Assembly (NCBI RefSeq): GCF_014472395.1
Contig: NZ_JACSZW010000005.1
Span: forward strand, 124,001-188,000
Source of the DNA: Pedobacter sp. N36a
GTDB taxonomy: Bacteria > Bacteroidota > Bacteroidia > Sphingobacteriales > Sphingobacteriaceae
Length of the DNA stretch: 64,000 nucleotides
Direction: 5' to 3'
The notes beneath the pieces are model-generated. The model was not told where the DNA came from, ran no database searches, and saw nothing but the letters and a program-made list of their open reading frames with translations. This document shows, in pieces, positions 1-64,000 of this stretch (position 1 is its first letter; every line of letters begins with the position of its first letter). A program made the position numbers and the translations under genes.

Positions 1-2456
1 CTAACCATACAACGCCTTCATGGAAAGACCGATGGGATACCATTTACGATATGGCTGCACAATCATCAGCAGGAAAAGCGGAATCGGAACAAAAGATTGA
101 TGGTATTTTACTGGAACAATGGAAAAATAGTGATAGCCTCGTAGAACAGGCAGCAGAGTGGCTGGAAGTTTCGGCGGAAAGAATTAAGGCGCTAAAAGCA
201 AGAGACATTTTAGAAATTGGCAGTGGCGGTGGCCAGCTGATGTTTGAATTGGCTCCTTTTGCAACTTCTTATCTAGCCACAGATTATGCGGAAACAGCGA
301 TCGGGAAACTACAGCAAAAACTGGATGCACATCCTGAAAAATGGCCGCATGTGACTACAAGGGCTAATGCCGCGGACGATTTTACTGGGATGAATGGCTC
401 CTCCTTCGACCTGATCCTGATCCACAGTGTGGCCCAATATTTCCCGGATGCCAATTACTTTCTCAAAGTGATCGGCTCTGCAGTAGAGCGCTTAAAAAAA
501 GGCGGTTGTTTGTTTATTGGAGATATGCAAGGCAAAAACAGCCTCAGCATGTATCATGCGATGGATTATCTGGCCAACGCCAAAGACAGCACTTCGCTTC
601 CTGATTTTCAAGAGGTGGTGAGCAACCGGGTAAGAATCGAGGATGAGTTTGTAGCAGACCCTGCATTTTTCTATTTATTGCCGAAAATGCTGCCGGAAAT
701 TTCTGGTGTAGACGTACAATTAAGAAGGGGATTATCTTTAAATGAGACCACTAAATATCATTATGACGTGTGGATTTATGTGAATTCCAATCATAAATCT
801 ATCACTCCTTCCCTAATATTGAATTGGGAAGAAATTAAGGATATAACTGCTGTGGCTGCCTTATTGGAAAAAGAAAGCACTGATGTAATGGCCATAAACG
901 GGGTATTTAATGCCCGGACGGCTAAGGATTATGTACTACTGGAGTGGATGAAATCAGCCCCGGCAACAGCCTTAGTGGGCGAAATTAAGCAGCAGCTGGC
1001 AGAAGTACAACAAGGTGTTTATCCTGATGAATTTTGGGAATTAGGTTCCAGATTGGGTTATAATACCCACATCCGCTGGAGTTCGGATGGCACAGATGGC
1101 TGTTATGATGTCGTATTTATTAAAGAGGGAAATTCCTTACTGATACCTGAAAATCCGATGGCAGCACAATTTTCGACTGCTCAGCCCTCAGATTTCGCGA
1201 AGACTCCGATTTCCACAAATGAGCTTTTTCTTTCTAAAAAAACGATCGCAGAATGGAAGGAAATTTTGGGTTCTGATCTTCCGGATTATATGATTCCGAA
1301 TGATTTCATTGCTTTAAAGTCTTTCCCGCTCACGCCTAATCATAAGATTGACAAAAAAGCACTTCCTAAGCCTCAGCCAAAGTCAGAAAACCAATGGCAA
1401 TCGAGGGAATTGCCTCAAAATAAGAATGAACAGCTGATTTTCGATATCTGGTCGGCGGTGCTAGGTCTGGAATATATGGATACTACTTCCGACTTTTTCG
1501 AGCTTGGCGGTCACTCTTTACTCGCGGTAAAAGTAATGGCTGCAATTGAAAAGGAAACTGGAAAAAGATTGCCATTAGCCACTCTTTTTGAAAATGCAAA
1601 CATCCAAAAGCTGGCCAAAAAGCTGCATCCAGATGAGCATGAAGTACAATGGGATGCCTTGGTACCCATTAAAACTTCCGGCACCAAAAATCCATTGTTT
1701 ATGGTTCATGGAGGTGGATTAAATGTACTGGTATTCCAATCTATGAGTAAATACCTGGATGAAGACCAGCCACTTTATGGCTTGCAGGCATTGGGATTAA
1801 ATCGGAAAACCCCACTTTTTAATAGTATTGAAGAGATTGCAGCAGTGTACGTGTCGGAAATTATAAAAGTACATCCAAAAGGGCCGTATTACTTATCTGG
1901 TTATTCTTTGGGCGGCTTTATCGTTTATGAAATGGCTAAGCAGCTGACAAAAATGGGTAAAGAAGTGGCCTTTTTAGGGATCCTCGATACTTATGCCGGA
2001 GATGTAGGAAGCTCCGTTCCTAAATCTGTTAAATTATTGAACAAGATTAAGAGACAATTTTTTAAAATTCCTTTTATCATAGGTTCCTTTTTCCGTCATC
2101 CAGGAGAAACGATGCGTTATCAGTTACAAATAATTAAGCGGCGGATGAGTGATACAAACGTACCATTAGGTGAAGATTATACGTTGCACTTCAGTCCATA
2201 TGAAAAAGAGATTTACAGCAATTATGATCAGGCGCATAACCACTATACGATGGTGAAGGAAAATGTAAAAATCAGTTTGTTTACCGTAAAGAAAAGGTTG
2301 TATTACCTGGATGACAACCATTCTCTTGGCTGGGCAAAATATGCCAATAAGGGCATAGAACGTCATGATGTTCCAGGTGATCATGAGACGTTTTTATATC
2401 CCCCAAACAATGAAGCATTTGCGAGGATTTTACAGGATGCATTAAATAAAATATGA
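1..2456 (+). CDS. Nonribosomal peptide synthetase, C-terminal part (MT - end of A - PCP - TE), 5' partial
   Basis: The reading frame is open from base 3, so the gene starts upstream; the ATG at 51 is only an internal Met. Residues below count from that Met. A class I SAM methyltransferase core (ILEIGSGGG, about 53-61) comes first. It is the kind inserted between motifs A8 and A9 of N-methylating adenylation domains. The end of the A domain follows, with the A10 motif NHKIDKKALPKP. Next is a peptidyl carrier protein with the phosphopantetheine Ser489 in FFELGGHSLLAV, then a type I thioesterase with nucleophile Ser619 in GYSLGG and a late His in GDHETF. This is therefore a termination module that loads, probably N-methylates, and releases the peptide. 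The gene overlaps the next by 4 bases (ATGA). Product and substrate cannot be read from the fragment. Confidence 0.93.
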   Translation, partial: NHTTPSWKDRWDTIYDMAAQSSAGKAESEQKIDGILLEQWKNSDSLVEQAAEWLEVSAERIKALKARDILEIGSGGGQLMFELAPFATSYLATDYAETAIGKLQQKLDAHPEKWPHVTTRANAADDFTGMNGSSFDLILIHSVAQYFPDANYFLKVIGSAVERLKKGGCLFIGDMQGKNSLSMYHAMDYLANAKDSTSLPDFQEVVSNRVRIEDEFVADPAFFYLLPKMLPEISGVDVQLRRGLSLNETTKYHYDVWIYVNSNHKSITPSLILNWEEIKDITAVAALLEKESTDVMAINGVFNARTAKDYVLLEWMKSAPATALVGEIKQQLAEVQQGVYPDEFWELGSRLGYNTHIRWSSDGTDGCYDVVFIKEGNSLLIPENPMAAQFSTAQPSDFAKTPISTNELFLSKKTIAEWKEILGSDLPDYMIPNDFIALKSFPLTPNHKIDKKALPKPQPKSENQWQSRELPQNKNEQLIFDIWSAVLGLEYMDTTSDFFELGGHSLLAVKVMAAIEKETGKRLPLATLFENANIQKLAKKLHPDEHEVQWDALVPIKTSGTKNPLFMVHGGGLNVLVFQSMSKYLDEDQPLYGLQALGLNRKTPLFNSIEEIAAVYVSEIIKVHPKGPYYLSGYSLGGFIVYEMAKQLTKMGKEVAFLGILDTYAGDVGSSVPKSVKLLNKIKRQFFKIPFIIGSFFRHPGETMRYQLQIIKRRMSDTNVPLGEDYTLHFSPYEKEIYSNYDQAHNHYTMVKENVKISLFTVKKRLYYLDDNHSLGWAKYANKGIERHDVPGDHETFLYPPNNEAFARILQDALNKI

Positions 2457-3178
2457 TGGAACCAAGTAGTGATGTCTTGATAAACGGGCCGATTGAATGG
2501 CTTCCTTATGATGGACAAGTGCTATCTATCAAAGATGGTATACATATTTTCAAAATCAGGGCAAGCGAGTATTTTAAAAAAATAGACCCAAAAGAGCTCC
2601 TGACTCCTGAAGAACTGGCTAAAGGAGCCAGATTTCTTCATCAGCAGAGCAGGGAAAATTATACTGTCCGTAAGTACTTTTTAAGGAAGCTGCTGGGTCA
2701 TTTCATGGGTATTCCTGCGGCTTCGATTGTTTTTCATTTGAAAGAGAATAAAAAGCCTGGAGTTGATGGTTTATTTTTCAATGTGAGTCATTCCAAAGAT
2801 TTAATTACTATCGCGCTGAGTGAGACTTCTATCGGTGTGGACATCGAGTATGTAGATCCCTATTTCCAATATAAAGAAGTAACCAATCTTTGTTTCAGTG
2901 CAGAAGAGCAAGTCATGGTGGAAAGTTCTGCATTACCTATCCTGACCTTTTACCTGCTCTGGACCCGAAAAGAGGCCCTTGTAAAGGCCACTGGTGAAGG
3001 CATTGTAGAACAACTCCAGGAGGTTCCTACCCAAAGTAGTCCCGTTTTTAGAAATGGGATTAATTACATGGTAGAAAGTTTTTTTGCAGCAGAAACCCAT
3101 TTACTCAGCACTGCCATTCCGATGGATCAGCAGCAGATTAAGTTCTGGGATTTAGTGAATGGCCTTAACTATTTTTAA
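2453..3178 (+). CDS. 4'-phosphopantetheinyl transferase, Sfp type
   Basis: This enzyme moves the phosphopantetheine arm of CoA onto the Ser of carrier proteins and so activates NRPS modules. Family motifs are visible: FNVSHS (109-114), the Mg-binding stretch GVDIEYV (128-134) and WTRKEALVKATG (170-181). The length of 241 aa fits the Sfp/Gsp group rather than the short AcpS type. Its start overlaps the NRPS stop as ATGA, so the two are probably translationally coupled and its natural partner is the carrier domain just upstream. It is also the last gene of that operon, ending 10 bases from a convergent glycosyltransferase. Confidence 0.93.
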   Translation: MMEPSSDVLINGPIEWLPYDGQVLSIKDGIHIFKIRASEYFKKIDPKELLTPEELAKGARFLHQQSRENYTVRKYFLRKLLGHFMGIPAASIVFHLKENKKPGVDGLFFNVSHSKDLITIALSETSIGVDIEYVDPYFQYKEVTNLCFSAEEQVMVESSALPILTFYLLWTRKEALVKATGEGIVEQLQEVPTQSSPVFRNGINYMVESFFAAETHLLSTAIPMDQQQIKFWDLVNGLNYF

Positions 3179-3188
3179 TTTATCTGCT

Positions 3189-4358
3189 TTATTTTCTTTT
3201 AGATTTCTCCCAGGCAGCGCTTTGGTTCTTTTTAAAATACCGGATGATGCCTGCGATCACCGCATAATTCATCACACAGAAATAATAAGGGATGAATAAG
3301 GCTTTGATCCTGATGTTTCTATTTTCAAAATAAAGTCCGACGAGACTTAAAAGGTAAAAAAGCACCTGCAGGCCAAATAATACCTGATAAAACAATTCAT
3401 TAGTTTGTACTGCAATAATTCCATTTAAAACAAAAGCCAAGATGAGCAGAAATGGAGTGATGGTCCACCGCAATACCCTGTGGCTCAAATATTGAAAAGT
3501 AAAGATTGGGTTATGAAAAGGGTTTGCAGATTTCTTCAATCTTAAGATGGACTGCATACCCCCAGCAGCAATTCTTATTTTACGCTTTAATTCTTCTTTT
3601 ACATCCGCTGAAGCAGTTTCCAAGGCGTATGCGTTGGGCTCGTAGGCAATGATGTATCCCTTTTCGGCAATGCGCATGGCGATCATGTGGTCGTCAATAA
3701 TGGTATCTGATTCTACAGGTTGGTACAATGCGGTACGAATACTAAACAGCTCCCCTGCGGCGCCTACTCCAGAATACAAAGCATAATCCCATTTTTTCAA
3801 TAGCGACTCATATTTCCAGTAAAAACCTTCCCCTGCAGAGCTGGCATCTGCCGTTTCCGGCACGAGGATTCTTTTTTCCCCGGCTACCGCTCCTACTTTT
3901 GGATTCTGGTAGTGTTTTACCAGTTCCAGGATCGCGTCTTTATTCAGAAAAGTATTGGCATCCGTAAACACAGCGATTTCTCCTTTGATAAACGGAATGG
4001 CCCTTTTAATTGCCGCCATTTTCCCTTCCCTGGCATCGATGTGCAGTAAGGTGACCTCCGGAAACTGGCGCACCTGATCCGGAGTACTATCTGAAGAGCC
4101 GTCAGTGGTAAAAATGAACTGTATTTTATCCTTAGGATAGTTTAGTGCAAGGGTATTTTTGATTTTCTCCCCAATCAGCTCCTCTTCATTATAAGCGGCT
4201 ACCAACAAGCTGACTGTAGGTAATTCCACGTTAGATTTAAAAGAAAAGGGTTTTACAAAGAGGTTTTTAAGCTTCAGCAGGAAGTAAAGCACAAAGCCAT
4301 AGCCTACAAAGGTATATACGATCAGAAAAATGCTGATCCAGAAAAGTATGATCATCAA
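3189..4358 (-). CDS. Membrane glycosyltransferase, GT2 family
   Basis: The N-terminus is a membrane segment (about 3-29). A GT-A nucleotide-sugar domain follows with VAAYNEEE (53-60), TDGSSD (85-90) and the metal-binding FTDAN (131-135), then a DDHMIAMRIAEKGY acceptor/base region. Two or three hydrophobic segments occupy the last 100 residues. This layout matches processive or membrane-anchored GT2 enzymes (NodC/IcaA-like), but the usual QxxRW motif is not clear: the equivalent stretch reads RKIRIAAGG. It is probably not a classical polysaccharide synthase. It lies 2 bases downstream of another GT2 gene on the same strand, so the two form a small operon. The sugar donor is unknown. Confidence 0.88.
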   Translation of the reverse strand: MMIILFWISIFLIVYTFVGYGFVLYFLLKLKNLFVKPFSFKSNVELPTVSLLVAAYNEEELIGEKIKNTLALNYPKDKIQFIFTTDGSSDSTPDQVRQFPEVTLLHIDAREGKMAAIKRAIPFIKGEIAVFTDANTFLNKDAILELVKHYQNPKVGAVAGEKRILVPETADASSAGEGFYWKYESLLKKWDYALYSGVGAAGELFSIRTALYQPVESDTIIDDHMIAMRIAEKGYIIAYEPNAYALETASADVKEELKRKIRIAAGGMQSILRLKKSANPFHNPIFTFQYLSHRVLRWTITPFLLILAFVLNGIIAVQTNELFYQVLFGLQVLFYLLSLVGLYFENRNIRIKALFIPYYFCVMNYAVIAGIIRYFKKNQSAAWEKSKRK

Positions 4359-4360
4359 TA

Positions 4361-5272
4361 TTATATTTTAAAGCCTAATTTATTACTTGTTTTGGAATGG
4401 CTGAAGTTCCACAATATGCCTTTAAACACCCATTTTACAAGGTCTGTTCTTCCTTTTTTCAGGTAAGTCAGGATTTGTTTGGGGCAGGCAATGCCGATAT
4501 AAAAACAACTAAAAAGCAGCGTATTGAACCAGCTGGTATTCCTACGGATGAAAAGCATTCTGTTCCGGGTCATAAAATAGGTTTTAATGCTGCTTTCTTT
4601 GCCCACACTCATCGACTCTTTATGGTAGATTTTAGTCTGGCCGGTAAACCAGATTTTCTTACCTGCCCGCTTAAACTGCTCACACCAATCTAATTCTTCA
4701 TAATATAAGAAATAGTTCTCTGCCATCAGTCCTATATTGGTCAGGTCTGCCCTCCTGCACATCATCGCCGCACCATGGCAAAAAGCAGTTTCCCGACTAT
4801 CCTGCTCATATTGGCCTCGGTTGATTTCCATATTACCGATCCCTTTATTCCTCGCAGTGAGGTAATTCATCTCCGTAAATCCCGCATACTGGATGGTTTC
4901 CGGTTGGTCATAATAAAGGATGAGTGGAGAAATTATTCCAATTTCCTGATTTTGATCCATGGCTTCAGTTAACACGGTGATCAGGTTTTCACTGATTTCG
5001 GTATCGTTATTCAATAACAGTAAAAAGTCGCCTGTAGCTATGTTAATGCCTATATTATTCCCTCCGGCGAAGCCAAGATTCTGTTCAGAACGCAGGTATT
5101 TAAGGTTGGGATAAGCGGCTAAAAAAGCGGCTCCATGGTCTTCCTTGCTTCCATTGTCTACTAAAATTAGTTCGATAGGCAGACCAATGGTATTATTCTT
5201 GACTGATTGTAAGAACGCTAGAGTTACCTCGGGTTGATTAAAATTAACAGAAATTATAGAGGTCAGTTTCAT
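4361..5272 (-). CDS. Glycosyltransferase, GT2 family, rhamnosyltransferase-like
   Basis: This is a soluble GT-A fold protein of 303 aa. The start ISVNFNQPEVT is followed by LVDNGSKED, LGFAGGNNIG and the DxD-like NNDTEI. The C-terminal half carries YYEELDWCEQFKRAGKKIW and a KES/H region, typical of the WbbL/rhamnosyltransferase branch of GT2. It likely adds one sugar to a lipid-linked glycan at the cytoplasmic face. It is the first gene of a two-gene minus-strand operon with the membrane GT2. The upstream gap of 140 bases to the divergent small membrane protein should hold its promoter; I see no confident -7 box there. Confidence 0.88.
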   Translation of the reverse strand: MKLTSIISVNFNQPEVTLAFLQSVKNNTIGLPIELILVDNGSKEDHGAAFLAAYPNLKYLRSEQNLGFAGGNNIGINIATGDFLLLLNNDTEISENLITVLTEAMDQNQEIGIISPLILYYDQPETIQYAGFTEMNYLTARNKGIGNMEINRGQYEQDSRETAFCHGAAMMCRRADLTNIGLMAENYFLYYEELDWCEQFKRAGKKIWFTGQTKIYHKESMSVGKESSIKTYFMTRNRMLFIRRNTSWFNTLLFSCFYIGIACPKQILTYLKKGRTDLVKWVFKGILWNFSHSKTSNKLGFKI

Positions 5273-5412
5273 CTGCTGTAAAAGTAGGATTTAGATTGGT
5301 CATTTTTTAACGAAATAATTTGCAAAAGAGCTATAAATGTGCCAGCTTTAATGAATCTCCCCAAGCTAATGAATGTTATAAATTATATAGACAATGCCGA
5401 TATAAGCAGGGA

Positions 5413-5937
5413 ATGAAAAATAGGATCACCATACGTTTTATAAGCAGGGCAATGATATGCCTGGTGATGGTATTACTTACTTTTATCATTTCCAAAGCTG
5501 TTCCTTCAACATTTAAAGAAACACAGCAAAGTACTGTATCACTACACCCGATTACGCAGCCCATCGATCAGGTATTGGATCCTAACTACCAGCTGGCTCC
5601 GGGATTATACATTCTTCTTCCTCATACCATGGTTTATGATTGTTTAAATCATGATGTACCTAAGCGTATTTTTAAATACAAACTACCCACTCAGACTTTA
5701 AAAGTTCTTTATAAAAAGAATCGTGTTGCCGTTTTATACAATAAACCCATCAATCTAACCAGAAAACAGGTTGATTTACCCTACGGAAATAAAACATTTG
5801 ATTTAGTCCTTAGAAAAAAAATATGGCAATTACTCAGACAAAATGAGGCCCTTATTCTCCCTTTCTTAATTTCCAGAATGCAGCGCGGTGATTTTAGTCA
5901 TTCTGATGACCCTTTAGCTAAACCAATACTATCTTAG
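5413..5937 (+). CDS. Hypothetical membrane-anchored protein
   Basis: I do not recognise this 174-aa protein. The frame extends upstream to a TTG at 5320, but the ATG at 5413 is preferred. It is preceded by a purine-rich AGCAGGGA, and it places a basic N-terminus directly before one hydrophobic segment (about residues 8-26), giving a signal anchor. The rest is soluble and basic, with no repeats or Cys pairs and nothing resembling a catalytic motif. It stands alone between divergent glycosyltransferase operons, so a role in envelope or glycan export is only a guess from position. Confidence 0.55.
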   Translation: MKNRITIRFISRAMICLVMVLLTFIISKAVPSTFKETQQSTVSLHPITQPIDQVLDPNYQLAPGLYILLPHTMVYDCLNHDVPKRIFKYKLPTQTLKVLYKKNRVAVLYNKPINLTRKQVDLPYGNKTFDLVLRKKIWQLLRQNEALILPFLISRMQRGDFSHSDDPLAKPILS

Positions 5938-6086
5938 CGCAATACTTACTCCTATATCATTGAGTTTATGCGCTATTTCTGATTTATTGTCAGATTTAGA
6001 ATTGTAATATTTTAGGCACAAGTCAGTATCCTATAAAAATTTAAAATATTGGCATCATATTTTCACTGAAAATTATTTACTTAAAC

Positions 6087-6947
6087 ATGCGTATCGCTCA
6101 TCTGATCCTCACCTATACCAATCCTCAGCAGACTGAAAGAATGATCAGGAATATGTATCATCCTGATTTTGACTTCTACATCCATGTAGATAAAAAATTC
6201 GACATCAATCCTCATTTATTTTTAAAATCATTACCTAACGTTTTTTTTATAAATAATCGTGTAGATGTAAAATGGGCTGGATTCAGCACTGTTATTGCAA
6301 CTTTTGAATGTATCAAAGAAATTGTGGGTACAGGAACCCGATATGAATTTATTAATTTTTTAAGTGGTCAGGATTACCCGCTTAAATCGCCGGCATATAT
6401 TCATGATTTTTTCAAGAAGAATATTGGCAAGGAGTTTTTGAGTTACCGAGATATCAAGAATGATTGGAAAGAGGGTTTAATTCGTATGGAAAATTACTTC
6501 CTGTCCAGTTATAATTTCCTGGGCAAACATAGGTTAGAGCAGCTGATCAATAAAATAATGCCACGCAGAAAGTTACCGCATAAATTACATCCTTATGGAA
6601 AATCAATGTTTTGGATGTTAAGTCCAGAAATAGCGATGTATGTGGTAAATAAAGTAGAACAAGACAAAAAACTGAGACAATTTTTTTCATTTTGCTGGGC
6701 AAGTGATGAATTTGTTTTTCAAACCATTATTCTCAATTCAAAACATAAAGATAAAGTTGTCAATAATAATTACAGATACATTGATTGGTCTGCCGGAGGA
6801 GCTAATCCAAAAATATTGGATGAAACAGATTTTGAGCATTTAAAAATCACAAAAATGCTTTTTGCAAGAAAATTTGATATGATCAACAAACCTGAGATTC
6901 TAAATTTAATTGATAACAACCTATTAACAGATGGCACACATAGTTAA
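6087..6947 (+). CDS. Core-2/I-branching-type glycosyltransferase (GT14)
   Basis: This is a beta-1,6-N-acetylglucosaminyltransferase or xylosyltransferase-like enzyme. GT14 features are seen in order: AHLILTYTNPQQ at the N-terminus, FYIHVDKK, the conserved NFLSGQDYPLK block, and a late FCWASDEFVFQT that should carry the catalytic acidic residue. The length of 286 aa fits bacterial single-domain members, and there is no membrane segment. It overlaps the next gene by 17 bases, which ties it to the amino-sugar genes downstream. A second, divergent copy lies at 22592-23446. Sugar and linkage are unknown. Confidence 0.88.
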   Translation: MRIAHLILTYTNPQQTERMIRNMYHPDFDFYIHVDKKFDINPHLFLKSLPNVFFINNRVDVKWAGFSTVIATFECIKEIVGTGTRYEFINFLSGQDYPLKSPAYIHDFFKKNIGKEFLSYRDIKNDWKEGLIRMENYFLSSYNFLGKHRLEQLINKIMPRRKLPHKLHPYGKSMFWMLSPEIAMYVVNKVEQDKKLRQFFSFCWASDEFVFQTIILNSKHKDKVVNNNYRYIDWSAGGANPKILDETDFEHLKITKMLFARKFDMINKPEILNLIDNNLLTDGTHS

Positions 6948-7302
6948 CATTCAAACATTCAAAGATTCCAGAGGAGTACTTACGGTTTTAGATCAAGTAG
7001 TTCCATTTGAAATTAAACGGCTTTTTTACATTTATTCTGTTGACAATACCGACAGAGGAGGCCACAGACATCACGCGACCCACCAGGCAGCTATTTGCAT
7101 CAAAGGTTCTTGTAAAATCACAAATAATAACGGTACAAAAACTGAAATTTTCGATCTTGATAGTCCTGAAAAGTGCTTATTTTTATTACCAGAAGATTGG
7201 CATGTAATGCATGACTTTTCTTCGGATGCCATTTTATTGGTATTGGCTTCCACAGCATTTGATCCTAAAGACTATATTTATGAGCCGTATGATACCGTAT
7301 GA
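6931..7302 (+). CDS. dTDP-4-dehydro-6-deoxyglucose 3,4-ketoisomerase (FdtA/QdtA-type cupin)
   Basis: This is a one-domain cupin of 123 aa. It shows the FdtA-family signature: an early FKDSRGVLTVLD, then RGGHRHHATHQAAICIKGS with the metal- or substrate-facing His residues. The family shifts the keto group of dTDP-4-keto-6-deoxyglucose from C4 to C3, the step before 3-amination. The next gene is a matching DegT aminotransferase, so the pair should make a dTDP-3-amino-3,6-dideoxyhexose such as Fuc3N or Qui3N. The sequence does not let me tell which epimer, so no symbol is given. The start overlaps the GT14 gene and the end overlaps the aminotransferase start by 14 bases. Confidence 0.9.
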   Translation: MAHIVNIQTFKDSRGVLTVLDQVVPFEIKRLFYIYSVDNTDRGGHRHHATHQAAICIKGSCKITNNNGTKTEIFDLDSPEKCLFLLPEDWHVMHDFSSDAILLVLASTAFDPKDYIYEPYDTV

Positions 7303-8380
7303 GAATTTAAAAACTTTAAATAAACCATTTGAAGGAAAACTGCGCGAGAAATTCGACCTATTTTTAGATAAAGGCTGGTATATATTAGGTGATGAAGTGT
7401 CCCTGTTTGAAGAAGAATTTGCCAGATACCACCAGGAAAAACATGTTGCTGGGGTAGCAAATGGATTGGATGCATTGATCCTCTCCTTAAAATGCTGCAA
7501 ATTTAATCCTGGAGATGAGGTCATTGTGCCCTCCAACACCTATATAGCAACTATTTTATCTATCTTACATTGTGGCTTAACGCCAATATTGGTAGAGCCA
7601 GATCCAAGGACGTATAATATTGATCCTGCTTTAATTGGTCCCGCGATTACCTCAAAAACGGCGGCCATCATGGTAGTCCATCTTTATGGACAGTGCTGTG
7701 AGATGGATCCAATTATGGAAATTGCTGCTCAGCATGGGCTTAAAATTATTGAAGACTGTGCCCAGGCCCATGGTGCGAAATACAAGAACAAACTGGCAGG
7801 TACATTTGGGGATTTTGGAGCATTTAGTTTTTATCCCACCAAGAATTTAGGTACTTTAGGCGATGCTGGTGCAGTAATTTGTAAATCGGCAGCAGATCAT
7901 CAGCAGCTCAAACAACTTCGGAATTATGGTTCTGAAAAAAAATATCATAACAGCGTTGTAGGCTATAATTCCAGATTAGACGAGTTGCAAGCTTCCTTCT
8001 TAAGGGTTAAACTTCCCTATCTTGATCAGATCAACAATCATAAACGTGCTTTGGCAGAGGTCTATTTCAATGATTTAAAGGATGATTTTATTAAACCGAG
8101 AATTGATCCTGATTTTCACCATGTCTACCATATTTTCAATATTTTACATCCGGAAAGAGATCGGTTAAAACAGTATTTACTAGATCATGGCATTGCAACA
8201 GAGATACATTACCCTGTAGCACCACAAGATCAGGCTGCATTAAAAGGTCATCTGGCAAAATTAGACTATCCCATTTCCAGTAACATACACCAAACCACAC
8301 TGAGTTTACCCTGTTCCTTTGCGCATACCAAAGAAGACATTCATCAGGTGGTAAAGATGATAAATAAATTCAACTCTTAA
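7289..8380 (+). CDS. DegT/DnrJ/EryC1/StrS-family sugar aminotransferase
   Basis: This is a PLP-dependent nucleotide-sugar aminotransferase, probably FdtB/QdtB-like, making a 3-amino-3,6-dideoxy sugar from the product of the preceding isomerase. The frame is open to 7211, but the ATG at 7289 is chosen: it gives the family N-terminus MIPYENLKTLNKPFE and 363 aa. PLP features are VIVPSNTYIAT, EDCAQAHGA and the Schiff-base Lys185 in FYPTKNLG. The start overlaps the isomerase stop, indicating coupled translation. No N-acyltransferase follows directly; the hexapeptide acyltransferase at 34770-35384 could act on the amino group, but that is speculation. Confidence 0.91.
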   Translation: MIPYENLKTLNKPFEGKLREKFDLFLDKGWYILGDEVSLFEEEFARYHQEKHVAGVANGLDALILSLKCCKFNPGDEVIVPSNTYIATILSILHCGLTPILVEPDPRTYNIDPALIGPAITSKTAAIMVVHLYGQCCEMDPIMEIAAQHGLKIIEDCAQAHGAKYKNKLAGTFGDFGAFSFYPTKNLGTLGDAGAVICKSAADHQQLKQLRNYGSEKKYHNSVVGYNSRLDELQASFLRVKLPYLDQINNHKRALAEVYFNDLKDDFIKPRIDPDFHHVYHIFNILHPERDRLKQYLLDHGIATEIHYPVAPQDQAALKGHLAKLDYPISSNIHQTTLSLPCSFAHTKEDIHQVVKMINKFNS

Positions 8381-8391
8381 GGGTATCAACC

Positions 8392-9204
8392 ATGTTTTAC
8401 CTCGTCAAAGAATTAATCCCTCCTATTGCCCATAGCCTGAAATGGTATAGCTTTAAACACGGCTGGAAGGGTAATTATAAAAGCTATGAAGAGGCAAAAA
8501 ATAAATGCCAGGGCTATGATGAGGCGGATATTTTAAACAAAATTAAAGAGAGTACTTTAAAGGTAAAGAATGGTGAAATCCCTTATGAGCGGGATGGCAT
8601 TGCTTATGATAAGGTTCAGATGAACTATTCATTGCTCAGCAGTTTATTATACATTGCCTCTAAAAATGATAATAAACTTACGTTAATTGACTTTGGTGGT
8701 TCATTAGGCACCACATTTTATCAAAACTATCCTTTTTTAAAGCATTTGAAAAAGTTGAAATGGTGTATCATAGAACAGCCGAAATTTGTGGAAGCGGGAA
8801 AGAAAGAATTTGAAAATGATCACATCACGTTCTATAGTACCATAAAAGAATGTTTAGCAGAAAACACGGTCCAGCTGTTCTTAATCTGCAATGTCCTTCA
8901 ATACCTTGAAGATCCTTATCAATTGCTGGAAGAAGTGAGGAGCACCGGCATTCCTCACGTGCTGCTGGATTTTATCGCTTATAATGACAAACCAGCTGAT
9001 CGAGTGACGATTCAGCATGTTCCACCTGTATTTTATGGTATTGAAGCCTCTTATCCATGCCATTTTCCAGATCGAAATCGCGTGGAATCCTTGCTTGAGA
9101 AAAACTATGAAAAAAAGTATGAATTCATTTCTGCAGCAGAAAAATATTACCTTCAGTTGAAACCTTTCCGATACGAAGGGTCCTTTTGGGAGATCAAAAA
9201 ATAA
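8392..9204 (+). CDS. Putative SAM-dependent methyltransferase, TIGR04325 type
   Basis: The 270-aa protein begins with a basic segment (WYSFKHGWKGNYKSYEEA) typical of the TIGR04325 group, followed by a Rossmann-like LTLIDFGGSLG (about 98-108) as SAM-binding motif I and a second acidic turn at WCIIEQPKF. The family occurs in capsule and O-antigen clusters. Its acceptor is not established, so sugar methylation is inference from context. The gene starts 11 bases after the aminotransferase and continues the same + strand operon towards the ABC exporter. Confidence 0.8.
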   Translation: MFYLVKELIPPIAHSLKWYSFKHGWKGNYKSYEEAKNKCQGYDEADILNKIKESTLKVKNGEIPYERDGIAYDKVQMNYSLLSSLLYIASKNDNKLTLIDFGGSLGTTFYQNYPFLKHLKKLKWCIIEQPKFVEAGKKEFENDHITFYSTIKECLAENTVQLFLICNVLQYLEDPYQLLEEVRSTGIPHVLLDFIAYNDKPADRVTIQHVPPVFYGIEASYPCHFPDRNRVESLLEKNYEKKYEFISAAEKYYLQLKPFRYEGSFWEIKK

Positions 9205-9243
9205 AGAAGCTAATCACTATTATACTTTGCCAGTCCTCATCCA

Positions 9244-11061
9244 ATGATGAAATCATTTTTAACTAAACTCCATAACTTAAGCACGAACCTGAATCTTTTA
9301 AGGATATTAAAATTGATTTGGTCGGCATCAAAAACATGGACAGCGGTATCTATTGCTTTCATTGTTATAGAAAGTGCCTTGTTTTTTTCTTCCTTATATA
9401 TGTTGAAGAAATTAATTGACACGGTTTCTAAATATGGAATCAGCAATGTCCAGAATGAATCGGAAGTCATTAAATACCTGTCGCTTGCTGCATTATCTGC
9501 AATTTCTTATGCTGCAATTAAAGCAATTTCAGTCTATATTACCGAAAAACAATCGGGGGAAGTGGCCGAATATATCGATAGTAAAATTCATGAAAGTGCA
9601 ATCGGCCTGGACCTTTCCTTTTATGAGAGTCCCGAGTATTTTGACATTTTAAAACGGGCCAGAGATATGGGAAGCGACCGCCCCAACATGATCGTTTTCA
9701 GCATTGTTGACATTGCGAAAAATGCCATGAGCCTGGTTGTTATCGCTTCTATGTTAGTGGCCATCGACTGGAGGTTATTCCCCATTTTGGCCCTTTTTAT
9801 CATTCCTACATTATGGGTGAGGATTAATTTTGCAGATAGTCAGAATGCGCTCCGAATTGCCCAGACTGCTTTGGAACGAAAATCTGGTTATATGAGCACT
9901 TTATTAACTGCAGATACCCATGCTAAAGAAATCAGAAGTTTTGGACTAGGAGATTACCTTAGAAAAATACATACCAGCATTCGCTTAGACCTCTTATCGG
10001 GAAGACTAAAAATCAGTAAAAGGCGAACTTATAAAGAATTAATTACCTCTACCATTGCCGCAATTGGTTTTTTTTCCTGTATCGCTTATATCGCTATAGG
10101 CAGTATTCATGGCCGCACCAGTGTGGGTGATATTACCTTATTTCTTGTGGCCTTTCCTCAGGCTTTTAACGTCCTGCAGGGCCTGTCTACGAGCATATCG
10201 ACACTCTACCAGAATAACATTTTTGTAAAAAGTATTTTTGAATTGTTCGACTTGAAGAGCAGCTTACCTGAAGTACCAAACCCATTACCCATACCCGAAG
10301 ACTCGTTAATCAACCTGGAAATCAAGAACATGAGTTTTACTTATCCTCATGCGAAACGCCCTACCCTAAGTGACATCAATATCAAAATGCCCGCAGGTAA
10401 AATTGTGGCTGTGGTAGGTATGAATGGTGCTGGAAAATCGACTTTAATTAAGCTGATGTGCAGGTTGTATGACCCGAGCTCTGGTGAGATCACTTTAAAT
10501 GGAATCGACATCCGTAATTTTCAAAGCAGAGAATTTAGAAAGCAAATTTGTGCCGTATTTCAAGACTTTGGAAAATATAATGTTTCTGCCGCGGATAATA
10601 TCCGATTTGGCGATATTGACGGTCAACGCCGGGAAGAGGAAATTGAGGAGGCCGCAAAGAATTCTGGAGCGGACTTGTTTATTGATACTTTCCCTGACCG
10701 TTATCAAACCATTATGGGTAGAATTTTTGAGGATGGACATGAGGTGAGCATTGGTCAATGGCAGAAATTAGCCATTGCAAGAGCATTTTATAGTAAGGCT
10801 CGCTTTATCATTCTGGATGAGGCCACCAGCGCGCTGGACGCAAACGCAGAAAAAACATTGTTCGACTCCTTTCGGGAAAGAATTGGAAACCGCTCTGCTA
10901 TTGTCATCAGCCACAGACAATCTGCAGTGAAACACGCTGATTATATCTATATGCTTTCCAATGGAAAAATAGTAGAATCTGGAACTAATGAAGAATTGAT
11001 GGCATTGCAAGGTCATTATTTTAAACTGTTTAATAAAAATTCAGCGCAAAATCAGGTGTAA
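9244..11061 (+). CDS. ABC exporter, fused permease and ATPase
   Basis: The N-terminal half (about 1-330) is a type IV exporter membrane domain with five or six hydrophobic segments. The C-terminal half is the nucleotide-binding domain: Walker A GMNGAGKST (392-400), Q-loop VFQDFGKY, signature region SIGQWQKLAIARA, Walker B FIILDEATSALD and H-loop VISHR. The signature reads SIGQ rather than LSGGQ, a variant I associate with lantibiotic/NisT-like exporters. As a single 605-aa half-transporter it would act as a homodimer. Its place after sugar-modifying genes suggests export of a glycosylated lipid or small product, perhaps the NRPS product; the cargo is unproven. ATG at 9247 is an alternative start. 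Confidence 0.9.
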   Translation: MMKSFLTKLHNLSTNLNLLRILKLIWSASKTWTAVSIAFIVIESALFFSSLYMLKKLIDTVSKYGISNVQNESEVIKYLSLAALSAISYAAIKAISVYITEKQSGEVAEYIDSKIHESAIGLDLSFYESPEYFDILKRARDMGSDRPNMIVFSIVDIAKNAMSLVVIASMLVAIDWRLFPILALFIIPTLWVRINFADSQNALRIAQTALERKSGYMSTLLTADTHAKEIRSFGLGDYLRKIHTSIRLDLLSGRLKISKRRTYKELITSTIAAIGFFSCIAYIAIGSIHGRTSVGDITLFLVAFPQAFNVLQGLSTSISTLYQNNIFVKSIFELFDLKSSLPEVPNPLPIPEDSLINLEIKNMSFTYPHAKRPTLSDINIKMPAGKIVAVVGMNGAGKSTLIKLMCRLYDPSSGEITLNGIDIRNFQSREFRKQICAVFQDFGKYNVSAADNIRFGDIDGQRREEEIEEAAKNSGADLFIDTFPDRYQTIMGRIFEDGHEVSIGQWQKLAIARAFYSKARFIILDEATSALDANAEKTLFDSFRERIGNRSAIVISHRQSAVKHADYIYMLSNGKIVESGTNEELMALQGHYFKLFNKNSAQNQV

Positions 11062-11087
11062 ATAACAGATTAAACTCATCAGCGATT

Positions 11088-12113
11088 ATGGATCAAGCTA
11101 TTTTAAAAGGGATCAACTATCTTTACGATCATCAATATCCCCACGGGGAATTTTGCTGTTACATCTCTGATGAGGATGAAATGAAGCAATGTATCCCTCA
11201 CAGCAATGTTTTTCCTACATCCCTGATTATGTACTCACTCCTCCAGTTGAAGCAAGATCCTAAAGTGAAAGAGATGCTGGATATGGGCGCTGCATTTTTA
11301 CAGTATCAAAAAATGCGGGGCGGAGTATGGAACAATTTCACCATCCTAAACCCACTGTTTCCCATTTGTCCGCCAGATGTAGACAGCACGGCATGCGCTT
11401 CAAAGGTACTGCAAGCTTTAGGGAAAGTTGATCCTCAGAATGAGGCAATTATTCTGGCTAACAGGCATGCTTCAGGACTATTTTACACTTGGTTTACCCT
11501 TCGCCCAAGTCTGGTGCCCATTAAGGACTTTTGGATGCTCAATTTAAGGGCTTTTAAACATCCGATCTCAACTTTCCTATTTTGGAGAAACACTGAGGCT
11601 GGAAGATATGATATTGACGCTGCCGTAAACGCAAACGCATTATTTTATTTTGGTTATCGCCCGGAAACTGCTCCGATTATCAATTATATGCTGGATATCA
11701 TCGATCAGGAAAAAGAAGGAGACTGCGATCTTTGGTACCGCAATCCTTTCACTATTTATTACTTTTTCTCTAGAACCTACAAAGCCGGCATAGATCAAAT
11801 GAAACCTGCGGTAGATAAAATCGTTCAGCGCATCTTAAAAACCTCAAAATCAAATGGATCTTTCGGCGAAAGTATATTAGATACCGCATTAAGCATCACC
11901 GCGCTACTTCAATGCGGAATAAATACATCCGAGATGGAAGCCGCTGTACAATATTTAATTCAGCAGCAAAAACCATCTGGCTGCTGGCCAAGATGGGCAG
12001 TTTATTATGGTGGCCCTAAAAAAAGGCTGTGCTATGGGTCTGAAGAGATGACCACAGGATTTTGCCTGGAGGCGCTGGCTACTTACCAACATCAATTACA
12101 GCAAAAAGCCTAA
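11088..12113 (+). CDS. Prenyltransferase/squalene-cyclase-fold protein (alpha-alpha toroid)
   Basis: The 341-aa protein shows repeated helical hairpins with QW-like ends (GGVWNNF, GDCDLWYRN, GSFGESILDTA, SGCWPRWAVYYGGP), as in squalene/hopene cyclases and protein prenyltransferase beta subunits. One stretch, PPDVDSTACAS, sits where class II diterpene cyclases have DxDD, but the last Asp is Ser, so protonation-type cyclase activity is doubtful. It follows the ABC exporter by 26 bases and ends in a perfect hairpin terminator. It might bind or modify a prenyl chain; two UbiA prenyltransferases lie within 9 kb. Function is unassigned. Confidence 0.72.
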   Translation: MDQAILKGINYLYDHQYPHGEFCCYISDEDEMKQCIPHSNVFPTSLIMYSLLQLKQDPKVKEMLDMGAAFLQYQKMRGGVWNNFTILNPLFPICPPDVDSTACASKVLQALGKVDPQNEAIILANRHASGLFYTWFTLRPSLVPIKDFWMLNLRAFKHPISTFLFWRNTEAGRYDIDAAVNANALFYFGYRPETAPIINYMLDIIDQEKEGDCDLWYRNPFTIYYFFSRTYKAGIDQMKPAVDKIVQRILKTSKSNGSFGESILDTALSITALLQCGINTSEMEAAVQYLIQQQKPSGCWPRWAVYYGGPKKRLCYGSEEMTTGFCLEALATYQHQLQQKA

Positions 12114-12159
12114 TAATTTAACTATCCTCTGTTCAGAGCTAATTAAATTATTAGGCTTT
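12105..12159. terminator. Bidirectional hairpin terminator between convergent genes
   Basis: Perfect 17-base arms (AAAGCCTAATAATTTAA and its complement, 12105-12121 and 12143-12159) enclose a 21-base loop. The left arm contains the stop codon of the cyclase-fold gene. A/T-rich flanks on both sides suit termination of both the + strand operon and the convergent lipoprotein gene. Confidence 0.8.
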
Positions 12160-12177
12160 AATGTGATCAAAAAAGAA

Positions 12178-13752
12178 CTATTGAGGTTTAGCTTCCACAA
12201 AAGTTGGCGTTTCCGAAACTGCTATCTCTAAAACACCGCCAGGAACGGTCACTTCTTTTACAGACATGGCATCCTTCCCAGGTTGAAGTGTATAAATGAG
12301 TGCTTTTTTAGCAGCACCCAAATCCAATGTATACTTCTCTTTACGATCAGACTCGTCTGGAACAACCAAAACATACATTCTCTTCTTTCCGTATTGGTAC
12401 ACGTCCACTATTGGGTCTTTATTGATCGTATTCAGGTAATAGTAATCACCCATCAATTTAGTCACCTGATGAATGTAATCCGCAGCAGGTCTGCGTTTAT
12501 TTTTATCCACTAAGCCAGAAAAACCAAAAGGACCACCGTCGTCATTTCCAGGTTCATTGTTATCATAAAGCTGATAAAAGAAAACCTTTTCCAAGCCTAC
12601 CCTCGCGTATAATAAGGCCAATCTCAAAATCCAGTCGGCCTGAGTAATTTCTTTAGACTTACTGCCTACTGCAACCGCACGCTGCGCACTTCTTGAACTT
12701 AAGTCGTAACCAGTTTCTGTAGACCATACCGGTATATCACCCAGCTCTGCTGCTGTATAATTGGTAAAGGAATTGGCGATCTCTGTCATGTCGTTGGTTT
12801 CTGGTGCAACACCTCTGCCCTTGCTTCTGAACTTGGCAAACCATCCGGTATAATCATTGGAGTACATATGGTAGTTGACTATATCGAAGCATAAATCTAC
12901 CTGACCATCTTTTTTAAGTCCTCTATGTTTCCTGCACCATTCTACCATTCCTTTCACAAATTCCACATTTGGTTTTGCAATGCCTCCCATCACGACCATC
13001 ATCGTAGGGTCAGCTGCTTTTACACCAATACCTGGACCAAGCGTTCCTTTGTGACCATCATAAAATGCAGATAATTGTGCTGCAAATTCTTCAGGACTCT
13101 GCTGCGCATCTTTTCCTCTCCACCACTTATCAGGTTCATTACTGCTTTCCATATATTTCACATAGCCAAGACCAACCACTGGGGCAGCTCCTTCTTTCGG
13201 AACGAGAATGAGTTTGTGATCAACATTTTTATTGCGTCCATATCTTGCGGCAAGCTGAAAACCTGCTCTGGCAATGTCGATATAAGATTTAGGGGAATCT
13301 CTTTTTGCACCGTATGGAACTGGACTTAGGTCTCTTTGTCTTTGATGCTCAGGATAAGTGCTGATCAGCCAGCTTGGGGTCACCTGCAAATCAACCAGTA
13401 CAGTTATACTGTCACGATAACAGTTCTCATAAATCTCATCGTAACTCCAGCCACCTTCTGGTTTATGGTTAAATCTATAAACGCCTTTCTGCGGCTCTAT
13501 ACGTTCCCAATCCAGGAAATGCCTAAAACCACTGAAGTTGCGAATCAGGTTATATTTCGCGGAATCAAAATTATTGTGACTCTCATAAAAGTCCCATTCG
13601 AAACCATTTATGCCAAACATATCCTTGATCTTAACCTGCTTATTTCTGAGCGGTTTTATTTCTCCAGGCGATTTTATATCTTGCGTACAACCTGCCAGGG
13701 AGCTTAGGAAGATTAATAATACGCTACTGATTAATAGGTAAGTTTTTCTCAT
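12178..13752 (-). CDS. Lipoprotein glycoside hydrolase, clan GH-A type
   Basis: A type II signal peptide ends in LAGC (lipid-bearing Cys22). The 500-residue body looks like a (beta/alpha)8 glycosidase: DWERIEPQKGVY near the N-terminus, an acid/base candidate Glu206 in ESSNEPDKWW and a nucleophile candidate Glu346 in WSTETGYD. This spacing is normal for clan GH-A (GH39/GH5-like). A small C-terminal beta domain follows. It is probably exposed on the outer membrane or in the periplasm. It may trim or turn over the polysaccharide made by this locus, but no substrate can be deduced. It is a single-gene unit convergent with the + strand operon. Confidence 0.82.
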   Translation of the reverse strand: MRKTYLLISSVLLIFLSSLAGCTQDIKSPGEIKPLRNKQVKIKDMFGINGFEWDFYESHNNFDSAKYNLIRNFSGFRHFLDWERIEPQKGVYRFNHKPEGGWSYDEIYENCYRDSITVLVDLQVTPSWLISTYPEHQRQRDLSPVPYGAKRDSPKSYIDIARAGFQLAARYGRNKNVDHKLILVPKEGAAPVVGLGYVKYMESSNEPDKWWRGKDAQQSPEEFAAQLSAFYDGHKGTLGPGIGVKAADPTMMVVMGGIAKPNVEFVKGMVEWCRKHRGLKKDGQVDLCFDIVNYHMYSNDYTGWFAKFRSKGRGVAPETNDMTEIANSFTNYTAAELGDIPVWSTETGYDLSSRSAQRAVAVGSKSKEITQADWILRLALLYARVGLEKVFFYQLYDNNEPGNDDGGPFGFSGLVDKNKRRPAADYIHQVTKLMGDYYYLNTINKDPIVDVYQYGKKRMYVLVVPDESDRKEKYTLDLGAAKKALIYTLQPGKDAMSVKEVTVPGGVLEIAVSETPTFVEAKPQ

Positions 13753-14142
13753 ACAAATTTGTTTACTCTAATATACTACAAGTAGCTAAAATTATGCCTA
13801 CATAGTTAAATAAGTTAAATCCTAAGCTGTAGGTAAATTATTTATTCTAAAAAATATCAGGAACAACATCATAAAAAGTATTGATTAAGAAAACAAATAG
13901 TTGTAGAATTTATAACGAAACCTTTAAATAACTGCTGCTTTTTTTAGATTTGCTCATCTCTCGAACTACCCAATTTCATACACGGAGTCCTTTTCCAGCA
14001 AATATACGGTGCTTAAAAAACGTAAAAAGAGTCTGTTATTAAGAAAGGAACGCTATCTTTAGCCTGAAGACGCGGCGGATATCATGTCGAAAATGTAAAG
14101 GAAATCTTCGTTTGATATTGAACCCGCCAAATCACAGGCAAT
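13753..14142. other. Intergenic region with a probable + strand promoter and long leader
   Basis: This 390-base, AT-rich divergent spacer separates the glycosidase lipoprotein from the glycosyltransferase operon. I find no credible ORF on either strand. It contains a Bacteroidetes-type promoter (next entry), which implies a leader of about 180 bases ahead of the TTG start at 14143. Confidence 0.6.
13923..13952 (+). promoter_or_regulatory. Candidate Bacteroidetes promoter for the 14143-17301 operon
   Basis: TAGATTTG at 13945-13952 fits the -7 consensus TAnnTTTG. A TTTA at 13923-13926 lies 18 bases before it and could serve as the -33 element. The direction matches the downstream glycosyltransferase operon. 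Confidence 0.5.
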
Positions 14143-15321
14143 TTGAAAAAATTGAAGAATAAAAATCATCAAGAAATAGCTATAATCACCTGCTGTATGG
14201 ACGACTGGGGCGGAAGTGAAGAACTTTGGGCAAAAAGTATCCCTATGTTAAAAAAAGGTACCCGTCTGAGGTTATATAAAAATCGTATCAACAGATCGCA
14301 TCCCGAGTTTGTTAAACTGATCGAGCAGCAAGTCAATTTGATAGAGCTGGAGCCTGACCTTTCTTTAGCCCAACAATTCAAAAGAAAAATCGGACAGCTG
14401 ATTAAAAGAGCGACCATCAAAAATTATAGACAAAATGCAGGTTTAGATCGGTTCAGGGATCAGTTGAAGAAACAGCCTCCAGAACTGGTGATCGTTGCGC
14501 AGGGAATCAATTTTGATGGTCTGATTTACGCTTATGAATGTCACCTGCTGAACATACCATATGTAATTATTGCGCAGAAGGCAGTTGATTTTTATTGGCC
14601 CTATCCTACTGACCGCGACTATATGAAGCAAACGCTGCTTCATGCAAAACAATGCTTTTTTGTTTCCAATCATAATAAGACTTTAACTGAAGAACAATTT
14701 GGATTGCGCTTAAACAACAGCACTGTTGTTTTTAATCCCATAAAAACCAAGGTTCATATCTTACCACATCCGGATACCGTTAATGGATATAAGCTGGCTT
14801 GTGTAGCCCGTCTATTTGTCATTGATAAGGCCCAGGATATTTTAATAAGGATCATGAATAAAAAGAAGTGGAGGGAAAGACCCATTATGCTTTCTTTTAT
14901 CGGATCTGGACTAGATGAACAAGGCATTAAAGAAATGGCGCAGCTTTTAGCACTCGACAATGTTGAGTTCAATGGTTTTCATGAGGATATAGATAACTTA
15001 TGGAGAAATTATCACGCCCTGTTATTGCCTTCGAGAAGTGAAGGACTTCCATTGTCAATGATTGAGGCCATGTCCGTTGGACGTACTGTTATTGTCAGTA
15101 ATGCCGGTGGCAATGCCGATATCATTAACGACAGTATAAATGGTTTCATAGCAGAAGCCACAGAAAAAGATTTTGAATCTGCTATGGAACGCGCATGGGA
15201 ACTGCGCGATCAATGGCCAGAAATAGGAAAAGCAGCTTCATTACATATAACAAATCACCTCCCAATTTCTCCGGAAACGGATTTCGCGAATCAACTAAAC
15301 TTCCTGCTAGATGAGTTATAA
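14143..15321 (+). CDS. Glycosyltransferase, GT4 family
   Basis: This is a 392-aa GT-B fold enzyme. The C-terminal donor domain is clear: CVARLFVIDKAQDILI, FIGSGLDE, VEFNGFHEDI and the EX7E block LPSRSEGLPLSMIEAMSVG. The N-terminal domain starts with IAIITCCMDDWGGSEELW, where the early Gly loop binds substrate. An in-frame stop at 14119-14121 and the absence of an upstream ATG force a non-ATG start; TTG at 14143 is the best choice and TTG 14152 is an alternative. It overlaps the next GT2 gene by 11 bases, so they are co-translated. Donor sugar unknown. Confidence 0.88.
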   Translation: MKKLKNKNHQEIAIITCCMDDWGGSEELWAKSIPMLKKGTRLRLYKNRINRSHPEFVKLIEQQVNLIELEPDLSLAQQFKRKIGQLIKRATIKNYRQNAGLDRFRDQLKKQPPELVIVAQGINFDGLIYAYECHLLNIPYVIIAQKAVDFYWPYPTDRDYMKQTLLHAKQCFFVSNHNKTLTEEQFGLRLNNSTVVFNPIKTKVHILPHPDTVNGYKLACVARLFVIDKAQDILIRIMNKKKWRERPIMLSFIGSGLDEQGIKEMAQLLALDNVEFNGFHEDIDNLWRNYHALLLPSRSEGLPLSMIEAMSVGRTVIVSNAGGNADIINDSINGFIAEATEKDFESAMERAWELRDQWPEIGKAASLHITNHLPISPETDFANQLNFLLDEL

Positions 15322-16303
15322 CCCATTAGTTTCGATTGTTATCCCCACATTTAATAGAGCAGATAAGCTCTCTGATGCTATTGAAAGTGCCCTCAATCAA
15401 ACTTATAAAAATGTTCAGGTAATTGTTATTGACGACGGATCGACAGATGACACCGCTGAGCTTGTCAAAAAATACCCAGAGGTAGAATATCATTGGCAGA
15501 AAAACGGCGGACAAGCCGCAGCAAGAAATAAAGGCTTAAAAAATGCAAAAGGCCCAATTCTGGCTTCTTTGGATTCAGATGACCTCTGGTATCCAAATTT
15601 CCTGGAAAGATGTGTGGAAAAACTGGAATCAGACCATCTTGATTTCGTTTTCGCAAACTGGGATCAGGATGTAAAAGTTGGAGACAGCTGGGATTTTTTA
15701 TCCGGTGACCCGTTTTTAAAGCCATATCATCAGCACATCAAAAACCATTGGTCAGATCTCGGTAACAAAGAATTAAGAAATCTATTCCTTAAGGCCTGCC
15801 CTTCCCCTTCCTCCGCTGTGGTTATCCGTAAATCTTCGATTGTTTCAGGCTGGGATGAGCAAATTAACATTGGAGATGATTGGTGTATGTACCTGGAAAT
15901 GATCCTGACAAAGAAATGTAAAGCCGCATATACGCTGGATCGCTTATGGAGAAAACGTGTGGACGAGATCAACATTTTTGACGGTAGAAAATGGAGCGAG
16001 ATTCTGGAATTCCTATATATTGCTGATTTAAAAATTAAAATAGATAAGTTTAAGGACATGCTTCACAAAGATGAACTCAAAATCCTACAAAGAAGGTATA
16101 TGGCGAGTCTGGTGGAATTGTCCAAACATAACCTAATTCGGGAATTCAACATCCCCCATTCTTTCCGCTTATTGAAACGCTCATTTGCAATTGATATTCC
16201 TTTTACCCTGAGAACCATCCCCACTGTGATGATGAAGGGATTTGCCAGTAAAGTGAAAAATTTAACGGAGAAGTTTAATAAACAAAATAATCTAACCCCC
16301 TAA
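15311..16303 (+). CDS. Glycosyltransferase, GT2 family
   Basis: A GT-A nucleotide-sugar domain starts at residue 6: VSIVIPTFNRADKL, VIVIDDGSTDDT, NGGQAAARNKG and SLDSDDLWY, the last being the DxD metal site. The remaining 180 residues form a helical C-terminal domain without membrane segments. Overall it resembles single-addition GT2 enzymes of O-antigen clusters. It is the middle gene of a three-gene run with the GT4 upstream (11-base overlap) and the UbiA protein 12 bases downstream. Confidence 0.9.
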   Translation: MSYNPLVSIVIPTFNRADKLSDAIESALNQTYKNVQVIVIDDGSTDDTAELVKKYPEVEYHWQKNGGQAAARNKGLKNAKGPILASLDSDDLWYPNFLERCVEKLESDHLDFVFANWDQDVKVGDSWDFLSGDPFLKPYHQHIKNHWSDLGNKELRNLFLKACPSPSSAVVIRKSSIVSGWDEQINIGDDWCMYLEMILTKKCKAAYTLDRLWRKRVDEINIFDGRKWSEILEFLYIADLKIKIDKFKDMLHKDELKILQRRYMASLVELSKHNLIREFNIPHSFRLLKRSFAIDIPFTLRTIPTVMMKGFASKVKNLTEKFNKQNNLTP

Positions 16304-16314
16304 AAGCGCAGCTA

Positions 16315-17301
16315 TTGAGGTTTTTTAAAATAATCAGGTCTGTAGAATGGTGGGAATATAAATTACCGCCATTACTAGCTATTGGTTATGCTACCGCATT
16401 AAAAACCGAAGGTGTTTTTTTGATGGCTATCCCCCAATTGCTATTCTTACTATTTGCTCTGGTGATTGGTGCTGTTTATGTAAGTATCATCAATGATTTG
16501 ACGGATATTGAAGCCGACCTAGCCAGTGGAAAAGCCAATAGAATGGTGGGCATACGTCCTGAAATCCGATGGATTTTTCCCACCATATGCTTATTGGCAG
16601 GTCTGGTATGCGGTTATTTTTTGTATCCCGATCGTTTATCTATCTTTTTATACCTGATCCCATGGATCAGTTTCAGCCTTTATTCTTTCCGTCCGGTCAG
16701 GTTAAAAAACAGGAAGATTTGGGGTGTCCTGGCTGATGCTTCTGGCTCCCATATTTTTACGAGTCTCTTAATGGTGAGTAGCATTAGTTATGCGACCGGG
16801 CAATCTATAGACTGGCTTTGGTTTTGGAGTACCGGTGTCTGGGCTTTGTGTTATGGCTCCAGGGGAATCCTCTGGCACCAGTTCTATGATCGGAAAAACG
16901 ACATTCAGGCAGATTTAAATACTTATGCAGTAAACATCTTACCTGATCGTTTCAGAAATAAAGAAATCACCATTTTCTGTATAGAACTTGCAGCAATCGC
17001 AACCATGCTGTTTTCGCTGCAGCTACTCCTACCTGTGTTATTTTTGATCCTTTATGTTTTGCTTGCAGTGATCCGTTCAACACGCCTGCAGTATATCCCT
17101 GTCCTCATTATTTCTCCAGAAAACCAGCCTTTCCACATCTTAATGGCCGATTTTTATCAGGTATTTTTCCCCCTTGCACTATTGATTACCGCAGCCTTTG
17201 TACAACCCTATGCCTGGATGATATTACTCGCTCATCTGGTACTTTTCCCTCAAAAAACCCTCACCGCAATTAAAGATTTTAAGTCTTTACTATCAAAATA
17301 G
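16315..17301 (+). CDS. UbiA-family membrane prenyltransferase
   Basis: This 328-aa polytopic protein has about eight hydrophobic segments. The first Asp-rich motif is NDLTDIEADLASGKANRM (N60, D61, D64, D68), and a second acidic stretch is YDRKNDIQADLNTY. Both are needed in UbiA enzymes for Mg-diphosphate binding. It therefore probably transfers a prenyl chain to, or a polar group onto, a lipid acceptor. The start is TTG at 16315, as no ATG is well placed. It ends 11 bases from a convergent small gene. It differs from the DPPR-synthase-like UbiA at 19226-20224, which carries the HPxKxxR extension, so the two should have different substrates. Confidence 0.85.
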   Translation: MRFFKIIRSVEWWEYKLPPLLAIGYATALKTEGVFLMAIPQLLFLLFALVIGAVYVSIINDLTDIEADLASGKANRMVGIRPEIRWIFPTICLLAGLVCGYFLYPDRLSIFLYLIPWISFSLYSFRPVRLKNRKIWGVLADASGSHIFTSLLMVSSISYATGQSIDWLWFWSTGVWALCYGSRGILWHQFYDRKNDIQADLNTYAVNILPDRFRNKEITIFCIELAAIATMLFSLQLLLPVLFLILYVLLAVIRSTRLQYIPVLIISPENQPFHILMADFYQVFFPLALLITAAFVQPYAWMILLAHLVLFPQKTLTAIKDFKSLLSK

Positions 17302-17312
17302 CAAAGTCCAGA

Positions 17313-17744
17313 TCATGGCTCTCCAATTTCATCAGGTGGATAAAGTAAATAAGAAAATGGATTTGGAACTGGGCTTTTGTAGGGATTATAGAGCCCTATA
17401 TATCGAACTATCCTGGTTTCATCAGTCTTATGGATAAAAAAATCACTCGACAGCAAAAATGTCCTGATCAATTCAAAAATCAGATTTGAATCTTCCCAAT
17501 TCATGTTGAGGTAGTACATTGTTTTCCATCTTAAATTGGTCATGATATGATTTCCTCCAGCGGCAAAATAATCATCCACATAATGAGCTACACTTCCAGG
17601 TTCCAGCTTCAAATATTTAAATTCACGTTCGATGAGTAAGGCCGCAAACTGTTTTACTCCTGGAGACACAAAATACAAAGTAGGAGGAATAAGTATGCTT
17701 CCTGAGGCCAGGCCTGTTAACAATAAAAATTTCCTGCGCTTCAT
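17313..17744 (-). CDS. Small exported protein paired with GMC oxidoreductase
   Basis: The 143-aa protein starts with a Tat-like KRRKFLLLTGLASGS leader. The rest matches no family I can name with confidence, but size, leader and position (3 bases after a GMC oxidoreductase) parallel the gluconate 2-dehydrogenase subunit 3 protein at 25329-25904. I infer a small chaperone or carrier subunit escorting the oxidoreductase across the inner membrane. It is the last gene of the run HAD, UbiA, GMC, small subunit. Confidence 0.6.
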   Translation of the reverse strand: MKRRKFLLLTGLASGSILIPPTLYFVSPGVKQFAALLIEREFKYLKLEPGSVAHYVDDYFAAGGNHIMTNLRWKTMYYLNMNWEDSNLIFELIRTFLLSSDFFIHKTDETRIVRYIGLYNPYKSPVPNPFSYLLYPPDEIGEP

Positions 17745-17747
17745 AAC

Positions 17748-19187
17748 TTAAAAGGCTTGGTCTGCTGCATACAAAGATAATGCAGATAAGGTTAATGTTG
17801 GATTTGAAGCACTAAATGTAGTAAAGCCTCCTGCGCCGAGTACAAATAGGTTTCTATATTGATGATGGATTAAATGCTGATCCACCACACCCAGCTTAGG
17901 ATCTTTGCTCATTCTTGTTCCACCGATAATATGTCCCTCATTTGGAAAGGGCTCCAGGTATTTTAATTTTTCTACCGGTAAGCAGGATAAAATTCCAGGA
18001 AGAGTTTTCTTCATATTATCAATTGCTTTCATGGTATACGAAGAACGCTCCGTAAAATGGACTTCAGGAATCAGTTTATTAGCAGAAGTGGTGATGTAGT
18101 TATTATAGAGTGGCAAGTCTTCAAATAACAAGCGGAAGCTGGCAATATTCAGCCATTTCCCACGCTCCATACGGATATAATAGGGTGCATTATTCACTTC
18201 CATTAAGCAGGCGGCAAAGTCTTTCCTATGTGCTCCATCATAAAGCATATAGCCATTGGCATTCACCCAGGTACTTCCCCCAACATTTTTCATTCCATCC
18301 AGGTAAATCAAGACTTGCATACCAAGTTGCTCACCAAATCCTCTTCCAGTTAAGGGATTTTTGTCTCCGGCATTTAACAGAATGTTCGTATTAAAAAAAG
18401 GATTGGCGCCTAATGCAACGACCTCTCCAGAGGCCTGGTATTCTTTCCCATCTAATTGATATAGGACCTTGTTAACCACATCATTCTGAACTTCCAAACT
18501 ATAAACCTGCGCGCCATACACTAACTCTACCCGTTTATCTTCATAAACACCCAAATTTGCATTTTCCAACGTAAATTTGGCATTTACAGGACAAATGTCG
18601 CAGGTACTGGAGGTCATGCAGCGGTTTCTGCCATTTGCAGCCCTGCTCGCCCTTGCTGTAGGCTGACTGATGTATTGATTGCCATAGGTTTTATGTAAAA
18701 TCTTGTCGACGATACTAAACTCATGCGGGGGTAAAGGATATTTACCTTTACGGGGAAAAGGAGTTCCCTCCGGACCCGAAATAGACATCAGCTCCTCGGC
18801 TTCATAATAATAGGGATCGAGGTCATCGTAATCTACCGGCCAGTCTTCTCCAATCCCAAAAAGACTCTTCATCTTGAAATCTGAAGGCATGAACCTGGGG
18901 GTACAGCCCCACCAACAGTTAGAACAGCCGCCATAACCCGTTGTGAAAGGCCATCTTTTCTTGGTATTCATATTGACAATCGCTTCTTCCCAAGGCGCTT
19001 CATACTTTTGAAAATCTGAATGCTCCCCTTTCTTTACTTTTAGTCTTTCTGCATGAGGGTAAAAATGTCCGCGCTCTAAAACCAACACTTTCTGATCGGA
19101 TTTAACCTTAGATAAGTATTTCTTTAAGAAGAAACTGGATGCAAAACCAGTTCCAACTACGATTAAATCATAATGGCTATTTTTCAT
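17748..19187 (-). CDS. GMC-family FAD oxidoreductase
   Basis: The dinucleotide-binding start DLIVVGTGFASSFF is followed by an acidic VLERGHFYPH. A GYGGCSNCWWGCTPR stretch and a TCDICPVNAKF cluster give several Cys residues that could bind metal or form disulfides. The GMC C-terminal domain carries GHIIGGTRMSKDP (catalytic His region) and ASNPTLTLSALSLYAAD. The enzyme should oxidise a sugar or lipid alcohol. It follows the DPPR-synthase-like UbiA gene by 38 bases, which suggests an oxidation step on a polyprenyl-linked sugar. That link is inference. No Tat leader is seen on this subunit; the small partner supplies one. Confidence 0.88.
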   Translation of the reverse strand: MKNSHYDLIVVGTGFASSFFLKKYLSKVKSDQKVLVLERGHFYPHAERLKVKKGEHSDFQKYEAPWEEAIVNMNTKKRWPFTTGYGGCSNCWWGCTPRFMPSDFKMKSLFGIGEDWPVDYDDLDPYYYEAEELMSISGPEGTPFPRKGKYPLPPHEFSIVDKILHKTYGNQYISQPTARASRAANGRNRCMTSSTCDICPVNAKFTLENANLGVYEDKRVELVYGAQVYSLEVQNDVVNKVLYQLDGKEYQASGEVVALGANPFFNTNILLNAGDKNPLTGRGFGEQLGMQVLIYLDGMKNVGGSTWVNANGYMLYDGAHRKDFAACLMEVNNAPYYIRMERGKWLNIASFRLLFEDLPLYNNYITTSANKLIPEVHFTERSSYTMKAIDNMKKTLPGILSCLPVEKLKYLEPFPNEGHIIGGTRMSKDPKLGVVDQHLIHHQYRNLFVLGAGGFTTFSASNPTLTLSALSLYAADQAF

Positions 19188-19225
19188 TTAGAATAAAATA
19201 AAAGCTAAATAATTGAGGATTCAAA

Positions 19226-20224
19226 TTAGTAATTATTAGCATTTTTCAAGAACCAGTGTAACCATGGAATGTCAACAAACATCAAAATACATAACAATGT
19301 AGTAAATAAAACAAGGTACAGCATAAACCATTTTCTGGTATATAACTTTTCTGAACCCTGAACCGGAGAATCATTGAGCAAACCAATACGGAGATACCAT
19401 GAAAACAGCAGTGCAAAAAATGGGAAGCTGAATAGCAGTTCAATACGATCTTTAATCAGGAATATCCCCATAAAAAAAGCACAGGTAATGCCGTAAAAAA
19501 ACATGGATACCAATAGGCTGTTCTCCGTATAGTGGCGAAACGACCTTCTATACTGGCCAGCAATTTCCGCATTGCCGATGAGTCTGTATTCTGCGAAACG
19601 TTTTGTGGCCATTAGAAATGCACCACCCATCCAGTAGGCAATAATAATACTAATCGGTGGAAAGGTATTGATCCAATCTAAATCCCACTTACTGTCGGGT
19701 ACTCCTAAAGCCGGACTAAAAATAAACCAACCTGCCGCAAACCTAATTGGATTATTGACAGATTCGCTCAATACATCCAAGAATACACGGTCTTTGCTCC
19801 TAAATGGCTTTACATTATAAATCACCCCCATAAATAACAAAACCGCTGCTGTAGATAAGAATTTTAAGGAGACCGCATAGGCCAGCATCAATCCGATAAG
19901 GGCCAGCACTCCATACTCGAGGTATACAATAATTGGGTTGATGGTAGTGACTACGGAGGATCTTTTCTTCTTTAAAGGATGAAACTGATCGAAACCCGCA
20001 TCCAGGTATTCATTAATTACATAATTAGCCGATGCCACTAAGCAGATGCTGATAATTCCAATCACGATTTTAAACAGCAATGCTGCTTCAAAAGGAGTAT
20101 GAAAAACAGACAATGCAAAAAGCATCCCGGGAACCATAAACAAATTCTTCACCCAATTATCTGGCCTCGCAATCGCGATATAATCCTGTAAAGTTGCCGC
20201 TTTCCTCGTTTGTTCGTTTATCAT
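19226..20224 (-). CDS. Decaprenyl-phosphate phosphoribosyltransferase-like UbiA protein
   Basis: This polytopic protein (332 aa, about eight hydrophobic segments) has the marks of the DPPR synthase branch of UbiA: ARPDNWVKN (19-27) and NEYLDAGFDQFHPLKKKR (71-88), the latter matching the NDxxDxxxDxxHPxKxxR form rather than the plain quinone-type motif. A second motif region is FLDVLSESVNNPIRFAAG. In mycobacteria this enzyme joins PRPP to polyprenyl phosphate, giving a 5-phosphoribosyl lipid. The HAD phosphatase 11 bases upstream would supply the dephosphorylation step, and the GMC oxidoreductase downstream a possible C2 oxidation. Substrate assignment rests on motif similarity only. Confidence 0.85.
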   Translation of the reverse strand: MINEQTRKAATLQDYIAIARPDNWVKNLFMVPGMLFALSVFHTPFEAALLFKIVIGIISICLVASANYVINEYLDAGFDQFHPLKKKRSSVVTTINPIIVYLEYGVLALIGLMLAYAVSLKFLSTAAVLLFMGVIYNVKPFRSKDRVFLDVLSESVNNPIRFAAGWFIFSPALGVPDSKWDLDWINTFPPISIIIAYWMGGAFLMATKRFAEYRLIGNAEIAGQYRRSFRHYTENSLLVSMFFYGITCAFFMGIFLIKDRIELLFSFPFFALLFSWYLRIGLLNDSPVQGSEKLYTRKWFMLYLVLFTTLLCILMFVDIPWLHWFLKNANNY

Positions 20225-20235
20225 ATATGCAACAG

Positions 20236-20919
20236 TTATAATCTTGATTTTGTAAGGCTGGCGTATAATGCTTCATAAAAAGAATCGCCGTATTTTTGTT
20301 TGTTGACCAATAGAAATGGAATCCCTGCAGCATTAGCACAAGCACCATCAAGCTCCAATCGATCACCTATAAAAAGACATTTTTGCTTATCCTGAATTTT
20401 CAATTCCGATAAGATAAAGTTCAAGCCATCAGGCAAAGGTTTCAATGCATTAATTTTTGTCTGGGTAGAGCTTGCCACTAAATCTACCTGTAAATTCAAA
20501 TGCTGCAACTTTTGCTCTGCATCATAATCAGAATAAACTGCAGTTGCAATCTTCTTCTTTTCCAGCTCCTCGAAAAAAGCTGTTACACCTGGATATTTAC
20601 AGTTGGAAAGGTATAGATTCGGGAGATTAAAAATCCAATCCGCGACGACCCTTTTAACCTCCCCTACTGATGAATTTACCTTGTTTAGGCACCACTCATA
20701 TTGTGCCTCCTCTAAATTCCCAGACTTGTATCCGGCATGCTTTTCTCTTTCTTTCCTAAAATGATATAAAATTAATAAGTCATAATATTTCCATGGCCTA
20801 ATGATATAATGCCCAATTAACGCCAAAAGCATTTTCTTTCTTAACTTAGCCTGATCATAAAGTGTGCCGTCCACGTCGAAGATCACTAATTCGATTGTGT
20901 CCCATGGTATGTCTTTCAA
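20236..20919 (-). CDS. HAD-superfamily phosphatase
   Basis: All four HAD motifs are present: FDVDGTLYD with nucleophile Asp15 and acid/base Asp17, VYSDYD, a later Lys in KINALKP, and FIGDRLELD for Mg. A helical cap of about 80 residues lies between motifs I and II. The enzyme is thus likely active on a phosphomonoester. As first gene of a run with the DPPR-synthase-like protein, its natural substrate may be the polyprenyl-phospho-5-phosphoribose intermediate. Mycobacteria use an unrelated PAP2-type phosphatase at this step. The promoter should lie in the 66-base spacer shared with the divergent GT-C gene. Confidence 0.85.
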   Translation of the reverse strand: MKDIPWDTIELVIFDVDGTLYDQAKLRKKMLLALIGHYIIRPWKYYDLLILYHFRKEREKHAGYKSGNLEEAQYEWCLNKVNSSVGEVKRVVADWIFNLPNLYLSNCKYPGVTAFFEELEKKKIATAVYSDYDAEQKLQHLNLQVDLVASSTQTKINALKPLPDGLNFILSELKIQDKQKCLFIGDRLELDGACANAAGIPFLLVNKQKYGDSFYEALYASLTKSRL

Positions 20920-20985
20920 TTATTTATCTCTATTTAGTGGTAAAATTATTAAAAAAATCGATATTTCGAACGTTATTAACTATAA

Positions 20986-22590
20986 ATGAACTCAATAATC
21001 TACAGCTCTTTCTTAGATAAAAGGAAACAATGGAACCTGCTATTGGTTATTTTTTTAATCATTGGAATCCTCATTAGACTATTTCATTTTTTCTACAATC
21101 GTTCTTTATGGATGGATGAAGTGTATTTATCCAGTAGTTTTTTAAGGATGGATGCCATACAACTCCTGACTAATCCTCTCGATTATCAGCAAAAAGCACC
21201 GGTTGGCTTTCTCTTATTGGTAAAATTTACCGTAAATATCTTTGGACCTAACGAGAAGGCCTTACGGTTGATTCCATTAATTTCGGGAATGGCAGCTTTA
21301 TTCTTATTTGTTCCGGTCGCTAATTATTTTCTGAAAAAGCCAGCAGCAATAATGGCAATCGGCATACTTTGCTTTTCACCGGCGTTGGTTTACCATAGTG
21401 TTGAAATTAAACAATATGCTACAGAACTGTTGGCAACGGTTGCCGTACTATACCTTTTTATCCAGTACCAGGCAGCGAGAAAATATAAAGACTTACTCAT
21501 TTGGGGGCTAAGCGGCGCGCTGATCTTATGGTTTTCTTATTCTGCCATTTTCCTGCTGGGAGGAATAGCCATCAGTATGAGCTTCTCCTATCTGCTGCTT
21601 AAAAAATGGAAGCTCTTTACGATCAGCATTCTTCCATTTGGCCTATGGCTAGTTAGTTTTTCTCTCAACTACCTACTTTTCACCTATAAACATGCACAGT
21701 CGGAATGGATTGCTTATTGGTTCAGATCTTATGAAAATTTCATGCCCTTTCCCCCTACTTCTATATCGGAATTAAATTGGTTTTGGCTAAATCTTTACCG
21801 GCTAATGGACTATCCATTAGGCTTAATATGGAATTTTAATCCATTAATGAAAATATTCATCATACCCATCCTATTGTTGATTTATGGGATATACTCCTTT
21901 TTAAAAGAAAATAAAACAGTAGCCTGGGTGCTGCTGACACCCTGCTTACTTACCTTAATCGCCTCAGGACTGGAACTCTACCCACTCACGGAAAGGTTTT
22001 GGGTGTTTATTTCACCAGTTTTCATACTGTTTATTGCCAAAGGATTTGAATGCGGAACTGCTCGGATTAAATCGAAAAACGCAGTTATCATTTTATCATT
22101 TGTGGTCATCTTACCAGCAATAGTACAATCGGCAATCTTTATTTTTCAACCAGCGCAATTTTATGTCCATAAGAAATCCTATCAACGTGAGGCATTACAA
22201 TTCATAAATCAGCGGTACCAGGATGGTGATGCCGTGTATATCTATTGGAACAACTTACCAGGGTACAAGGTGTACAAAATAATGCAGCTCTTTAAATTTA
22301 ATGCCATAGAAGGAATCGATCACCGAAAACAGGCGAATAGCTACAGCAATTACGAACAATTATTAAGTGATGATTTTAAACAGTTCAACGGAAGCAAGAG
22401 AGTGTGGTTAATTTTTAACACTCAATTCCAAACCGACATCGGAGACGGCATTGATGAACCTTATTGGTACTACAAAGACCCCATAAAACCCATGGATCAT
22501 CTGCTAGATATGTTTAATAAATTTGGTAAACCCTTAAAGAAATATGTGACGAAAGATGTCAGTGTCTATTTATTCGAAGTTCATCAATAA
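20986..22590 (+). CDS. GT-C glycosyltransferase, GT39/ArnT-like membrane protein
   Basis: This is a 534-aa polytopic protein with about ten hydrophobic segments. RSLWMDEVYLSSS (about 38-50) in the first external loop carries the Asp-Glu pair used as catalytic/metal site in GT39/ArnT-type enzymes. Shortly after come QQKAPVGFLLLVK and EKALRLIPLISG, both typical of the family. A soluble domain of about 140 residues ends the protein. GT-C enzymes take sugar from a polyprenyl-phosphate donor on the outer face of the inner membrane. It is divergent from HAD and UbiA genes that may make exactly such a donor. Its stop lies 1 base from that of a convergent GT14 gene. Confidence 0.86.
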   Translation: MNSIIYSSFLDKRKQWNLLLVIFLIIGILIRLFHFFYNRSLWMDEVYLSSSFLRMDAIQLLTNPLDYQQKAPVGFLLLVKFTVNIFGPNEKALRLIPLISGMAALFLFVPVANYFLKKPAAIMAIGILCFSPALVYHSVEIKQYATELLATVAVLYLFIQYQAARKYKDLLIWGLSGALILWFSYSAIFLLGGIAISMSFSYLLLKKWKLFTISILPFGLWLVSFSLNYLLFTYKHAQSEWIAYWFRSYENFMPFPPTSISELNWFWLNLYRLMDYPLGLIWNFNPLMKIFIIPILLLIYGIYSFLKENKTVAWVLLTPCLLTLIASGLELYPLTERFWVFISPVFILFIAKGFECGTARIKSKNAVIILSFVVILPAIVQSAIFIFQPAQFYVHKKSYQREALQFINQRYQDGDAVYIYWNNLPGYKVYKIMQLFKFNAIEGIDHRKQANSYSNYEQLLSDDFKQFNGSKRVWLIFNTQFQTDIGDGIDEPYWYYKDPIKPMDHLLDMFNKFGKPLKKYVTKDVSVYLFEVHQ

Positions 22591-22591
22591 A

Positions 22592-23446
22592 TTATTCCGT
22601 CTGCTCATCTATTCTGCGCAAAACTTCTTCACTCATTGGCATATCGAATTTCCTGGCAAAAAACATATTTGAATCTTTCATCAATGGCAAATCTTCCATC
22701 TCTAAAATCCTGGGATTTGCTTTTCCTTCCGGAAAATCGATATAACGCAAATTGTCATTGATCATCTGCTCTTTGAAAGGAGAGTTGAGTAAAATGGTTG
22801 GAATCACAAATTCATCGGTTCCCCAGCAAAACTTCAAGAACTTATCAAGCTTGCTTTCCTGGTTGAAAAAATTAGATAAGTAACTGGCAGATTCATAATT
22901 TAATGTCCACCAGCTAGCCTTCCGACCTCCATATAGCTTTAACGACATAGGAAACTTCCTGATTGGCAGCACTTTATTCATCATTCGCTCCAAAAAGTAA
23001 CTCCCAAAAAAGTTAAAGTCGGTGAGGTGATAGTGCTGATATCGCTGGATAGCCATTTTCCACCAGCCAGATTCTTCTGATTCATAAAAAATAAAAGAAT
23101 TTTTCTGATGCACTAAAAGAAAGTCATAGAATTCCTGATTTTTCCTTATTGGGTAATCCTGAGCACTCATTAAGTTATAAAAACCATAACTGGTTTCGTT
23201 CGCCTGTGTTTCTTTTAAGGAGTTTAACATTGCTTTTAGCGTGCTATGACCTCCCCAGTTACAAACCACTCTGTTTCTTATAAAGTATACCCCTTTGATC
23301 TCTTTTAAAAACAGAAAGCTTTCTATCTCGATTTTTTTGTCAATATGGATGTAAAAATCGAAATTTTCATGCTGCATTTTCCTAATTAAACGCTCAAGCT
23401 GCAGTGGATTTTTATGTGCAATTATAATATTAGCTACGCGCATCAC
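22592..23446 (-). CDS. Core-2/I-branching-type glycosyltransferase (GT14)
   Basis: This 284-aa paralogue of the enzyme at 6087-6947 shares the family landmarks ANIIIAHKNPLQLERL, FYIHIDKK, NLMSAQDYPIRK and FCWGTDEFVIPT and is of the same length. It has no membrane segment or leader. Sugar specificity is unknown. It is the last gene of the 19-kb minus-strand polysaccharide operon, 3 bases after a 58-codon small gene. ATG at 23443 is an equally possible start. The gene is AT-rich, like its paralogue. Confidence 0.87.
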   Translation of the reverse strand: MMRVANIIIAHKNPLQLERLIRKMQHENFDFYIHIDKKIEIESFLFLKEIKGVYFIRNRVVCNWGGHSTLKAMLNSLKETQANETSYGFYNLMSAQDYPIRKNQEFYDFLLVHQKNSFIFYESEESGWWKMAIQRYQHYHLTDFNFFGSYFLERMMNKVLPIRKFPMSLKLYGGRKASWWTLNYESASYLSNFFNQESKLDKFLKFCWGTDEFVIPTILLNSPFKEQMINDNLRYIDFPEGKANPRILEMEDLPLMKDSNMFFARKFDMPMSEEVLRRIDEQTE

Positions 23447-23449
23447 CAG

Positions 23450-23626
23450 TTAAATTAAATACATATGACCATTAAATAAAGGCTCCATCACTTTATCATT
23501 AATTAAAATTTGAAGGGAATTTTTAGTTTCCCCGGCCCTCAATAGGTTAAATAGCATTTTAGGTACTTTGGCCATCACAAACTTACTTCCATTAAACAAC
23601 TGATTTATAGTCAAATTACAAGCCAT
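23450..23626 (-). CDS. Small hypothetical protein, 58 codons
   Basis: An uninterrupted ATG-to-TAA frame fills the gap between the GMC oxidoreductase stop (2 bases away) and the GT14 start (3 bases away), spacing typical of a real operon member. The peptide (MACNLTINQLFNG at the start, NDKVMEPLFNGHMYLI at the end) has a basic middle and no clear membrane helix. I do not recognise it. It could also be the remnant of a larger gene that lost its 3' part. Confidence 0.5.
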   Translation of the reverse strand: MACNLTINQLFNGSKFVMAKVPKMLFNLLRAGETKNSLQILINDKVMEPLFNGHMYLI

Positions 23627-23628
23627 AA

Positions 23629-25326
23629 TTACAATTTACCATTTTTCAGCTGCTGATAAGCAAATTCACAGGCCCTTGCTGTAAGTGCCATATAAGTTAA
23701 AGAAGGATTTTGACAACCTGAGGAAGTCATTGCGCTCCCATCCGTTATAAAAACATTCTTTGCATTGTGCATCTGATTGAATTTATTTAACACAGAAGTC
23801 TTGGGATCATGTCCCATACGTGCGGTTCCCATCTCGTGGACAGTGCTCCCGCCAGACTTTTTATAATTGAAAACCTCGACATCTTTAAATCCAGCACCTT
23901 CCAACATTTCTGCAGAGGTTTGCTGTATGTCCATCATCATTTTATTTTCATTCTCAGCAAATGAAAAATCGATTTTAACCAAAGGCAGTCCCCATTTATC
24001 CTTTTGAATTTTGTCTAGTGTAATTTGATTCTCAAAATAAGGCAAACACTCTCCCCAACCCGCCATCCAGACTGTCCAGTCGCCAGGTGTAGAGAGTTGC
24101 TTTTTAAAATCCTTTCCAAATCCATTCAGATTATAGGAAAGGTCCTGCCACTCCATCCTTTCTCCATGGCCCTGAATATTATATCCTCTCTTAAAGTTAA
24201 GATTTTCACCATCTTTAAGATTTCTATAACGCGGAATTAAGAATCCACAAGGTCTTCGTCCTTTATAATAATAATCTTTAAACTGGTCATGAATCCCATA
24301 AGCACCTGCGGAAGAGTGGTGATCCATTAAATTATGACCTATCTGCTCACTGTCGTTCCCAAAACCATTAGGAAAACGGGAAGATACCGAGTTCAACAAT
24401 AGGCTTGCTGTAGCGATAGTGGAGGCATTTATAAAAAGTATTTTAGCATAAAACTCATAAACTTCATTACTGAGTGTATCGATTACTCTTACTCCTTTTG
24501 CCATTTGACGCTGTTCATCATAAAGGATTTCCGTTACGATGGAGAAAGGCCTCAGGGTTAAATTACCAGTAGCCACTGCAGCGGGAATAGTAGAACTATT
24601 GCTACTAAAATAGCCGCCAAAAGGACATCCGCGTTCACACAAATTCCGATTCTGACAAGGACCTCGATGATCCCATCCCCGGGTTAAATTAGCAACCCTT
24701 GCGATGGTTAATAAACGATTATGTTCATTTTTTTTTATGGAATCTCCGAGGTGTTTTTCAATATAATTCAATTCCATTGCTGGTAAAAACTCACCATCCG
24801 GCAAATGGGCTAAATTTTCCTGCTGTCCGCTTACGCCAATAAAAGATTCCACATAACTATACCACGGTGCCAAATCCTTGTATCTAATTGGCCAGTCAAC
24901 TGTAATACCATCCTTCAGGTTGGCCTCAAAATCAAGGTCACTCATGCGATAACATTGCCTACCCCACACCAATGACCGACCTCCTACCTGATACCCTCTC
25001 ACCCAGTCAAAAGGCTGTTCCTGTAGATAAGGATGCTCAGCATCACTCACAAAAAAATGTTTTGTCGAAGGATTATAAGTATTGCTTTGAACCGGATCAG
25101 TTTCCCGGTCCTTTAAAGTATTGTTAAGTCCGTATTTAAAATCCCAGGGATTAAGATTTGCGGTGGGGTAATCTACAATATGCTCCACATTCCTTCCTCT
25201 TTCCAGCAGTAAGGTTTTAAACCCTTTTTTACAAAGCTCCATTGCTGCCCATCCGCCACTTATTCCAGAACCAATGACGATCGCATCATAAGTATTCAAT
25301 TCCTTTGTTTTGTTGCTGTTATACAT
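23629..25326 (-). CDS. GMC-family FAD oxidoreductase, gluconate/choline dehydrogenase-like
   Basis: This is a 565-aa flavoprotein. FAD binding is by AIVIGSGISGGWAAMEL and TLLLERG. GGRSLVWGRQCYRMSD lies at the flavin site, and a NRNLCERGCPFGG cluster brings three Cys. The C-terminal domain holds STVHEMGTARMGHD (catalytic His) and SGCQNPSLTYMALTARA (second active residue Asn). It lies 2 bases after a gluconate 2-dehydrogenase subunit 3 gene that carries the export leader, so the pair probably works in the periplasm on a sugar or sugar polymer. The family is also widespread in Bacteroidetes outside glycan clusters, so its role here is inferred from neighbours. Confidence 0.9.
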   Translation of the reverse strand: MYNSNKTKELNTYDAIVIGSGISGGWAAMELCKKGFKTLLLERGRNVEHIVDYPTANLNPWDFKYGLNNTLKDRETDPVQSNTYNPSTKHFFVSDAEHPYLQEQPFDWVRGYQVGGRSLVWGRQCYRMSDLDFEANLKDGITVDWPIRYKDLAPWYSYVESFIGVSGQQENLAHLPDGEFLPAMELNYIEKHLGDSIKKNEHNRLLTIARVANLTRGWDHRGPCQNRNLCERGCPFGGYFSSNSSTIPAAVATGNLTLRPFSIVTEILYDEQRQMAKGVRVIDTLSNEVYEFYAKILFINASTIATASLLLNSVSSRFPNGFGNDSEQIGHNLMDHHSSAGAYGIHDQFKDYYYKGRRPCGFLIPRYRNLKDGENLNFKRGYNIQGHGERMEWQDLSYNLNGFGKDFKKQLSTPGDWTVWMAGWGECLPYFENQITLDKIQKDKWGLPLVKIDFSFAENENKMMMDIQQTSAEMLEGAGFKDVEVFNYKKSGGSTVHEMGTARMGHDPKTSVLNKFNQMHNAKNVFITDGSAMTSSGCQNPSLTYMALTARACEFAYQQLKNGKL

Positions 25327-25328
25327 AG

Positions 25329-25904
25329 CTATTTTGTCGCCCAGGATTTTTGATTTGGTTTTAGTTTAATACAGGCTTCGAAATTACCCGGAATATAGTC
25401 ATACACCAAGCCCTGCGTTGCGCCTGGTTTCGACATACAATATCCTTCAATCGTTAAATCTTTCAGTGTGATGTAAAATGATTCTCCAAAAATTTTCTTA
25501 TTTATCCTATTTAAGATCCGGTAGGAAAATCCGGAATGGTTGGCAATATATTCAAAAACAGTTTGCTTTTCCTGATCAGAGCAATTCAAAAATGATCTCC
25601 CATATTTACGCATGGAATGCGACTCCACAAGCTCCAGACCTGAACAAAACTTATTTTGTTTTTTAATGTCCATACAATGGATCAAAACCTTAATAATATA
25701 GTCTGCAACATTAGCCGACTTTGCTCCTGGGGTATCTGTTTCAGGAATAATGATCTCGGACAATTCCGCGACCAGATCCTTCTTGCTCCACAATAAAACC
25801 GGATCGACCTGACGTGTCAGTTCCTTCCATTTAAAGATAGAAAACGATGCCCCCCCCAGGGCTCCAAGCACCAAAATGCGCTTAAAATAACTCCTTCTGT
25901 TCAC
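25329..25904 (-). CDS. Gluconate 2-dehydrogenase subunit 3 family protein
   Basis: This 191-aa partner subunit starts with a Tat-like leader, NRRSYFKRILVLGALGGASF. The mature part has the family hallmarks AELSEIIIPETDTPGAKSANV near its start and a TIEGYCMSKPGATQGLVYDYIPG block near the end. Known homologues form a complex with the GMC flavoprotein and help its export or electron transfer. The downstream GMC gene begins 2 bases later. It is preceded by a GT8 gene, so the pair sits inside the polysaccharide operon. Confidence 0.88.
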   Translation of the reverse strand: MNRRSYFKRILVLGALGGASFSIFKWKELTRQVDPVLLWSKKDLVAELSEIIIPETDTPGAKSANVADYIIKVLIHCMDIKKQNKFCSGLELVESHSMRKYGRSFLNCSDQEKQTVFEYIANHSGFSYRILNRINKKIFGESFYITLKDLTIEGYCMSKPGATQGLVYDYIPGNFEACIKLKPNQKSWATK

Positions 25905-25993
25905 TAAGTTCTATCTAAAATTAATCATTCATATCCAGCATACGGCATTAAAGATTTAAAAACTATCAATGGATCCTATTGAAAAAAGCCCTT

Positions 25994-26866
25994 CTATTTA
26001 AAAAACAATTTAATTTTCTCCAACATATTATTAATTTTCTTCAAATACCTAGTCGTTTCTCCGATAGGTTGGAAGTCACTAAACTTTGTTTTATTCAGGT
26101 AGTAGAAAAACTCGTCTTTATAATTATAAGCGTAGGTTTTATAAATCGGCTTACGGTGAAAATAATGAATTAAACTTGGGCGTGGATCCGTACAAACAGA
26201 AAAACAATTCCACTTTCCATCTATCTCAAACCAGTTTCCAATTAATGCAATGTTCAAACCATATTGATCTCCTAAGCCTGCATATTTTTTATTGTTATTG
26301 ATGGCGTCAAATGTCTTCTGAGTAACATCCAATGCTCTCCATTTGTCAATATTGATCACCTGCATACCCGCATTAAAATATTTCTGATTTGGATCTAAGC
26401 CCAGTTCACTATAGTTTTCGATCCCTTCAGCAATGGTTTTTACATCAGGCCCATCATTGACTGCTCCAATAACTTTGTCACCGATATCCATTTTCCATAA
26501 ATTACTGATGTCGTCCAGCATAATCATATCTACATCAAGGAAGATAATTCGGTTCAGCTCTTTAGGAATAAAATACGGAATCAGCAGTCTGATATAAGTA
26601 TTTAATGGATAGGTATTATTGACCAGTGGCAAAGTCACATCTTCAGGGATAATTTCCTCCATTTTTAACCAGATGATATTCATCTTGTCCAAGGTCAATG
26701 AAGCCATTAGCTTTTGCTTACTCAACTTAGATATCTGGTCATCCACTAAATAAACATCAACCAACTCCTCAGTATGATGGTTCATTTCGATGGATTTCAA
26801 AAGTGCGGCTAATAGCACCACATAATGGTTATCACAAGCTAATATTATAGAGATTTTCTTACTCAT
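25994..26866 (-). CDS. Glycosyltransferase, GT8 family
   Basis: The retaining GT8 fold is clear: SIILACDNHYVVLL at the start, IIFLDVDMIMLDD with the DxD metal site, YFNAGMQVINIDKW, GDQYGLNIAL and the late IHYFHRKPIYK. Enzymes of this family add glucose or galactose to lipopolysaccharide cores or glycans from UDP-sugars. The 290-aa length is typical. It lies 43 bases downstream of the flippase and 89 bases ahead of the oxidoreductase pair, all on the same strand. Confidence 0.9.
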   Translation of the reverse strand: MSKKISIILACDNHYVVLLAALLKSIEMNHHTEELVDVYLVDDQISKLSKQKLMASLTLDKMNIIWLKMEEIIPEDVTLPLVNNTYPLNTYIRLLIPYFIPKELNRIIFLDVDMIMLDDISNLWKMDIGDKVIGAVNDGPDVKTIAEGIENYSELGLDPNQKYFNAGMQVINIDKWRALDVTQKTFDAINNNKKYAGLGDQYGLNIALIGNWFEIDGKWNCFSVCTDPRPSLIHYFHRKPIYKTYAYNYKDEFFYYLNKTKFSDFQPIGETTRYLKKINNMLEKIKLFFK

Positions 26867-26909
26867 TATTATGATTTATATATATTATGATATTTGAAAC
26901 AAAATACCA

Positions 26910-28268
26910 TTAACCTCGGGTTAAAAATGTACGATTAACTTGTTTTAAAAATACAACTATTTCTTTATAGCCAATCACAAAAATACCCCAAAAACTAAAT
27001 TTAGCATATCTATAGAGCGGATAATAGGTCATGATGATCGCAATTAGGGTTGGAAATACTGAAGCTATAGCTATAGTATAGATGGAATGATAGATCGACA
27101 TCCCAATAAAAACAGTGATAACATTCACAATCAGCATGACAATAATTTTATAAAAGTTCACTTTAGGCTGGTGGATCACGTCCAATGCCAATGCAAAGAA
27201 ACGATCTGCTGGATAGAGCAATGCAATTACCATAAACATCCGGAAGAGATTTGGCGCCTGATTATTGACGTATTCTTTTCCTGCAATTAAACTAATAATT
27301 GGTTCTGCAAAAATGAGGGCAAATACCACTATCGGAATTAAAGCGATCGTGATCATCCCAATTAATTTTTTAAGGGTATACATCATCTCTTCCTTCTCAT
27401 TTCTATTGTAATGCAGGGAAAGAATCGGCATCCCGCTTGCAGCAAAACTAGAAAGAGGGATTTCAATGAGCTGAATCAGCTTTCCCCCAAGGTTGTACAT
27501 CGCCAGTGCGGCTGGACCGATAAAAAAATTGATGATGAAAGTGTTGGTTACACCAAAAAGGTTGGATCCAATATTGGTACCCATACTATACTTTCCAAAA
27601 TGAAACAATTCAAGAACAGTTGGACGATCTGCATGGACTACCGATCTGATCATTGTCCACTTTAAGAAAAGCACAAACACACCTGAAAACAAGAAGGAAA
27701 AGCAATAACCTGCAAGGACCGAATTCAAACTTAATTTCCCAAGTAAGGCAAGTATAAAGACGATCAAAGTAAAACTGCCCTGGGTCATGATCCTAAGCCA
27801 GAGTAAACGATCAAAACGTTTATCTGCCTGGACCACACAATTGGCCATAAATGAAGGCAATGTAATAACCGAAATCAGGGAGAAATATCTAAGAAATACC
27901 GCTAAACCCTCATTACTCACATGATCCGCAATAAAATATGCCGGAATGTTCAGCAAAACCAGCAGCAAAGTAATTAGGAGTCCGATTACCCATGAGGATC
28001 CAGCAACTACTTCTGCTCTTTTCTTTTCGGTTCCACTATAAAACTTAACAAAGGTGATGGTTAAGAATCCGGCTCTTAAGGTATCAATCAGGCCTATTGC
28101 CGCCAGAAAAAAAATATAAACACCAAGATCATTCACTGAAAGTCCCCGATAGAGAATTGCCAGGGTAATCATCCCAAAACCTGCCATCACTGCATTTCCG
28201 AGCAAAGATTGAAAATGCATATTTTTGAATATAGAGAGCAGTTTTTTTAAGAATTCGAGCATGTACAA
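26910..28268 (-). CDS. Wzx-type polysaccharide flippase (MOP superfamily)
   Basis: This 452-aa protein has about twelve hydrophobic segments spread evenly and no soluble domain, as in RfbX/Wzx transporters that flip undecaprenyl-linked repeat units. Typical parts are FLKKLLSIFKNMHFQSLLGN at the N-terminus and NLGGKLIQLIEIPLSSFA in the middle. The Wzy-like polymerase and Wzc-like chain-length protein lie 7-10 kb upstream on the same strand and complete a Wzx/Wzy system. ATG at 28262 is an alternative start. The 249-base gap before it contains the terminator of the preceding lipoprotein gene, so this gene should have its own promoter. Confidence 0.88.
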   Translation of the reverse strand: MYMLEFLKKLLSIFKNMHFQSLLGNAVMAGFGMITLAILYRGLSVNDLGVYIFFLAAIGLIDTLRAGFLTITFVKFYSGTEKKRAEVVAGSSWVIGLLITLLLVLLNIPAYFIADHVSNEGLAVFLRYFSLISVITLPSFMANCVVQADKRFDRLLWLRIMTQGSFTLIVFILALLGKLSLNSVLAGYCFSFLFSGVFVLFLKWTMIRSVVHADRPTVLELFHFGKYSMGTNIGSNLFGVTNTFIINFFIGPAALAMYNLGGKLIQLIEIPLSSFAASGMPILSLHYNRNEKEEMMYTLKKLIGMITIALIPIVVFALIFAEPIISLIAGKEYVNNQAPNLFRMFMVIALLYPADRFFALALDVIHQPKVNFYKIIVMLIVNVITVFIGMSIYHSIYTIAIASVFPTLIAIIMTYYPLYRYAKFSFWGIFVIGYKEIVVFLKQVNRTFLTRG

Positions 28269-28440
28269 CAGGTTATCAACTATGAAATCAGCAAATGATA
28301 ACGAAAGATATAAAAATTATCATTCTTAAGGAGAACAAATACTTAAATGCATATTAAACCTATATAACGATAATACTCTTTCAAAAGATCATCCTCCCCC
28401 ACTTTACAATAAACAGACCAAACAGACAGAAGAAATGAGT

Positions 28441-28480
28441 AAAAAAAATCTCCTTAACCAATATTCTGATTAAAGAGATT
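28441..28480 (-). terminator. Rho-independent terminator after the beta-helix lipoprotein
   Basis: Read on the minus strand, arms AATCTCTTTAA and TTAAGGAGATT (one mismatch) frame a 12-base loop and are followed by eight T. The position is 38 bases past the lipoprotein stop. Confidence 0.75.
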
Positions 28481-28517
28481 TCTTTCAGTTCATAAAGAAG
28501 CTAACAGTAACTGTTAT

Positions 28518-29948
28518 TTATTCAACTGCACCTATTGATGGCCTTGATAAAGACCTAGGGTTGTTATAAATATCGAAATTAATTGCTGGAGTGGAAGAAA
28601 TCTGCAGGTTCTGTCCAGTTAAAGGTGCTCCAGCATTTTTTGCTGCTGAATTCCCATTCAGCATCAATTTGCTATCATCTACTATTCCTGCTGCCGAATA
28701 ACTATTAAAATATTTATTATTAAAGGAATTCGGTGGAATAGGCCCCATATCATTAAAAATAAAGTTGGTGTTATTTTGCCCAACTAGAGTAAACTTATAC
28801 CCTAAATTATTAAAGATATCGGTCTTACCGCCTTGCAAACCATAAAGATCCAGAATCTCAGCTGGGAACCCTTCTTTGGGTATTAGGTTTCCACAAGTGT
28901 TATTGAATACTTTAGCATTTGAATAAGTAGTTTTCCCCGGTAACATATTATAAGGAAAAGCCTGCAATTCAAAAGCGCTGTACATTCTAGAATTAATTAC
29001 AATATTATTAAAGATTAAGATCTCCTTAGGTGTAGTACCAATGCTGTAAGCCCAGGCCCTGATTGCATTTCCCTGGTGGTTTCTAATTTGATTATTATAG
29101 AATTTACCATTACCCTGAACATAAAATATTCCATTGTGGTTATTGTTATTCTGGTTGATATCCTGAATACTATTGTGATGAATATCATAGTCTTCCGCGT
29201 TCTCAAGAGATACTACACTACCTACATCTTTTGAATTCTTATAGTTCAAGTAAGCAATTTCTACATTTTTAACTAATCCGACGATCCTGCCATTCTCCAC
29301 CACACCTCTGAATCTAATCAGTGTTCCCATATTCTCGCCATCAATATGAAGGAATTTCAAATTCTGGGCATAAGAAGCTTCCGAGCCATCATAATTTTTT
29401 TGAGAATCGTACTGAATCGCATTATATGAATTGACATTATTGAAAGAAGCATATCTTAATGTAAAATCGTTGATGTCATTTTTAAGCTGAATAAAAGTTC
29501 CGCCATCTGTTTTATCTCTAAAAACAAAGCCTTTATCTATTCCAGGAGTCCCATCACCAGAAATCGTTACGTTTTTAAGATTTGACAAGGTCATTTGTTT
29601 GTTCCCTGCTAATTCTACCAAACCACTATTTAAAATGAACACCGTTGCATTTAGGACACTAATATTTGAAATTTGAATATCATTATAAGAGCCTCCTTTA
29701 ATTTTAATAACCGTGTTGCCTGTGATGTCCAATGTTTTTCCATCGATCGATAGGTTTCCAGAACCTGTTCCAACTTCAATTATCCTTGAATTACCAGGGA
29801 CAACTACGGAGTCTTTTGGAGGCGTTGGAATAGTTGGAATTTCAGTTTCTGGCTTTGTGACGTCTGTACCTATTTCCGGGTTCTTTTTACATGCGCACAA
29901 AACAACCAATGCACATAAGGCTAAATTCATTTTTAAGGCGTTTACCAT
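28518..29948 (-). CDS. Lipoprotein with right-handed parallel beta-helix
   Basis: A lipoprotein leader ends in VVLCAC, followed by KKNPE and a Pro/Thr-rich linker (TKPETEIPTIPTPPK). The body of about 400 residues shows repeated short turns rich in Asn and Ile/Val (IQISNIS, MTLSNLKNVTISGDG, EDYDIHHNSIQDINQN, HNGIFYVQGNG, ILIFNNIVIN), as in pectate-lyase or chondroitinase-B-like beta-helices. It may cut or bind an acidic polysaccharide at the cell surface; no catalytic Asp/Arg set can be assigned by eye. Upstream is a 443-base spacer and downstream a terminator, so it is probably transcribed alone inside the cluster. Confidence 0.78.
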   Translation of the reverse strand: MVNALKMNLALCALVVLCACKKNPEIGTDVTKPETEIPTIPTPPKDSVVVPGNSRIIEVGTGSGNLSIDGKTLDITGNTVIKIKGGSYNDIQISNISVLNATVFILNSGLVELAGNKQMTLSNLKNVTISGDGTPGIDKGFVFRDKTDGGTFIQLKNDINDFTLRYASFNNVNSYNAIQYDSQKNYDGSEASYAQNLKFLHIDGENMGTLIRFRGVVENGRIVGLVKNVEIAYLNYKNSKDVGSVVSLENAEDYDIHHNSIQDINQNNNNHNGIFYVQGNGKFYNNQIRNHQGNAIRAWAYSIGTTPKEILIFNNIVINSRMYSAFELQAFPYNMLPGKTTYSNAKVFNNTCGNLIPKEGFPAEILDLYGLQGGKTDIFNNLGYKFTLVGQNNTNFIFNDMGPIPPNSFNNKYFNSYSAAGIVDDSKLMLNGNSAAKNAGAPLTGQNLQISSTPAINFDIYNNPRSLSRPSIGAVE

Positions 29949-30391
29949 AAATTAAAAATTACTTTTACTTTGTCTAATAGGAGCAATTGTAACAAATAAT
30001 CTACATATAAAAGCACGGGCTTGTACCGCTGCCAAATTAGGCTTTTCTGAAAAAACCGCCAAAGCAACTAATTGGGGAATATTTTCCTCGTTTTTCATCA
30101 CTTTAGGGGTATGAAATTAAAATATTTTATGACTTATATATGACAAACAAGTCTTTAAAATATTGGGATCTCTCTGAAAACAGTAACCCATAGGTTAAAT
30201 TATTTACAAAAAGATAATATTGAGGAATATACTCCACAACATTAATTGGTTATATAAAATCATTGCTGGTTACATGAAATTGTGGAAATAAAATAATGCC
30301 AAAGAATCTATTGCGCAAAAGTCACCTCAAGTTTGGATCAATAAAATAGCAAATACGCGCAACATAAGCGACTACAAAAATGAATTTAATA
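29949..30391. other. AT-rich intergenic region, no gene seen
   Basis: These 443 bases separate the end of the long glycosyltransferase operon from the lipoprotein gene. Only very short frames occur (for example 17 codons from the ATG at 30297). No clear hairpin with a T-run and no perfect TAnnTTTG box on the minus strand was found. It presumably holds the lipoprotein promoter. Confidence 0.5.
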
Positions 30392-31195
30392 TCATCCTAA
30401 TAAAAATTTTGTCCTGGCTAAAAAAGCTTTAAACAGTCCGCCTTGTTCCATTAACCTTCTATCTGAAGTCCAAACCAGTGCACGGTTAGCTGTGATCTTA
30501 TGCAGTTTTCCAAATTTACTTCTTAATTTCAGTGCCAGATACCCATCTTCGTTGGTCTCAGGTGGATGATGATAACCATCAACCTGTAAGCCTTGCTCCT
30601 TTCTATACCCTGAACTGCAGCCATATACATACATCGCTTCGTCATTACTTCTTCGTTTTATGGCTTTGAAAAAGTCCCCGGCAGTTTCGTATAGAAAATA
30701 GGGAAATCGATGAGCAGGACGATCTGATACAAAAGCAAAACGGCCATAAGTACAGGCTACAGACGGATCTTTTAGCGGCAAAGAAAGTAAATCTACCCAA
30801 TACGGACTATAAAATGAGTCTGCATCAGCATTCAGGATGATTTTTCCTTTTGCTGCCTGCAGCCCAGAATTCCTTGCATGGGTTACTCCTTGCTGCTTTT
30901 CTATTAACCAGTTTGCACCACTAAGTTCAATCAACTCCTGTGTACGATCTGTAGAATTATTATTCACCACCAGTATTTCTACCTTTTGATTGGTAATTGT
31001 CCTAGACAGCGACCACAATGTTTTTAGAATAGAAGCCTCCTCATTATATGCGGGAATGCTTACAGTTACAACCGCCTGATCGGAATGAAGACGTTTAATT
31101 CCTTCTCGGATTTCGGCAACATGATCCAGGAACCATTGCCCATCATATTGCTGTGCTTCCAGGTAAGCAGGAATTCTCAAGGGTCTGATTGGCAT
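30392..31195 (-). CDS. Glycosyltransferase, GT2 family
   Basis: This 267-aa enzyme has its GT-A domain starting late, at about residue 43: VTVSIPAYNEEASIL, VVNNNSTDRTQEL, QGVTHARNSGLQAAKG and LNADADSFY (DxD). A C-terminal region with EDGYLALKLRSKFGK follows. The first 40 residues are extra and helical. It closes a run of four glycosyltransferase genes, 7 bases after the GT4 gene. It should add one sugar to the growing lipid-linked unit. Confidence 0.88.
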   Translation of the reverse strand: MPIRPLRIPAYLEAQQYDGQWFLDHVAEIREGIKRLHSDQAVVTVSIPAYNEEASILKTLWSLSRTITNQKVEILVVNNNSTDRTQELIELSGANWLIEKQQGVTHARNSGLQAAKGKIILNADADSFYSPYWVDLLSLPLKDPSVACTYGRFAFVSDRPAHRFPYFLYETAGDFFKAIKRRSNDEAMYVYGCSSGYRKEQGLQVDGYHHPPETNEDGYLALKLRSKFGKLHKITANRALVWTSDRRLMEQGGLFKAFLARTKFLLG

Positions 31196-31202
31196 ATACT
31201 TT

Positions 31203-32354
31203 TTATCCTTTTGGTAATTGATTAAATGTATTATAAAGTGCCAGCAGTTGTGTTGCTGCAGCTTTCCATGTGAACTCGGCGGCCCTTCTCAGTCCTTTTT
31301 CTTTCAACTTCGCCGCTAATTCTGAATCGTTTAAGATGATGATCATTTGATCTTTTATTTGACGATAATCCAAGGGATCAACAAATAATGCCGCACCAGC
31401 AGCAACTTCAGGCATAGAAGAAGTATTAGAAGTAATTACAGGCACACCACAGGCCATGGCCTCTAATAGTGGAAGGCCAAAACTCTCCCTTAATGAAGGG
31501 TAAAGGAAAAGTCTGCTGATATTATACAATAAAGGCATTTCTTCTGAGGCGATGTATCCTGGAAATAAGAAATCTTTTTCCAAATGCTGCTCACCTAGTT
31601 TTGCCAGCAATTCAAAAACCAGGCTTTTGTCATAATCAAGAATCACCATTGGTAAGCCATCAGGTACTTCGGCCTTATAAGCTGCATAAGCTTTAATTAC
31701 ATTCAGCGTATTCTTCTTAGGGGCTGTATTCCCTAAAAAAAGTATAAAATCCAAAGGCAGTTGATGGGCATCTCTAAATTCTGCTAATCGTTCAGCTGCA
31801 TAATTAGTATTGAATTTCGGACTCACAGCATTATAAATGACCTTCACCTTTTGTTCAGGCAAATTGAGTTTGTTTAAAATCACGTTTCTCTCAAAGTTCG
31901 AAACCGTAATGATCAATTTACTCTTATCTACAATTTTTGGAACAACAAATCTTCGATATAAGTTACCAAAATTCTGATAAGCAGTTCCCTTAAAATCAGT
32001 TTTTTCCAAGTAGATGATATCATGTAAGGTGAGCATCATTGGAACCGGCAAGCGCAATGCAGAGGTATTACATGTAGAATGTAAAAAATCCAATTTATCC
32101 TTTTTTACCTCCGCAGGAAGGGTAAACTGTTCCCAGGTAAAATAAGAACTCGCTGGAAGTGATTTTATCTTAAAATTAGCCGTTTCTGACAAACATTTCT
32201 CGTCCACATCCTTCCTTGCATAAAGAATATATTCGTTATGCTGATCGATTTTTTGAATTTCACGAATGAGCTCCAATGCAACCACTTCCATACCATGCTT
32301 CTTTTCTCTGAAAATACGTTGTACTTCTATACCTATACGGAGTTTGTCTTTCAT
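31203..32354 (-). CDS. Glycosyltransferase, GT4 family
   Basis: This GT-B enzyme of 383 aa starts with RIGIEVQRIFREKKHGMEVV and carries MLTLHDIIY and TVSNFERNVIL in the acceptor half. The donor half has FILFLGNTAPKKNTLNVIKA, FPGYIASEEMPLLY and the EX7E block YPSLRESFGLPLLEAMACG. It resembles mannosyl- or rhamnosyl-type GT4 enzymes of capsule clusters. It lies between two GT2 genes (24 and 7 bases apart) in the minus-strand operon. Confidence 0.9.
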   Translation of the reverse strand: MKDKLRIGIEVQRIFREKKHGMEVVALELIREIQKIDQHNEYILYARKDVDEKCLSETANFKIKSLPASSYFTWEQFTLPAEVKKDKLDFLHSTCNTSALRLPVPMMLTLHDIIYLEKTDFKGTAYQNFGNLYRRFVVPKIVDKSKLIITVSNFERNVILNKLNLPEQKVKVIYNAVSPKFNTNYAAERLAEFRDAHQLPLDFILFLGNTAPKKNTLNVIKAYAAYKAEVPDGLPMVILDYDKSLVFELLAKLGEQHLEKDFLFPGYIASEEMPLLYNISRLFLYPSLRESFGLPLLEAMACGVPVITSNTSSMPEVAAGAALFVDPLDYRQIKDQMIIILNDSELAAKLKEKGLRRAAEFTWKAAATQLLALYNTFNQLPKG

Positions 32355-32378
32355 TAGTTTTCGATTAATAGCAGCAGT

Positions 32379-33548
32379 TTACTTATTTATTTTTTCTTCG
32401 TAATAATGTTCTGTAGCAACAGATATTTCATTCGCTTTTCGCACTTTCAATAACGCAAGTATTTGAAAATAGATAAACTTCGGAGCATTCTTTAGAGAAT
32501 GATAAATCTTATCGTCGGCTTTGAAGTGCGATAAAGCCTTAAATACAAAGGTGAAAAAGGTCAGTGCAGCAAAGATCCAATAAATTGCAAATAAAGGCAT
32601 CAGGAACAAATCCGTTAGAAAGAAAAGGAAGGAAACAATCAGCAGCATAAATAACGGTGGTCTCAACAATAGGATGCTAAATAAAAATTGATTCCAATTT
32701 AAGTTGCAAATTGATTTCAACAGCAATTTAGCGCCTAAATAAAGGTATTTAAACCAAGTATTTATCCACCTGGAGCGTTGGTTCACCAGCTGATCCGTTT
32801 TTGCCGTTTTCTCATCGTATACAATTGCCTGCGCTGCAAAGGCGATTCTATCTCCTCTATTTAAGATCTCATACTGCAGGATTTTATCAAAACCTGCCCC
32901 TGAAATTTCAATATGTTCCAGGCAGGAACGGTAGAGCGACAAGGTAAATGCCATTCCAGACCCTGACAATGCAGCGGAAGATCCCGCTTCAAACATTAAT
33001 TTACGATCTACCAAACGGTAATAAATATCACCAGCTTCATCTAAGCAGGCGTAGGTTGAATCTAGGTTCTTAGCTGCGCGCACACCTTGGACCGCTTGAT
33101 AGCCCTGATCAAAGACTGCATTTAAGGCATTGAAATAATTTGGATGAACCAGGTTGTCACTATCTATAATCGTCAGTCGTTCATGATCACGTCTAAAATT
33201 ATAAATCGCATAAAAATGCGATTTCGTATTGGAGGCCATTACCTCTGGTGGTCGTAATAACACTACTCTTGGGTCTTCAAAACTCAATTCGCTAATGTCA
33301 CAATTATCGGCCACCACATAAATGATATAGTTCGAATAATCAGATTTAAGGATAGAATCAACCACCAGTGGGATTAAATTGACCTGCTGATAAGCAGTCA
33401 CGATTACCGCATAATCAGCAGGTAAAGCATGAACTGAAGGCTGAGGCTGCTTTCTGAATTTACCTGCTATTGATAAAATCAAAGGCATAAAAAAGTGCAG
33501 TCCAAATAAGACCTGTAACAATACGAGAAGAAAATACAATAGGTTCAT
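32379..33548 (-). CDS. Membrane-bound glycosyltransferase, GT2 family
   Basis: An N-terminal membrane segment (about 3-25) precedes a GT2 domain with YAVIVTAYQQVNLI, VVADNCDISEL, TIIDSDNLVHPNY (DxD), LSGSGMAF and DKILQYEILNRGDR. The stretch QRSRWINTWFKY matches the QxxRW motif of processive GT2 enzymes (cellulose/hyaluronan/GlcNAc synthase type). Three hydrophobic segments end the protein. It may build a backbone rather than add a single sugar, but non-processive members share this layout. It is 11 bases from the GT upstream. Confidence 0.87.
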   Translation of the reverse strand: MNLLYFLLVLLQVLFGLHFFMPLILSIAGKFRKQPQPSVHALPADYAVIVTAYQQVNLIPLVVDSILKSDYSNYIIYVVADNCDISELSFEDPRVVLLRPPEVMASNTKSHFYAIYNFRRDHERLTIIDSDNLVHPNYFNALNAVFDQGYQAVQGVRAAKNLDSTYACLDEAGDIYYRLVDRKLMFEAGSSAALSGSGMAFTLSLYRSCLEHIEISGAGFDKILQYEILNRGDRIAFAAQAIVYDEKTAKTDQLVNQRSRWINTWFKYLYLGAKLLLKSICNLNWNQFLFSILLLRPPLFMLLIVSFLFFLTDLFLMPLFAIYWIFAALTFFTFVFKALSHFKADDKIYHSLKNAPKFIYFQILALLKVRKANEISVATEHYYEEKINK

Positions 33549-33559
33549 GTATGTCGGTT

Positions 33560-34756
33560 TTATTTTTTATTAATAGTCATTTCAATTGCCGCATACATTT
33601 TAAGAATACAGTTTTCCCAGCTATGGCTGGCAGCAAAAGACTTCCGATCTTCCTGCAGCGCTAAAGAATCCTCTGTCAATGCTTTTTCTATACAGCTCAC
33701 ATAATCTTCTTTAGATTGTGCAAGATAAACATGCTCTTTGAAGATATCCATCGCACGCGTTTCCGTGGCCACTGTTGGTTTACCCATGGCCAGGTATTCA
33801 TCTACCTTACGGGGATAATTTCCAATAGTGACCTGATTAACCAATTGCGGATTGATGCATACATCAAAATACTGCATATATAAAGGTAAAGATTCCATTG
33901 GTTTGATCCCTGTAAATACCACATTGGGCAGCTGATGCAGCACACTATTTTTAAATTCATCATCCTCTGGACCAACCAGTACAATCGTCCAGTCTTTTCG
34001 CTGATTGGCAAGGTGTGCAATCAACTCCATATCGAGCCTGATACTTTGCAAGGCACCTACATAACCAATGATTGGGGTATGTATATTGCTCAGTTCCAAT
34101 GGCTTTTCTGCACTAAGGTCATCTTTGAAAATCTCCAAATCGCAACCCTGACCAATATCGTAAGAATTCAAATTATACTGCTTACAATAGTCTGCAAGAT
34201 AAACAGAGTTTGCCATGCAAATATCGTTACTGGCAATTAGAAGTGGCTCTAAACGTTCCCCATGTCGTTTCCAATAGTCTACTGCCAGCATGTAATCTCT
34301 GGAATAATAAATACTTAAAAAAGGACTCAACAGTGTGTTCAAATAAAACCCTTTAAAAATCTCATTGTCATTAAACAACAGATAATCCTTAAAATCGAGC
34401 CCTTTAATCCCTTTAACAATCGCATCCGCAAATTTGACATTGTTCCGTTTATTCAGAAAATTAAAAACTTTTTCATTTTTAATCCAATTGATAGACTCTA
34501 CCAGACAATCTGGATATAGGTTCCATAAATTTTCCTGAATCTTTACTAAACCAGACTGCTTGCCTTTAATCACATCAATACGCTGCTGAACTTTTGGATC
34601 TGCACGATTCTTATACAGTGTAATTCTATCCAGAGGAGAGTTCACATACAAGACCCTGTTATTTTTGGAAAGCTCAAGTGCAATATTCTTACAATTACTA
34701 CCTATATCGGTATCCCATGCCTGCTGGCCTATAATGATGATATCTCTACTGATCAT
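33560..34756 (-). CDS. Glycosyltransferase, GT-B fold (GT4/TuaH-like)
   Basis: The frame is open to 34834, but the ATG at 34756 fits better. It gives the GT-B start MISRDIIIIGQQAWDTDIG and a 13-base gap to the preceding gene instead of a 65-base overlap. Length is then 398 aa. Donor-domain features are IGYVGALQSIRLDMELI, VVFTGIKPMESLPLY and a PRKVDEYLAMGKPTVATET block. The acceptor half has YYSRDYMLAVDYWKRHGERL, also seen in TuaH-like and other teichuronate/EPS transferases. Donor unknown. Confidence 0.85.
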   Translation of the reverse strand: MISRDIIIIGQQAWDTDIGSNCKNIALELSKNNRVLYVNSPLDRITLYKNRADPKVQQRIDVIKGKQSGLVKIQENLWNLYPDCLVESINWIKNEKVFNFLNKRNNVKFADAIVKGIKGLDFKDYLLFNDNEIFKGFYLNTLLSPFLSIYYSRDYMLAVDYWKRHGERLEPLLIASNDICMANSVYLADYCKQYNLNSYDIGQGCDLEIFKDDLSAEKPLELSNIHTPIIGYVGALQSIRLDMELIAHLANQRKDWTIVLVGPEDDEFKNSVLHQLPNVVFTGIKPMESLPLYMQYFDVCINPQLVNQVTIGNYPRKVDEYLAMGKPTVATETRAMDIFKEHVYLAQSKEDYVSCIEKALTEDSLALQEDRKSFAASHSWENCILKMYAAIEMTINKK

Positions 34757-34769
34757 TTGATAATTAAAG

Positions 34770-35384
34770 TTATAATTTATTCCAAGCTTTATCAGTGGCA
34801 CTATATTTTTTGACCACTTTTGCAGGATTTCCAACAGCTACACAAAACTCAGGTATATCTTTCGTAACGACGCTACCTGCACCAATAACGGAATGTTTAC
34901 CAATAGTTACACCAGCAGTGATCACACTATTTGCACCAATCCATACCTCATCACCTATTGTAATTTGTTTACGTATTTCTTTTTGCAGACTTGGAGGAAT
35001 ATTTACATCCTCATAGCCATGATTCAGACCGGAAACCACAATATTCTGAGCAAGCATCACATGATCACCTATTTTTACTGGCCCGATCACTACGCTTCCA
35101 ATTCCGATCATCGTATGCGCTCCTATAATCACATCTCCAACTCCATTGTTGATGGTTACAAAGTCTTCAATTACGGATCTTGTCCCTAACTCAAAATTAT
35201 TGAAAGGAAAAACATCCATCCTACTGTTAAAGCGCACAACACTACCTTTGCCCCTTTTATGTTTAAAAGGATTAAGAAACAACCTCACCCATAATCTAGG
35301 CCTATGGTCATTTGCAGGGATCAATAACCGATGTGCGATCTTCTTCAGCTTCGGATTTTCTTTGATTTTATTGATTAAAGACAT
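34770..35384 (-). CDS. Hexapeptide-repeat acyltransferase, WcaF/maltose-acetyltransferase type
   Basis: The 204-aa protein carries left-handed beta-helix hexapeptides (VIIGAHTMIGIGSVVIG, QITIGDEVWIGANSVIT and the following AGVTIGKHSVIGAGSVVTKD), with the loop His in GLNHGYED and the typical end VAVGNPAKVVKKY. Such enzymes O-acetylate sugars or N-acylate amino sugars using acyl-CoA. A basic N-terminal helix region (residues 1-45) is usual in the capsule-associated subgroup. It lies in the operon between a 26-residue membrane peptide and a GT gene. Acetylation of the exopolysaccharide is the simplest role. Confidence 0.9.
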   Translation of the reverse strand: MSLINKIKENPKLKKIAHRLLIPANDHRPRLWVRLFLNPFKHKRGKGSVVRFNSRMDVFPFNNFELGTRSVIEDFVTINNGVGDVIIGAHTMIGIGSVVIGPVKIGDHVMLAQNIVVSGLNHGYEDVNIPPSLQKEIRKQITIGDEVWIGANSVITAGVTIGKHSVIGAGSVVTKDIPEFCVAVGNPAKVVKKYSATDKAWNKL

Positions 35385-35420
35385 TTTAATTAATAGTTCT
35401 AGGTTTGATATTGTCTATGT

Positions 35421-35501
35421 CTACTTCTTCTTTCTAATTTCCAGAAAAAAGGCAATTGCAAAGCAGAGCAGACCAGGAATTAGAAAAATTTCAAATGGCA
35501 T
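35421..35501 (-). CDS. 26-residue membrane peptide, coupled to the Wzy-like gene
   Basis: Its ATG (35501-35499) overlaps the TAA of the upstream Wzy-like gene by one base as TAATG, the same junction used at 41006 in this operon. The peptide reads MPFEIFLIPG, then an uninterrupted hydrophobic run to about residue 20, and ends EIRKKK. Motif, membrane helix and basic tail are the three parts of a PEP-CTERM-like sorting signal, but there is no protein in front of it. No exosortase-like gene is visible in the window. It could also be a regulatory micro-membrane protein. Coupling, spacing (36 bases to the acyltransferase) and composition argue for a real gene. Confidence 0.62.
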   Translation of the reverse strand: MPFEIFLIPGLLCFAIAFFLEIRKKK

Positions 35502-36928
35502 TAGCTTTCTGGTTTATCGTCAAAATTTGGACATAGGTAAATAAAAGCAAGAAAAACAGCAACCACCAACGACGAAGGCATTGAATTGATTACTTCATTT
35601 CCATAACTACAAAAAAAGATTCCTGTACAGGTAGCCATCATAGCTATTGCTTTATATCTTAACCCTTCATTTCTTATATTCCATATCATACCACAACCCT
35701 GTCCAAAAATATACATCATGATACAAAACCAGGCTGTGAAACCGACGATGCCATACATCGCCCAAACTTTCACCCAATAACTATCAGGTTCGACTGTGGA
35801 GAGGAATTTATCTTTATTATACTCCTTACCCCAGGTTCCAATTACGCCTAATCCTCCTCCAAATGGATGAGTTTTCAGGTATTCTCCAATAATCTTTTGA
35901 TTGTTAAAACGGACATTCAAAGATGCTTCCTGAGGGTCTAACGCGGTTCTTAAGCGATAAATCTGGTAATTACCATTGCCAATATAAGTGTATTTTAGGA
36001 CGAAAAAGAACGACAGTGCCAATGCGCCACCTATAACCAGGACTTTGATGTTTTTTGTTAAAAATATAGCGAAAAAAGCACCAACTAACAGCGCAAAAAG
36101 CGCTCCCCTTGTTCCAGAGATCAGCATACCATAGAAAGACAAGCCAGCGGCAATAAGAAGAATCAGACGCTTCCACCACTTATAAGGACCTAAAGCCAAT
36201 ACCATCGCCATCAATGCGAAGGAAGCCTGAGAAGCACCGAACTGTCCGGCATCACTATAGAATGAAAATATCCTTAGCCTGCCCCATAGCACGTGAGTCA
36301 CCTCCCCTCCGTCAGTTAAAAACTGCTGTTCTCCTGGAGAAAGACCGATGTATTGCTGCTTCAGCCCATTTATAGTCGCTAATAAAGACAAGGACAAGAT
36401 TAAGATCAGGAATAGGCTCAGCTTCTGTTTAGAATTATAAATTAAAAAAACCAATGGGGTAATCAAAATTGGAAAAAGTCCAGAGCTTCTTATTTCCTGA
36501 AGCCAGCCCCTTACACTTGCACCTGCTGGGTTAATAATCTCCATGAAGCTGATCAGAAACCAGGCTAAAATCAATTTGGTTAAGTTATTATTCAGAATTT
36601 TCCAATCGTACCTATTATTCAAAATTATCACTGCCAACCAAGTCAGCAGCAAAAATATCTCGATTCCAATACCATACGGTAAGCCACCAATCTCTCTCGC
36701 GAGAATTCCAAATAAGAAGCAATAAACAGTTAAAGCAGTAAGGCCAACAGCAGGATCTTGAAATAGAAAAATAATGAACATAACGACCAATGCCCCTACG
36801 ATTAATATCACTGGGGCTAAAGGGGATGCAAAGGTCAGCACACTCACCACAACGGAGAGCAACAAACCTAGTAAAGAAATAATCACTGTCCGCCACGCTG
36901 GTGATAAGGATGATATAAATCGGATCAT
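35501..36928 (-). CDS. Wzy-like polysaccharide polymerase / O-antigen-ligase-domain protein
   Basis: This 475-aa polytopic protein has about twelve hydrophobic segments. The O-antigen ligase/Wzy_C-type region includes SGTRGALFALLVGAFFA and a large periplasmic loop (about 315-385) rich in charged residues, with RFNNQKIIGEYLKTHPFGGG and GTWGKEYNKD. Such proteins join flipped repeat units into polymer. It is the only polymerase candidate in the cluster. A strong hairpin lies between it and the Wzc-like gene upstream, and its stop overlaps the start of a 26-residue peptide. Confidence 0.86.
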   Translation of the reverse strand: MIRFISSLSPAWRTVIISLLGLLLSVVVSVLTFASPLAPVILIVGALVVMFIIFLFQDPAVGLTALTVYCFLFGILAREIGGLPYGIGIEIFLLLTWLAVIILNNRYDWKILNNNLTKLILAWFLISFMEIINPAGASVRGWLQEIRSSGLFPILITPLVFLIYNSKQKLSLFLILILSLSLLATINGLKQQYIGLSPGEQQFLTDGGEVTHVLWGRLRIFSFYSDAGQFGASQASFALMAMVLALGPYKWWKRLILLIAAGLSFYGMLISGTRGALFALLVGAFFAIFLTKNIKVLVIGGALALSFFFVLKYTYIGNGNYQIYRLRTALDPQEASLNVRFNNQKIIGEYLKTHPFGGGLGVIGTWGKEYNKDKFLSTVEPDSYWVKVWAMYGIVGFTAWFCIMMYIFGQGCGMIWNIRNEGLRYKAIAMMATCTGIFFCSYGNEVINSMPSSLVVAVFLAFIYLCPNFDDKPES

Positions 36929-36954
36929 TGTGATCGGGGGTATTTTCAGTTAAG

Positions 36955-36990
36955 ATCAGCGGTCTGTTTTTTATAAATTAGACCGCTGAT
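36955..36990. other. Intra-operon hairpin between Wzc-like and Wzy-like genes
   Basis: Perfect 11-base arms ATCAGCGGTCT and AGACCGCTGAT (36955-36965, 36980-36990) enclose a 14-base A/T-rich loop in the 71-base gap. No T-run follows on either strand, so it is not an ordinary terminator. It may stabilise or process the operon mRNA. Confidence 0.6.
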
Positions 36991-36999
36991 GTTTAAACG

Positions 37000-39156
37000 C
37001 TATTTAATTTTCTTTAATTGAATCTTATTTAAAACCCAACCTAGAAAACCCGGCTGGCCTTTAATATAATCAATCAGCTCTCTATCTCTGTCTTCTAATG
37101 GTTTTCCAGATTCAAATACTGCAATGTTTTTTTCTGTAAACAACAACCATTCTTTAGCGATATTAATATCACGAAGGCTATTTACATCAATAATAATCAC
37201 ATCAAACTCATTTCTGAGTACTTCAAAACCTGCACGCAGATTTTTAGCATTCTGCATTTCAAGTAAGGACGAATTGTTGTCATTTTTATTCAACACAGTG
37301 ATCAGATCTTCTGTCTGAATTTGTCTTTTTACCAGGAATGTTTCAAAATCCTGACTTAAAGAAAGTTCTTTAGAGTTTGATTTTACGACCTCCGTTTCTC
37401 CACCGATCAGCAATACCTTTTTTCCAATCATGGCAAAAGAATAAGCCAGGCTACTCGCAATAAAGGATTTACCTTCTTTATCATTTAAACTGGTTACCCC
37501 TAAAATCTTAGTATCATCACTTTCAAATGCATTAGAAATCTCAAATCGCAGCGATCTCAATAGATCGCGATAGGCCGTATATTCTGGATTGTTCCTATTA
37601 TCATTCCACACATTCCTCATACTAAGGTCTGCATCATGCATATAATTTAAACTACCCAGCACTCTTGAATTTGTTGCAGCTTCCAGTTGTCTGGAATCAC
37701 GTATGGTATTATCTAATAGAAAAATGATCAAAACGGCAACGAAACAGATGAAAAAACTCGCAATTCCTGCCAGACCAATATAAATAATCCCTTTTGAAGG
37801 CAATGGAGGTCCTTCCAGTCCAACTTGAGCTAACTGCAGTTTTAATGCGATATTTTGTTCTGTACGGGTTTGATTATACGAGTCTAAAGAAGCCATATAA
37901 TCTTTTGTTGCCAATTCAGCATCACGTTCATAATTCTGAATACCAGCATCAAATGGAACCATGCTGTTGTACTTGGCTTTCAGCATCGCCAATTCATTGT
38001 CAATAGATTTGATGCTACCTTTTGCCTGACTTACAGCAGTTTGCAAAGCCAGTTTTTGTTGAATCAGACCTTGCCTGGAGGCTATAGGGTTGGTCACATC
38101 ACCGTCAGAAATTCTCGAGCTCAAACGATCAATTAGTCTGGAAAGAGAATCTATCCTTTTTTTGTCGCTTACCTTAAAATTACCGTCTATATACGCGTCA
38201 TTTGCCTCTTTCAACTGATTTTTAAGATTCACAATAGCCCTATTGTCAACTGTAGAGTTTCCTTGGGAAAAACTATCACCTGATCGCCCGTTCAGTTTGG
38301 CATCAATATCGGCAATAGCCATTAGATTGGCTTGAATCTCTCTAATTGCCTGGGCCTTACGCTCCTCATTTGCAGAAATCTGCGTATAGACAATTTCAGA
38401 TTGCTTGTCGAGGTTTAACACCCCATTCTTCATCTTAAATTCCTTTAACGCAGCATTCTTGTCATTCATTGTACCTTCTTTCTTTTTCAACAAAGAGTCC
38501 AATAGCTGAATGGAATTATTCTGATTTACATTTACATCCCTTCCATAATTATTAATAAATTCTATGGCTAGGGTATTCACGACAAAAGCAGAAAGCTTAG
38601 GATTTTCAGAAGTATAACTAACGTTGATAAAATCACTGTTGTCAGGTCTGTAAATGCTCAGTTTCTTTTCAAGGTCTTCTTTGTTGTAGCCCATTGAAGA
38701 AAGGATATCATACAGCTTAAATTTCCCCTTATTGTCAACAATGGTCACCACGCTTTTTTGCTGCAGCTTTTCATTAAAGATCTGTATCAGCTCCTGGCGC
38801 TGGCTATTATCAAGAGAATCCAATTTTGGGCTATAAGGCTTAAACGAATCTTTCGGATTTTCAAGGTCATGAAGAATGAGACGATAAGAAAGAATACTCA
38901 TAATCCTCCTCATTTTCATTCTTTCAATAATATTAGAGAACTGCTGACTTATTTTAAAATAATCCGAATTCTGAGGACCACCTGCAACCACTTGTTTAGA
39001 TTGATCCACTAGTCCTGTAGCAATCTGGGCCTCAGAGCTGTATTCTTTAGGTAGATTTTTTACCAGAAAGAAAGTAATGACTGCTGCCATGATAGGCACC
39101 AGAATCAACAACCATTTGTATTTATTAAGAACTTTTAAAAATGCTTTTATATCCAT
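37000..39156 (-). CDS. Wzc/GumC-like chain-length protein with degenerate tyrosine-kinase domain
   Basis: This 718-aa co-polymerase has a Wzz domain with a membrane helix near residues 15-34, a long coiled-coil periplasmic part (about 200-440) and a second membrane helix around 455-480. The cytoplasmic end has the BY-kinase fold but with decayed motifs. Walker A reads SLNDKEGKS (556-564) instead of a GEGKS loop. The Walker A' position reads LLIGGET (582-588), where active enzymes have Asp residues. Walker B IIID (Asp657) is kept. There is no C-terminal Tyr cluster. It probably controls chain length and export without autophosphorylation. It lies 20 bases after the half-TolC gene and above the polymerase gene. 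Confidence 0.88.
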   Translation of the reverse strand: MDIKAFLKVLNKYKWLLILVPIMAAVITFFLVKNLPKEYSSEAQIATGLVDQSKQVVAGGPQNSDYFKISQQFSNIIERMKMRRIMSILSYRLILHDLENPKDSFKPYSPKLDSLDNSQRQELIQIFNEKLQQKSVVTIVDNKGKFKLYDILSSMGYNKEDLEKKLSIYRPDNSDFINVSYTSENPKLSAFVVNTLAIEFINNYGRDVNVNQNNSIQLLDSLLKKKEGTMNDKNAALKEFKMKNGVLNLDKQSEIVYTQISANEERKAQAIREIQANLMAIADIDAKLNGRSGDSFSQGNSTVDNRAIVNLKNQLKEANDAYIDGNFKVSDKKRIDSLSRLIDRLSSRISDGDVTNPIASRQGLIQQKLALQTAVSQAKGSIKSIDNELAMLKAKYNSMVPFDAGIQNYERDAELATKDYMASLDSYNQTRTEQNIALKLQLAQVGLEGPPLPSKGIIYIGLAGIASFFICFVAVLIIFLLDNTIRDSRQLEAATNSRVLGSLNYMHDADLSMRNVWNDNRNNPEYTAYRDLLRSLRFEISNAFESDDTKILGVTSLNDKEGKSFIASSLAYSFAMIGKKVLLIGGETEVVKSNSKELSLSQDFETFLVKRQIQTEDLITVLNKNDNNSSLLEMQNAKNLRAGFEVLRNEFDVIIIDVNSLRDINIAKEWLLFTEKNIAVFESGKPLEDRDRELIDYIKGQPGFLGWVLNKIQLKKIK

Positions 39157-39176
39157 TATCAGAGGGTAATATTTAT

Positions 39177-39857
39177 CTATTTAACTTCGGAAAGTTTGAC
39201 ACCAATAATTTCTTCCAATGAATCTTTAGCGTTAAGCAAGTTTACTTCTGCTTGAATTTTTGCCGTATTTGCATTCGTCAAGTTAATTCTTGATTGATTA
39301 TAGGTATCTAACGTAATTTCACCTTTTTCAAACTTATACAATTGATTATCAGCAACATTCTTGTTATCCTGAACACTTTGACTATAAATTTTTAGCTGGC
39401 TTATTTGTTGAATATACGCATAATATCTTCTTTTTACTTCAACAGCTAGTGAAAGTTCATATTCATCTGCCTGATATTGAGCAATCTTCAGATCAGATTT
39501 TGCTTTTTTAGCAGTGAATGGTTTTTGTAAGAAAGCACCAAGGTTCACATTAATTCCGAATTGGAATCCATTCACATTGTACGGATTTATCGGGTCAATA
39601 ACAGATTTCTTTTCTGGTCTGTAAAAATAGGATGCATTGAATATATCCAGGTAAGACAATGCAGTGATTGGCAATTCAGCTTTTGCTTTGGTTACTGTCT
39701 CATTCAGTGCTTTTCTTCTTGGATAATTCTGTTTTGCTAATGCAATGTATTTCTCCAAATCAGCATATTTAATATCGCCGATAATTGATTCCTGAGCGTA
39801 AGTATCTAAGCTTATAAACATTAATAAAATTAATGCCATTTTAAATAGATTTTTCAT
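39177..39857 (-). CDS. TolC-family outer membrane protein, half-length
   Basis: A Sec signal peptide (to about residue 21, YAQE) is followed by one outer-membrane efflux domain: an amphipathic strand (FNASYFYRPEKK, GFQFGINVNLGAF) and long helical stretches around QYQADEYELSLAVEVKRRYY and IQAEVNLLNAKDSLEEIIG. Usual TolC proteins have two such repeats and over 400 residues; this one has 226 and a normal stop, so it is about half. It may assemble as a larger oligomer and serve as the outer-membrane channel for the Wzc-like protein encoded 20 bases downstream, replacing a Wza-type protein, which is absent. Confidence 0.82.
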   Translation of the reverse strand: MKNLFKMALILLMFISLDTYAQESIIGDIKYADLEKYIALAKQNYPRRKALNETVTKAKAELPITALSYLDIFNASYFYRPEKKSVIDPINPYNVNGFQFGINVNLGAFLQKPFTAKKAKSDLKIAQYQADEYELSLAVEVKRRYYAYIQQISQLKIYSQSVQDNKNVADNQLYKFEKGEITLDTYNQSRINLTNANTAKIQAEVNLLNAKDSLEEIIGVKLSEVK

Positions 39858-39929
39858 GATTTAGTGTGGTTAAGAGAATTTGATTTAAGCGTTTATATTT
39901 TTGTTTGTAATTAAGATTATGCGTGGAGA

Positions 39930-41006
39930 CTATACCTCTTCTTTTTGAATCAATGCAGGAATCGTTTTTAATATAATTTTAAGGTCCAGTAAGATCGAAT
40001 AATTGTCTGCGTAAAAATTATCTAACTCTTTTCGTTCTGTTTCTGACATATCTTTCTTCCCTCTTTTACTGATTTGCCATAAACCGGTCAATCCTGCAGG
40101 GCCCAGGAACCTCGTAGACCATTCATTGGTGGTCAGTTGTTCTGCTTCATATAAAGGCAGTGGACGATTGCCTACCAGCGACATATCACCGATAAAAACG
40201 TTAATCAGCTGTGGCAGCTCATCGATGCTCGTTTTCCTTAAAAATGCACCGAGTTTCGTGATTCTTGGATCGTCTTTAAACTTTACAAAAGCCGCTTTAC
40301 CGTTTTTGCTATCCGATTCATTGGCATATTGGTTCAGGTTAGCAATAGAATCCAGCATCTTATCTGCATCGCTTCTCATCGAGCGGAATTTATAAAAATC
40401 AAAAATGCGATATCCAGCGCCTACCCTTTTACTCTTGTAAATCACAGGACCTTTGGATTCTAATTTGATTAAGATGGCAACAACGATGAACAATGGAAAT
40501 AAGAATAATAATGCCATACCTGATGCCATCACATCAAAGGCACGTTTTGCGAAGGGAGTTTGGTATTCCACCTCTACCGTTTGAGCAAGTTCCATTAACT
40601 TAGGTTTGATTAACTTAAATTTAACTAAAAAATTAAGTCTTTCACAAAAATCTTCTAAGGGAAACGGATAGGTATAATAATCATTCACCTTCAGCTCCAA
40701 AGCTTGTTGCCTCCATTTCTTATCTTCTTTGATGCCGAGCAGCACAATGATCAATCCCTGAAGTAAAGGATTTTTCTTAATTTCTCTAATTTGATCAAAG
40801 CAGTTTTTATTGTCATCCACTTCAATTAGAATGATATCAGGTAAGGTTAACAAAGACTGTTGATCCAGATACCTTTTAAAGTCTTCAGGATCATCCATTT
40901 GCTCTACATTGGCATCAAATTCCTCGGAAATCACACTCTTAAGGAGTTTTCCGAAATGCACAATTTTAGCATTAATTTGAGGACGATTAATTGTAGACGT
41001 GTTCAT
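39930..41006 (-). CDS. Initiating sugar transferase (WbaP/PglC type) with N-terminal pseudo-receiver
   Basis: Residues about 150-358 form a polyprenyl-phosphate sugar-1-phosphate transferase: RAFDVMASGMALLFLFPL (membrane hairpin), SKRVGAGYRIFDFYKFRSM, DPRITKLGAFLRKTSIDELP, GDMSLVGNRPLPLYEAE and GPAGLTGLWQISKRG. It loads the first sugar onto undecaprenyl phosphate. Residues 10-130 align with receiver domains, but the active residues are gone: the Asp pair is His17-Phe18, the phospho-acceptor Asp is Glu62, the Ser/Thr is Gly91 and the Lys is Tyr113. The upstream gene is an intact receiver and shares one base with this start (TAATG). The fusion suggests regulation of polymer initiation by protein contact. 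Confidence 0.9.
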   Translation of the reverse strand: MNTSTINRPQINAKIVHFGKLLKSVISEEFDANVEQMDDPEDFKRYLDQQSLLTLPDIILIEVDDNKNCFDQIREIKKNPLLQGLIIVLLGIKEDKKWRQQALELKVNDYYTYPFPLEDFCERLNFLVKFKLIKPKLMELAQTVEVEYQTPFAKRAFDVMASGMALLFLFPLFIVVAILIKLESKGPVIYKSKRVGAGYRIFDFYKFRSMRSDADKMLDSIANLNQYANESDSKNGKAAFVKFKDDPRITKLGAFLRKTSIDELPQLINVFIGDMSLVGNRPLPLYEAEQLTTNEWSTRFLGPAGLTGLWQISKRGKKDMSETERKELDNFYADNYSILLDLKIILKTIPALIQKEEV

Positions 41007-41509
41007 TATGCGATAAGTTGAGCAATTTGCGTTTTTAATGTTGCCGGATTAAAAGGTTTTTCTAAATAACTGTCTATTTTAAACGGCATATTCTTTACTT
41101 TTTCAGCAAGATCCTCGGCGCCAGACAATAAGATTACCGGTGTATTTCTATAGAAGCCACTGATCTTAAGGTTTCTAATTAAAGAACTTCCATCAAAATA
41201 AGGCATCATCAAATCAGAGATAATCAGATCCGGATCATTACCTTCTTCTAACCAGGCAATGGCTTCAATCCCACTCTTTTTAATGATTAAATCATAATCT
41301 GCAGCCAAAATGAAACTCAACAGCTTGAGAATACTAAGTTCGTCATCTACAATTAATATGCTTTTTCTGTGACCGGTTTTACTTTCCATGTATTCTTTAG
41401 TGTGCGTCTTGCCAGAACTCCACAACAAAAACTTATCCAAGTATGGAGAATGATCTGTTTCAGGTGACCTGGTTTTACTATTGTTGTTACTGATTATATC
41501 TGTAAACAT
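41006..41509 (-). CDS. Stand-alone response-regulator receiver protein
   Basis: A 45-residue Ser/Thr-rich leader precedes an intact receiver domain with Asp55-Asp56 (ILIVDDE), phospho-acceptor Asp99 (LIISDLMMP), Ser129 (VILLSG) and Lys151 (EKPF). No output domain follows. Met41 (41389) is an alternative start giving just the receiver. It is the first gene of the 19-kb polysaccharide operon and is coupled to the sugar transferase by a TAATG overlap. It probably acts by binding another protein, plausibly the pseudo-receiver of its neighbour. No histidine kinase gene is present in the window. Confidence 0.9.
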   Translation of the reverse strand: MFTDIISNNNSKTRSPETDHSPYLDKFLLWSSGKTHTKEYMESKTGHRKSILIVDDELSILKLLSFILAADYDLIIKKSGIEAIAWLEEGNDPDLIISDLMMPYFDGSSLIRNLKISGFYRNTPVILLSGAEDLAEKVKNMPFKIDSYLEKPFNPATLKTQIAQLIA

Positions 41510-41599
41510 AATGCTTTTTCTAGTTAAACCTTTAATTAAACTTTCTTTGATTTAAAAAAAAGCAGAAATTATTTCATTCCATATTTCCTACCAGCTCAT

Positions 41600-41974
41600 T
41601 TATTTTATATTTATCTCAAATGTCTTCCTCCTGCGTTCACCAGCAGACCATTTATTCAATTCATTGGAAACTACCCGACCAAAGGAATCGACCACTAGAA
41701 CCCTTATTTTTTGTTCTTCTTTGGAAAGGACTTCTGTGACCAAAGCAAAATCACCGGAGTAAAAAAAGGGCATATCATTACTCCCCTCATCAATCCCCAC
41801 TTTAAAATCCTTGTTATTGACCTGATACGTCACCTCACATTTACTGCATTCGACTCTCAAAAGCCCTTCGCGCTTTAGAATCACATGATCAAGACTATCT
41901 AAAGAATTGTCTTTCTTACAGCTGCCTAAAAAAGCAATGGCGACTAATAACAATAAGGGAGATAAAACGCGCAT
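41600..41974 (-). CDS. Small lipoprotein, function unknown
   Basis: The frame is open to 42046, but the ATG at 41974 gives a clean lipoprotein signal, RVLSPLLLLVAIAFLGSC followed by KKDN. The mature part of about 106 residues contains a CSKC pair at RVECSKCEVTYQ and alternating beta-type segments. I recognise no family. It has its own position 90 bases upstream of the regulator gene on the same strand and could be transcribed with it. The two close Cys could form a disulfide or bind metal in the periplasm. Confidence 0.65.
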   Translation of the reverse strand: MRVLSPLLLLVAIAFLGSCKKDNSLDSLDHVILKREGLLRVECSKCEVTYQVNNKDFKVGIDEGSNDMPFFYSGDFALVTEVLSKEEQKIRVLVVDSFGRVVSNELNKWSAGERRRKTFEINIK

Positions 41975-42275
41975 TTTCCTATAATTTAACAAAATATTAA
42001 AGGAAAAAACCAGGCCAAGCCTGTATTTTCGAAAAATGAAGGCCAAAATAAACTCATAAACTCAAGCCCAAGCTTATAGAGGCCCATTTTCTATATTAAA
42101 AACATTATTTATGATTTGAGAAACCTTAGATTAAAGGAGTTTTATTTTCCCAATAAACGCCCCATTGTGGGCATTTTTCTACAACTATTTTAACCATAAA
42201 AATAGGTGTTACACCGCTAATTTAGCTATTAGAGAACCTTTTTGGAGCAATAAATACCTCGTCGCCTAAGCCGTT

Positions 42276-42485
42276 TTATTTGTCCATTAAAGAACTCCGT
42301 TCCACAGGGAGGTTGGGGTATTTCAGGTCATTTTCCCCATCCGGATTCCCGGTTACTCTTTCATGGTCGCTATTCAAATAACCATTGAATGAAAAATCCT
42401 CAGAAGAGCCATCTGCGTCCAATCCTAGGTTATTTTTTTCCTGATAAAGTCTGCTGCGAAGCTGATTTTTCCTGTGATTCATCAT
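42276..42485 (-). CDS. Small hydrophilic hypothetical protein
   Basis: This is a 69-codon frame with no leader and no hydrophobic segment. The start is MNHRKNQLRSRLYQEKNN, then an acidic and Asn/Gly-rich part (DADGSSEDFSFNGY, TGNPDGENDLKYPNLP). Composition is protein-like rather than random shadow, and no competing gene covers this stretch. It is not recognised and may be disordered. ATG 42482 is the second possible start. Confidence 0.45.
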   Translation of the reverse strand: MMNHRKNQLRSRLYQEKNNLGLDADGSSEDFSFNGYLNSDHERVTGNPDGENDLKYPNLPVERSSLMDK

Positions 42486-42809
42486 TATTATAGGTATGAT
42501 TGTTGAGTTTACACCATTAATTACCCCCGGAATTTAACTATCCGGAACTGCTTTCCAGACTATATCAAAGAATACTAAGCTTACATTAAGAGGCTAAATC
42601 ACATCGTAACCATACCAAAGCCTGGCTGATGAACCAAAATGAGAGCCTATTATTCGTTGATCATAGCCCGGATAAATTAACAAGTCACTCTAAGATAGGT
42701 TTTAACAAAATAAAATTTCCTATGTTTAAAATATACTCCACCCTTACTTTAAGATTTTGATATTAATATTCAATTCATTATTTTCACCTCGAAATATATA
42801 TATAATAAT
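42486..42809. other. Intergenic region ahead of the cold-shock gene
   Basis: This AT-rich spacer of 324 bases has no ORF of note. It should contain the promoter and a long 5' leader of the cold-shock gene, as is usual for cspA-type genes. I could not mark a confident -7 box. The last 30 bases are an A/T run of TATATATAATAAT type directly before the ATG. Confidence 0.45.
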
Positions 42810-43016
42810 ATGCGTACAACAGGAAAAGTTAAATGGTTTAATTCTGCAAAAGGGTTTGGATTTATAACTCCAGAAGATGGAGGAAAAGATATTTTCGTAC
42901 ATTTTTCTGCGATTGCAGGAGATTCATTCAGAGAACTGAATGAAGGAGACAGCGTAGAATTCGAATTGAATGAAGGCAAAAAAGGTCCTGAGGCTTCAAA
43001 CGTAACCGTTCTTTAG
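42810..43016 (+). CDS. Cold-shock domain protein, CspA family
   Basis: This 68-aa single-domain nucleic-acid-binding protein has RNP1 KGFGFITP and RNP2 IFVHFSAI, preceded by GKVKWFNSA. The length and the ending SNVTVL are standard for CspA-like RNA chaperones that melt mRNA structure. The first residues after the start (RTT) are short, and ATG 42810 is the only suitable start. A strong terminator follows 23 bases after the stop, so it is a single-gene unit. Confidence 0.95.
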
Positions 43017-43039
43017 TCTTTACATTCATTGTATAAAGA

Positions 43040-43068
43040 GGGGGATGCTCAGGCATTACCCCTTTTTT
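43040..43068 (+). terminator. Rho-independent terminator of the cold-shock gene
   Basis: A stem of GGGGATGC pairing with GCAT-TA-CCCC (a two-base bulge) around the loop TCAG is followed by six T. Confidence 0.85.
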
Positions 43069-43090
43069 ATTTTAATCCAAAGGCATTCCT

Positions 43091-43939
43091 ATGCAAACCA
43101 ACTCAACAACTATAAAAAAACCGACAGTCAGCATTCTTGGCTGTGGCTGGTATGGATTAGCGCTCGCTAAACGTCTCGTGTCTACCGGCTACCTGGTAAA
43201 AGGTTCCAGCACCAGTGTGGAGAAACTAGCACTCCTCTCCTCCCTGTCTATCCAGCCTTTTTTACTTAATTTCCAGGAAGATGAGATAGAAAGCAATCCT
43301 GAGTTCTTTCAAACAGAACTCCTGCTAATCGCCATTCCTCCTAAAAGAAGCAGCTCCGAACAAGCCTTCTTTTTAGGGAAAATAAAAAAGATAGCGGCAT
43401 TCGCAGAGGCTCAAAAAGTACCACAGGTGATTTTCATCAGCTCCACAGCTGTTTATGGGGAATCTAATCAGGAAATGACCAGCTCAAGTCCGACAATGCC
43501 AGATACTGCTTCCGGGAAAGCCATGCTGGAGACAGAACAATGGTTAAGTGCCCATCCTTCCTTTACCACCACCATCCTCCGTTTTGCAGGATTAATCGGT
43601 CCGGGAAGAAATCCAGGAAGGTTCTTTGCCGGAAAGCAAGACATTCCCAACGGAAGATCACCGGTAAATCTGGTGCATCAGGAAGACTGTGTAGAATTCA
43701 CGCTGGCCCTGATTGAACAAGCGGCCTTTGGTCAGATCTACAATGTATGCAGTCCTGACCATCCCAGCAAACAAGTGTTTTATGTTAAAGCTGCCGAACA
43801 GGCTCAGTTACCTTTACCGGCCTTCATTGATGAACTGCTAAATTGGAAAATTGTCTCCGGCGAGACTTCCAATGCAGCCTTCCAGTACGAATACCGCATC
43901 GCTGATTTTTCGGAATGGATGGATCGCAATAAATTTTAA
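43091..43939 (+). CDS. NAD(P)-binding SDR-like protein, YeeZ type
   Basis: A Rossmann fold of 282 aa: VSILGCGWYGLALAKRL (about 13-29) binds the dinucleotide, LLIAIPPKRSS follows the fourth strand, and VIFISSTAVYGES carries the SDR-like Ser and Tyr. RFAGLIGPGRNP and VHQEDCV are typical of extended SDR/epimerase proteins. The glycine pattern GCGWYG places it with YeeZ-like atypical SDRs of unknown substrate. It lies after the cold-shock terminator and 36 bases before the nuclease gene; these two probably share a transcript. Confidence 0.82.
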   Translation: MQTNSTTIKKPTVSILGCGWYGLALAKRLVSTGYLVKGSSTSVEKLALLSSLSIQPFLLNFQEDEIESNPEFFQTELLLIAIPPKRSSSEQAFFLGKIKKIAAFAEAQKVPQVIFISSTAVYGESNQEMTSSSPTMPDTASGKAMLETEQWLSAHPSFTTTILRFAGLIGPGRNPGRFFAGKQDIPNGRSPVNLVHQEDCVEFTLALIEQAAFGQIYNVCSPDHPSKQVFYVKAAEQAQLPLPAFIDELLNWKIVSGETSNAAFQYEYRIADFSEWMDRNKF

Positions 43940-43975
43940 ATTGATATATTGCTGCATTTAAGGAATACCGGAAAT

Positions 43976-45364
43976 ATGAAATTGACCATTTGGGGAGCAG
44001 CAAGACAGGTAACAGGGAGCATGCATCTGCTGGAATTAGAAGATTACAAAATATTGGTAGATTGTGGTCTGGACTATGAGAAAGAGACTTATCAGGAAGA
44101 AAACCAATACTTTCCATTCGATCCTGCCACTATAGACGTGGTCATCCTTACCCATGCTCATATTGACCATTCCGGAAATCTCCCTACCCTAATCAGGATG
44201 GGCTTTGAAGGCCAGATTTTATGTACTCCACCTACTGCCGACCTCACGGAGCTGCTTTTACTTGATTCTGTAAACATTTTTCTAAGTAAACAGAGCAAGC
44301 CGAGTAAAGGTCGCAGAAAAAGAGGACCAGGCCCGCAGCCACTTTACCTGCATAAACACGTCATGGATACGGTTGACCGATTTGTGACTCTAAATTTCCA
44401 TAAAACATTCCGCATCAATCCGGAGGTCAGTCTGGAATTTATACCTGTAGGTCACCTGCTTGGCGCAGCAGCAGTTGTTTTGACTATAGAAGATCAGGGG
44501 ATTACTAAAAAAATCGCGTTTACAGGTGATATTGGCCGCAGTAACTATCCTATATTGGCCGATCCTGAACCCATCCCACAGGTAGACTACCTGGTTTCCG
44601 AATCTACTTATGGCGGCAGGCTCCACAGCAAAGACATGAGCCTGGAGCAGAAGCTGATCAATACCATTCAGGAATCCTGCATCAAATCACCGGGACGCCT
44701 GATCATTCCAGCCTTTAGTATCGGCAGAACACAGGCGCTTGTATTTGCCTTAAATCAAATCTTCAGTAAAGGTTTACTTCCTTATGTAAAAATATTTGTA
44801 GATAGTCCTTTGGCAGAGTCTGCAACCGCTATTTATCGCAAGCATCATGATTTACTGAATCAAGAGGCTCAGGAATTTTACAGAGAAAAAGGAGACGAGT
44901 TTGAATTCGAAGGACTATCCTATGTACATGATAAACGTGAAAGTATTTCTATTTCCAATTACCATGAGCCTTGTATTATCATTTCTTCGGCAGGGATGTT
45001 GGAAGGTGGAAGGATACAAGACCACCTATATTACAATATACAAAACTATTATTGCACCATCTTATTCATTGGCTATTGTTCAAAAGGTACATTAGGCCAC
45101 CGTTTACTTCGTGGAGATTCTATCGTAAGACTGAGGAACCGGGACTTAATGGTATATGCCGGGATTCAAAAAACAGATCTTTTGAGCGGACATGGGGATC
45201 ACCAGGATTTGGTGAATACGGTAAAACAGCAAGATCCTGCGTTATTAAAACAGGTGTTTCTGGTTCATGGGGAGGATAAAAGCACCCAAAATCTAGCAGA
45301 AGCCTTGCAGGAAATCAACTATAAAGTCAGTATTCCGGCGCTAGGAGAAGTCTTCGATTTATAA
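43976..45364 (+). CDS. Metallo-beta-lactamase / beta-CASP RNase-like protein
   Basis: The ATG at 43976 is preferred over the TTG at 43949, because it begins exactly at the fold (MKLTIWGAARQVTGSMHLLE). Zinc ligands are seen in LTHAHIDHSGNLP (HxHxDH), VGHLLGAAAV, FTGDIGRS and the late SGHGDHQDL. The middle part has the beta-CASP domain with IPAFSIGRTQALVFAL and IISSAGMLEGGR, ending KQVFLVHGEDKST. Relatives are CPSF73-like RNA nucleases and the YsgF/RNase-J-related group. It likely processes RNA in the cytoplasm. Length is 462 aa, normal for the family. Confidence 0.9.
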   Translation: MKLTIWGAARQVTGSMHLLELEDYKILVDCGLDYEKETYQEENQYFPFDPATIDVVILTHAHIDHSGNLPTLIRMGFEGQILCTPPTADLTELLLLDSVNIFLSKQSKPSKGRRKRGPGPQPLYLHKHVMDTVDRFVTLNFHKTFRINPEVSLEFIPVGHLLGAAAVVLTIEDQGITKKIAFTGDIGRSNYPILADPEPIPQVDYLVSESTYGGRLHSKDMSLEQKLINTIQESCIKSPGRLIIPAFSIGRTQALVFALNQIFSKGLLPYVKIFVDSPLAESATAIYRKHHDLLNQEAQEFYREKGDEFEFEGLSYVHDKRESISISNYHEPCIIISSAGMLEGGRIQDHLYYNIQNYYCTILFIGYCSKGTLGHRLLRGDSIVRLRNRDLMVYAGIQKTDLLSGHGDHQDLVNTVKQQDPALLKQVFLVHGEDKSTQNLAEALQEINYKVSIPALGEVFDL

Positions 45365-45565
45365 TAACTGTCTAAAATACTATACACAATTTTAAAGCGA
45401 TGATGCCTATTCATGGAAATTCAGCCATCTTTAAAAAAAACAATAACTAGCTCATTATTAACATATTCTTACTTATTTGAGCACTAAAAGGTGTTTGGCA
45501 AGATTATTTCAAGGGGGATTGTAGTTCAACAATTGAAGAACGCAAATATCTAATTGAAAAAGAAT

Positions 45566-46894
45566 ATGAAATCCAACATTACAAAAGCCGCAATGGTAGT
45601 GACCCTATTGGGCGCTTCATCGCAATTATTCGCACAAGATACCACTCCTGATGCTACTGGCCGTTTTGGAAAAAAAGAATTCCGCACCTGGTCAATTGGT
45701 GGTCATGCTGGTGTACTTAGCTCAAACACTATTTTTAATGGCAGCACTAGAGATTACAATACTGCTAGAGAAGCTTTGGGTTATGGTGGATACATTAAAA
45801 AACAAATCCTTCCGGCTTTAGGCTTACAAGCAGATTTCCTTGCAGGTAAAGTAAAGGGCTCAGGACAGTTTAATCCACTAGGAACACCTCAATATTTTGG
45901 CAGCAACACTACTTTCGAGACTCACCTGGAATGGTCTGCAGCTTTAACCGCAGTTTACAACCTGGCTAATATCAGCATTAACAATGAAAATGCAGTATTG
46001 ATCCCTTACGTTAAAGGTGGTGTGGGTTATATGTCTTCAGGTGCCGAAAACTCTAACGGTACAACCACAGTACAAAACCATTACAAAGACGGATATTTTA
46101 TTCCTGTTGGTGCAGGTTTCAAATTAGGGGTAGCTAAAGGTATTAACTTAGACTTCGGTTATGATGTAAACTTTACCAAAACTGCCGAATTTGACGGTTT
46201 AAACACTGGTAAATTTGATAAATTCTCTTACGGACATGCGGGTATCGAATTTGCTTTAGGCAGCAAATCAAAACCACAATTACAAAACTACAGCTCATTA
46301 GCTAACTTACGTAACGAAAGCGCAGAAGAGAGTGCAGCATTAAGAAATGCATTGTCTACAGCTGAACAAAAAGCAGAAAGAGATAGAGAGACTTATGCTA
46401 AAGAAATGGGAGATGATGATGGAGATGGTGTAGCAAACAAATTTGACAAATGCCCTGGTACTCCAGCAGGAACAGTTGTTGATGGCTCAGGATGTCCATT
46501 AGTTGCAAAACCAGCAATCATCAGAGAGAAAGTAATCATTACAGAAGCTGACCGTAAGGTAGTATCTGAGGCGATTAAAAACTTAGAATTTGATTTAGGA
46601 AAAGCAACTATCCGCTCTAAATCTTACACTACTTTAAACCGTGTTGCAGCATTATTAGTAGAGAAAAACTTTAGCCTTAAATTAGCTGGTCACACAGATA
46701 ATACTGGTTCTATGGCTTTAAACTTACGTTTATCGAAAGATAGAGCTGAAGCAGTAAAAGCTTATTTAGTATCACAAGGTGCTAATGCTTCACGTATCGA
46801 AGCAGTAGGTTACGGTCCAAACCAACCAATTGCAAGCAATAAAACTGCTGCAGGTCGTCAGGAAAACCGTAGAGTTGAATTTACATTGTACTAG
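45566..46894 (+). CDS. OmpA-family outer membrane porin
   Basis: ATG 45566 is chosen over TTG 45554. A signal peptide ends at LFAQD. Residues about 30-225 form an outer-membrane beta-barrel with alternating strands. A thrombospondin-3-type calcium repeat follows (DDDGDGVANKFDKCPG and VVDGSGCP), then the peptidoglycan-binding OmpA domain with FDLGKATIRSKS, LAGHTDNTGSMALN and RLSKDRAEAVKAYL. It ties the outer membrane to the wall and is probably abundant: Lys/Leu codons are strongly biased (AAA, TTA). A clean terminator follows. Confidence 0.94.
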   Translation: MKSNITKAAMVVTLLGASSQLFAQDTTPDATGRFGKKEFRTWSIGGHAGVLSSNTIFNGSTRDYNTAREALGYGGYIKKQILPALGLQADFLAGKVKGSGQFNPLGTPQYFGSNTTFETHLEWSAALTAVYNLANISINNENAVLIPYVKGGVGYMSSGAENSNGTTTVQNHYKDGYFIPVGAGFKLGVAKGINLDFGYDVNFTKTAEFDGLNTGKFDKFSYGHAGIEFALGSKSKPQLQNYSSLANLRNESAEESAALRNALSTAEQKAERDRETYAKEMGDDDGDGVANKFDKCPGTPAGTVVDGSGCPLVAKPAIIREKVIITEADRKVVSEAIKNLEFDLGKATIRSKSYTTLNRVAALLVEKNFSLKLAGHTDNTGSMALNLRLSKDRAEAVKAYLVSQGANASRIEAVGYGPNQPIASNKTAAGRQENRRVEFTLY

Positions 46895-46918
46895 TTTAAT
46901 CAATTCATAAGAATGAAG

Positions 46919-46946
46919 ACCGGCAAGCAATTGCCGGTTTTTTTTA
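46919..46946 (+). terminator. Rho-independent terminator of the OmpA-family gene
   Basis: Arms ACCGGCAA and TTGCCGGT around a GCAA tetraloop are followed by eight T. Confidence 0.9.
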
Positions 46947-46954
46947 TGCTCAAT

Positions 46955-47317
46955 TTAAAAGGAATCGGGTTCACGTTCTGGAATATATATACCAGATACT
47001 TTCATCGTTAACGTAATTTTATCAATGATAAAGGTCAGTGTCATTCTATCCATATCGCTGCGATCAATAGCACTGCAAATATTGTATTCTTCCAGCTGAT
47101 ATTCCGCGATCAGATTCCCCTTCCCCGCTTCTTCCAGTTTAAGGCTATCAGTTATGAAACTAACCTGACGTAGCTTTTCTTTCGTATGATACCCCTGAAG
47201 CATCAATTCCAGGGCTTCCTTATTTGCTTCCAGCTGTGAAAGCACTGCCTTTTTCCAATCAGCAGCATACCAATCGAAGAAGTCTGTGTTCAGCTTAATG
47301 TTTAAATTATATTGCAT
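46955..47317 (-). CDS. Hypothetical cytoplasmic protein
   Basis: This 120-aa protein is not recognised. It is soluble, without leader or Cys pair. The first half is helical (WKKAVLSQLEANKEALELML), the second beta-rich (RMTLTFIIDKITLTMKVSGIYI). It has a private promoter box 46 bases upstream and is separated from the TerC gene by a terminator, so it is a single unit convergent with the OmpA gene. Confidence 0.65.
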   Translation of the reverse strand: MQYNLNIKLNTDFFDWYAADWKKAVLSQLEANKEALELMLQGYHTKEKLRQVSFITDSLKLEEAGKGNLIAEYQLEEYNICSAIDRSDMDRMTLTFIIDKITLTMKVSGIYIPEREPDSF

Positions 47318-47362
47318 AATTGCTAGGTTTAATGTGCCTGTATTTAACGCTTATTCCACTTC

Positions 47363-47370
47363 CAAATATA
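47363..47370 (-). promoter_or_regulatory. Candidate -7 promoter box for the 46955-47317 gene
   Basis: On the minus strand this reads TATATTTG, a perfect match to TAnnTTTG. It lies between the TerC terminator and the start codon, giving a leader of about 40 bases. No convincing -33 element was found. Confidence 0.5.
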
Positions 47371-47386
47371 GAAATCCATAAACAAG

Positions 47387-47420
47387 AAAAGGCCTGAGTT
47401 TTTAAAACCCAGGCCTTTTT
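47387..47420 (-). terminator. Terminator of the TerC gene
   Basis: Arms AGGCCTG and CAGGCCT, with further A/T pairing inside and a run of A on the left that becomes T on the minus strand, end the Ter-module transcript 20 bases after TerC. T-runs exist on both sides, so it could work both ways. Confidence 0.8.
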
Positions 47421-47440
47421 CTCTTCATCAGCTGATGAGC

Positions 47441-48430
47441 TTATGCCGCTTTCTCTTTTGGCACAAAAATAATGGAAGCAATCACCGACAGTATCAATAC
47501 ACCACCTACAATAGACAATGATAGTGGTGAAGAAATATGATAGAACGGTGCAATTACCATCTTCACCCCGATAAAGGCTAAGATGATGGCCAATCCATAT
47601 TTCAGCAGGCTGAACATGTGGATGAAATTAGCCAATAGGAAATATAGGGCCCTTAAACCCAGGATGGCAAAAATGTTAGAGGTATATAGAATTAATGGAT
47701 CATCAGGGGCAATTGCAAAAATCGCAGGGATCGAATCTACTGCGAAAAGTAAATCTGTAAATTCAATTACCGCAACCACTACCAATAATGGAGTCGCCAT
47801 TTTAATTCCGTTTTCAACAGTGAAAAACTTGGCACCGTCAAATTCTTTAGATACTTTAAAGAATTTGTAGATTAAACGTGCACCAGCACTTTTACTAAAG
47901 TCTTTTTCTTCGTCATCATCGTCCTCTGAAACCCATGATTTAATACCTGCGTAAACCAAGAACAGACCAAAGATTAATAAGACTACATTGATGCGGATCA
48001 GCTCACCAAACACCCTCATTTCAGGTAAATAGGTTAAGTTAATTAGTCCTACACCTGCAAAGATGAAGATCGCACGGAACAGCAATGCCCCAATGATACC
48101 CCAGAATAGCACCTTATGGTGTAATTCTTTAGGCACTTTAAAAAACCCGAATACCAGGATAAATACAAAAAGGTTATCGACCGACAATGCCTTCTCAATC
48201 CAGTATGCCGATTGAAATTGGGTAAACTTCTCAAATCCAGAGGTCAAATAAATCACTCCGCTAAATGCCATAGATAAAGTAATCCATACTACAGACCATA
48301 TTGCAGCTTCTTTGCTGGTTACGGCATGTACCTTTTTATTAAAAACGCCTAAATCCAGCAGCAGCATCACGACGACCAGTACCGCAAACCCGATGATCAC
48401 ACCGGGATGATTAATCAAATTATTATCCAT
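47441..48430 (-). CDS. terC: TerC-family integral membrane protein
   Basis: This 329-aa protein has about nine hydrophobic segments. TerC/Alx landmarks: WSVVWITLSMAFSGVIY, FQSAYWIEKALSVDNLFVF with conserved acidic Glu and Asp in the membrane, a second repeat IEFTDLLFAVDSIPAIFAI and the short acidic cytoplasmic loop SEDDDDEEKD. Family members export or buffer manganese and take part in tellurite resistance. It is the last gene of the minus-strand run HAD, PRTase, TerD, TerD, TelA, unknown, TerC, 38 bases after the unknown protein. A terminator follows. Confidence 0.92.
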   Translation of the reverse strand: MDNNLINHPGVIIGFAVLVVVMLLLDLGVFNKKVHAVTSKEAAIWSVVWITLSMAFSGVIYLTSGFEKFTQFQSAYWIEKALSVDNLFVFILVFGFFKVPKELHHKVLFWGIIGALLFRAIFIFAGVGLINLTYLPEMRVFGELIRINVVLLIFGLFLVYAGIKSWVSEDDDDEEKDFSKSAGARLIYKFFKVSKEFDGAKFFTVENGIKMATPLLVVVAVIEFTDLLFAVDSIPAIFAIAPDDPLILYTSNIFAILGLRALYFLLANFIHMFSLLKYGLAIILAFIGVKMVIAPFYHISSPLSLSIVGGVLILSVIASIIFVPKEKAA

Positions 48431-48468
48431 GTTAAATTATTGTTTTAAAATTTACTGTGTTAAAAATG

Positions 48469-49431
48469 CTAAAAAAGATCTGTTTTAAGCATTGCCTTTA
48501 AAATATTAGCCTGTACATCAAAATTATTTAAATGTTCCAGGAAATCTATGTCTGAAATTTTCAGATAATTCTCTTCCAGGAGGTCAATAATTTCTTTGGG
48601 AATATAGGTTTTTAGCGCCGCAGCACTACTTTCCAGTTTGTCATTCTTAAAAGAAAGCTCCTGAATCATCTTTTCCTTTTCTGATAAGTTATTGGTCCAG
48701 TCGATATCCTTTAACACCTCCATATCACAAAACAGAAAAAGATTCCTGTTTGGGAAAAAGAGAAAATACCGATCTACTTCCAGGAACTTATACACCTCAA
48801 TGATCATTTGGCCTGACTTTAATCCGCAGAAAAATGCTGTTTTAAAGTCATACTTACAAAGGGTACCCATTAGTTTCTTTTCGATCGTTGCCTGTATATT
48901 TAAATACACGTTTTTAGGATCGTATTGAATCAGTTCACTCAACTGTTCAGTAGTAATGTTATAATAAAAGTCTTTGGCATACCTGGAGCTAAATGAATTG
49001 ATGTTTTTTGAAAAAGGAAAATCGGTGCTCAATTCAGACAGCACTTCAAAGAGCTTCCTTAAAGACAAATTGATCTTTAAGGCTTGTTTCTGCTGGTCTA
49101 GCTTAAAATTCTTATCCGTAAAGACAGCATTACTCATTCGCTCGATCAGCTCCTTATTCAGCTCTATTTCATCATAGATCAGGCTGACATTCTTCTCATT
49201 ATTTTTCTTTATTTTTCTGAGCAGCTCAATGACACTAGAGGTAAACTGGACATGAAAAAGCTCCAGTTTATCAATATCCAATTCTTCATTCTGCTCAAAC
49301 AACTGATGTATCACCTGGCTGCGCAGGTATATTTTATAAACCGCTTCCTCTTCAAAAAACACAGAGAGCAGCTGTAAACGGCTAATCTCTGTGCGGGATT
49401 CCTTTAAAATATAATTACGGCGGTCATCCAT
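48469..49431 (-). CDS. Ter-module protein of unknown function
   Basis: This 320-aa soluble protein is rich in Leu, Lys and Glu and mainly helical. It has several heptad-like stretches (EISRLQLLSVFFEEEAVYKI, EKMIQELSFKNDKLESSAAA). No catalytic motif, signal or membrane segment is seen, and I do not recognise it. The fixed position between TelA (8 bases upstream) and TerC suggests a scaffold or signalling partner of the tellurium/stress system. Confidence 0.7.
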   Translation of the reverse strand: MDDRRNYILKESRTEISRLQLLSVFFEEEAVYKIYLRSQVIHQLFEQNEELDIDKLELFHVQFTSSVIELLRKIKKNNEKNVSLIYDEIELNKELIERMSNAVFTDKNFKLDQQKQALKINLSLRKLFEVLSELSTDFPFSKNINSFSSRYAKDFYYNITTEQLSELIQYDPKNVYLNIQATIEKKLMGTLCKYDFKTAFFCGLKSGQMIIEVYKFLEVDRYFLFFPNRNLFLFCDMEVLKDIDWTNNLSEKEKMIQELSFKNDKLESSAAALKTYIPKEIIDLLEENYLKISDIDFLEHLNNFDVQANILKAMLKTDLF

Positions 49432-49439
49432 CGATTTTT

Positions 49440-50543
49440 TTAATTAACGCGCGTCACGTTTTTCTTCAATTCAGATTCCAGAGTTTTTAATTCCCCATCC
49501 AACACTCTTCTGCTCTTCTCTCCTTCTTCATGAATTTTCTTCACCTCATTCAAGGTTTCGATCAACGATTGCGTAGTCATTTTCAGCGTATCTAATGATA
49601 CTACCGTTTTTTCATTTTCCTTCGCCACATCTATACTATTCTGTTTCAGCATTTCTGCGTTCTTCTGCAGAATGGTATTGGTGGTATCAGAAATCTTTTT
49701 CTGCATCTCTACATTGGCTTTTTGCCTTTGTAAAGCCACAGCAATTGTCAGCTGGTTTTTCCATACTGGAATGGTCGTAGATACAATAGACTGTGCTTTT
49801 TCAGCGATAGAAGTATTGTTATTCTGCACCACACGAATCTGAGCCAATGATTGCAACATAATAAAGCGAACAATTTTCATGTCTGCCAAACGCCTGTCCA
49901 GCCTAGTCACGAAATCCCTTAAATCAGCGATCTCATAATCCTCAAAATCAGCAGATCTGCCTTCCATTTCCGCCAGTTTCAATTTCAACTCCTCATACTT
50001 CAGTTGTCCTGAAATAATCAGTTCTTCCATCTGGTGGATATAAGCTACATTGTTATCAAACATCGTTTGCAATGAACTGTTGTCCTTGATAGAATTTAAA
50101 CGGCCAGCCTTAATTTTATTAGTGATTTTGTCAATATTATTGACCACCACATCATATTTTTGAAAGAGTTTTTTAACGTCAACTACCAGATTCTTCAGAA
50201 AAGGAATCTTTGAAATGAAGGATTTAAAACCACTCTGTTCCAATTCAGTGACATCAATATAATTCAGCTCAGTCAGCAATTCATTAATCAAACCGCCTAC
50301 ATCACCGCTATTATAGGTTCTTACAGATGATAAAAAATCATTACTGTATTTCTCCATAGAGTTCTGCGCTTCTACTCCATAATTCAAGATAGAATTCACG
50401 TCAGAAGGCACCAGTGATTTATTAATTTCACTATATTTTTTCACCTCTTCCGGGCTGATCGTTGCCAGATCAACATTTCCATCCTTATCCAGCTTTACTG
50501 GAACTGGAGTCAGGCTTTGGGTATTATTCGGGTTTATTTCCAT
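49440..50543 (-). CDS. Toxic anion resistance protein, TelA/KlaA family
   Basis: The 367-aa protein is almost wholly helical. It shows the TelA pattern: an early KYSEINKSLVPSDVNSILNY region, repeated coiled coils, and the diagnostic block IVRFIMLQSLAQIRVVQNN with TIPVWKNQLTIAVALQRQKA. TelA proteins occur with TerD proteins in tellurite and envelope-stress operons; the molecular role is not settled. It sits 32 bases after the TerD gene and 8 bases before the unknown 320-aa protein. Confidence 0.9.
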   Translation of the reverse strand: MEINPNNTQSLTPVPVKLDKDGNVDLATISPEEVKKYSEINKSLVPSDVNSILNYGVEAQNSMEKYSNDFLSSVRTYNSGDVGGLINELLTELNYIDVTELEQSGFKSFISKIPFLKNLVVDVKKLFQKYDVVVNNIDKITNKIKAGRLNSIKDNSSLQTMFDNNVAYIHQMEELIISGQLKYEELKLKLAEMEGRSADFEDYEIADLRDFVTRLDRRLADMKIVRFIMLQSLAQIRVVQNNNTSIAEKAQSIVSTTIPVWKNQLTIAVALQRQKANVEMQKKISDTTNTILQKNAEMLKQNSIDVAKENEKTVVSLDTLKMTTQSLIETLNEVKKIHEEGEKSRRVLDGELKTLESELKKNVTRVN

Positions 50544-50575
50544 AATTCAATAAAATGTTCCTTTACCTTTAGCGT

Positions 50576-51190
50576 CTATAGATAGCTTTGTGTTACTGTA
50601 TTCACTGTTTCCTCTAATTTCTTATCTTTAGTAGGCTCTCCGATCGCATTGAATTTCCATTCTCCGTTTCGCTTATAGAATACGCCTAAAACCATAGAAA
50701 CATGACCAGCAAAACCTGCGCCATTTGCAATGTCATAGGTGGCAAACACTTCTCTTACCTGTTTCGGATTTCCTTCGTAAATACGAATAGAAGCGAAAGG
50801 AATGGTTCCAAAATCATGACCTCTAAAACTGTTCAACACGAATGCTACATATTCTACTGATGGATTCAGCTGGGAGAAATCTAAAGTAATCACCTCATTA
50901 TCCAGGCCATCATCACCTCCCATATCACCGGTCAAATCGTCACCGCTATGTTTTACTGCACCATCTTTAGATTTTAAACTCCCGAAGTAAACAACATCTA
51001 CCAGTTGCTTTTTATCATTATACAAAGCACAGCTTGCATCTAAATCTACTGCTTCTTTTGTTTTACCGAAGCCAAACATGCCTTTTTTCTCAATGGCACC
51101 CCAGTTAATTCCTACACAAATATTTTGAAGCTTGCTTCCGTTGCTCTTTTCAAGACTGATACGCTGTCCTTTTTGAAGATTAATTGCCAT
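50576..51190 (-). CDS. TerD-family calcium-binding stress protein
   Basis: This 204-aa TerD domain protein starts MAINLQKGQRISLEK, an almost exact copy of its neighbour. The acidic Ca-binding parts are seen in AVDLDASCALYNDKKQ and HSGDDLTGDMGGDDGLDNE, followed by a SVEYVAFVLNSF strand. It is longer than the 184-aa paralogue by a C-terminal tail. TerD proteins gather in cytoplasmic complexes near the membrane under stress. Only 6 bases separate it from the upstream TerD gene. Confidence 0.93.
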   Translation of the reverse strand: MAINLQKGQRISLEKSNGSKLQNICVGINWGAIEKKGMFGFGKTKEAVDLDASCALYNDKKQLVDVVYFGSLKSKDGAVKHSGDDLTGDMGGDDGLDNEVITLDFSQLNPSVEYVAFVLNSFRGHDFGTIPFASIRIYEGNPKQVREVFATYDIANGAGFAGHVSMVLGVFYKRNGEWKFNAIGEPTKDKKLEETVNTVTQSYL

Positions 51191-51196
51191 AATTTC

Positions 51197-51751
51197 TTAT
51201 TGATATTTATTTAAATAATCCTGTAAACCACCTTTCATACCCATTCCTACCGCTTCGAATTTCCATTTTCCTTCACGTTTGTAAATTCTACCGAATTCTA
51301 CTGCAGTTTCAATGGAGAAATCTTCTTCCAATTCATATTTCAAGATCACTTCGTTGCTGGAAGCATCAAAAATACGAACAAAAGAATTTCTTACCTGACC
51401 AAAATTCTGTTTTCTAGCTTCTGCATCATGGATAGTGACCACTACGCAGATCTCGTTAACTTTAGGGTCTATTTTCGTCAAATCTATTTTGATTTGCTCA
51501 TCATCACCATCGCCATCTCCGGTTAAGTTATCACCAGTATGCGCTACTGAACCGTCAGGAGAAACCAGATTGTTATAAAAAATCAGGTTTTGATCAGAAA
51601 CTAATTTCTTTTGATCATCTAACATAAAAATCGAAGCGTCTAAATCGAATGCAGTACCTGTAGTAGAACTATTGGTATCCCATCCCAGACCGATCGTAAA
51701 TTTAGGAGCATCAATGCTCTCCCTTTGTCCTTTTTGCAAATTAATTGCCAT
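51197..51751 (-). CDS. TerD-family calcium-binding stress protein
   Basis: This 184-aa TerD domain begins MAINLQKGQRESIDAPKFTI. It has the canonical double acidic motif: FDLDASIFMLDDQKK and HTGDNLTGDGDGDDEQ, then EICVVVTIHDAEAR and GRIYKREGKWKFEAVGMG. It is closer to the standard TerD/TerE length than its neighbour, and the two probably arose by tandem duplication. It is the first gene after a 496-base spacer with several hairpins, so a promoter or structured leader there may control the TerD-TelA-TerC run. Confidence 0.94.
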   Translation of the reverse strand: MAINLQKGQRESIDAPKFTIGLGWDTNSSTTGTAFDLDASIFMLDDQKKLVSDQNLIFYNNLVSPDGSVAHTGDNLTGDGDGDDEQIKIDLTKIDPKVNEICVVVTIHDAEARKQNFGQVRNSFVRIFDASSNEVILKYELEEDFSIETAVEFGRIYKREGKWKFEAVGMGMKGGLQDYLNKYQ

Positions 51752-52247
51752 ATTTCATCAATTTTAAATTATAATCAATAACTAACAATACTGCTTCAAG
51801 CGCCTGTTTTTCCTTATAAACCTGCTGTTTCACAGATTCCATTTCTAAAAATCAACGGCTATGATCAGTACCTGCAAAATATCATTTTTTAAGGGAAAAA
51901 ACTAGCTTTTTAATGTAAAAAATAGGTTTTTTCTCCTATCGGATCAGCCTATTTGAAGATCCTATGACAATTGTTTTATCCATTACTACAGTGTATAGGT
52001 TGACTGGAGCTTGCAGCCTGAAATACTTCAGCTTTGGCTGCCCCTTAAATCGGGACTGGAGGGCAAGTGCCCTATACCAAGGCCCTACCTGGGCCCTGAT
52101 ACCCCCCTGCTAGAACCTTTCCAGAGCTAAACTAAACTGCATCACAATTACACCTCCAAACACATCGTTCCGTATTCATGGTCACCTGATTAATCGCAAA
52201 AAACTCCTGCATTTTCACACAAGAGTTCCTACTTTAATTTTAGAAAC
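51752..52247 (-). other. Intergenic spacer with a GC-rich hairpin cluster
   Basis: The 496-base gap in the Ter module has no ORF of note. A GC-rich island at about 52000-52110 holds three successive small hairpins: CTGAA/TTCAG (52018-52031), AGGGC/GCCCT (52060-52073) and GGCCC/GGGCC (52081-52095). No T-run follows on the minus strand. It could be a structured leader or a small RNA; no known riboswitch was recognised. Confidence 0.45.
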
Positions 52248-53084
52248 CTAAATTACTTTGAAAGTCTGCTGATGCAGGTAATTTTTCAAATGATTCAGAT
52301 TCTCCTCGTATGATGGAATCGTATGGTAACTATTCCCTAAAGACAAGTCATACAAACGCTCCATAAACTCCAGACTTTGTTTTTCTATAAAAATGGAGAA
52401 ACTTTCAAAATCGCTATTCAGGAGATATTTCACAATCCTGGTATTGACGGCGAAATTCCCACTTTTAATGATTTCATCCAGGTCAAATATTGATTTCACC
52501 AAATGATAGTTCAGGTAATTCTCTACATTCGGATGGATTTCTTTATTGATTAACTCCGCAAAGTAAAGCATGTGAATATCGTTTTTCAGACCATATTCCT
52601 TTACCATTTTAAGAATCATACGCTCATGACTACCGGTAATTTTGATGTCATCCAAAAAAAGCAGGGTCTTGCCTGCTAAGAAATCTTTGTCAATATGAAA
52701 AGAATCATTGCCAATCAGATTCATTCTTTCTTCCGCACTTAGTCCGCCGTAATCTTCCTTATAAGTGATGGTTCGATGTACTTTTGCTTCCTGCACCACT
52801 AATCCGCCATGCGCTACCAGCCAACGGTTCAAATGCGATACAAATGCATTCTTCATGGCAAAAGTTGCCGTCGGAATGAAACAATAAGGACTGGAAATGA
52901 CTACGATTTGCTCTGTAATCAGATTTTCTTGCAGGTAATATTTGATAAAGCCCTCGGCTAAATCTTTTCCAAAAGCTTTGGAAACCAAATCATCACCAAA
53001 CTTAAACCTGCTGTAATCATCCGCAGAAAAGCCGAAATCGACGGTATTGTTTATTTTATGAAGCGAATAGGTATATGGGATCAT
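52248..53084 (-). CDS. Phosphoribosyltransferase-fold protein of the Ter module
   Basis: This 278-aa protein has a PRPP-binding loop LLFLDDIKITGSHERMI (about 150-165), the defining type I PRTase motif, preceded by the strand IVVISSPYCFIPTATFAM. Both flanks are helical. Such PRTases occur with HAD phosphatases, ATP-grasp enzymes and TerD genes in the Ter systems proposed to make a nucleoside-like metabolite. Here the HAD gene overlaps it by 4 bases (ATGA). It is not a standard purine or pyrimidine salvage enzyme by length. No ATP-grasp gene is nearby. Confidence 0.82.
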   Translation of the reverse strand: MIPYTYSLHKINNTVDFGFSADDYSRFKFGDDLVSKAFGKDLAEGFIKYYLQENLITEQIVVISSPYCFIPTATFAMKNAFVSHLNRWLVAHGGLVVQEAKVHRTITYKEDYGGLSAEERMNLIGNDSFHIDKDFLAGKTLLFLDDIKITGSHERMILKMVKEYGLKNDIHMLYFAELINKEIHPNVENYLNYHLVKSIFDLDEIIKSGNFAVNTRIVKYLLNSDFESFSIFIEKQSLEFMERLYDLSLGNSYHTIPSYEENLNHLKNYLHQQTFKVI

Positions 53085-53776
53085 GAGCGTAAGTGTGAAA
53101 TTAATAAATCATTTGAATTGATCAGCAAGGTGTGAATACCCATCGCCTGTGCGCCTTTTACATCGGCAACAGGATTATCACCGACATGAATAATTTCATG
53201 TAACTCAATTTGAGGATGCTTTACCCGATCAATGGTATTCAGCATCAATTGAAAAAACTCGGGATTAGGTTTAGATAAACGCAGTTCATCTGAGTACAAT
53301 TGAAAATCCAGGAATTCATCCAGTTTCAAGTGGCCTAGCACTTTCCTAAGTGTTATTCCTTTGATAAAACCGGTATTACTTAAAATATTTATCGTACTCA
53401 ACCCAGTTGATTTCAATTCGCTTAGTACTGTCAGAGACGTTTCGTTATAAAGTAAAGGCATATTATTCAACAGCAAGTTTTCCATTTCCATGTATAATGC
53501 TACTGTGTCTACGTCTTGAAATTCCGTGGAGAAATCATTGATAATACTGATCACCATCAGGTACATTTCATCGGCATCAATATTTTTGCCGGTCTTTTCA
53601 TTGATGGCATTCACCATTAAATCCACCTGTCTGAAAACCAAGGCCACCTCCTCCATCGTTTTCTTTCTGGAATTATAATGGGCATGAAAATATTTTGTCC
53701 GCTCCGTTTTAAATGCCGGGTTGGATTTGATCAATGTTAGCCATAAATCAAATGAATAGTGTTTATAAAAAGGCAT
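53081..53776 (-). CDS. HAD-superfamily hydrolase of the Ter module
   Basis: This 231-aa protein has the haloacid-dehalogenase layout: motif I YSFDLWLTLI, in which the second Asp of DxD is replaced by Trp-Leu (DLWLT, as in dehalogenase/YjjG-like members), motif II ILSNTGF, motif III KPNPEFFQ and motif IV IHVGDNPVADVKGA. The helical cap lies between motifs I and II. It likely removes phosphate from a nucleotide- or sugar-type product of the overlapping PRTase. It is the first gene of the Ter run. Confidence 0.87.
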   Translation of the reverse strand: MPFYKHYSFDLWLTLIKSNPAFKTERTKYFHAHYNSRKKTMEEVALVFRQVDLMVNAINEKTGKNIDADEMYLMVISIINDFSTEFQDVDTVALYMEMENLLLNNMPLLYNETSLTVLSELKSTGLSTINILSNTGFIKGITLRKVLGHLKLDEFLDFQLYSDELRLSKPNPEFFQLMLNTIDRVKHPQIELHEIIHVGDNPVADVKGAQAMGIHTLLINSNDLLISHLRS

Positions 53777-53840
53777 CTGTGTGTTTAAATTTCCAGTTTA
53801 GAATGTGATTCGAAAGGTAATGTTACAAAAATCGGCAGAC

Positions 53841-54407
53841 TTATTTGATTTTATCCAGGGGTTTCCTTTTGTTTAAACTAGAGGATTTATATTTACTAGG
53901 ACTTAAACCGGTTACCGATTTAAATTGCGCAGAAAGATGCGCACTGCTGCTATAGCCCATCTTATAAGAGATTTCATTCAGGTTCAGCTCTCCATATTCC
54001 AGCAGTTCCTTTACTTTTTCTATTTTTTGCTGAATAATATATCTCTCAATCGTGAGGCCTTCTACGTCAGAAAACAATCGGCTCAGATAGGCATAATCCT
54101 TATCCAAACGATCTGCAATGATGGAAATCAGGCTTTGATGAACCTCGTTTAAATCTGAATGATGAACCAGCTCAATCACCTTATTTTTAACCTGTTCCAC
54201 CAGCTGATCCTTTTCTTTGTCCATCAATTCAAAACCGAGCAGCTCCATAGTCGCTGAAATGTCCTGCAATTGAGCGGAAGTTGGATCCGGAGCGACCAGC
54301 ACCTTACCCAAGGTAATGTCCTTAACCTCGAAGTGAAGCTGCTCCAACTGCTGACGAACAATCATCACGCAACGGTCGCAAACCATATTTTTTACATATA
54401 ACACCAT
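53841..54407 (-). CDS. AraC-family regulator with HMA-like N-terminal domain
   Basis: The N-terminal 65 residues look like a heavy-metal-associated or ferredoxin-like domain: VLYVKNMVCDRCVMIVRQQL with a CxxC pair (Cys10, Cys13), then EVKDITLGKVLV and a GFELMD strand. From about residue 90 a complete AraC DNA-binding domain follows, with IADRLDKDYAYLSRLFSDVE and LNEISYKMGYSSSAHLSAQF (the second helix-turn-helix), then TGLSPSKYK. It probably senses a metal or thiol-reactive compound. It is divergent from the Bcr/CflA exporter gene 180 bases away, its likely target. Confidence 0.88.
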   Translation of the reverse strand: MVLYVKNMVCDRCVMIVRQQLEQLHFEVKDITLGKVLVAPDPTSAQLQDISATMELLGFELMDKEKDQLVEQVKNKVIELVHHSDLNEVHQSLISIIADRLDKDYAYLSRLFSDVEGLTIERYIIQQKIEKVKELLEYGELNLNEISYKMGYSSSAHLSAQFKSVTGLSPSKYKSSSLNKRKPLDKIK

Positions 54408-54570
54408 AATCTATCTCTCCGAAGTTAAAAAAACATTTACAAAAATAAGCTATTTTCTTTCCTGTAACTTACAAAATCCTGCTTAAAACTTATATAATTA
54501 AAAAACGAAACGCCCTCGATGAGGTTTGGATAAAATAGCAGATTTCGGCGGTTCCCAAAAGTACAATTCC

Positions 54571-54578
54571 TATATTTG
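54571..54578 (+). promoter_or_regulatory. Candidate -7 promoter box for the Bcr/CflA exporter
   Basis: TATATTTG is a perfect TAnnTTTG match, only 9 bases before the ATG at 54588, so the transcript would be almost leaderless. No good -33 element was found. Confidence 0.45.
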
Positions 54579-54587
54579 CAGCAGCTA

Positions 54588-55814
54588 ATGACAAAACAAA
54601 AATACTTCCTCCTGATTGTATTATTAGGCTCCCTAACCGCGTTAGGCCCCTTTTCAATCGACATGTACCTTCCTGGATTTCCAGCAATTGCAAAAGATCT
54701 AAACACTACCGTACTTAAAATATCTCTTTCATTATCCAGCTATTTTATTGGAATCTCCGCCGGACAGCTCCTATATGGTCCATTATTAGACCGTTTTGGA
54801 AGAAAAAAACCCTTGTACATCGGACTGATCGTCTATATCCTGGCTTCTGCTGGCTGCGTATTCGCCAGCAGTCTGGACACCTTAATCGCATTGCGCTTTA
54901 TGCAGGCAATCGGCAGCTGCGCAGCAGCTGTTGCTTCAATTGCGATGGTGAGAGACCTTTTTCCAGTCAAAGAAAATGCCAAAGTTTTCGCCTTACTGAT
55001 GCTCGTAGTGGGTGTTTCGCCAATGGTTGCCCCTACCTTGGGCGGCTATGTCACAGTAGCCTGGGGATGGCATTCCGTATTCATCATCTTGATGGCCTTA
55101 GGGGTATTGAATCTAGTGGCCAGCTGGCTTTGGTTACCAGATAGCTATAAACCAGATACTAGTCTTTCCTTGAAGCCGGTGCCGATTATCAAAAACTTTC
55201 TTTCTGTGATCAAAGATCCACAGTTTTACACTTACGCCTTCAGCGGCGCATTGGCTTTTGCTGGGCTATTTGCCTATATCTCCGGCTCACCACTCGTTTT
55301 CATCGATATTTTTAAAGTGTCGGAAGAAGCTTATGGCTGGATTTTCGCCTTGCTGGCTACCGGATTAATTGGTTCAAGTCAGATAAACACGCAGTTATTG
55401 AGAAAACACAAAAGTGAACAAGTGATTTTCGCCGCATTGAGCATACAGGTTTTTGTGGTCATATTTTTTCTGATCGGCAGCATTTACAATTGGTTCGGCC
55501 TTATGGAAACCGTCATCTTACTGTTCTTATTCCTGTCCTGTCTGGGCTTTACCAATCCCAACACCTCCGCTTTATCGCTTGCTCCATTCAGCAAAAATGC
55601 GGGAAGCGCATCGGCCTTAATGGGTGCCGTACAGATGGGATTAGGCGCTTTGGCTTCATTCGGAGTCAGCATGTTTGAAATCCGATCAGCGGTTCCTATG
55701 GTAGCTATCATGACCGGGACTACGTTGATTGCCTTGACGATTCTCATCATTGGCAGAAGAAATATTAAGGTTCAGATTCCAGAAAGTAAAGAGCCGGGTG
55801 CTTTTGTACATTAA
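54588..55814 (+). CDS. Multidrug exporter, Bcr/CflA family (MFS)
   Basis: This 408-aa MFS protein has twelve predicted membrane segments. Family marks: GPFSIDMYLPGFPAIAKDL (motif D1-like start of Bcr/CflA), GQLLYGPLLDRFGRKKPLY (motif A) and RFMQAIGSCAAAVASIAMVR (motif B region). VVGVSPMVAPTLGGYV is motif C of drug:H+ antiporters. The ATG at 54588 is chosen over TTG 54576, because MTKQKYFLLIV begins just before the first helix. It exports drugs or similar small molecules and may be controlled by the divergent AraC regulator. Confidence 0.92.
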   Translation: MTKQKYFLLIVLLGSLTALGPFSIDMYLPGFPAIAKDLNTTVLKISLSLSSYFIGISAGQLLYGPLLDRFGRKKPLYIGLIVYILASAGCVFASSLDTLIALRFMQAIGSCAAAVASIAMVRDLFPVKENAKVFALLMLVVGVSPMVAPTLGGYVTVAWGWHSVFIILMALGVLNLVASWLWLPDSYKPDTSLSLKPVPIIKNFLSVIKDPQFYTYAFSGALAFAGLFAYISGSPLVFIDIFKVSEEAYGWIFALLATGLIGSSQINTQLLRKHKSEQVIFAALSIQVFVVIFFLIGSIYNWFGLMETVILLFLFLSCLGFTNPNTSALSLAPFSKNAGSASALMGAVQMGLGALASFGVSMFEIRSAVPMVAIMTGTTLIALTILIIGRRNIKVQIPESKEPGAFVH

Positions 55815-55878
55815 TTTATTTTAAAAGGTCGTAGGGGTAAGTCCTCCTTGTGTTGTCTCATTTCAAAATCAGACAAAA

Positions 55879-56889
55879 ATGAGGATTACCAACTACAGCA
55901 AAACTTTAAAACTATTATGACCAGGATATCTGCCCATCGCCCTTAGCGGCTTACTCCTTTCTTCCAGCCCAGCCGGTTTTGCGCAAAGCAATTCATCAGA
56001 AAAAATCCACATCGCATTGCTCTATCCTTTAAGCAGCAATGGCACACATGCGCCTTTAGACACCAACAATTACTCTTTTCATTTATTGGCAGGTATTTCC
56101 TCCGTAGAGAAAGGATTCAGTTTTGCGGGCCTTTCAAATATTGTCCGCAATGAAGCTAAGGGAACTCAAATTGCCGGACTTCTGAATACTTCCGGTGAAA
56201 ATAAGGGCGCAGCCTTTGCTGGCTTTGCCAATGTTTCCAGAGGATATGTGAACGGCGTTCAATTTGCCGGATTCATCAATATTGCTAAAAAGGTAATTGA
56301 AGAGCTAGGCATCAGTCGGCTTTTCATTTCTTCTACACAAAGAATTCAAAATCTGAATATCCCAAGTTTTTTTGGGAATACGCCTTTCCAGGCTTCCCTT
56401 ACTCCTGGCTTGAGCTCTCATGGAAGGATGAGCTCCAGAGTGATCAATAAAGTTTCCTTAAATGTAATCGGAGGTTACACCGCCGGAGTAGATGACTTTG
56501 AAATCGCCGGACTTTTTAACCTAAGTAAAGGTGAAGTCAGGGCATTACAAGTGGCCGGTATGATAAATATCAATTCCAGAACCTCCAGAGGTGTGGGAAT
56601 TGCTGGTTTAGCGAATATTTCTTCCAGAACATCATCAGGAATACAGATCGCCGGATTGTTCAATATTGCAAAGAAAAACACAGGTTTTCAATTGGCACTT
56701 TTAAACTTTTCAGGTTCCTCCACAGGCACCAGCTTGGGTCTGCTCAATTTTGTAGGGGATGGTTACTATAAGATCTCTGTTTCTAGTAATGAATTGGTGC
56801 AAACCAATGTGGCTTTAAAACCCGGAAATGCCAACCTTTATAATAAATTACAAGCAGCAGGTAGTGCCCAACAAACACCACAATTTTAG
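55879..56889 (+). pseudogene. Repeat-rich exported protein with an in-frame stop in the signal peptide
   Basis: From ATG 55879 the frame reads a basic start (MRITNYSKTLKLL), a TGA stop at 55918-55920, then continues in frame as a hydrophobic, A-x-A-like leader (IALSGLLLSSSPAGFAQ) into the mature protein. The intact part from 56017 has about ten copies of a G-x-Q-x-A-G-x-x-N unit (GTQIAGLLN, GVQFAGFIN, GIQIAGLFN) separated by a variable block, as in a beta-helical surface protein. The stop splits leader from body. No ATG before the body gives the same frame. It is thus a broken gene or the result of one base error. Family not recognised. Confidence 0.72.
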
Positions 56890-56945
56890 TGGCAACAACA
56901 AAGGTTGGTATGGATGGAATGCGGGAATTACCTTTTTCTAATTCC

Positions 56946-57629
56946 TTAAGTTAACAGTTCCACAAGGTCCCTCATTCCTGCAACAGCCCCCTTTTCGATT
57001 TTAATCACTTGATGGCTGTTTTTCACCTGTGGTATTTTTGGGTCGATAATGTAGGTTGGACTTTGTGCAGGAACAAAATCAATCAGACCGGCAGCCGGGT
57101 ATACCGCCAATGAAGTACCTATTAATACGAATACTTCAGCCGCCGCACAAATTCTAGCCGCCTCTTCAATCATAGGCACCGATTCTCCAAACCAAACTAC
57201 ATGTGGCCGCAGCTGTGTTCCCAACTCGCAAAACTCCCCCATTTTTAACTCCCAGCCATGAATTGGATAGGTTAAATCAGGATTACCATCGGATTGTGAG
57301 CGCGTAATGACGCCATGTAAATGGGTCACTTTTGTAGAACCAGCCCTTTCATGTAAATCGTCTATATTTTGAGTGATGATGTGGACATCGTACGCTGCTT
57401 CCAGCTCGGCTAATGCCCTGTGGGCATCATTAGGCTGCGCCAGCAACACCTGTTTTCTGCGTTGGTTATAAAAGTCCTGCACCATTTCCGGATTTTTTCT
57501 CCAGGCTTCAGGTGTAGCGACGTCATACACATTAAAGCCTTCCCATAAGCCATCCGTATCCCTAAAGGTTTTCAATCCACTTTCCGCACTGATTCCCGCT
57601 CCCGTTAATACGACTAATTTCTTCTTCAT
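56946..57629 (-). CDS. cobB: NAD-dependent protein deacylase, Sir2/CobB type
   Basis: This is a 227-aa sirtuin. NAD binding: VLTGAGISAESGL and FRDTDGLW. Catalytic: TQNIDDLHERAG and HLHG (general base His). Substrate pocket: FYNQRRKQ, with the Tyr-x-x-Arg pair of SIRT5/CobB-type enzymes that remove succinyl or malonyl groups. LRPHVVWFGE and LIGTSLAVYPAAG are the usual later blocks. The small zinc domain between HLHG and LRPHV has only one Cys instead of four, so structural zinc is probably lost. It reads opposite to the upstream repeat protein. Confidence 0.92.
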   Translation of the reverse strand: MKKKLVVLTGAGISAESGLKTFRDTDGLWEGFNVYDVATPEAWRKNPEMVQDFYNQRRKQVLLAQPNDAHRALAELEAAYDVHIITQNIDDLHERAGSTKVTHLHGVITRSQSDGNPDLTYPIHGWELKMGEFCELGTQLRPHVVWFGESVPMIEEAARICAAAEVFVLIGTSLAVYPAAGLIDFVPAQSPTYIIDPKIPQVKNSHQVIKIEKGAVAGMRDLVELLT

Positions 57630-57684
57630 AAGGTTGAATTTAGTGATAAATTAGGGACAAGCCCTGGTAAATTCAGGTAAAAAA

Positions 57685-57729
57685 AATCCCGGGATGCTGA
57701 GGAGTATACTCCGCAGCAATCCCGGGATT
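57685..57729 (-). terminator. Strong hairpin terminator of the 57765-58343 gene
   Basis: Arms AATCCCGGGATGCTG and its near-perfect complement (one bulged base) enclose GGAG/CTCC pairing. On the minus strand at least eight T follow. It separates the corrinoid-uptake genes from the sirtuin gene. Confidence 0.9.
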
Positions 57730-57764
57730 GCTTATCTTTTACAACTGTAATTAACCCTTGTTGA

Positions 57765-58343
57765 TTATGCTTTCGCTAAACTTAAGGATGGGAATTTCGC
57801 TTTCAGCACTTCAAAAGCACCAAACATAACCGCTCCATACACTACTGTACCGTAAAGGAAATTCAATTCGAATGGAATAGCAGCGATTAAACATTGTCCG
57901 TAACCAGCTAAAGTTGCTGGATAGATGCTCGGTGCATACATTGGACCAATGTCAGCCAGGATCCAATGAAGGAATACGCCGATGAAAGTAGAGGCCATAA
58001 ACGTACCTACATTTATTTTTTTCATCATCAGTTTACCAACTGCTACCATCGCGATGATCGCAATGTAAGTCCAATACCATCCTGCATAGAAAAATCCGTA
58101 TCCTGACATCTTAGCAATAAAAATATCACTCAGTACCAATACCAGCATAGGAAAAGCAAATGCTTTAACATTACTATTGAAATATGCACCGCCAAATAAG
58201 GCAATTGCTCCTACAGCTGAAAAGTTAGCGATCTCTTTAAAGTCGCCAGACAAAGGTGCTGCAATACGGATAATGCTTACAAAGATGATCATCACCAACA
58301 GGATGATCGAACGCGGGTTGAATTTAGATTCAGACATATTCAT
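57765..58343 (-). CDS. S-component-like membrane protein (DUF6580 type)
   Basis: The frame opens at a TTG at 58403, but ATG 58343 (or 58337) begins the natural protein (MSESKFNPRSIILLVMII after two residues). It is 192 aa with five or six hydrophobic segments: FSAVGAIALFGGAYF, GYGFFYAGWYWTYIAII, FMASTFIGVFLHWILADIG and LNFLYGTVVYGAVMFGAF. Sequence and size resemble substrate-binding S components of vitamin transporters. It lies below BtuG-like propellers and a TonB receptor, so cobalamin or a precursor is the likely substrate (inference). It has a private promoter box and terminator. No ATPase genes are present. Confidence 0.75.
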   Translation of the reverse strand: MNMSESKFNPRSIILLVMIIFVSIIRIAAPLSGDFKEIANFSAVGAIALFGGAYFNSNVKAFAFPMLVLVLSDIFIAKMSGYGFFYAGWYWTYIAIIAMVAVGKLMMKKINVGTFMASTFIGVFLHWILADIGPMYAPSIYPATLAGYGQCLIAAIPFELNFLYGTVVYGAVMFGAFEVLKAKFPSLSLAKA

Positions 58344-58358
58344 GTGTATATTATAAAA

Positions 58359-58366
58359 CAAAGTTA
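58359..58366 (-). promoter_or_regulatory. Candidate -7 promoter box for the S-component-like gene
   Basis: On the minus strand TAACTTTG fits TAnnTTTG, 15-22 bases before the likely ATG. The gene could therefore be transcribed apart from the DUF5074 gene that ends at 58407. Confidence 0.45.
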
Positions 58367-58406
58367 TATTTTTTCCACGGCATAAAAAAGCCAATGACCA
58401 CAAGCT

Positions 58407-59486
58407 TTAATGGAAGGCAAACATCGCCGGAAAATAATAACCGCTAAAAGGAACTGTTTTAGTCAACGTTCCCGTTTTTGCATCATAAATGTTCAGGAAA
58501 TTACTCACGTATCCACTCAACAGGGTAGTCGTTACAATCTGATCGGTTTTAGCATAATATCCCAGATTCTTTTTATAGAAACTTTGCAGATCAGGAGTTG
58601 TAATAAAAGGTTTATCTAAAGAAGTTTTGTCACCAGAAATATACTTGTAAATGTTTTTACCACCACCCCATCCGCTGGAAATGTTGATCATAAACACTGC
58701 ATTTTCTTTGGTAGAAGCAACCAGCGGCGAAGAAAACCAGGCATTAAAAGTATTGTAAGTAGTAAATGGCAACGCTATAGTTTCCGTTTCCAAAGTTACA
58801 GGATCCGATTTATAAAGGTTATTACCACCTGTGAACCATACTTTTCCATCTGGTGTTTGCACAAAACCCATAGTTACACCTGCAATTTTCTTTTGAAGGC
58901 TAAGATCGGAAGCATTGTAAATGACTGCACCTTCTGTTCGGGAAATGATATAGATATATTTATCTGTTTTCAGCATATCGCCCATTTGCCCTGTAGCACC
59001 TAATAATTTAGCCGAAATCTTAAATGTCTTTAGATTTACTAAATAAACACCATCACTGCTGCTTAAAAGACCATTGTTTTCATCAATACCGACAAATGCG
59101 CGCCAATCATATTCCGTAGATCCAGGGATTCTGCCTACTTCTTTCATCGTGATTGCATCAGCCACTACTACAGGTCCTCTTGCTTTACTCACAACATATA
59201 GGTTTTTATTGAAAACGGTGCCAAATTGCACTGTAGAGCTCGCTGGCTCAAATCCTTTTCCTGGATTTTCTTTTTGGAAAATACTATCTCTCAATGTTCC
59301 TGTCCCTGCATCATAAAATGATACTGAACCGGTACCATGACCGAACCATCCTTCATGGATGATAAAAAAGCCATTTTCATACTTTCCAGAAACCTCTGGC
59401 ACTGTTGCTGCATCTTTCTTACACGAGAATAGCGCAACGGAAAAAACAGCTGCTAATGCTAATCTTTTAAAATTGGTCATCTTCAT
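58407..59486 (-). CDS. Surface lipoprotein, DUF5074/YncE-like beta-propeller
   Basis: A lipoprotein signal (LALAAVFSVALFSC then KKDA) precedes a propeller of about 330 residues. The DUF5074 hallmark near the start is FFIIHEGWFGHGTGSVSFYD. Later blades show VYLVNLKTFKISAKLLG and VWFTGGNNLYKSDP. Such lipoproteins sit with TonB receptors in Bacteroidetes, often in corrinoid uptake loci. It is the last gene of the run receptor, BtuG-like, BtuG-like, surface lipoprotein, this gene, 39 bases after the previous one. Confidence 0.82.
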   Translation of the reverse strand: MKMTNFKRLALAAVFSVALFSCKKDAATVPEVSGKYENGFFIIHEGWFGHGTGSVSFYDAGTGTLRDSIFQKENPGKGFEPASSTVQFGTVFNKNLYVVSKARGPVVVADAITMKEVGRIPGSTEYDWRAFVGIDENNGLLSSSDGVYLVNLKTFKISAKLLGATGQMGDMLKTDKYIYIISRTEGAVIYNASDLSLQKKIAGVTMGFVQTPDGKVWFTGGNNLYKSDPVTLETETIALPFTTYNTFNAWFSSPLVASTKENAVFMINISSGWGGGKNIYKYISGDKTSLDKPFITTPDLQSFYKKNLGYYAKTDQIVTTTLLSGYVSNFLNIYDAKTGTLTKTVPFSGYYFPAMFAFH

Positions 59487-59525
59487 TTAGTTTGTCGAAT
59501 TGTATTATTAATATTTAAGGTATGA

Positions 59526-60389
59526 TTACTTTTTAATCAGGCTGATGTCTTCTACACCGGTAACTTCAGTGGATAGTTCTCCCAACCATCCCATGTCTGC
59601 TTGAATGCCCGTTTGGATTTTAATGAAATTGATTCCTTTCAAAACCACTTTTTTTCCATTTTGATCAATTGCATTTGCAATATCAATTTTATCTCCATCT
59701 ACCAAATTATCTGCGTAACCCCAGGCAAAAGGCTTACTGGTGATCATTGAAGGAACGGTCGTATTTATATTCGTTGAAGGCAACTTGGAGCCTTTTATCG
59801 TATAGCTAGTCATCGTTTTCCCATCTTTGTCTTTCATATCAGGGAAATAAGCCTGCCTATGGTAGGTATTTGTCTTTACTACCCCAGATAAGCCATCGCT
59901 ATCCAGCCATGGTACTGGATCAGTATCAGCTGCAGGCTTGGTGTAGGTTACTGAATAATTACGCTGATAGCCGGTTTTATTGAACTCACTGCCTGCAACT
60001 TCAAACCAGGTATCATCCGCCAATCCGTTGCCGTTGGTATCTTCCATGACCCAAACAATGCCTGGTTCTGAGAAATTTTCAAATGGGTTTCCATAAATAA
60101 TGATATCGTCTTTATCCACCTGATTGATAACGGCATGGTCAAAGCCAAGCACAATATATCCACCCCAAGCACCAAGACTTACCATTCCTTTTTTACCGAT
60201 GATCGTATTGGCACCTTTCAAATTTCCAAGGTCGGTATTGATGAACTGGCCTGGAGCCGGCTGATATTCGATTAATTTAGAGACAAAACTCGTCTGAACA
60301 ACTGGAATTTCTGGTGTTGGTGCTGAATCTTTTGAGCAAGATGCCAAAGCGGCCATTCCCATAAAAGCCAGGTAGTATTTAATTTTCAT
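59526..60389 (-). CDS. Surface lipoprotein of corrinoid-uptake-type loci
   Basis: A lipoprotein leader (YYLAFMGMAALASC then SKDS) is followed by one beta-sandwich-like domain. It contains GGYIVLGFDHAVINQ, IYGNPFENFSEPGIVWVMED and the calcium-type loop TNGNGLADDTWFEVAGSEF. I know this arrangement from Bacteroides 'cell surface protein' genes next to BtuB/BtuG. The late segment WGYADNLVDGDKIDIANAID supports a ligand- or surface-binding role. Exact function is not established. It lies between two propeller genes. Confidence 0.8.
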   Translation of the reverse strand: MKIKYYLAFMGMAALASCSKDSAPTPEIPVVQTSFVSKLIEYQPAPGQFINTDLGNLKGANTIIGKKGMVSLGAWGGYIVLGFDHAVINQVDKDDIIIYGNPFENFSEPGIVWVMEDTNGNGLADDTWFEVAGSEFNKTGYQRNYSVTYTKPAADTDPVPWLDSDGLSGVVKTNTYHRQAYFPDMKDKDGKTMTSYTIKGSKLPSTNINTTVPSMITSKPFAWGYADNLVDGDKIDIANAIDQNGKKVVLKGINFIKIQTGIQADMGWLGELSTEVTGVEDISLIKK

Positions 60390-60428
60390 TATATGATGAT
60401 TTTAGATGATATTTATTAGAAAAAATGG

Positions 60429-61541
60429 TTAATAGCCATATTTGAATACGGCCAATTTAGGCCCTATACCCGTTTCAAAACTGAATTTAGCTTTTCCATC
60501 TGCTCCGAAACAGAACATTGCACCATTACCGGTAAACGTTTTTGCATCGGCGATGTAAAATGTCTTTTCGAATGGATCTAAAGTAGCTCCATTAGGTCCT
60601 GTGATCACTGTAGCATCCTTGATCAGGTTAGCACCCAATGTACCAGTATTGGTGTCAAAAGATTTAACAAAAGGAGCATAACCCATTGCAAAACCTGTTG
60701 TTCCGGTGATGTTTAAAAATGAAATTCCCAAATCACTGCCAGTGCTCAATCTCGTATCTGAAGCACTGCTCAACCTGTCGATTGTACCTGGGATAGTGGG
60801 ATAATTACCCGAAGTGAGCACGAATAAATCACCAGAAGCAGCTGCAGAAATTGCTCTTGGATTCAGGGCCGTAGGGATTTCTTTCAACTTAGCAAAGGTG
60901 GCGATGTCCACTACAGACACAGAAGAATTAGTAGGTGATGGGAATGATGGATGTACTGAATTGGTCACATAAATTTTGTTTTTAGCGATGGTCAATTGCT
61001 CTAATGCACCACCAACAAGTAATCTGCTATCGATTGTTAAACTCGCAGTATCCAATCTCGTAATTTTACCATCATAGCCTGAGATGTAGGCTTTGTTTTT
61101 ATCAAATACGATATTTCTTGGCATAAAGCCTCCGTTTTCATCTGAAAAAGCGATGCGTTTCAATGATTTACCGGTCGACTCGCTGATTACTTCCAGGTAA
61201 GAATCTTTGGCACTAGTCGTTGTCCCCGTGATCACACAATAGATTTTACTACCATATTGCTTCAGGTCGTTCGCATTATCACCAAGTGCTTTATTGTTTT
61301 GCTTCTTGAAATAATCGATCTCCACCTTTTGTGATACCACATCATAGTAGCTTATAGAACTCGCTGAACCTCCTGTTGCTGCACTGTATTTACCCTCGTT
61401 GAGCACATATACGCCAACCGTAGACAGAGATACAGGTTGAATTTCAGGTAACTTATCTTTTTTACAAGCAGTTAATGATAGTATGCCTGCTGTGGCAAGG
61501 AAGAGAAATGCGCTTCCTGATTTGGTAATTGATGTATTCAT
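60429..61541 (-). CDS. BtuG-like beta-propeller lipoprotein
   Basis: Leader LFLATAGILSLTAC then KKDK gives an outer-membrane lipoprotein. Body: VGVYVLNEGKYSAATGG, SISYYDVVSQKVE, GDNANDLKQYGSKIYCVITG, YISGYDGKITRLDTASL, IYVTNSV and a last blade FEKTFYIADAKTFTGNGAMF, a seven-bladed YncE-like fold. It is a shorter, more divergent relative of the 61591-62742 protein. In Bacteroides BtuG sits on the TonB receptor and captures cobalamin; the same role is inferred here. 49 bases separate it from the upstream paralogue. Confidence 0.82.
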   Translation of the reverse strand: MNTSITKSGSAFLFLATAGILSLTACKKDKLPEIQPVSLSTVGVYVLNEGKYSAATGGSASSISYYDVVSQKVEIDYFKKQNNKALGDNANDLKQYGSKIYCVITGTTTSAKDSYLEVISESTGKSLKRIAFSDENGGFMPRNIVFDKNKAYISGYDGKITRLDTASLTIDSRLLVGGALEQLTIAKNKIYVTNSVHPSFPSPTNSSVSVVDIATFAKLKEIPTALNPRAISAAASGDLFVLTSGNYPTIPGTIDRLSSASDTRLSTGSDLGISFLNITGTTGFAMGYAPFVKSFDTNTGTLGANLIKDATVITGPNGATLDPFEKTFYIADAKTFTGNGAMFCFGADGKAKFSFETGIGPKLAVFKYGY

Positions 61542-61590
61542 GTTTAGATTTTATTTGTTATAAATTATAATTTATTGGTAATGGTGATTC

Positions 61591-62742
61591 TTATTTGTAA
61601 ACCATGGCAAAATGGGCAGGGATATCGCCTGTAACCACCGACCATTTCTTTTTCCCTGAGGGATCAAAGCAATACAGCACTCCCGGCGAAACATAATCCC
61701 GGGCATCCGTTACAAATACTTCTTTCGTGTATTTATCTATTGCGATCCCGTAAGGAATCATAATATTTGCTTCTGTTCCATCTGTGATGAACTTTTTACT
61801 CAAAATTTTCTCTTCTTTTACATCCAGCATTCCATAGCTCAGGCTAAATTTCCCAGTATGGTTACTCCATTCTGAGCCATAGAAATAGGCGATATCGTCG
61901 TCTATAGCCAGATTACTTGCGCCAATATCAAAACGTGTTTTTATTTCATCGGTTTTGGTATCGATGACGAATATTTTGGAATGAATATCTAAGTAATTCC
62001 CTCTGGAAGTGACATAAATATCTCCGTATCGATCTGCTTTTACGCGATGGAGATTGATGGCAACTTCTATATTTTTGACTAATGTAAAGGAGTTCAGATC
62101 AATGACAGAAACCCTGGTATCATAGTTTAAAGGAGTATATCCACCTGAATTGGCCACGTATAATTTTTGCCCAACAACGGCCATTTCTTCAGGTTGTCTG
62201 CCTACCTCTACACGTTTTTCTTCGGCAAGTGAGGTCGTATCGATTTGTATGACCACTCCATTTGGCGCGTTAGGAACGCCGATTTTTCCGAGGTAAGCAC
62301 TTACATAGGCTTTTCCAGCACTAAAAGTGATGTAGCGTGCATTCGTGATGTTAATCTGTCTAATACGCTTTCCAGTTTTAGCCTCCATCACTTCAACTTT
62401 ATTAGAAGCATTGACCACTACATACAGCTTAGATCCATAGATTGCAATGTCATTAGCGACATCTCCAAGCCCATTTATTTGTGCGGGATTCTGCTGGTTA
62501 TAAATGTTTCTTCTGTAGATTCCGGTAGAAAAATCCATATAGTCTAAGGAGGCTTTATTCATGCCCATATTTCCTTCATTTACCAGATAAAAACCTTGGA
62601 GCTGGCGCGAAGGATCAGCTGGCAATACACGATCCTGCTCTTCTGGAATCACCTGCACATCCTTGCGGCAGGCACTTAGAAAAAGTCCCAGTAAGCTGAA
62701 CACGATCAAAGCAGCGCTTCTATTGGTTTTCATTATCTTCAT
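61591..62742 (-). CDS. btuG: BtuG-like corrinoid-binding lipoprotein
   Basis: Frame opens at 62757, but ATG 62742 (or 62733) fits the lipoprotein leader SLLGLFLSAC then RKDV and avoids overlap with the receptor. The mature protein is a YncE-like seven-bladed propeller: GFYLVNEGNMGMNKASLDYM, LGDVANDIAIYGSKLYVVV, GRQPEEMAVVGQKLYVANSG, VAINLHRVKADRYGDIYVTS and YGIAIDKYTKEVFVTDARDY. These blocks resemble Bacteroides thetaiotaomicron BtuG closely, as I remember that sequence. It should cap the TonB receptor and hand over cobalamin. The receptor gene ends 5 bases before its start, so they are co-transcribed. Confidence 0.84.
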   Translation of the reverse strand: MKIMKTNRSAALIVFSLLGLFLSACRKDVQVIPEEQDRVLPADPSRQLQGFYLVNEGNMGMNKASLDYMDFSTGIYRRNIYNQQNPAQINGLGDVANDIAIYGSKLYVVVNASNKVEVMEAKTGKRIRQINITNARYITFSAGKAYVSAYLGKIGVPNAPNGVVIQIDTTSLAEEKRVEVGRQPEEMAVVGQKLYVANSGGYTPLNYDTRVSVIDLNSFTLVKNIEVAINLHRVKADRYGDIYVTSRGNYLDIHSKIFVIDTKTDEIKTRFDIGASNLAIDDDIAYFYGSEWSNHTGKFSLSYGMLDVKEEKILSKKFITDGTEANIMIPYGIAIDKYTKEVFVTDARDYVSPGVLYCFDPSGKKKWSVVTGDIPAHFAMVYK

Positions 62743-62746
62743 GTTT

Positions 62747-64000
62747 TTAATAATCATAGGTTAAACTGAATCGGTAAGATCTTCCCGGCATCGGATAATT
62801 TGTGATGACTGCATAAGCCTGATTCAGCAAGTTGTTTACCTCCCCTGTCAGCCTTAATTTCCTTTTCTGGATTTGCGTTTGGTAATGCAAGGCCAGATCA
62901 TGGGTATAAAAGGGCTGTACGTAATTTTTAGGAATATTGGCGCTCTGGTCATAACGTTCACCTGTATAGAGGTAGCTATAATTCAGCGCAAATTTCTTGT
63001 AGGCAGCAGCAGCTAAAAATGTACCGCTATGCAATGGGACGTAAGGAATCTGATTTTTGTAAGTGGTTGATTTTGGATCAGCATCTTTTGCCTGCTGATA
63101 GGTATAGGTAAGCCCAAGACTTAAGTTGAGCACATCAGCCATTTCCCAGGCAGACTGAATATTGACATCCATTCCTTTTATTTCAACTTTTCCTAAATTT
63201 CTCATACTCCACATCGCCTGTGAGGTTCCCGGAACGGCCACAATCTTATCTTTTACCTGGTTAAAGTAAGCATCCGCCTGAATAGAGAACTGCGTAAGCG
63301 CAGCGTTTTCATAGCCTTTGATGTAAGTAAAACCGAGGTCATATTGTTTGGTATATTCCGGGCGAAGCACCGTAAATTGGTAAAAAGTGTAATAAAGATC
63401 GTTAAAGGTAGGCATCCGGAAAATGCGCTTGTAAAAGGATCGGATTCTGAATTCTTTTTGATTAAATGGCTGCCAGGATACCATTACCGTGGGTGTCAGC
63501 TCATTTTTACTTCCTGCTGCAGGACCGGATTCCACTTTATCCTTCAGCAGGGTACTCAATAGATTGGCTTGAATATCCAGCCGCTCGAAATGAAATTGAG
63601 TAGCTACAGCATTCAGCAAAGTATATCTCGTAGGATAAGCAAAGAGGTCCAGATTGGCATTCATATCGTTTAGCTGATAATCAGCAGACCAGAGCACATC
63701 CCAGAATTTATTGATTTTCAATTTATTCGCCAAAGAGAAGTAGAATTCCTGCTGATGGTAAGTATTGTCCAGAAAACCTGTAGTTTTTACAATATCCGGA
63801 TTCAGGAAACGCATATCATCATTTGAATATTTTACTAAAGCGGCCAGACTGTATTTCCCGATGTTCTTTTCATAAGCAGATTGTGCAAAGAAATTACGAT
63901 TCCACATGCGTTGTGCAAAGTGAAAAACGTTGGCTACGATGGCGCCAGGTAAACCCTGATTCTCTTTGTACCCATATAGCTTTACGTTCCATTTACTACT
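62747..64000 (-). CDS. TonB-dependent outer membrane receptor, 5' partial (BtuB-like)
   Basis: The frame is open to the right edge of the window; the ATG at 63907 is internal. The visible 417 residues are the C-terminal part of a 22-strand barrel: strands such as WDVLWSADYQLNDMNANLDL, QKEFRIRSFYKRIFRMPTFN, QYDLGFTYIKGYENAALTQF and LNLSLGLTYTYQQA, and the terminal signature RSYRFSLTYDY ending in an aromatic. The plug and TonB box lie outside. IFRMPTFNDLYY is a typical TBDR block. The BtuG-like gene downstream makes a corrinoid the best guess for its ligand. A cobalamin riboswitch, if present, would be upstream, beyond 64000. Confidence 0.9.
   Translation of the reverse strand, partial: SSKWNVKLYGYKENQGLPGAIVANVFHFAQRMWNRNFFAQSAYEKNIGKYSLAALVKYSNDDMRFLNPDIVKTTGFLDNTYHQQEFYFSLANKLKINKFWDVLWSADYQLNDMNANLDLFAYPTRYTLLNAVATQFHFERLDIQANLLSTLLKDKVESGPAAGSKNELTPTVMVSWQPFNQKEFRIRSFYKRIFRMPTFNDLYYTFYQFTVLRPEYTKQYDLGFTYIKGYENAALTQFSIQADAYFNQVKDKIVAVPGTSQAMWSMRNLGKVEIKGMDVNIQSAWEMADVLNLSLGLTYTYQQAKDADPKSTTYKNQIPYVPLHSGTFLAAAAYKKFALNYSYLYTGERYDQSANIPKNYVQPFYTHDLALHYQTQIQKRKLRLTGEVNNLLNQAYAVITNYPMPGRSYRFSLTYDY

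Follow-up and report, generated by a model that had tools for sequence, protein, structure and literature searches.

The window, the whole stretch of 64,000 nucleotides of Pedobacter sp. N36a DNA that was analyzed, contains a minus-strand cluster that begins at 41509, in which the gene of a response regulator (RR) comes first and the gene of a phosphoglycosyl transferase (PGT) second:

41006..41509, minus strand: RR gene, encoding a single-domain response regulator of 167 amino acids (ORF; Pfam Response_reg, E = 4e-19)
39930..41006, minus strand: gene of a pseudoreceiver-PGT fusion of 358 amino acids, a small monotopic phosphoglycosyl transferase (ORF, Pfam, AlphaFold model)
41004..41008, minus strand: TAATG stop/start overlap of the RR and PGT genes, with one shared base
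39933..40553, minus strand: PGT catalytic domain, residues 152–358 (Bac_transf, motif residues, PglC structures 8g1n/8e37)
39177..39857, minus strand: next gene of the cluster, encoding an OEP (TolC-half) protein with a single repeat, 226 amino acids (Pfam OEP, 2.2e-17)
25994..39156, minus strand: remaining polysaccharide cluster (Wzz/BY-kinase-like protein, Wzy_C, hexapeptide transferase, glycosyltransferases, Polysacc_synt flippase, GT8)

The TAATG overlap of the first two operon genes had been noted in the original prediction, and the ORFs 41509..41006 and 41006..39930 (both on the minus strand) do share one base. The downstream genes on the same strand, encoding the OEP protein, a Wzz/tyrosine-kinase-like protein, Wzy_C, glycosyltransferases, a flippase and a GT8 protein, identify the cluster as a Wzx/Wzy-type polysaccharide locus; within it, the segment 28518–29948 has no Pfam match. 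The same genome contains two other PF02397 proteins, in open frames of 468 and 206 amino acids.

The catalytic half of the PGT is recognized by Pfam Bac_transf (PF02397) at residues 154–353 (E = 2.5e-60, 203.5 bits against a cut-off of 27), and its Asp158-X12-Pro171 motif and Asp262-Glu263 dyad are invariant in 79 sequences. The D-X12-P motif of the re-entrant helix and the Asp-Glu dyad are the features by which small monoPGTs are defined in the cited work (PMC12802240). Assignment to the large monoPGTs of the WbaP/EpsZ type was considered and rejected: in this protein of 358 amino acids the predicted receiver fold takes up residues 12–135 and catalysis starts from about residue 152, so that there is no space for an N-terminal TMH bundle. 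A scan of viral contigs with the PGT gave two pattern matches and no relatives.

Distribution of the gene pair

In the genus of the window, a near-full-length match at E<=1e-98 was found in 52 of 89 genomes, its own included. Loci referred to below as near are the best 80 of 112 matches in a scan of named genome contigs; they belong mostly to Pedobacter and Mucilaginibacter, but also to Daejeonella, Desertivirga, Arcticibacter, their allies and some MAGs. We call them Sphingobacteriaceae-type, which is our own label, as most titles name genera of Sphingobacteriaceae, while others belong to MAGs classified at a higher rank only or give just a strain name. The RR gene lies directly upstream of the PGT gene in 79 of these 80 loci (best 80 of 112), the remaining locus being cut by a contig end, and the longest ORFs of the two genes overlap in 70 of the 79, a count that depends on starts which may be called too far upstream.

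A full-length profile search of 395 genomes of the phylum separated the subfamily, scoring about 300 bits or more, from generic PGTs, scoring 220 bits or less. Above this gap there were 48 places in 45 of the 395 genomes, and 36 of them, in 33 genomes, had an N-terminal extension; hence the fusion is scattered rather than universal. More loci were taken from a class sample of 395 genomes that overlaps the phylum sample. Altogether 62 distant subfamily loci were read, 50 with the extension, defined as more than 95 N-terminal residues (with a Pfam receiver in 19 of those 50), and 12 without it. This count is exclusive of the near orthologs L144–L149 and of subfamily places in 12 further genomes, and it includes L205 (a protein of 436 amino acids), which was reassigned by hand to the extension group because the automatic cut sat on an early match.

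With an RR counted if it was within 250 bases upstream of the PGT, 49 of the 50 distant loci with the extension had one, compared to 4 of the 12 without (Fisher p = 1.2e-6; in the first count, before the class-sample loci, 30/31 vs 4/11). The RR was found upstream in 53 of 62 subfamily loci compared to 1 of 40 loci with generic PGTs, and in this single generic locus the receiver protein has 566 amino acids. The second linkage p-value is 2.4e-18; since the loci are related by descent, both p-values are indicative only. In L158, the sole extension-bearing distant locus without an RR, the gene immediately upstream is that of a histidine kinase. Recurrence of the pair in other Bacteroidota, which the original prediction had proposed to look for, was thus seen both in near (79/80, best 80 of 112) and in distant (49/50) loci.

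Adjacency could also reflect mere co-expression with the cluster, the RR acting on another target such as a kinase or a different operon protein. The OEP gene is a frequent neighbor as well: downstream of the PGT there is an OEP match in 62 of 80 near loci (best 80 of 112) and in 16 of 50 distant loci. The corresponding 0 of 40 for generic PGT loci carries no weight, since these stretches end about 0.5 kb past the PGT. Covariation, which was uninformative in both directions, would be compatible with another target, too: mean-field DCA of 127 pairs (effective number about 70) yielded z>4 for 42 of 17303 RR/N-domain and 54 of 25168 RR/catalytic domain residue pairs, i.e., the signal between the RR and the N-domain was no stronger than that between the RR and the catalytic domain. 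Yet adjacency tracks both the PGT subfamily and the extension, in the proportions given above, and all 34 extension-bearing distant loci that have no OEP match still have the RR, which makes the PGT the likelier partner. An alternative target of the RR seems to us improbable. Among the subfamily places listed, with a longest open frame of 465 amino acids, no natural RR-PGT fusions (Rosetta stones) were seen.

Receiver fold and putative dimer face of the transferase

The N-terminal domain of the PGT contains the following features, with the count of near loci (best 80 of 112) that have the residue:

40602..40973, minus strand: pseudoreceiver domain, residues 12–135, (beta-alpha)5 in the AlphaFold model
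40821..40823, minus strand: Glu62 at the phospho-acceptor position (80/80)
40680..40682, minus strand: Asp109, at –4 from the Lys position, dimer-face acid (80/80)
40638..40640, minus strand: Arg123, at +10 from the Lys position, dimer-face base (80/80)

From the sequence alone the receiver call is borderline, since the Pfam Response_reg match at PGT residues 20–124 (E = 2.9e-4, 21.4 bits) is below the cut-off of 30.2. The AlphaFold model of the whole chain, made from 79 sequences, has a mean pLDDT of 68.3 and a pTM of 0.44, with a block pLDDT of 80–86 for residues 11–120 and poor values for parts of the catalytic half (280–320). In the model, strands 15–18, 34–37, 58–62, 86–91 and 109–112 alternate with five helices in receiver order. 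Foldseek with the PGT model ranked PglC and WbaP first and receivers after them, and VIA-align gave Z 16.9 with an rmsd of 1.8 over 114 residues to 3dgf and ArcA 1xhe, and Z 17.0 with an rmsd of 5.2 over 132 residues to PleD 2v0n. When the N-domain profile was compared with the PDB (E<=1e-8), PleD was the sole match, via its first receiver; its second receiver adds a stretch to this match, being non-significant alone. The model, Foldseek and VIA-align agree with the predicted receiver fold ahead of the PGT, spanning residues 12–135, and the residues proposed as replacements of the active ones are where they had been placed, His17-Phe18, Glu62 and Gly91 at the ends of beta1, beta3 and beta4, respectively, and Tyr113 after beta5. 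The residues of phosphotransfer (DD, D and K) are thereby replaced by H17/F18, E62 and Y113.

Five distant fusions were scanned as well. Response_reg scored above the cut-off in L150, L153, L157 and L161 and fell slightly short of it in L197; these matches show the receiver ancestry of the N-domain. A Pfam receiver (E<=0.01) was detected in 20 of 79 near (best 80 of 112) and 19 of 50 distant N-domains, so that the domain has drifted beyond the reach of Pfam in most members; the remaining near domains were assigned by alignment homology, the remaining distant ones by their length together with the alignment. The receiver fold and the gene linkage we regard as near certain.

At the Lys position, near N-domains (best 80 of 112) have Tyr in 58 of 80 cases and Lys in none, which together with Glu62 in 80 of 80 exceeds chance, and the invariant residues of this set are Pro56, Glu62, Asp109, Tyr111, Pro114, Arg123, Phe126, Leu127, Phe130, Lys131 and Pro135. 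In 49 distant N-domains, the acceptor column is occupied by Asp (15), Glu (10) or Tyr (6), so Glu62 is not general there, and Lys is retained in five. Glutamate is described as the commonest natural substitute at the acceptor site, activity often needing a further change (PMC4395418); both types of change, Glu at the acceptor and a further substitution, are present in the PGT N-domain. One of the structural matches, 2jb9, is according to its title a constitutively active double mutant (D10A/D53E) of the PhoB receiver and may serve as a structural precedent for an N-domain that would be constitutively "on".

The original prediction had read the N-domain as either such an "on" receiver or a decoy, paired with a live one. 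The dead fold, the live partner and the occurrence of the pair beyond this strain stand, while nothing in support of the "decoy" half was found. A decoy that draws the kinase away from the RR would be expected to keep the receiver fold and could lose the acceptor, as is the case here, but a covalent tie to a membrane enzyme would be superfluous for it. Moreover, the alpha1 region is the kinase contact in ordinary receivers, and in the near loci (best 80 of 112) alpha1 has no residue conserved in 90% of sequences, while alpha5 has some. Competition for the kinase is thus a role to which we assign hardly any probability.

The conserved residues of the dead domain point to a putative dimer face. 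Asp109 and Arg123 are invariant in the near set, where positions 99 and 119 of the face are basic and acidic, respectively, in 67 of 80 sequences each (best 80 of 112). In the distant N-domains, tabulated with L191 left out and with some uncertainty in aligning such divergent domains, an acidic residue occupies position –4 in 46 of 49 (39 D and 7 E) and a basic one position +10 in 45 of 49 (39 R and 6 K). Across the phylum, the best-kept residues of the N-domain are Asp109 and Arg123 rather than the catalytic ones. In RstA, the alpha4-beta5-alpha5 dimer is centered on the salt bridge Asp97-Arg111 and Lys101 is the conserved lysine (PMC4117788), i.e., the offsets of –4 and +10 are the same as those of Asp109 and Arg123; in KdpE, the same Asp/Arg pair is intermolecular (PMC4773095). 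The PGT N-domain hence has the Asp(–4)/Arg(+10) pair of an OmpR/PhoB-type dimer face. As ordinary receivers commonly have Asp/Arg at these positions (18 of the counted Lys-Pro sites), this is retention and no novel signature.

The RRs differ in this respect. At position –4, the 79 near RRs (best 80 of 112) have Ala (27), Ser (24), Gly (13) and Asp (3), and at position +10 Ala (36) and Gln (11); the distant RRs keep the face residues more often, with Asp in 34 of 48 at –4 and Arg in 25 of 48 at +10. Their absence from most near RRs means that retention in the N-domain is not simply a need of folding. On these residue patterns, a symmetric RR-pseudoreceiver heterodimer via alpha4-beta5-alpha5 looks less likely, and a dimer of two PGTs, with the RR docking elsewhere, would be favored. 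We infer from the alignments that the dead domain may be a dimerization module.

The same face might instead bind a ligand, for example c-di-GMP, in which case the pseudoreceiver would be a sensor and the RR a second input. This has a precedent by analogy in ShkA, whose pseudoreceiver is reported to bind c-di-GMP on the corresponding face (PMC12632262). However, the residues conserved on the face of the PGT N-domain are those of the dimer salt bridge, and we give ligand sensing a low probability in comparison to the dimerization module.

The response regulator and neighboring kinases

The phosphorylation site of the RR is encoded as follows, with counts for near loci (best 80 of 112):

41342..41347, minus strand: acidic pair Asp55-Asp56 (D55 in 78/79, D56 in 72/79, one row gapped)
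41213..41215, minus strand: phospho-acceptor Asp99 (Asp in 73/79, Ser in 6/79)

The RR is a single receiver domain, at about residues 48–167, with the DD/D/S/K set present and the output domain absent; the intact site claimed for it (Asp55-Asp56, Asp99, Ser129 and Lys151) was recovered both in the translation and in the alignment. The receiver is preceded by an N-terminal extension of about 45 residues, which is found in 7 of 29 aligned RRs (L004–L010) and partly in L021. The full set is present in 72 of 79 near RRs (best 80 of 112), one row having a truncated start, and in 50 of 54 rows of an RR-only alignment, one row of which is a near RR used as reference. The DD pair of the distant RRs was taken from the latter alignment, as the joint one misaligned the DD columns (I/A/V).

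Six of the 79 near RRs (best 80 of 112), all from one Pedobacter clade (L082, L083, L084, L091, L093 and L094), carry Gly or Asn in place of Asp56 and Ser in place of Asp99 and retain Ser129 and Lys151, and the gene pair is still present in them. Of the distant RRs, three of 48 have no acceptor Asp (Glu in L178 and L184, Val in L179), and L172 retains the acceptor and has no DD pair. Loss of the acceptor in six near and three distant RRs means that phosphorylation is not essential everywhere. The pair is still useful without phosphorylation in some lineages, where either it is hard-wired on or the RR doubles as a structural subunit. The latter could be extended to all members: the RR would be an obligate, phosphorylation-independent subunit or stabilizer of the PGT, phosphorylation being minor or limited to some species. 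The D99S and D56G/N changes in 6/79 near loci (best 80 of 112), combined with a dN/dS like that of live RRs, would be expected from such a role; in the D99S clade (L017–L024 of the dN/dS set, with unsaturated dS in two of its pairs only) the ratio is 0.036 and 0.033 in two close pairs, compared to 0.030–0.040 in close live pairs. The Glu (two) and Val (one) acceptors of distant RRs and the overlap of the RR and PGT genes fit it as well. On the other hand, the full set in 72 of 79 near RRs (best 80 of 112) and in 50 of the 54 alignment rows exceeds what a scaffold needs.

Kinase and Hpt genes near the RR also speak against a phosphorylation-independent subunit. In L181–L183, three genomes of one genus in which the PGT has no N-terminal extension, a HisKA-HATPase-REC-Hpt gene is directly upstream of the RR gene, and in L152 the RR is preceded by a REC-Hpt protein. 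A crude motif scan found a hybrid kinase near the pair in 5 of 80 near loci (best 80 of 112), on the opposite strand and upstream of the RR; this divergent kinase adjoins the RR in L079 and L100, with gaps of 423 and 483 bases, and is one ORF away from it in L071, L073 and L080. In all five, Pfam recognizes HisKA and HATPase together with one or two receivers. We consider a purely structural role of the RR unlikely, but worth keeping in mind, and prefer control by phosphorylation. Beside the pair of the window, inspection of the ORFs at 38000–46000 found no kinase or Hpt gene. Single-domain receivers are typically fed by Hpt proteins; two Hpt domains were found in the genome of the window, on contigs C2 (a frame of 128 amino acids) and C44 (851 amino acids), both off the contig of the window.

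Proposed control of the transferase and related systems

We propose that the pair may be a split PleD-like enzyme with polysaccharide initiation as its output, in which the RR would switch the PGT through the dead receiver, a reading to which we give an even chance. The N-domain of the PGT would be a pseudoreceiver that is no longer phosphorylated and either keeps the "on" shape or, with Glu62, mimics it; it would dimerize and dock via its alpha4-beta5-alpha5 face (Asp109/Arg123). The separate RR would be phosphorylated by a kinase or an Hpt relay, usually encoded elsewhere, dock on the pseudoreceiver and alter the assembly or activity of the PGT, probably upward. In this way a two-component signal would decide on the loading of sugar-1-phosphate onto undecaprenyl phosphate, and in a few lineages, where the acceptor Asp of the RR is lost, the pair may be hard-wired. 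Among the points against this reading are these lost acceptors, the rarity of kinase genes near the pair, the limited spread of Glu62 beyond the near loci and the scarcity of salt-bridge residues in the near RRs.

Contact, dimerization, phosphorylation and the direction of control are what we infer. In our judgment, physical contact between the RR and the PGT is likely, control by phosphorylation in the species of the window is somewhat more probable than its absence, and activation of the PGT is to a similar degree preferred over inhibition. The data suggest that slime production is set at its first step by a two-component signal. More tentatively, and with clearly less confidence, we extend this to scattered families of Bacteroidota, in which a diffusible receiver might switch a membrane PGT at the start of capsule or exopolysaccharide synthesis via a locked-on, dimerizing pseudoreceiver, with several independent hard-wirings through loss of the acceptor Asp in that receiver.

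Undecaprenyl phosphate is common to polysaccharide and peptidoglycan synthesis, which makes regulation at the PGT step important to the physiology of the cell. If the wider reading for Bacteroidota is true, the use of undecaprenyl phosphate would be under post-translational phosphorelay control in many lineages of one phylum, and a large family of pseudoreceivers would have a defined activation mechanism. A review of 2025 calls the activation and inactivation of bacterial pseudoreceivers an enduring mystery (PMC12632262); more than 100 natural receiver/pseudoreceiver pairs (127 in the covariation set), acceptor-less lineages included, make this question directly testable.

The arrangement resembles several known systems. 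In PleD of Caulobacter, phosphorylation is described to shift receiver-pseudoreceiver interactions, leading to dimerization and cyclase activity, and the same source considers a dependence of receiver-pseudoreceiver heterodimers on phosphorylation possible (PMC12632262). The proposed control of an enzyme by a live receiver via an inactive second one would be similar, but PleD has both receivers and the diguanylate cyclase on one chain, whereas here there are two polypeptides with Bac_transf as the output. Like the aspartate-less receivers treated in PMC12632262 and PMC4395418, the N-domain has lost its catalytic residues, has Glu at the acceptor position and would dimerize via alpha4-beta5-alpha5. 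"Sugar transferase" and "glycosyl" are absent from the main text of the former paper and "glycosyltransferase" from that of the latter. Receiver domains fused to small monoPGTs were reported by O'Toole, Imperiali and Allen in 2021, as cited in PMC12802240, and the Pedobacter PGT is the same broad kind of domain fusion.

In a literature search that covered few subscription papers, we found no paper joining a phosphoglycosyl transferase with a pseudoreceiver and no description of the two-gene arrangement in Bacteroidota, the retention of the dimer face or the loss of the RR acceptor in several lineages. The principle, a single-domain RR acting on a PGT, and receiver-PGT fusions are already published.

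The closest parallel in function is EpsW of Myxococcus xanthus, a phosphorylated single-domain RR that is reported to activate the PGT EpsZ, with a modelled 2:2 complex (PMC12802240). In both systems a single-domain RR is encoded in a polysaccharide locus together with its PGT, a monotopic enzyme at the start of a Wzx/Wzy-type pathway, and in both dimerization of the PGT is proposed as the mode of action (PMC12802240, for EpsW/EpsZ). The statement in the same paper that small PGTs are functional monomers counts against dimerization in the present case. EpsZ belongs to the large monoPGTs and has both a TMH bundle and a cytoplasmic DUF; the PGT of an EpsW/EpsZ-type system is of this large type and has no beta-hairpin. 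The Pedobacter enzyme, in contrast, is small and carries a pseudoreceiver. The EpsW/EpsZ paper (2025), in the main text of which the word stem "Bacteroid" is absent, terms the mechanism previously unrecognized and proposes it beyond myxobacteria (PMC12802240); the pair described here would bring its principle to another phylum and to a different enzyme architecture.

A conserved motif in the response regulator

The single-domain response regulator (RR) encoded upstream of the phosphoglycosyl transferase (PGT) carries a short motif:

41237-41254 (-), W-[LMI]-x-x-G-[NH], RR residues 86-91, N-terminal to beta3

This motif is present in all 79 paired RRs of the near, Sphingobacteriaceae-type loci and in 27 of 52 from the distant Bacteroidota loci; among other receiver ORFs it was found in four of 41, three of which (L034, L039 and L040) are paired RRs themselves. 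It is possibly a family-specific docking patch, away from the phosphorylation site. One genome (G389) harbors two RR-PGT pairs, L165 and L178, the RR being intact in one and having Glu at the acceptor site in the other, a comparison of live versus locked RR provided by nature.

Neighboring kinases and the upstream gene

Histidine kinase genes lie beside the PGT or the RR-PGT pair in other genomes:

L158, 2831-3862 (-), histidine kinase in the RR's place, directly 5' of the pseudoreceiver-PGT
L079, 29-2632 (-), divergent PAS-containing hybrid histidine kinase adjoining the RR-PGT pair
L100, 3933-7025 (-), the same type and arrangement

PAS-containing hybrid histidine kinases are also encoded divergently at L071, L073 and L080, one ORF from the pair. 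The hybrid kinases at these five loci are candidates for the RR's kinase. Immediately 5' of the RR in the window lies a further gene, whose product had no matches in a Pfam scan:

41600-42046 (-), 148-aa protein with a lipoprotein-like start

Putative export and chain-length proteins

Among the genes that follow the PGT are:

39177-39857 (-), 226-aa single-repeat OEP protein (half a TolC), next after the PGT
37000-39156 (-), Wzz/tyrosine-kinase-like protein

An OEP match 3' of the PGT was found in 62 of 80 near loci (best 80 of 112 matches) and, among distant loci, in 16 of 50 with the N-terminal PGT extension versus one of 12 without it, all counts being within loci of this PGT subfamily. The genome's three Poly_export (Wza-type) matches are all outside the window. 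The single-repeat OEP protein could be the polysaccharide exit duct.

In kinases like the Wzz/tyrosine-kinase-like protein, the motif following Walker A is usually D-x-D. Here GKS is retained in Walker A, the following motif is LLIGGETE, and no tyrosine cluster was seen in the C-terminal sequence. Judged by these motifs, the protein is possibly a pseudokinase. Myxococcus EcpK is named a pseudokinase in the EpsW/EpsZ paper (PMC12802240).
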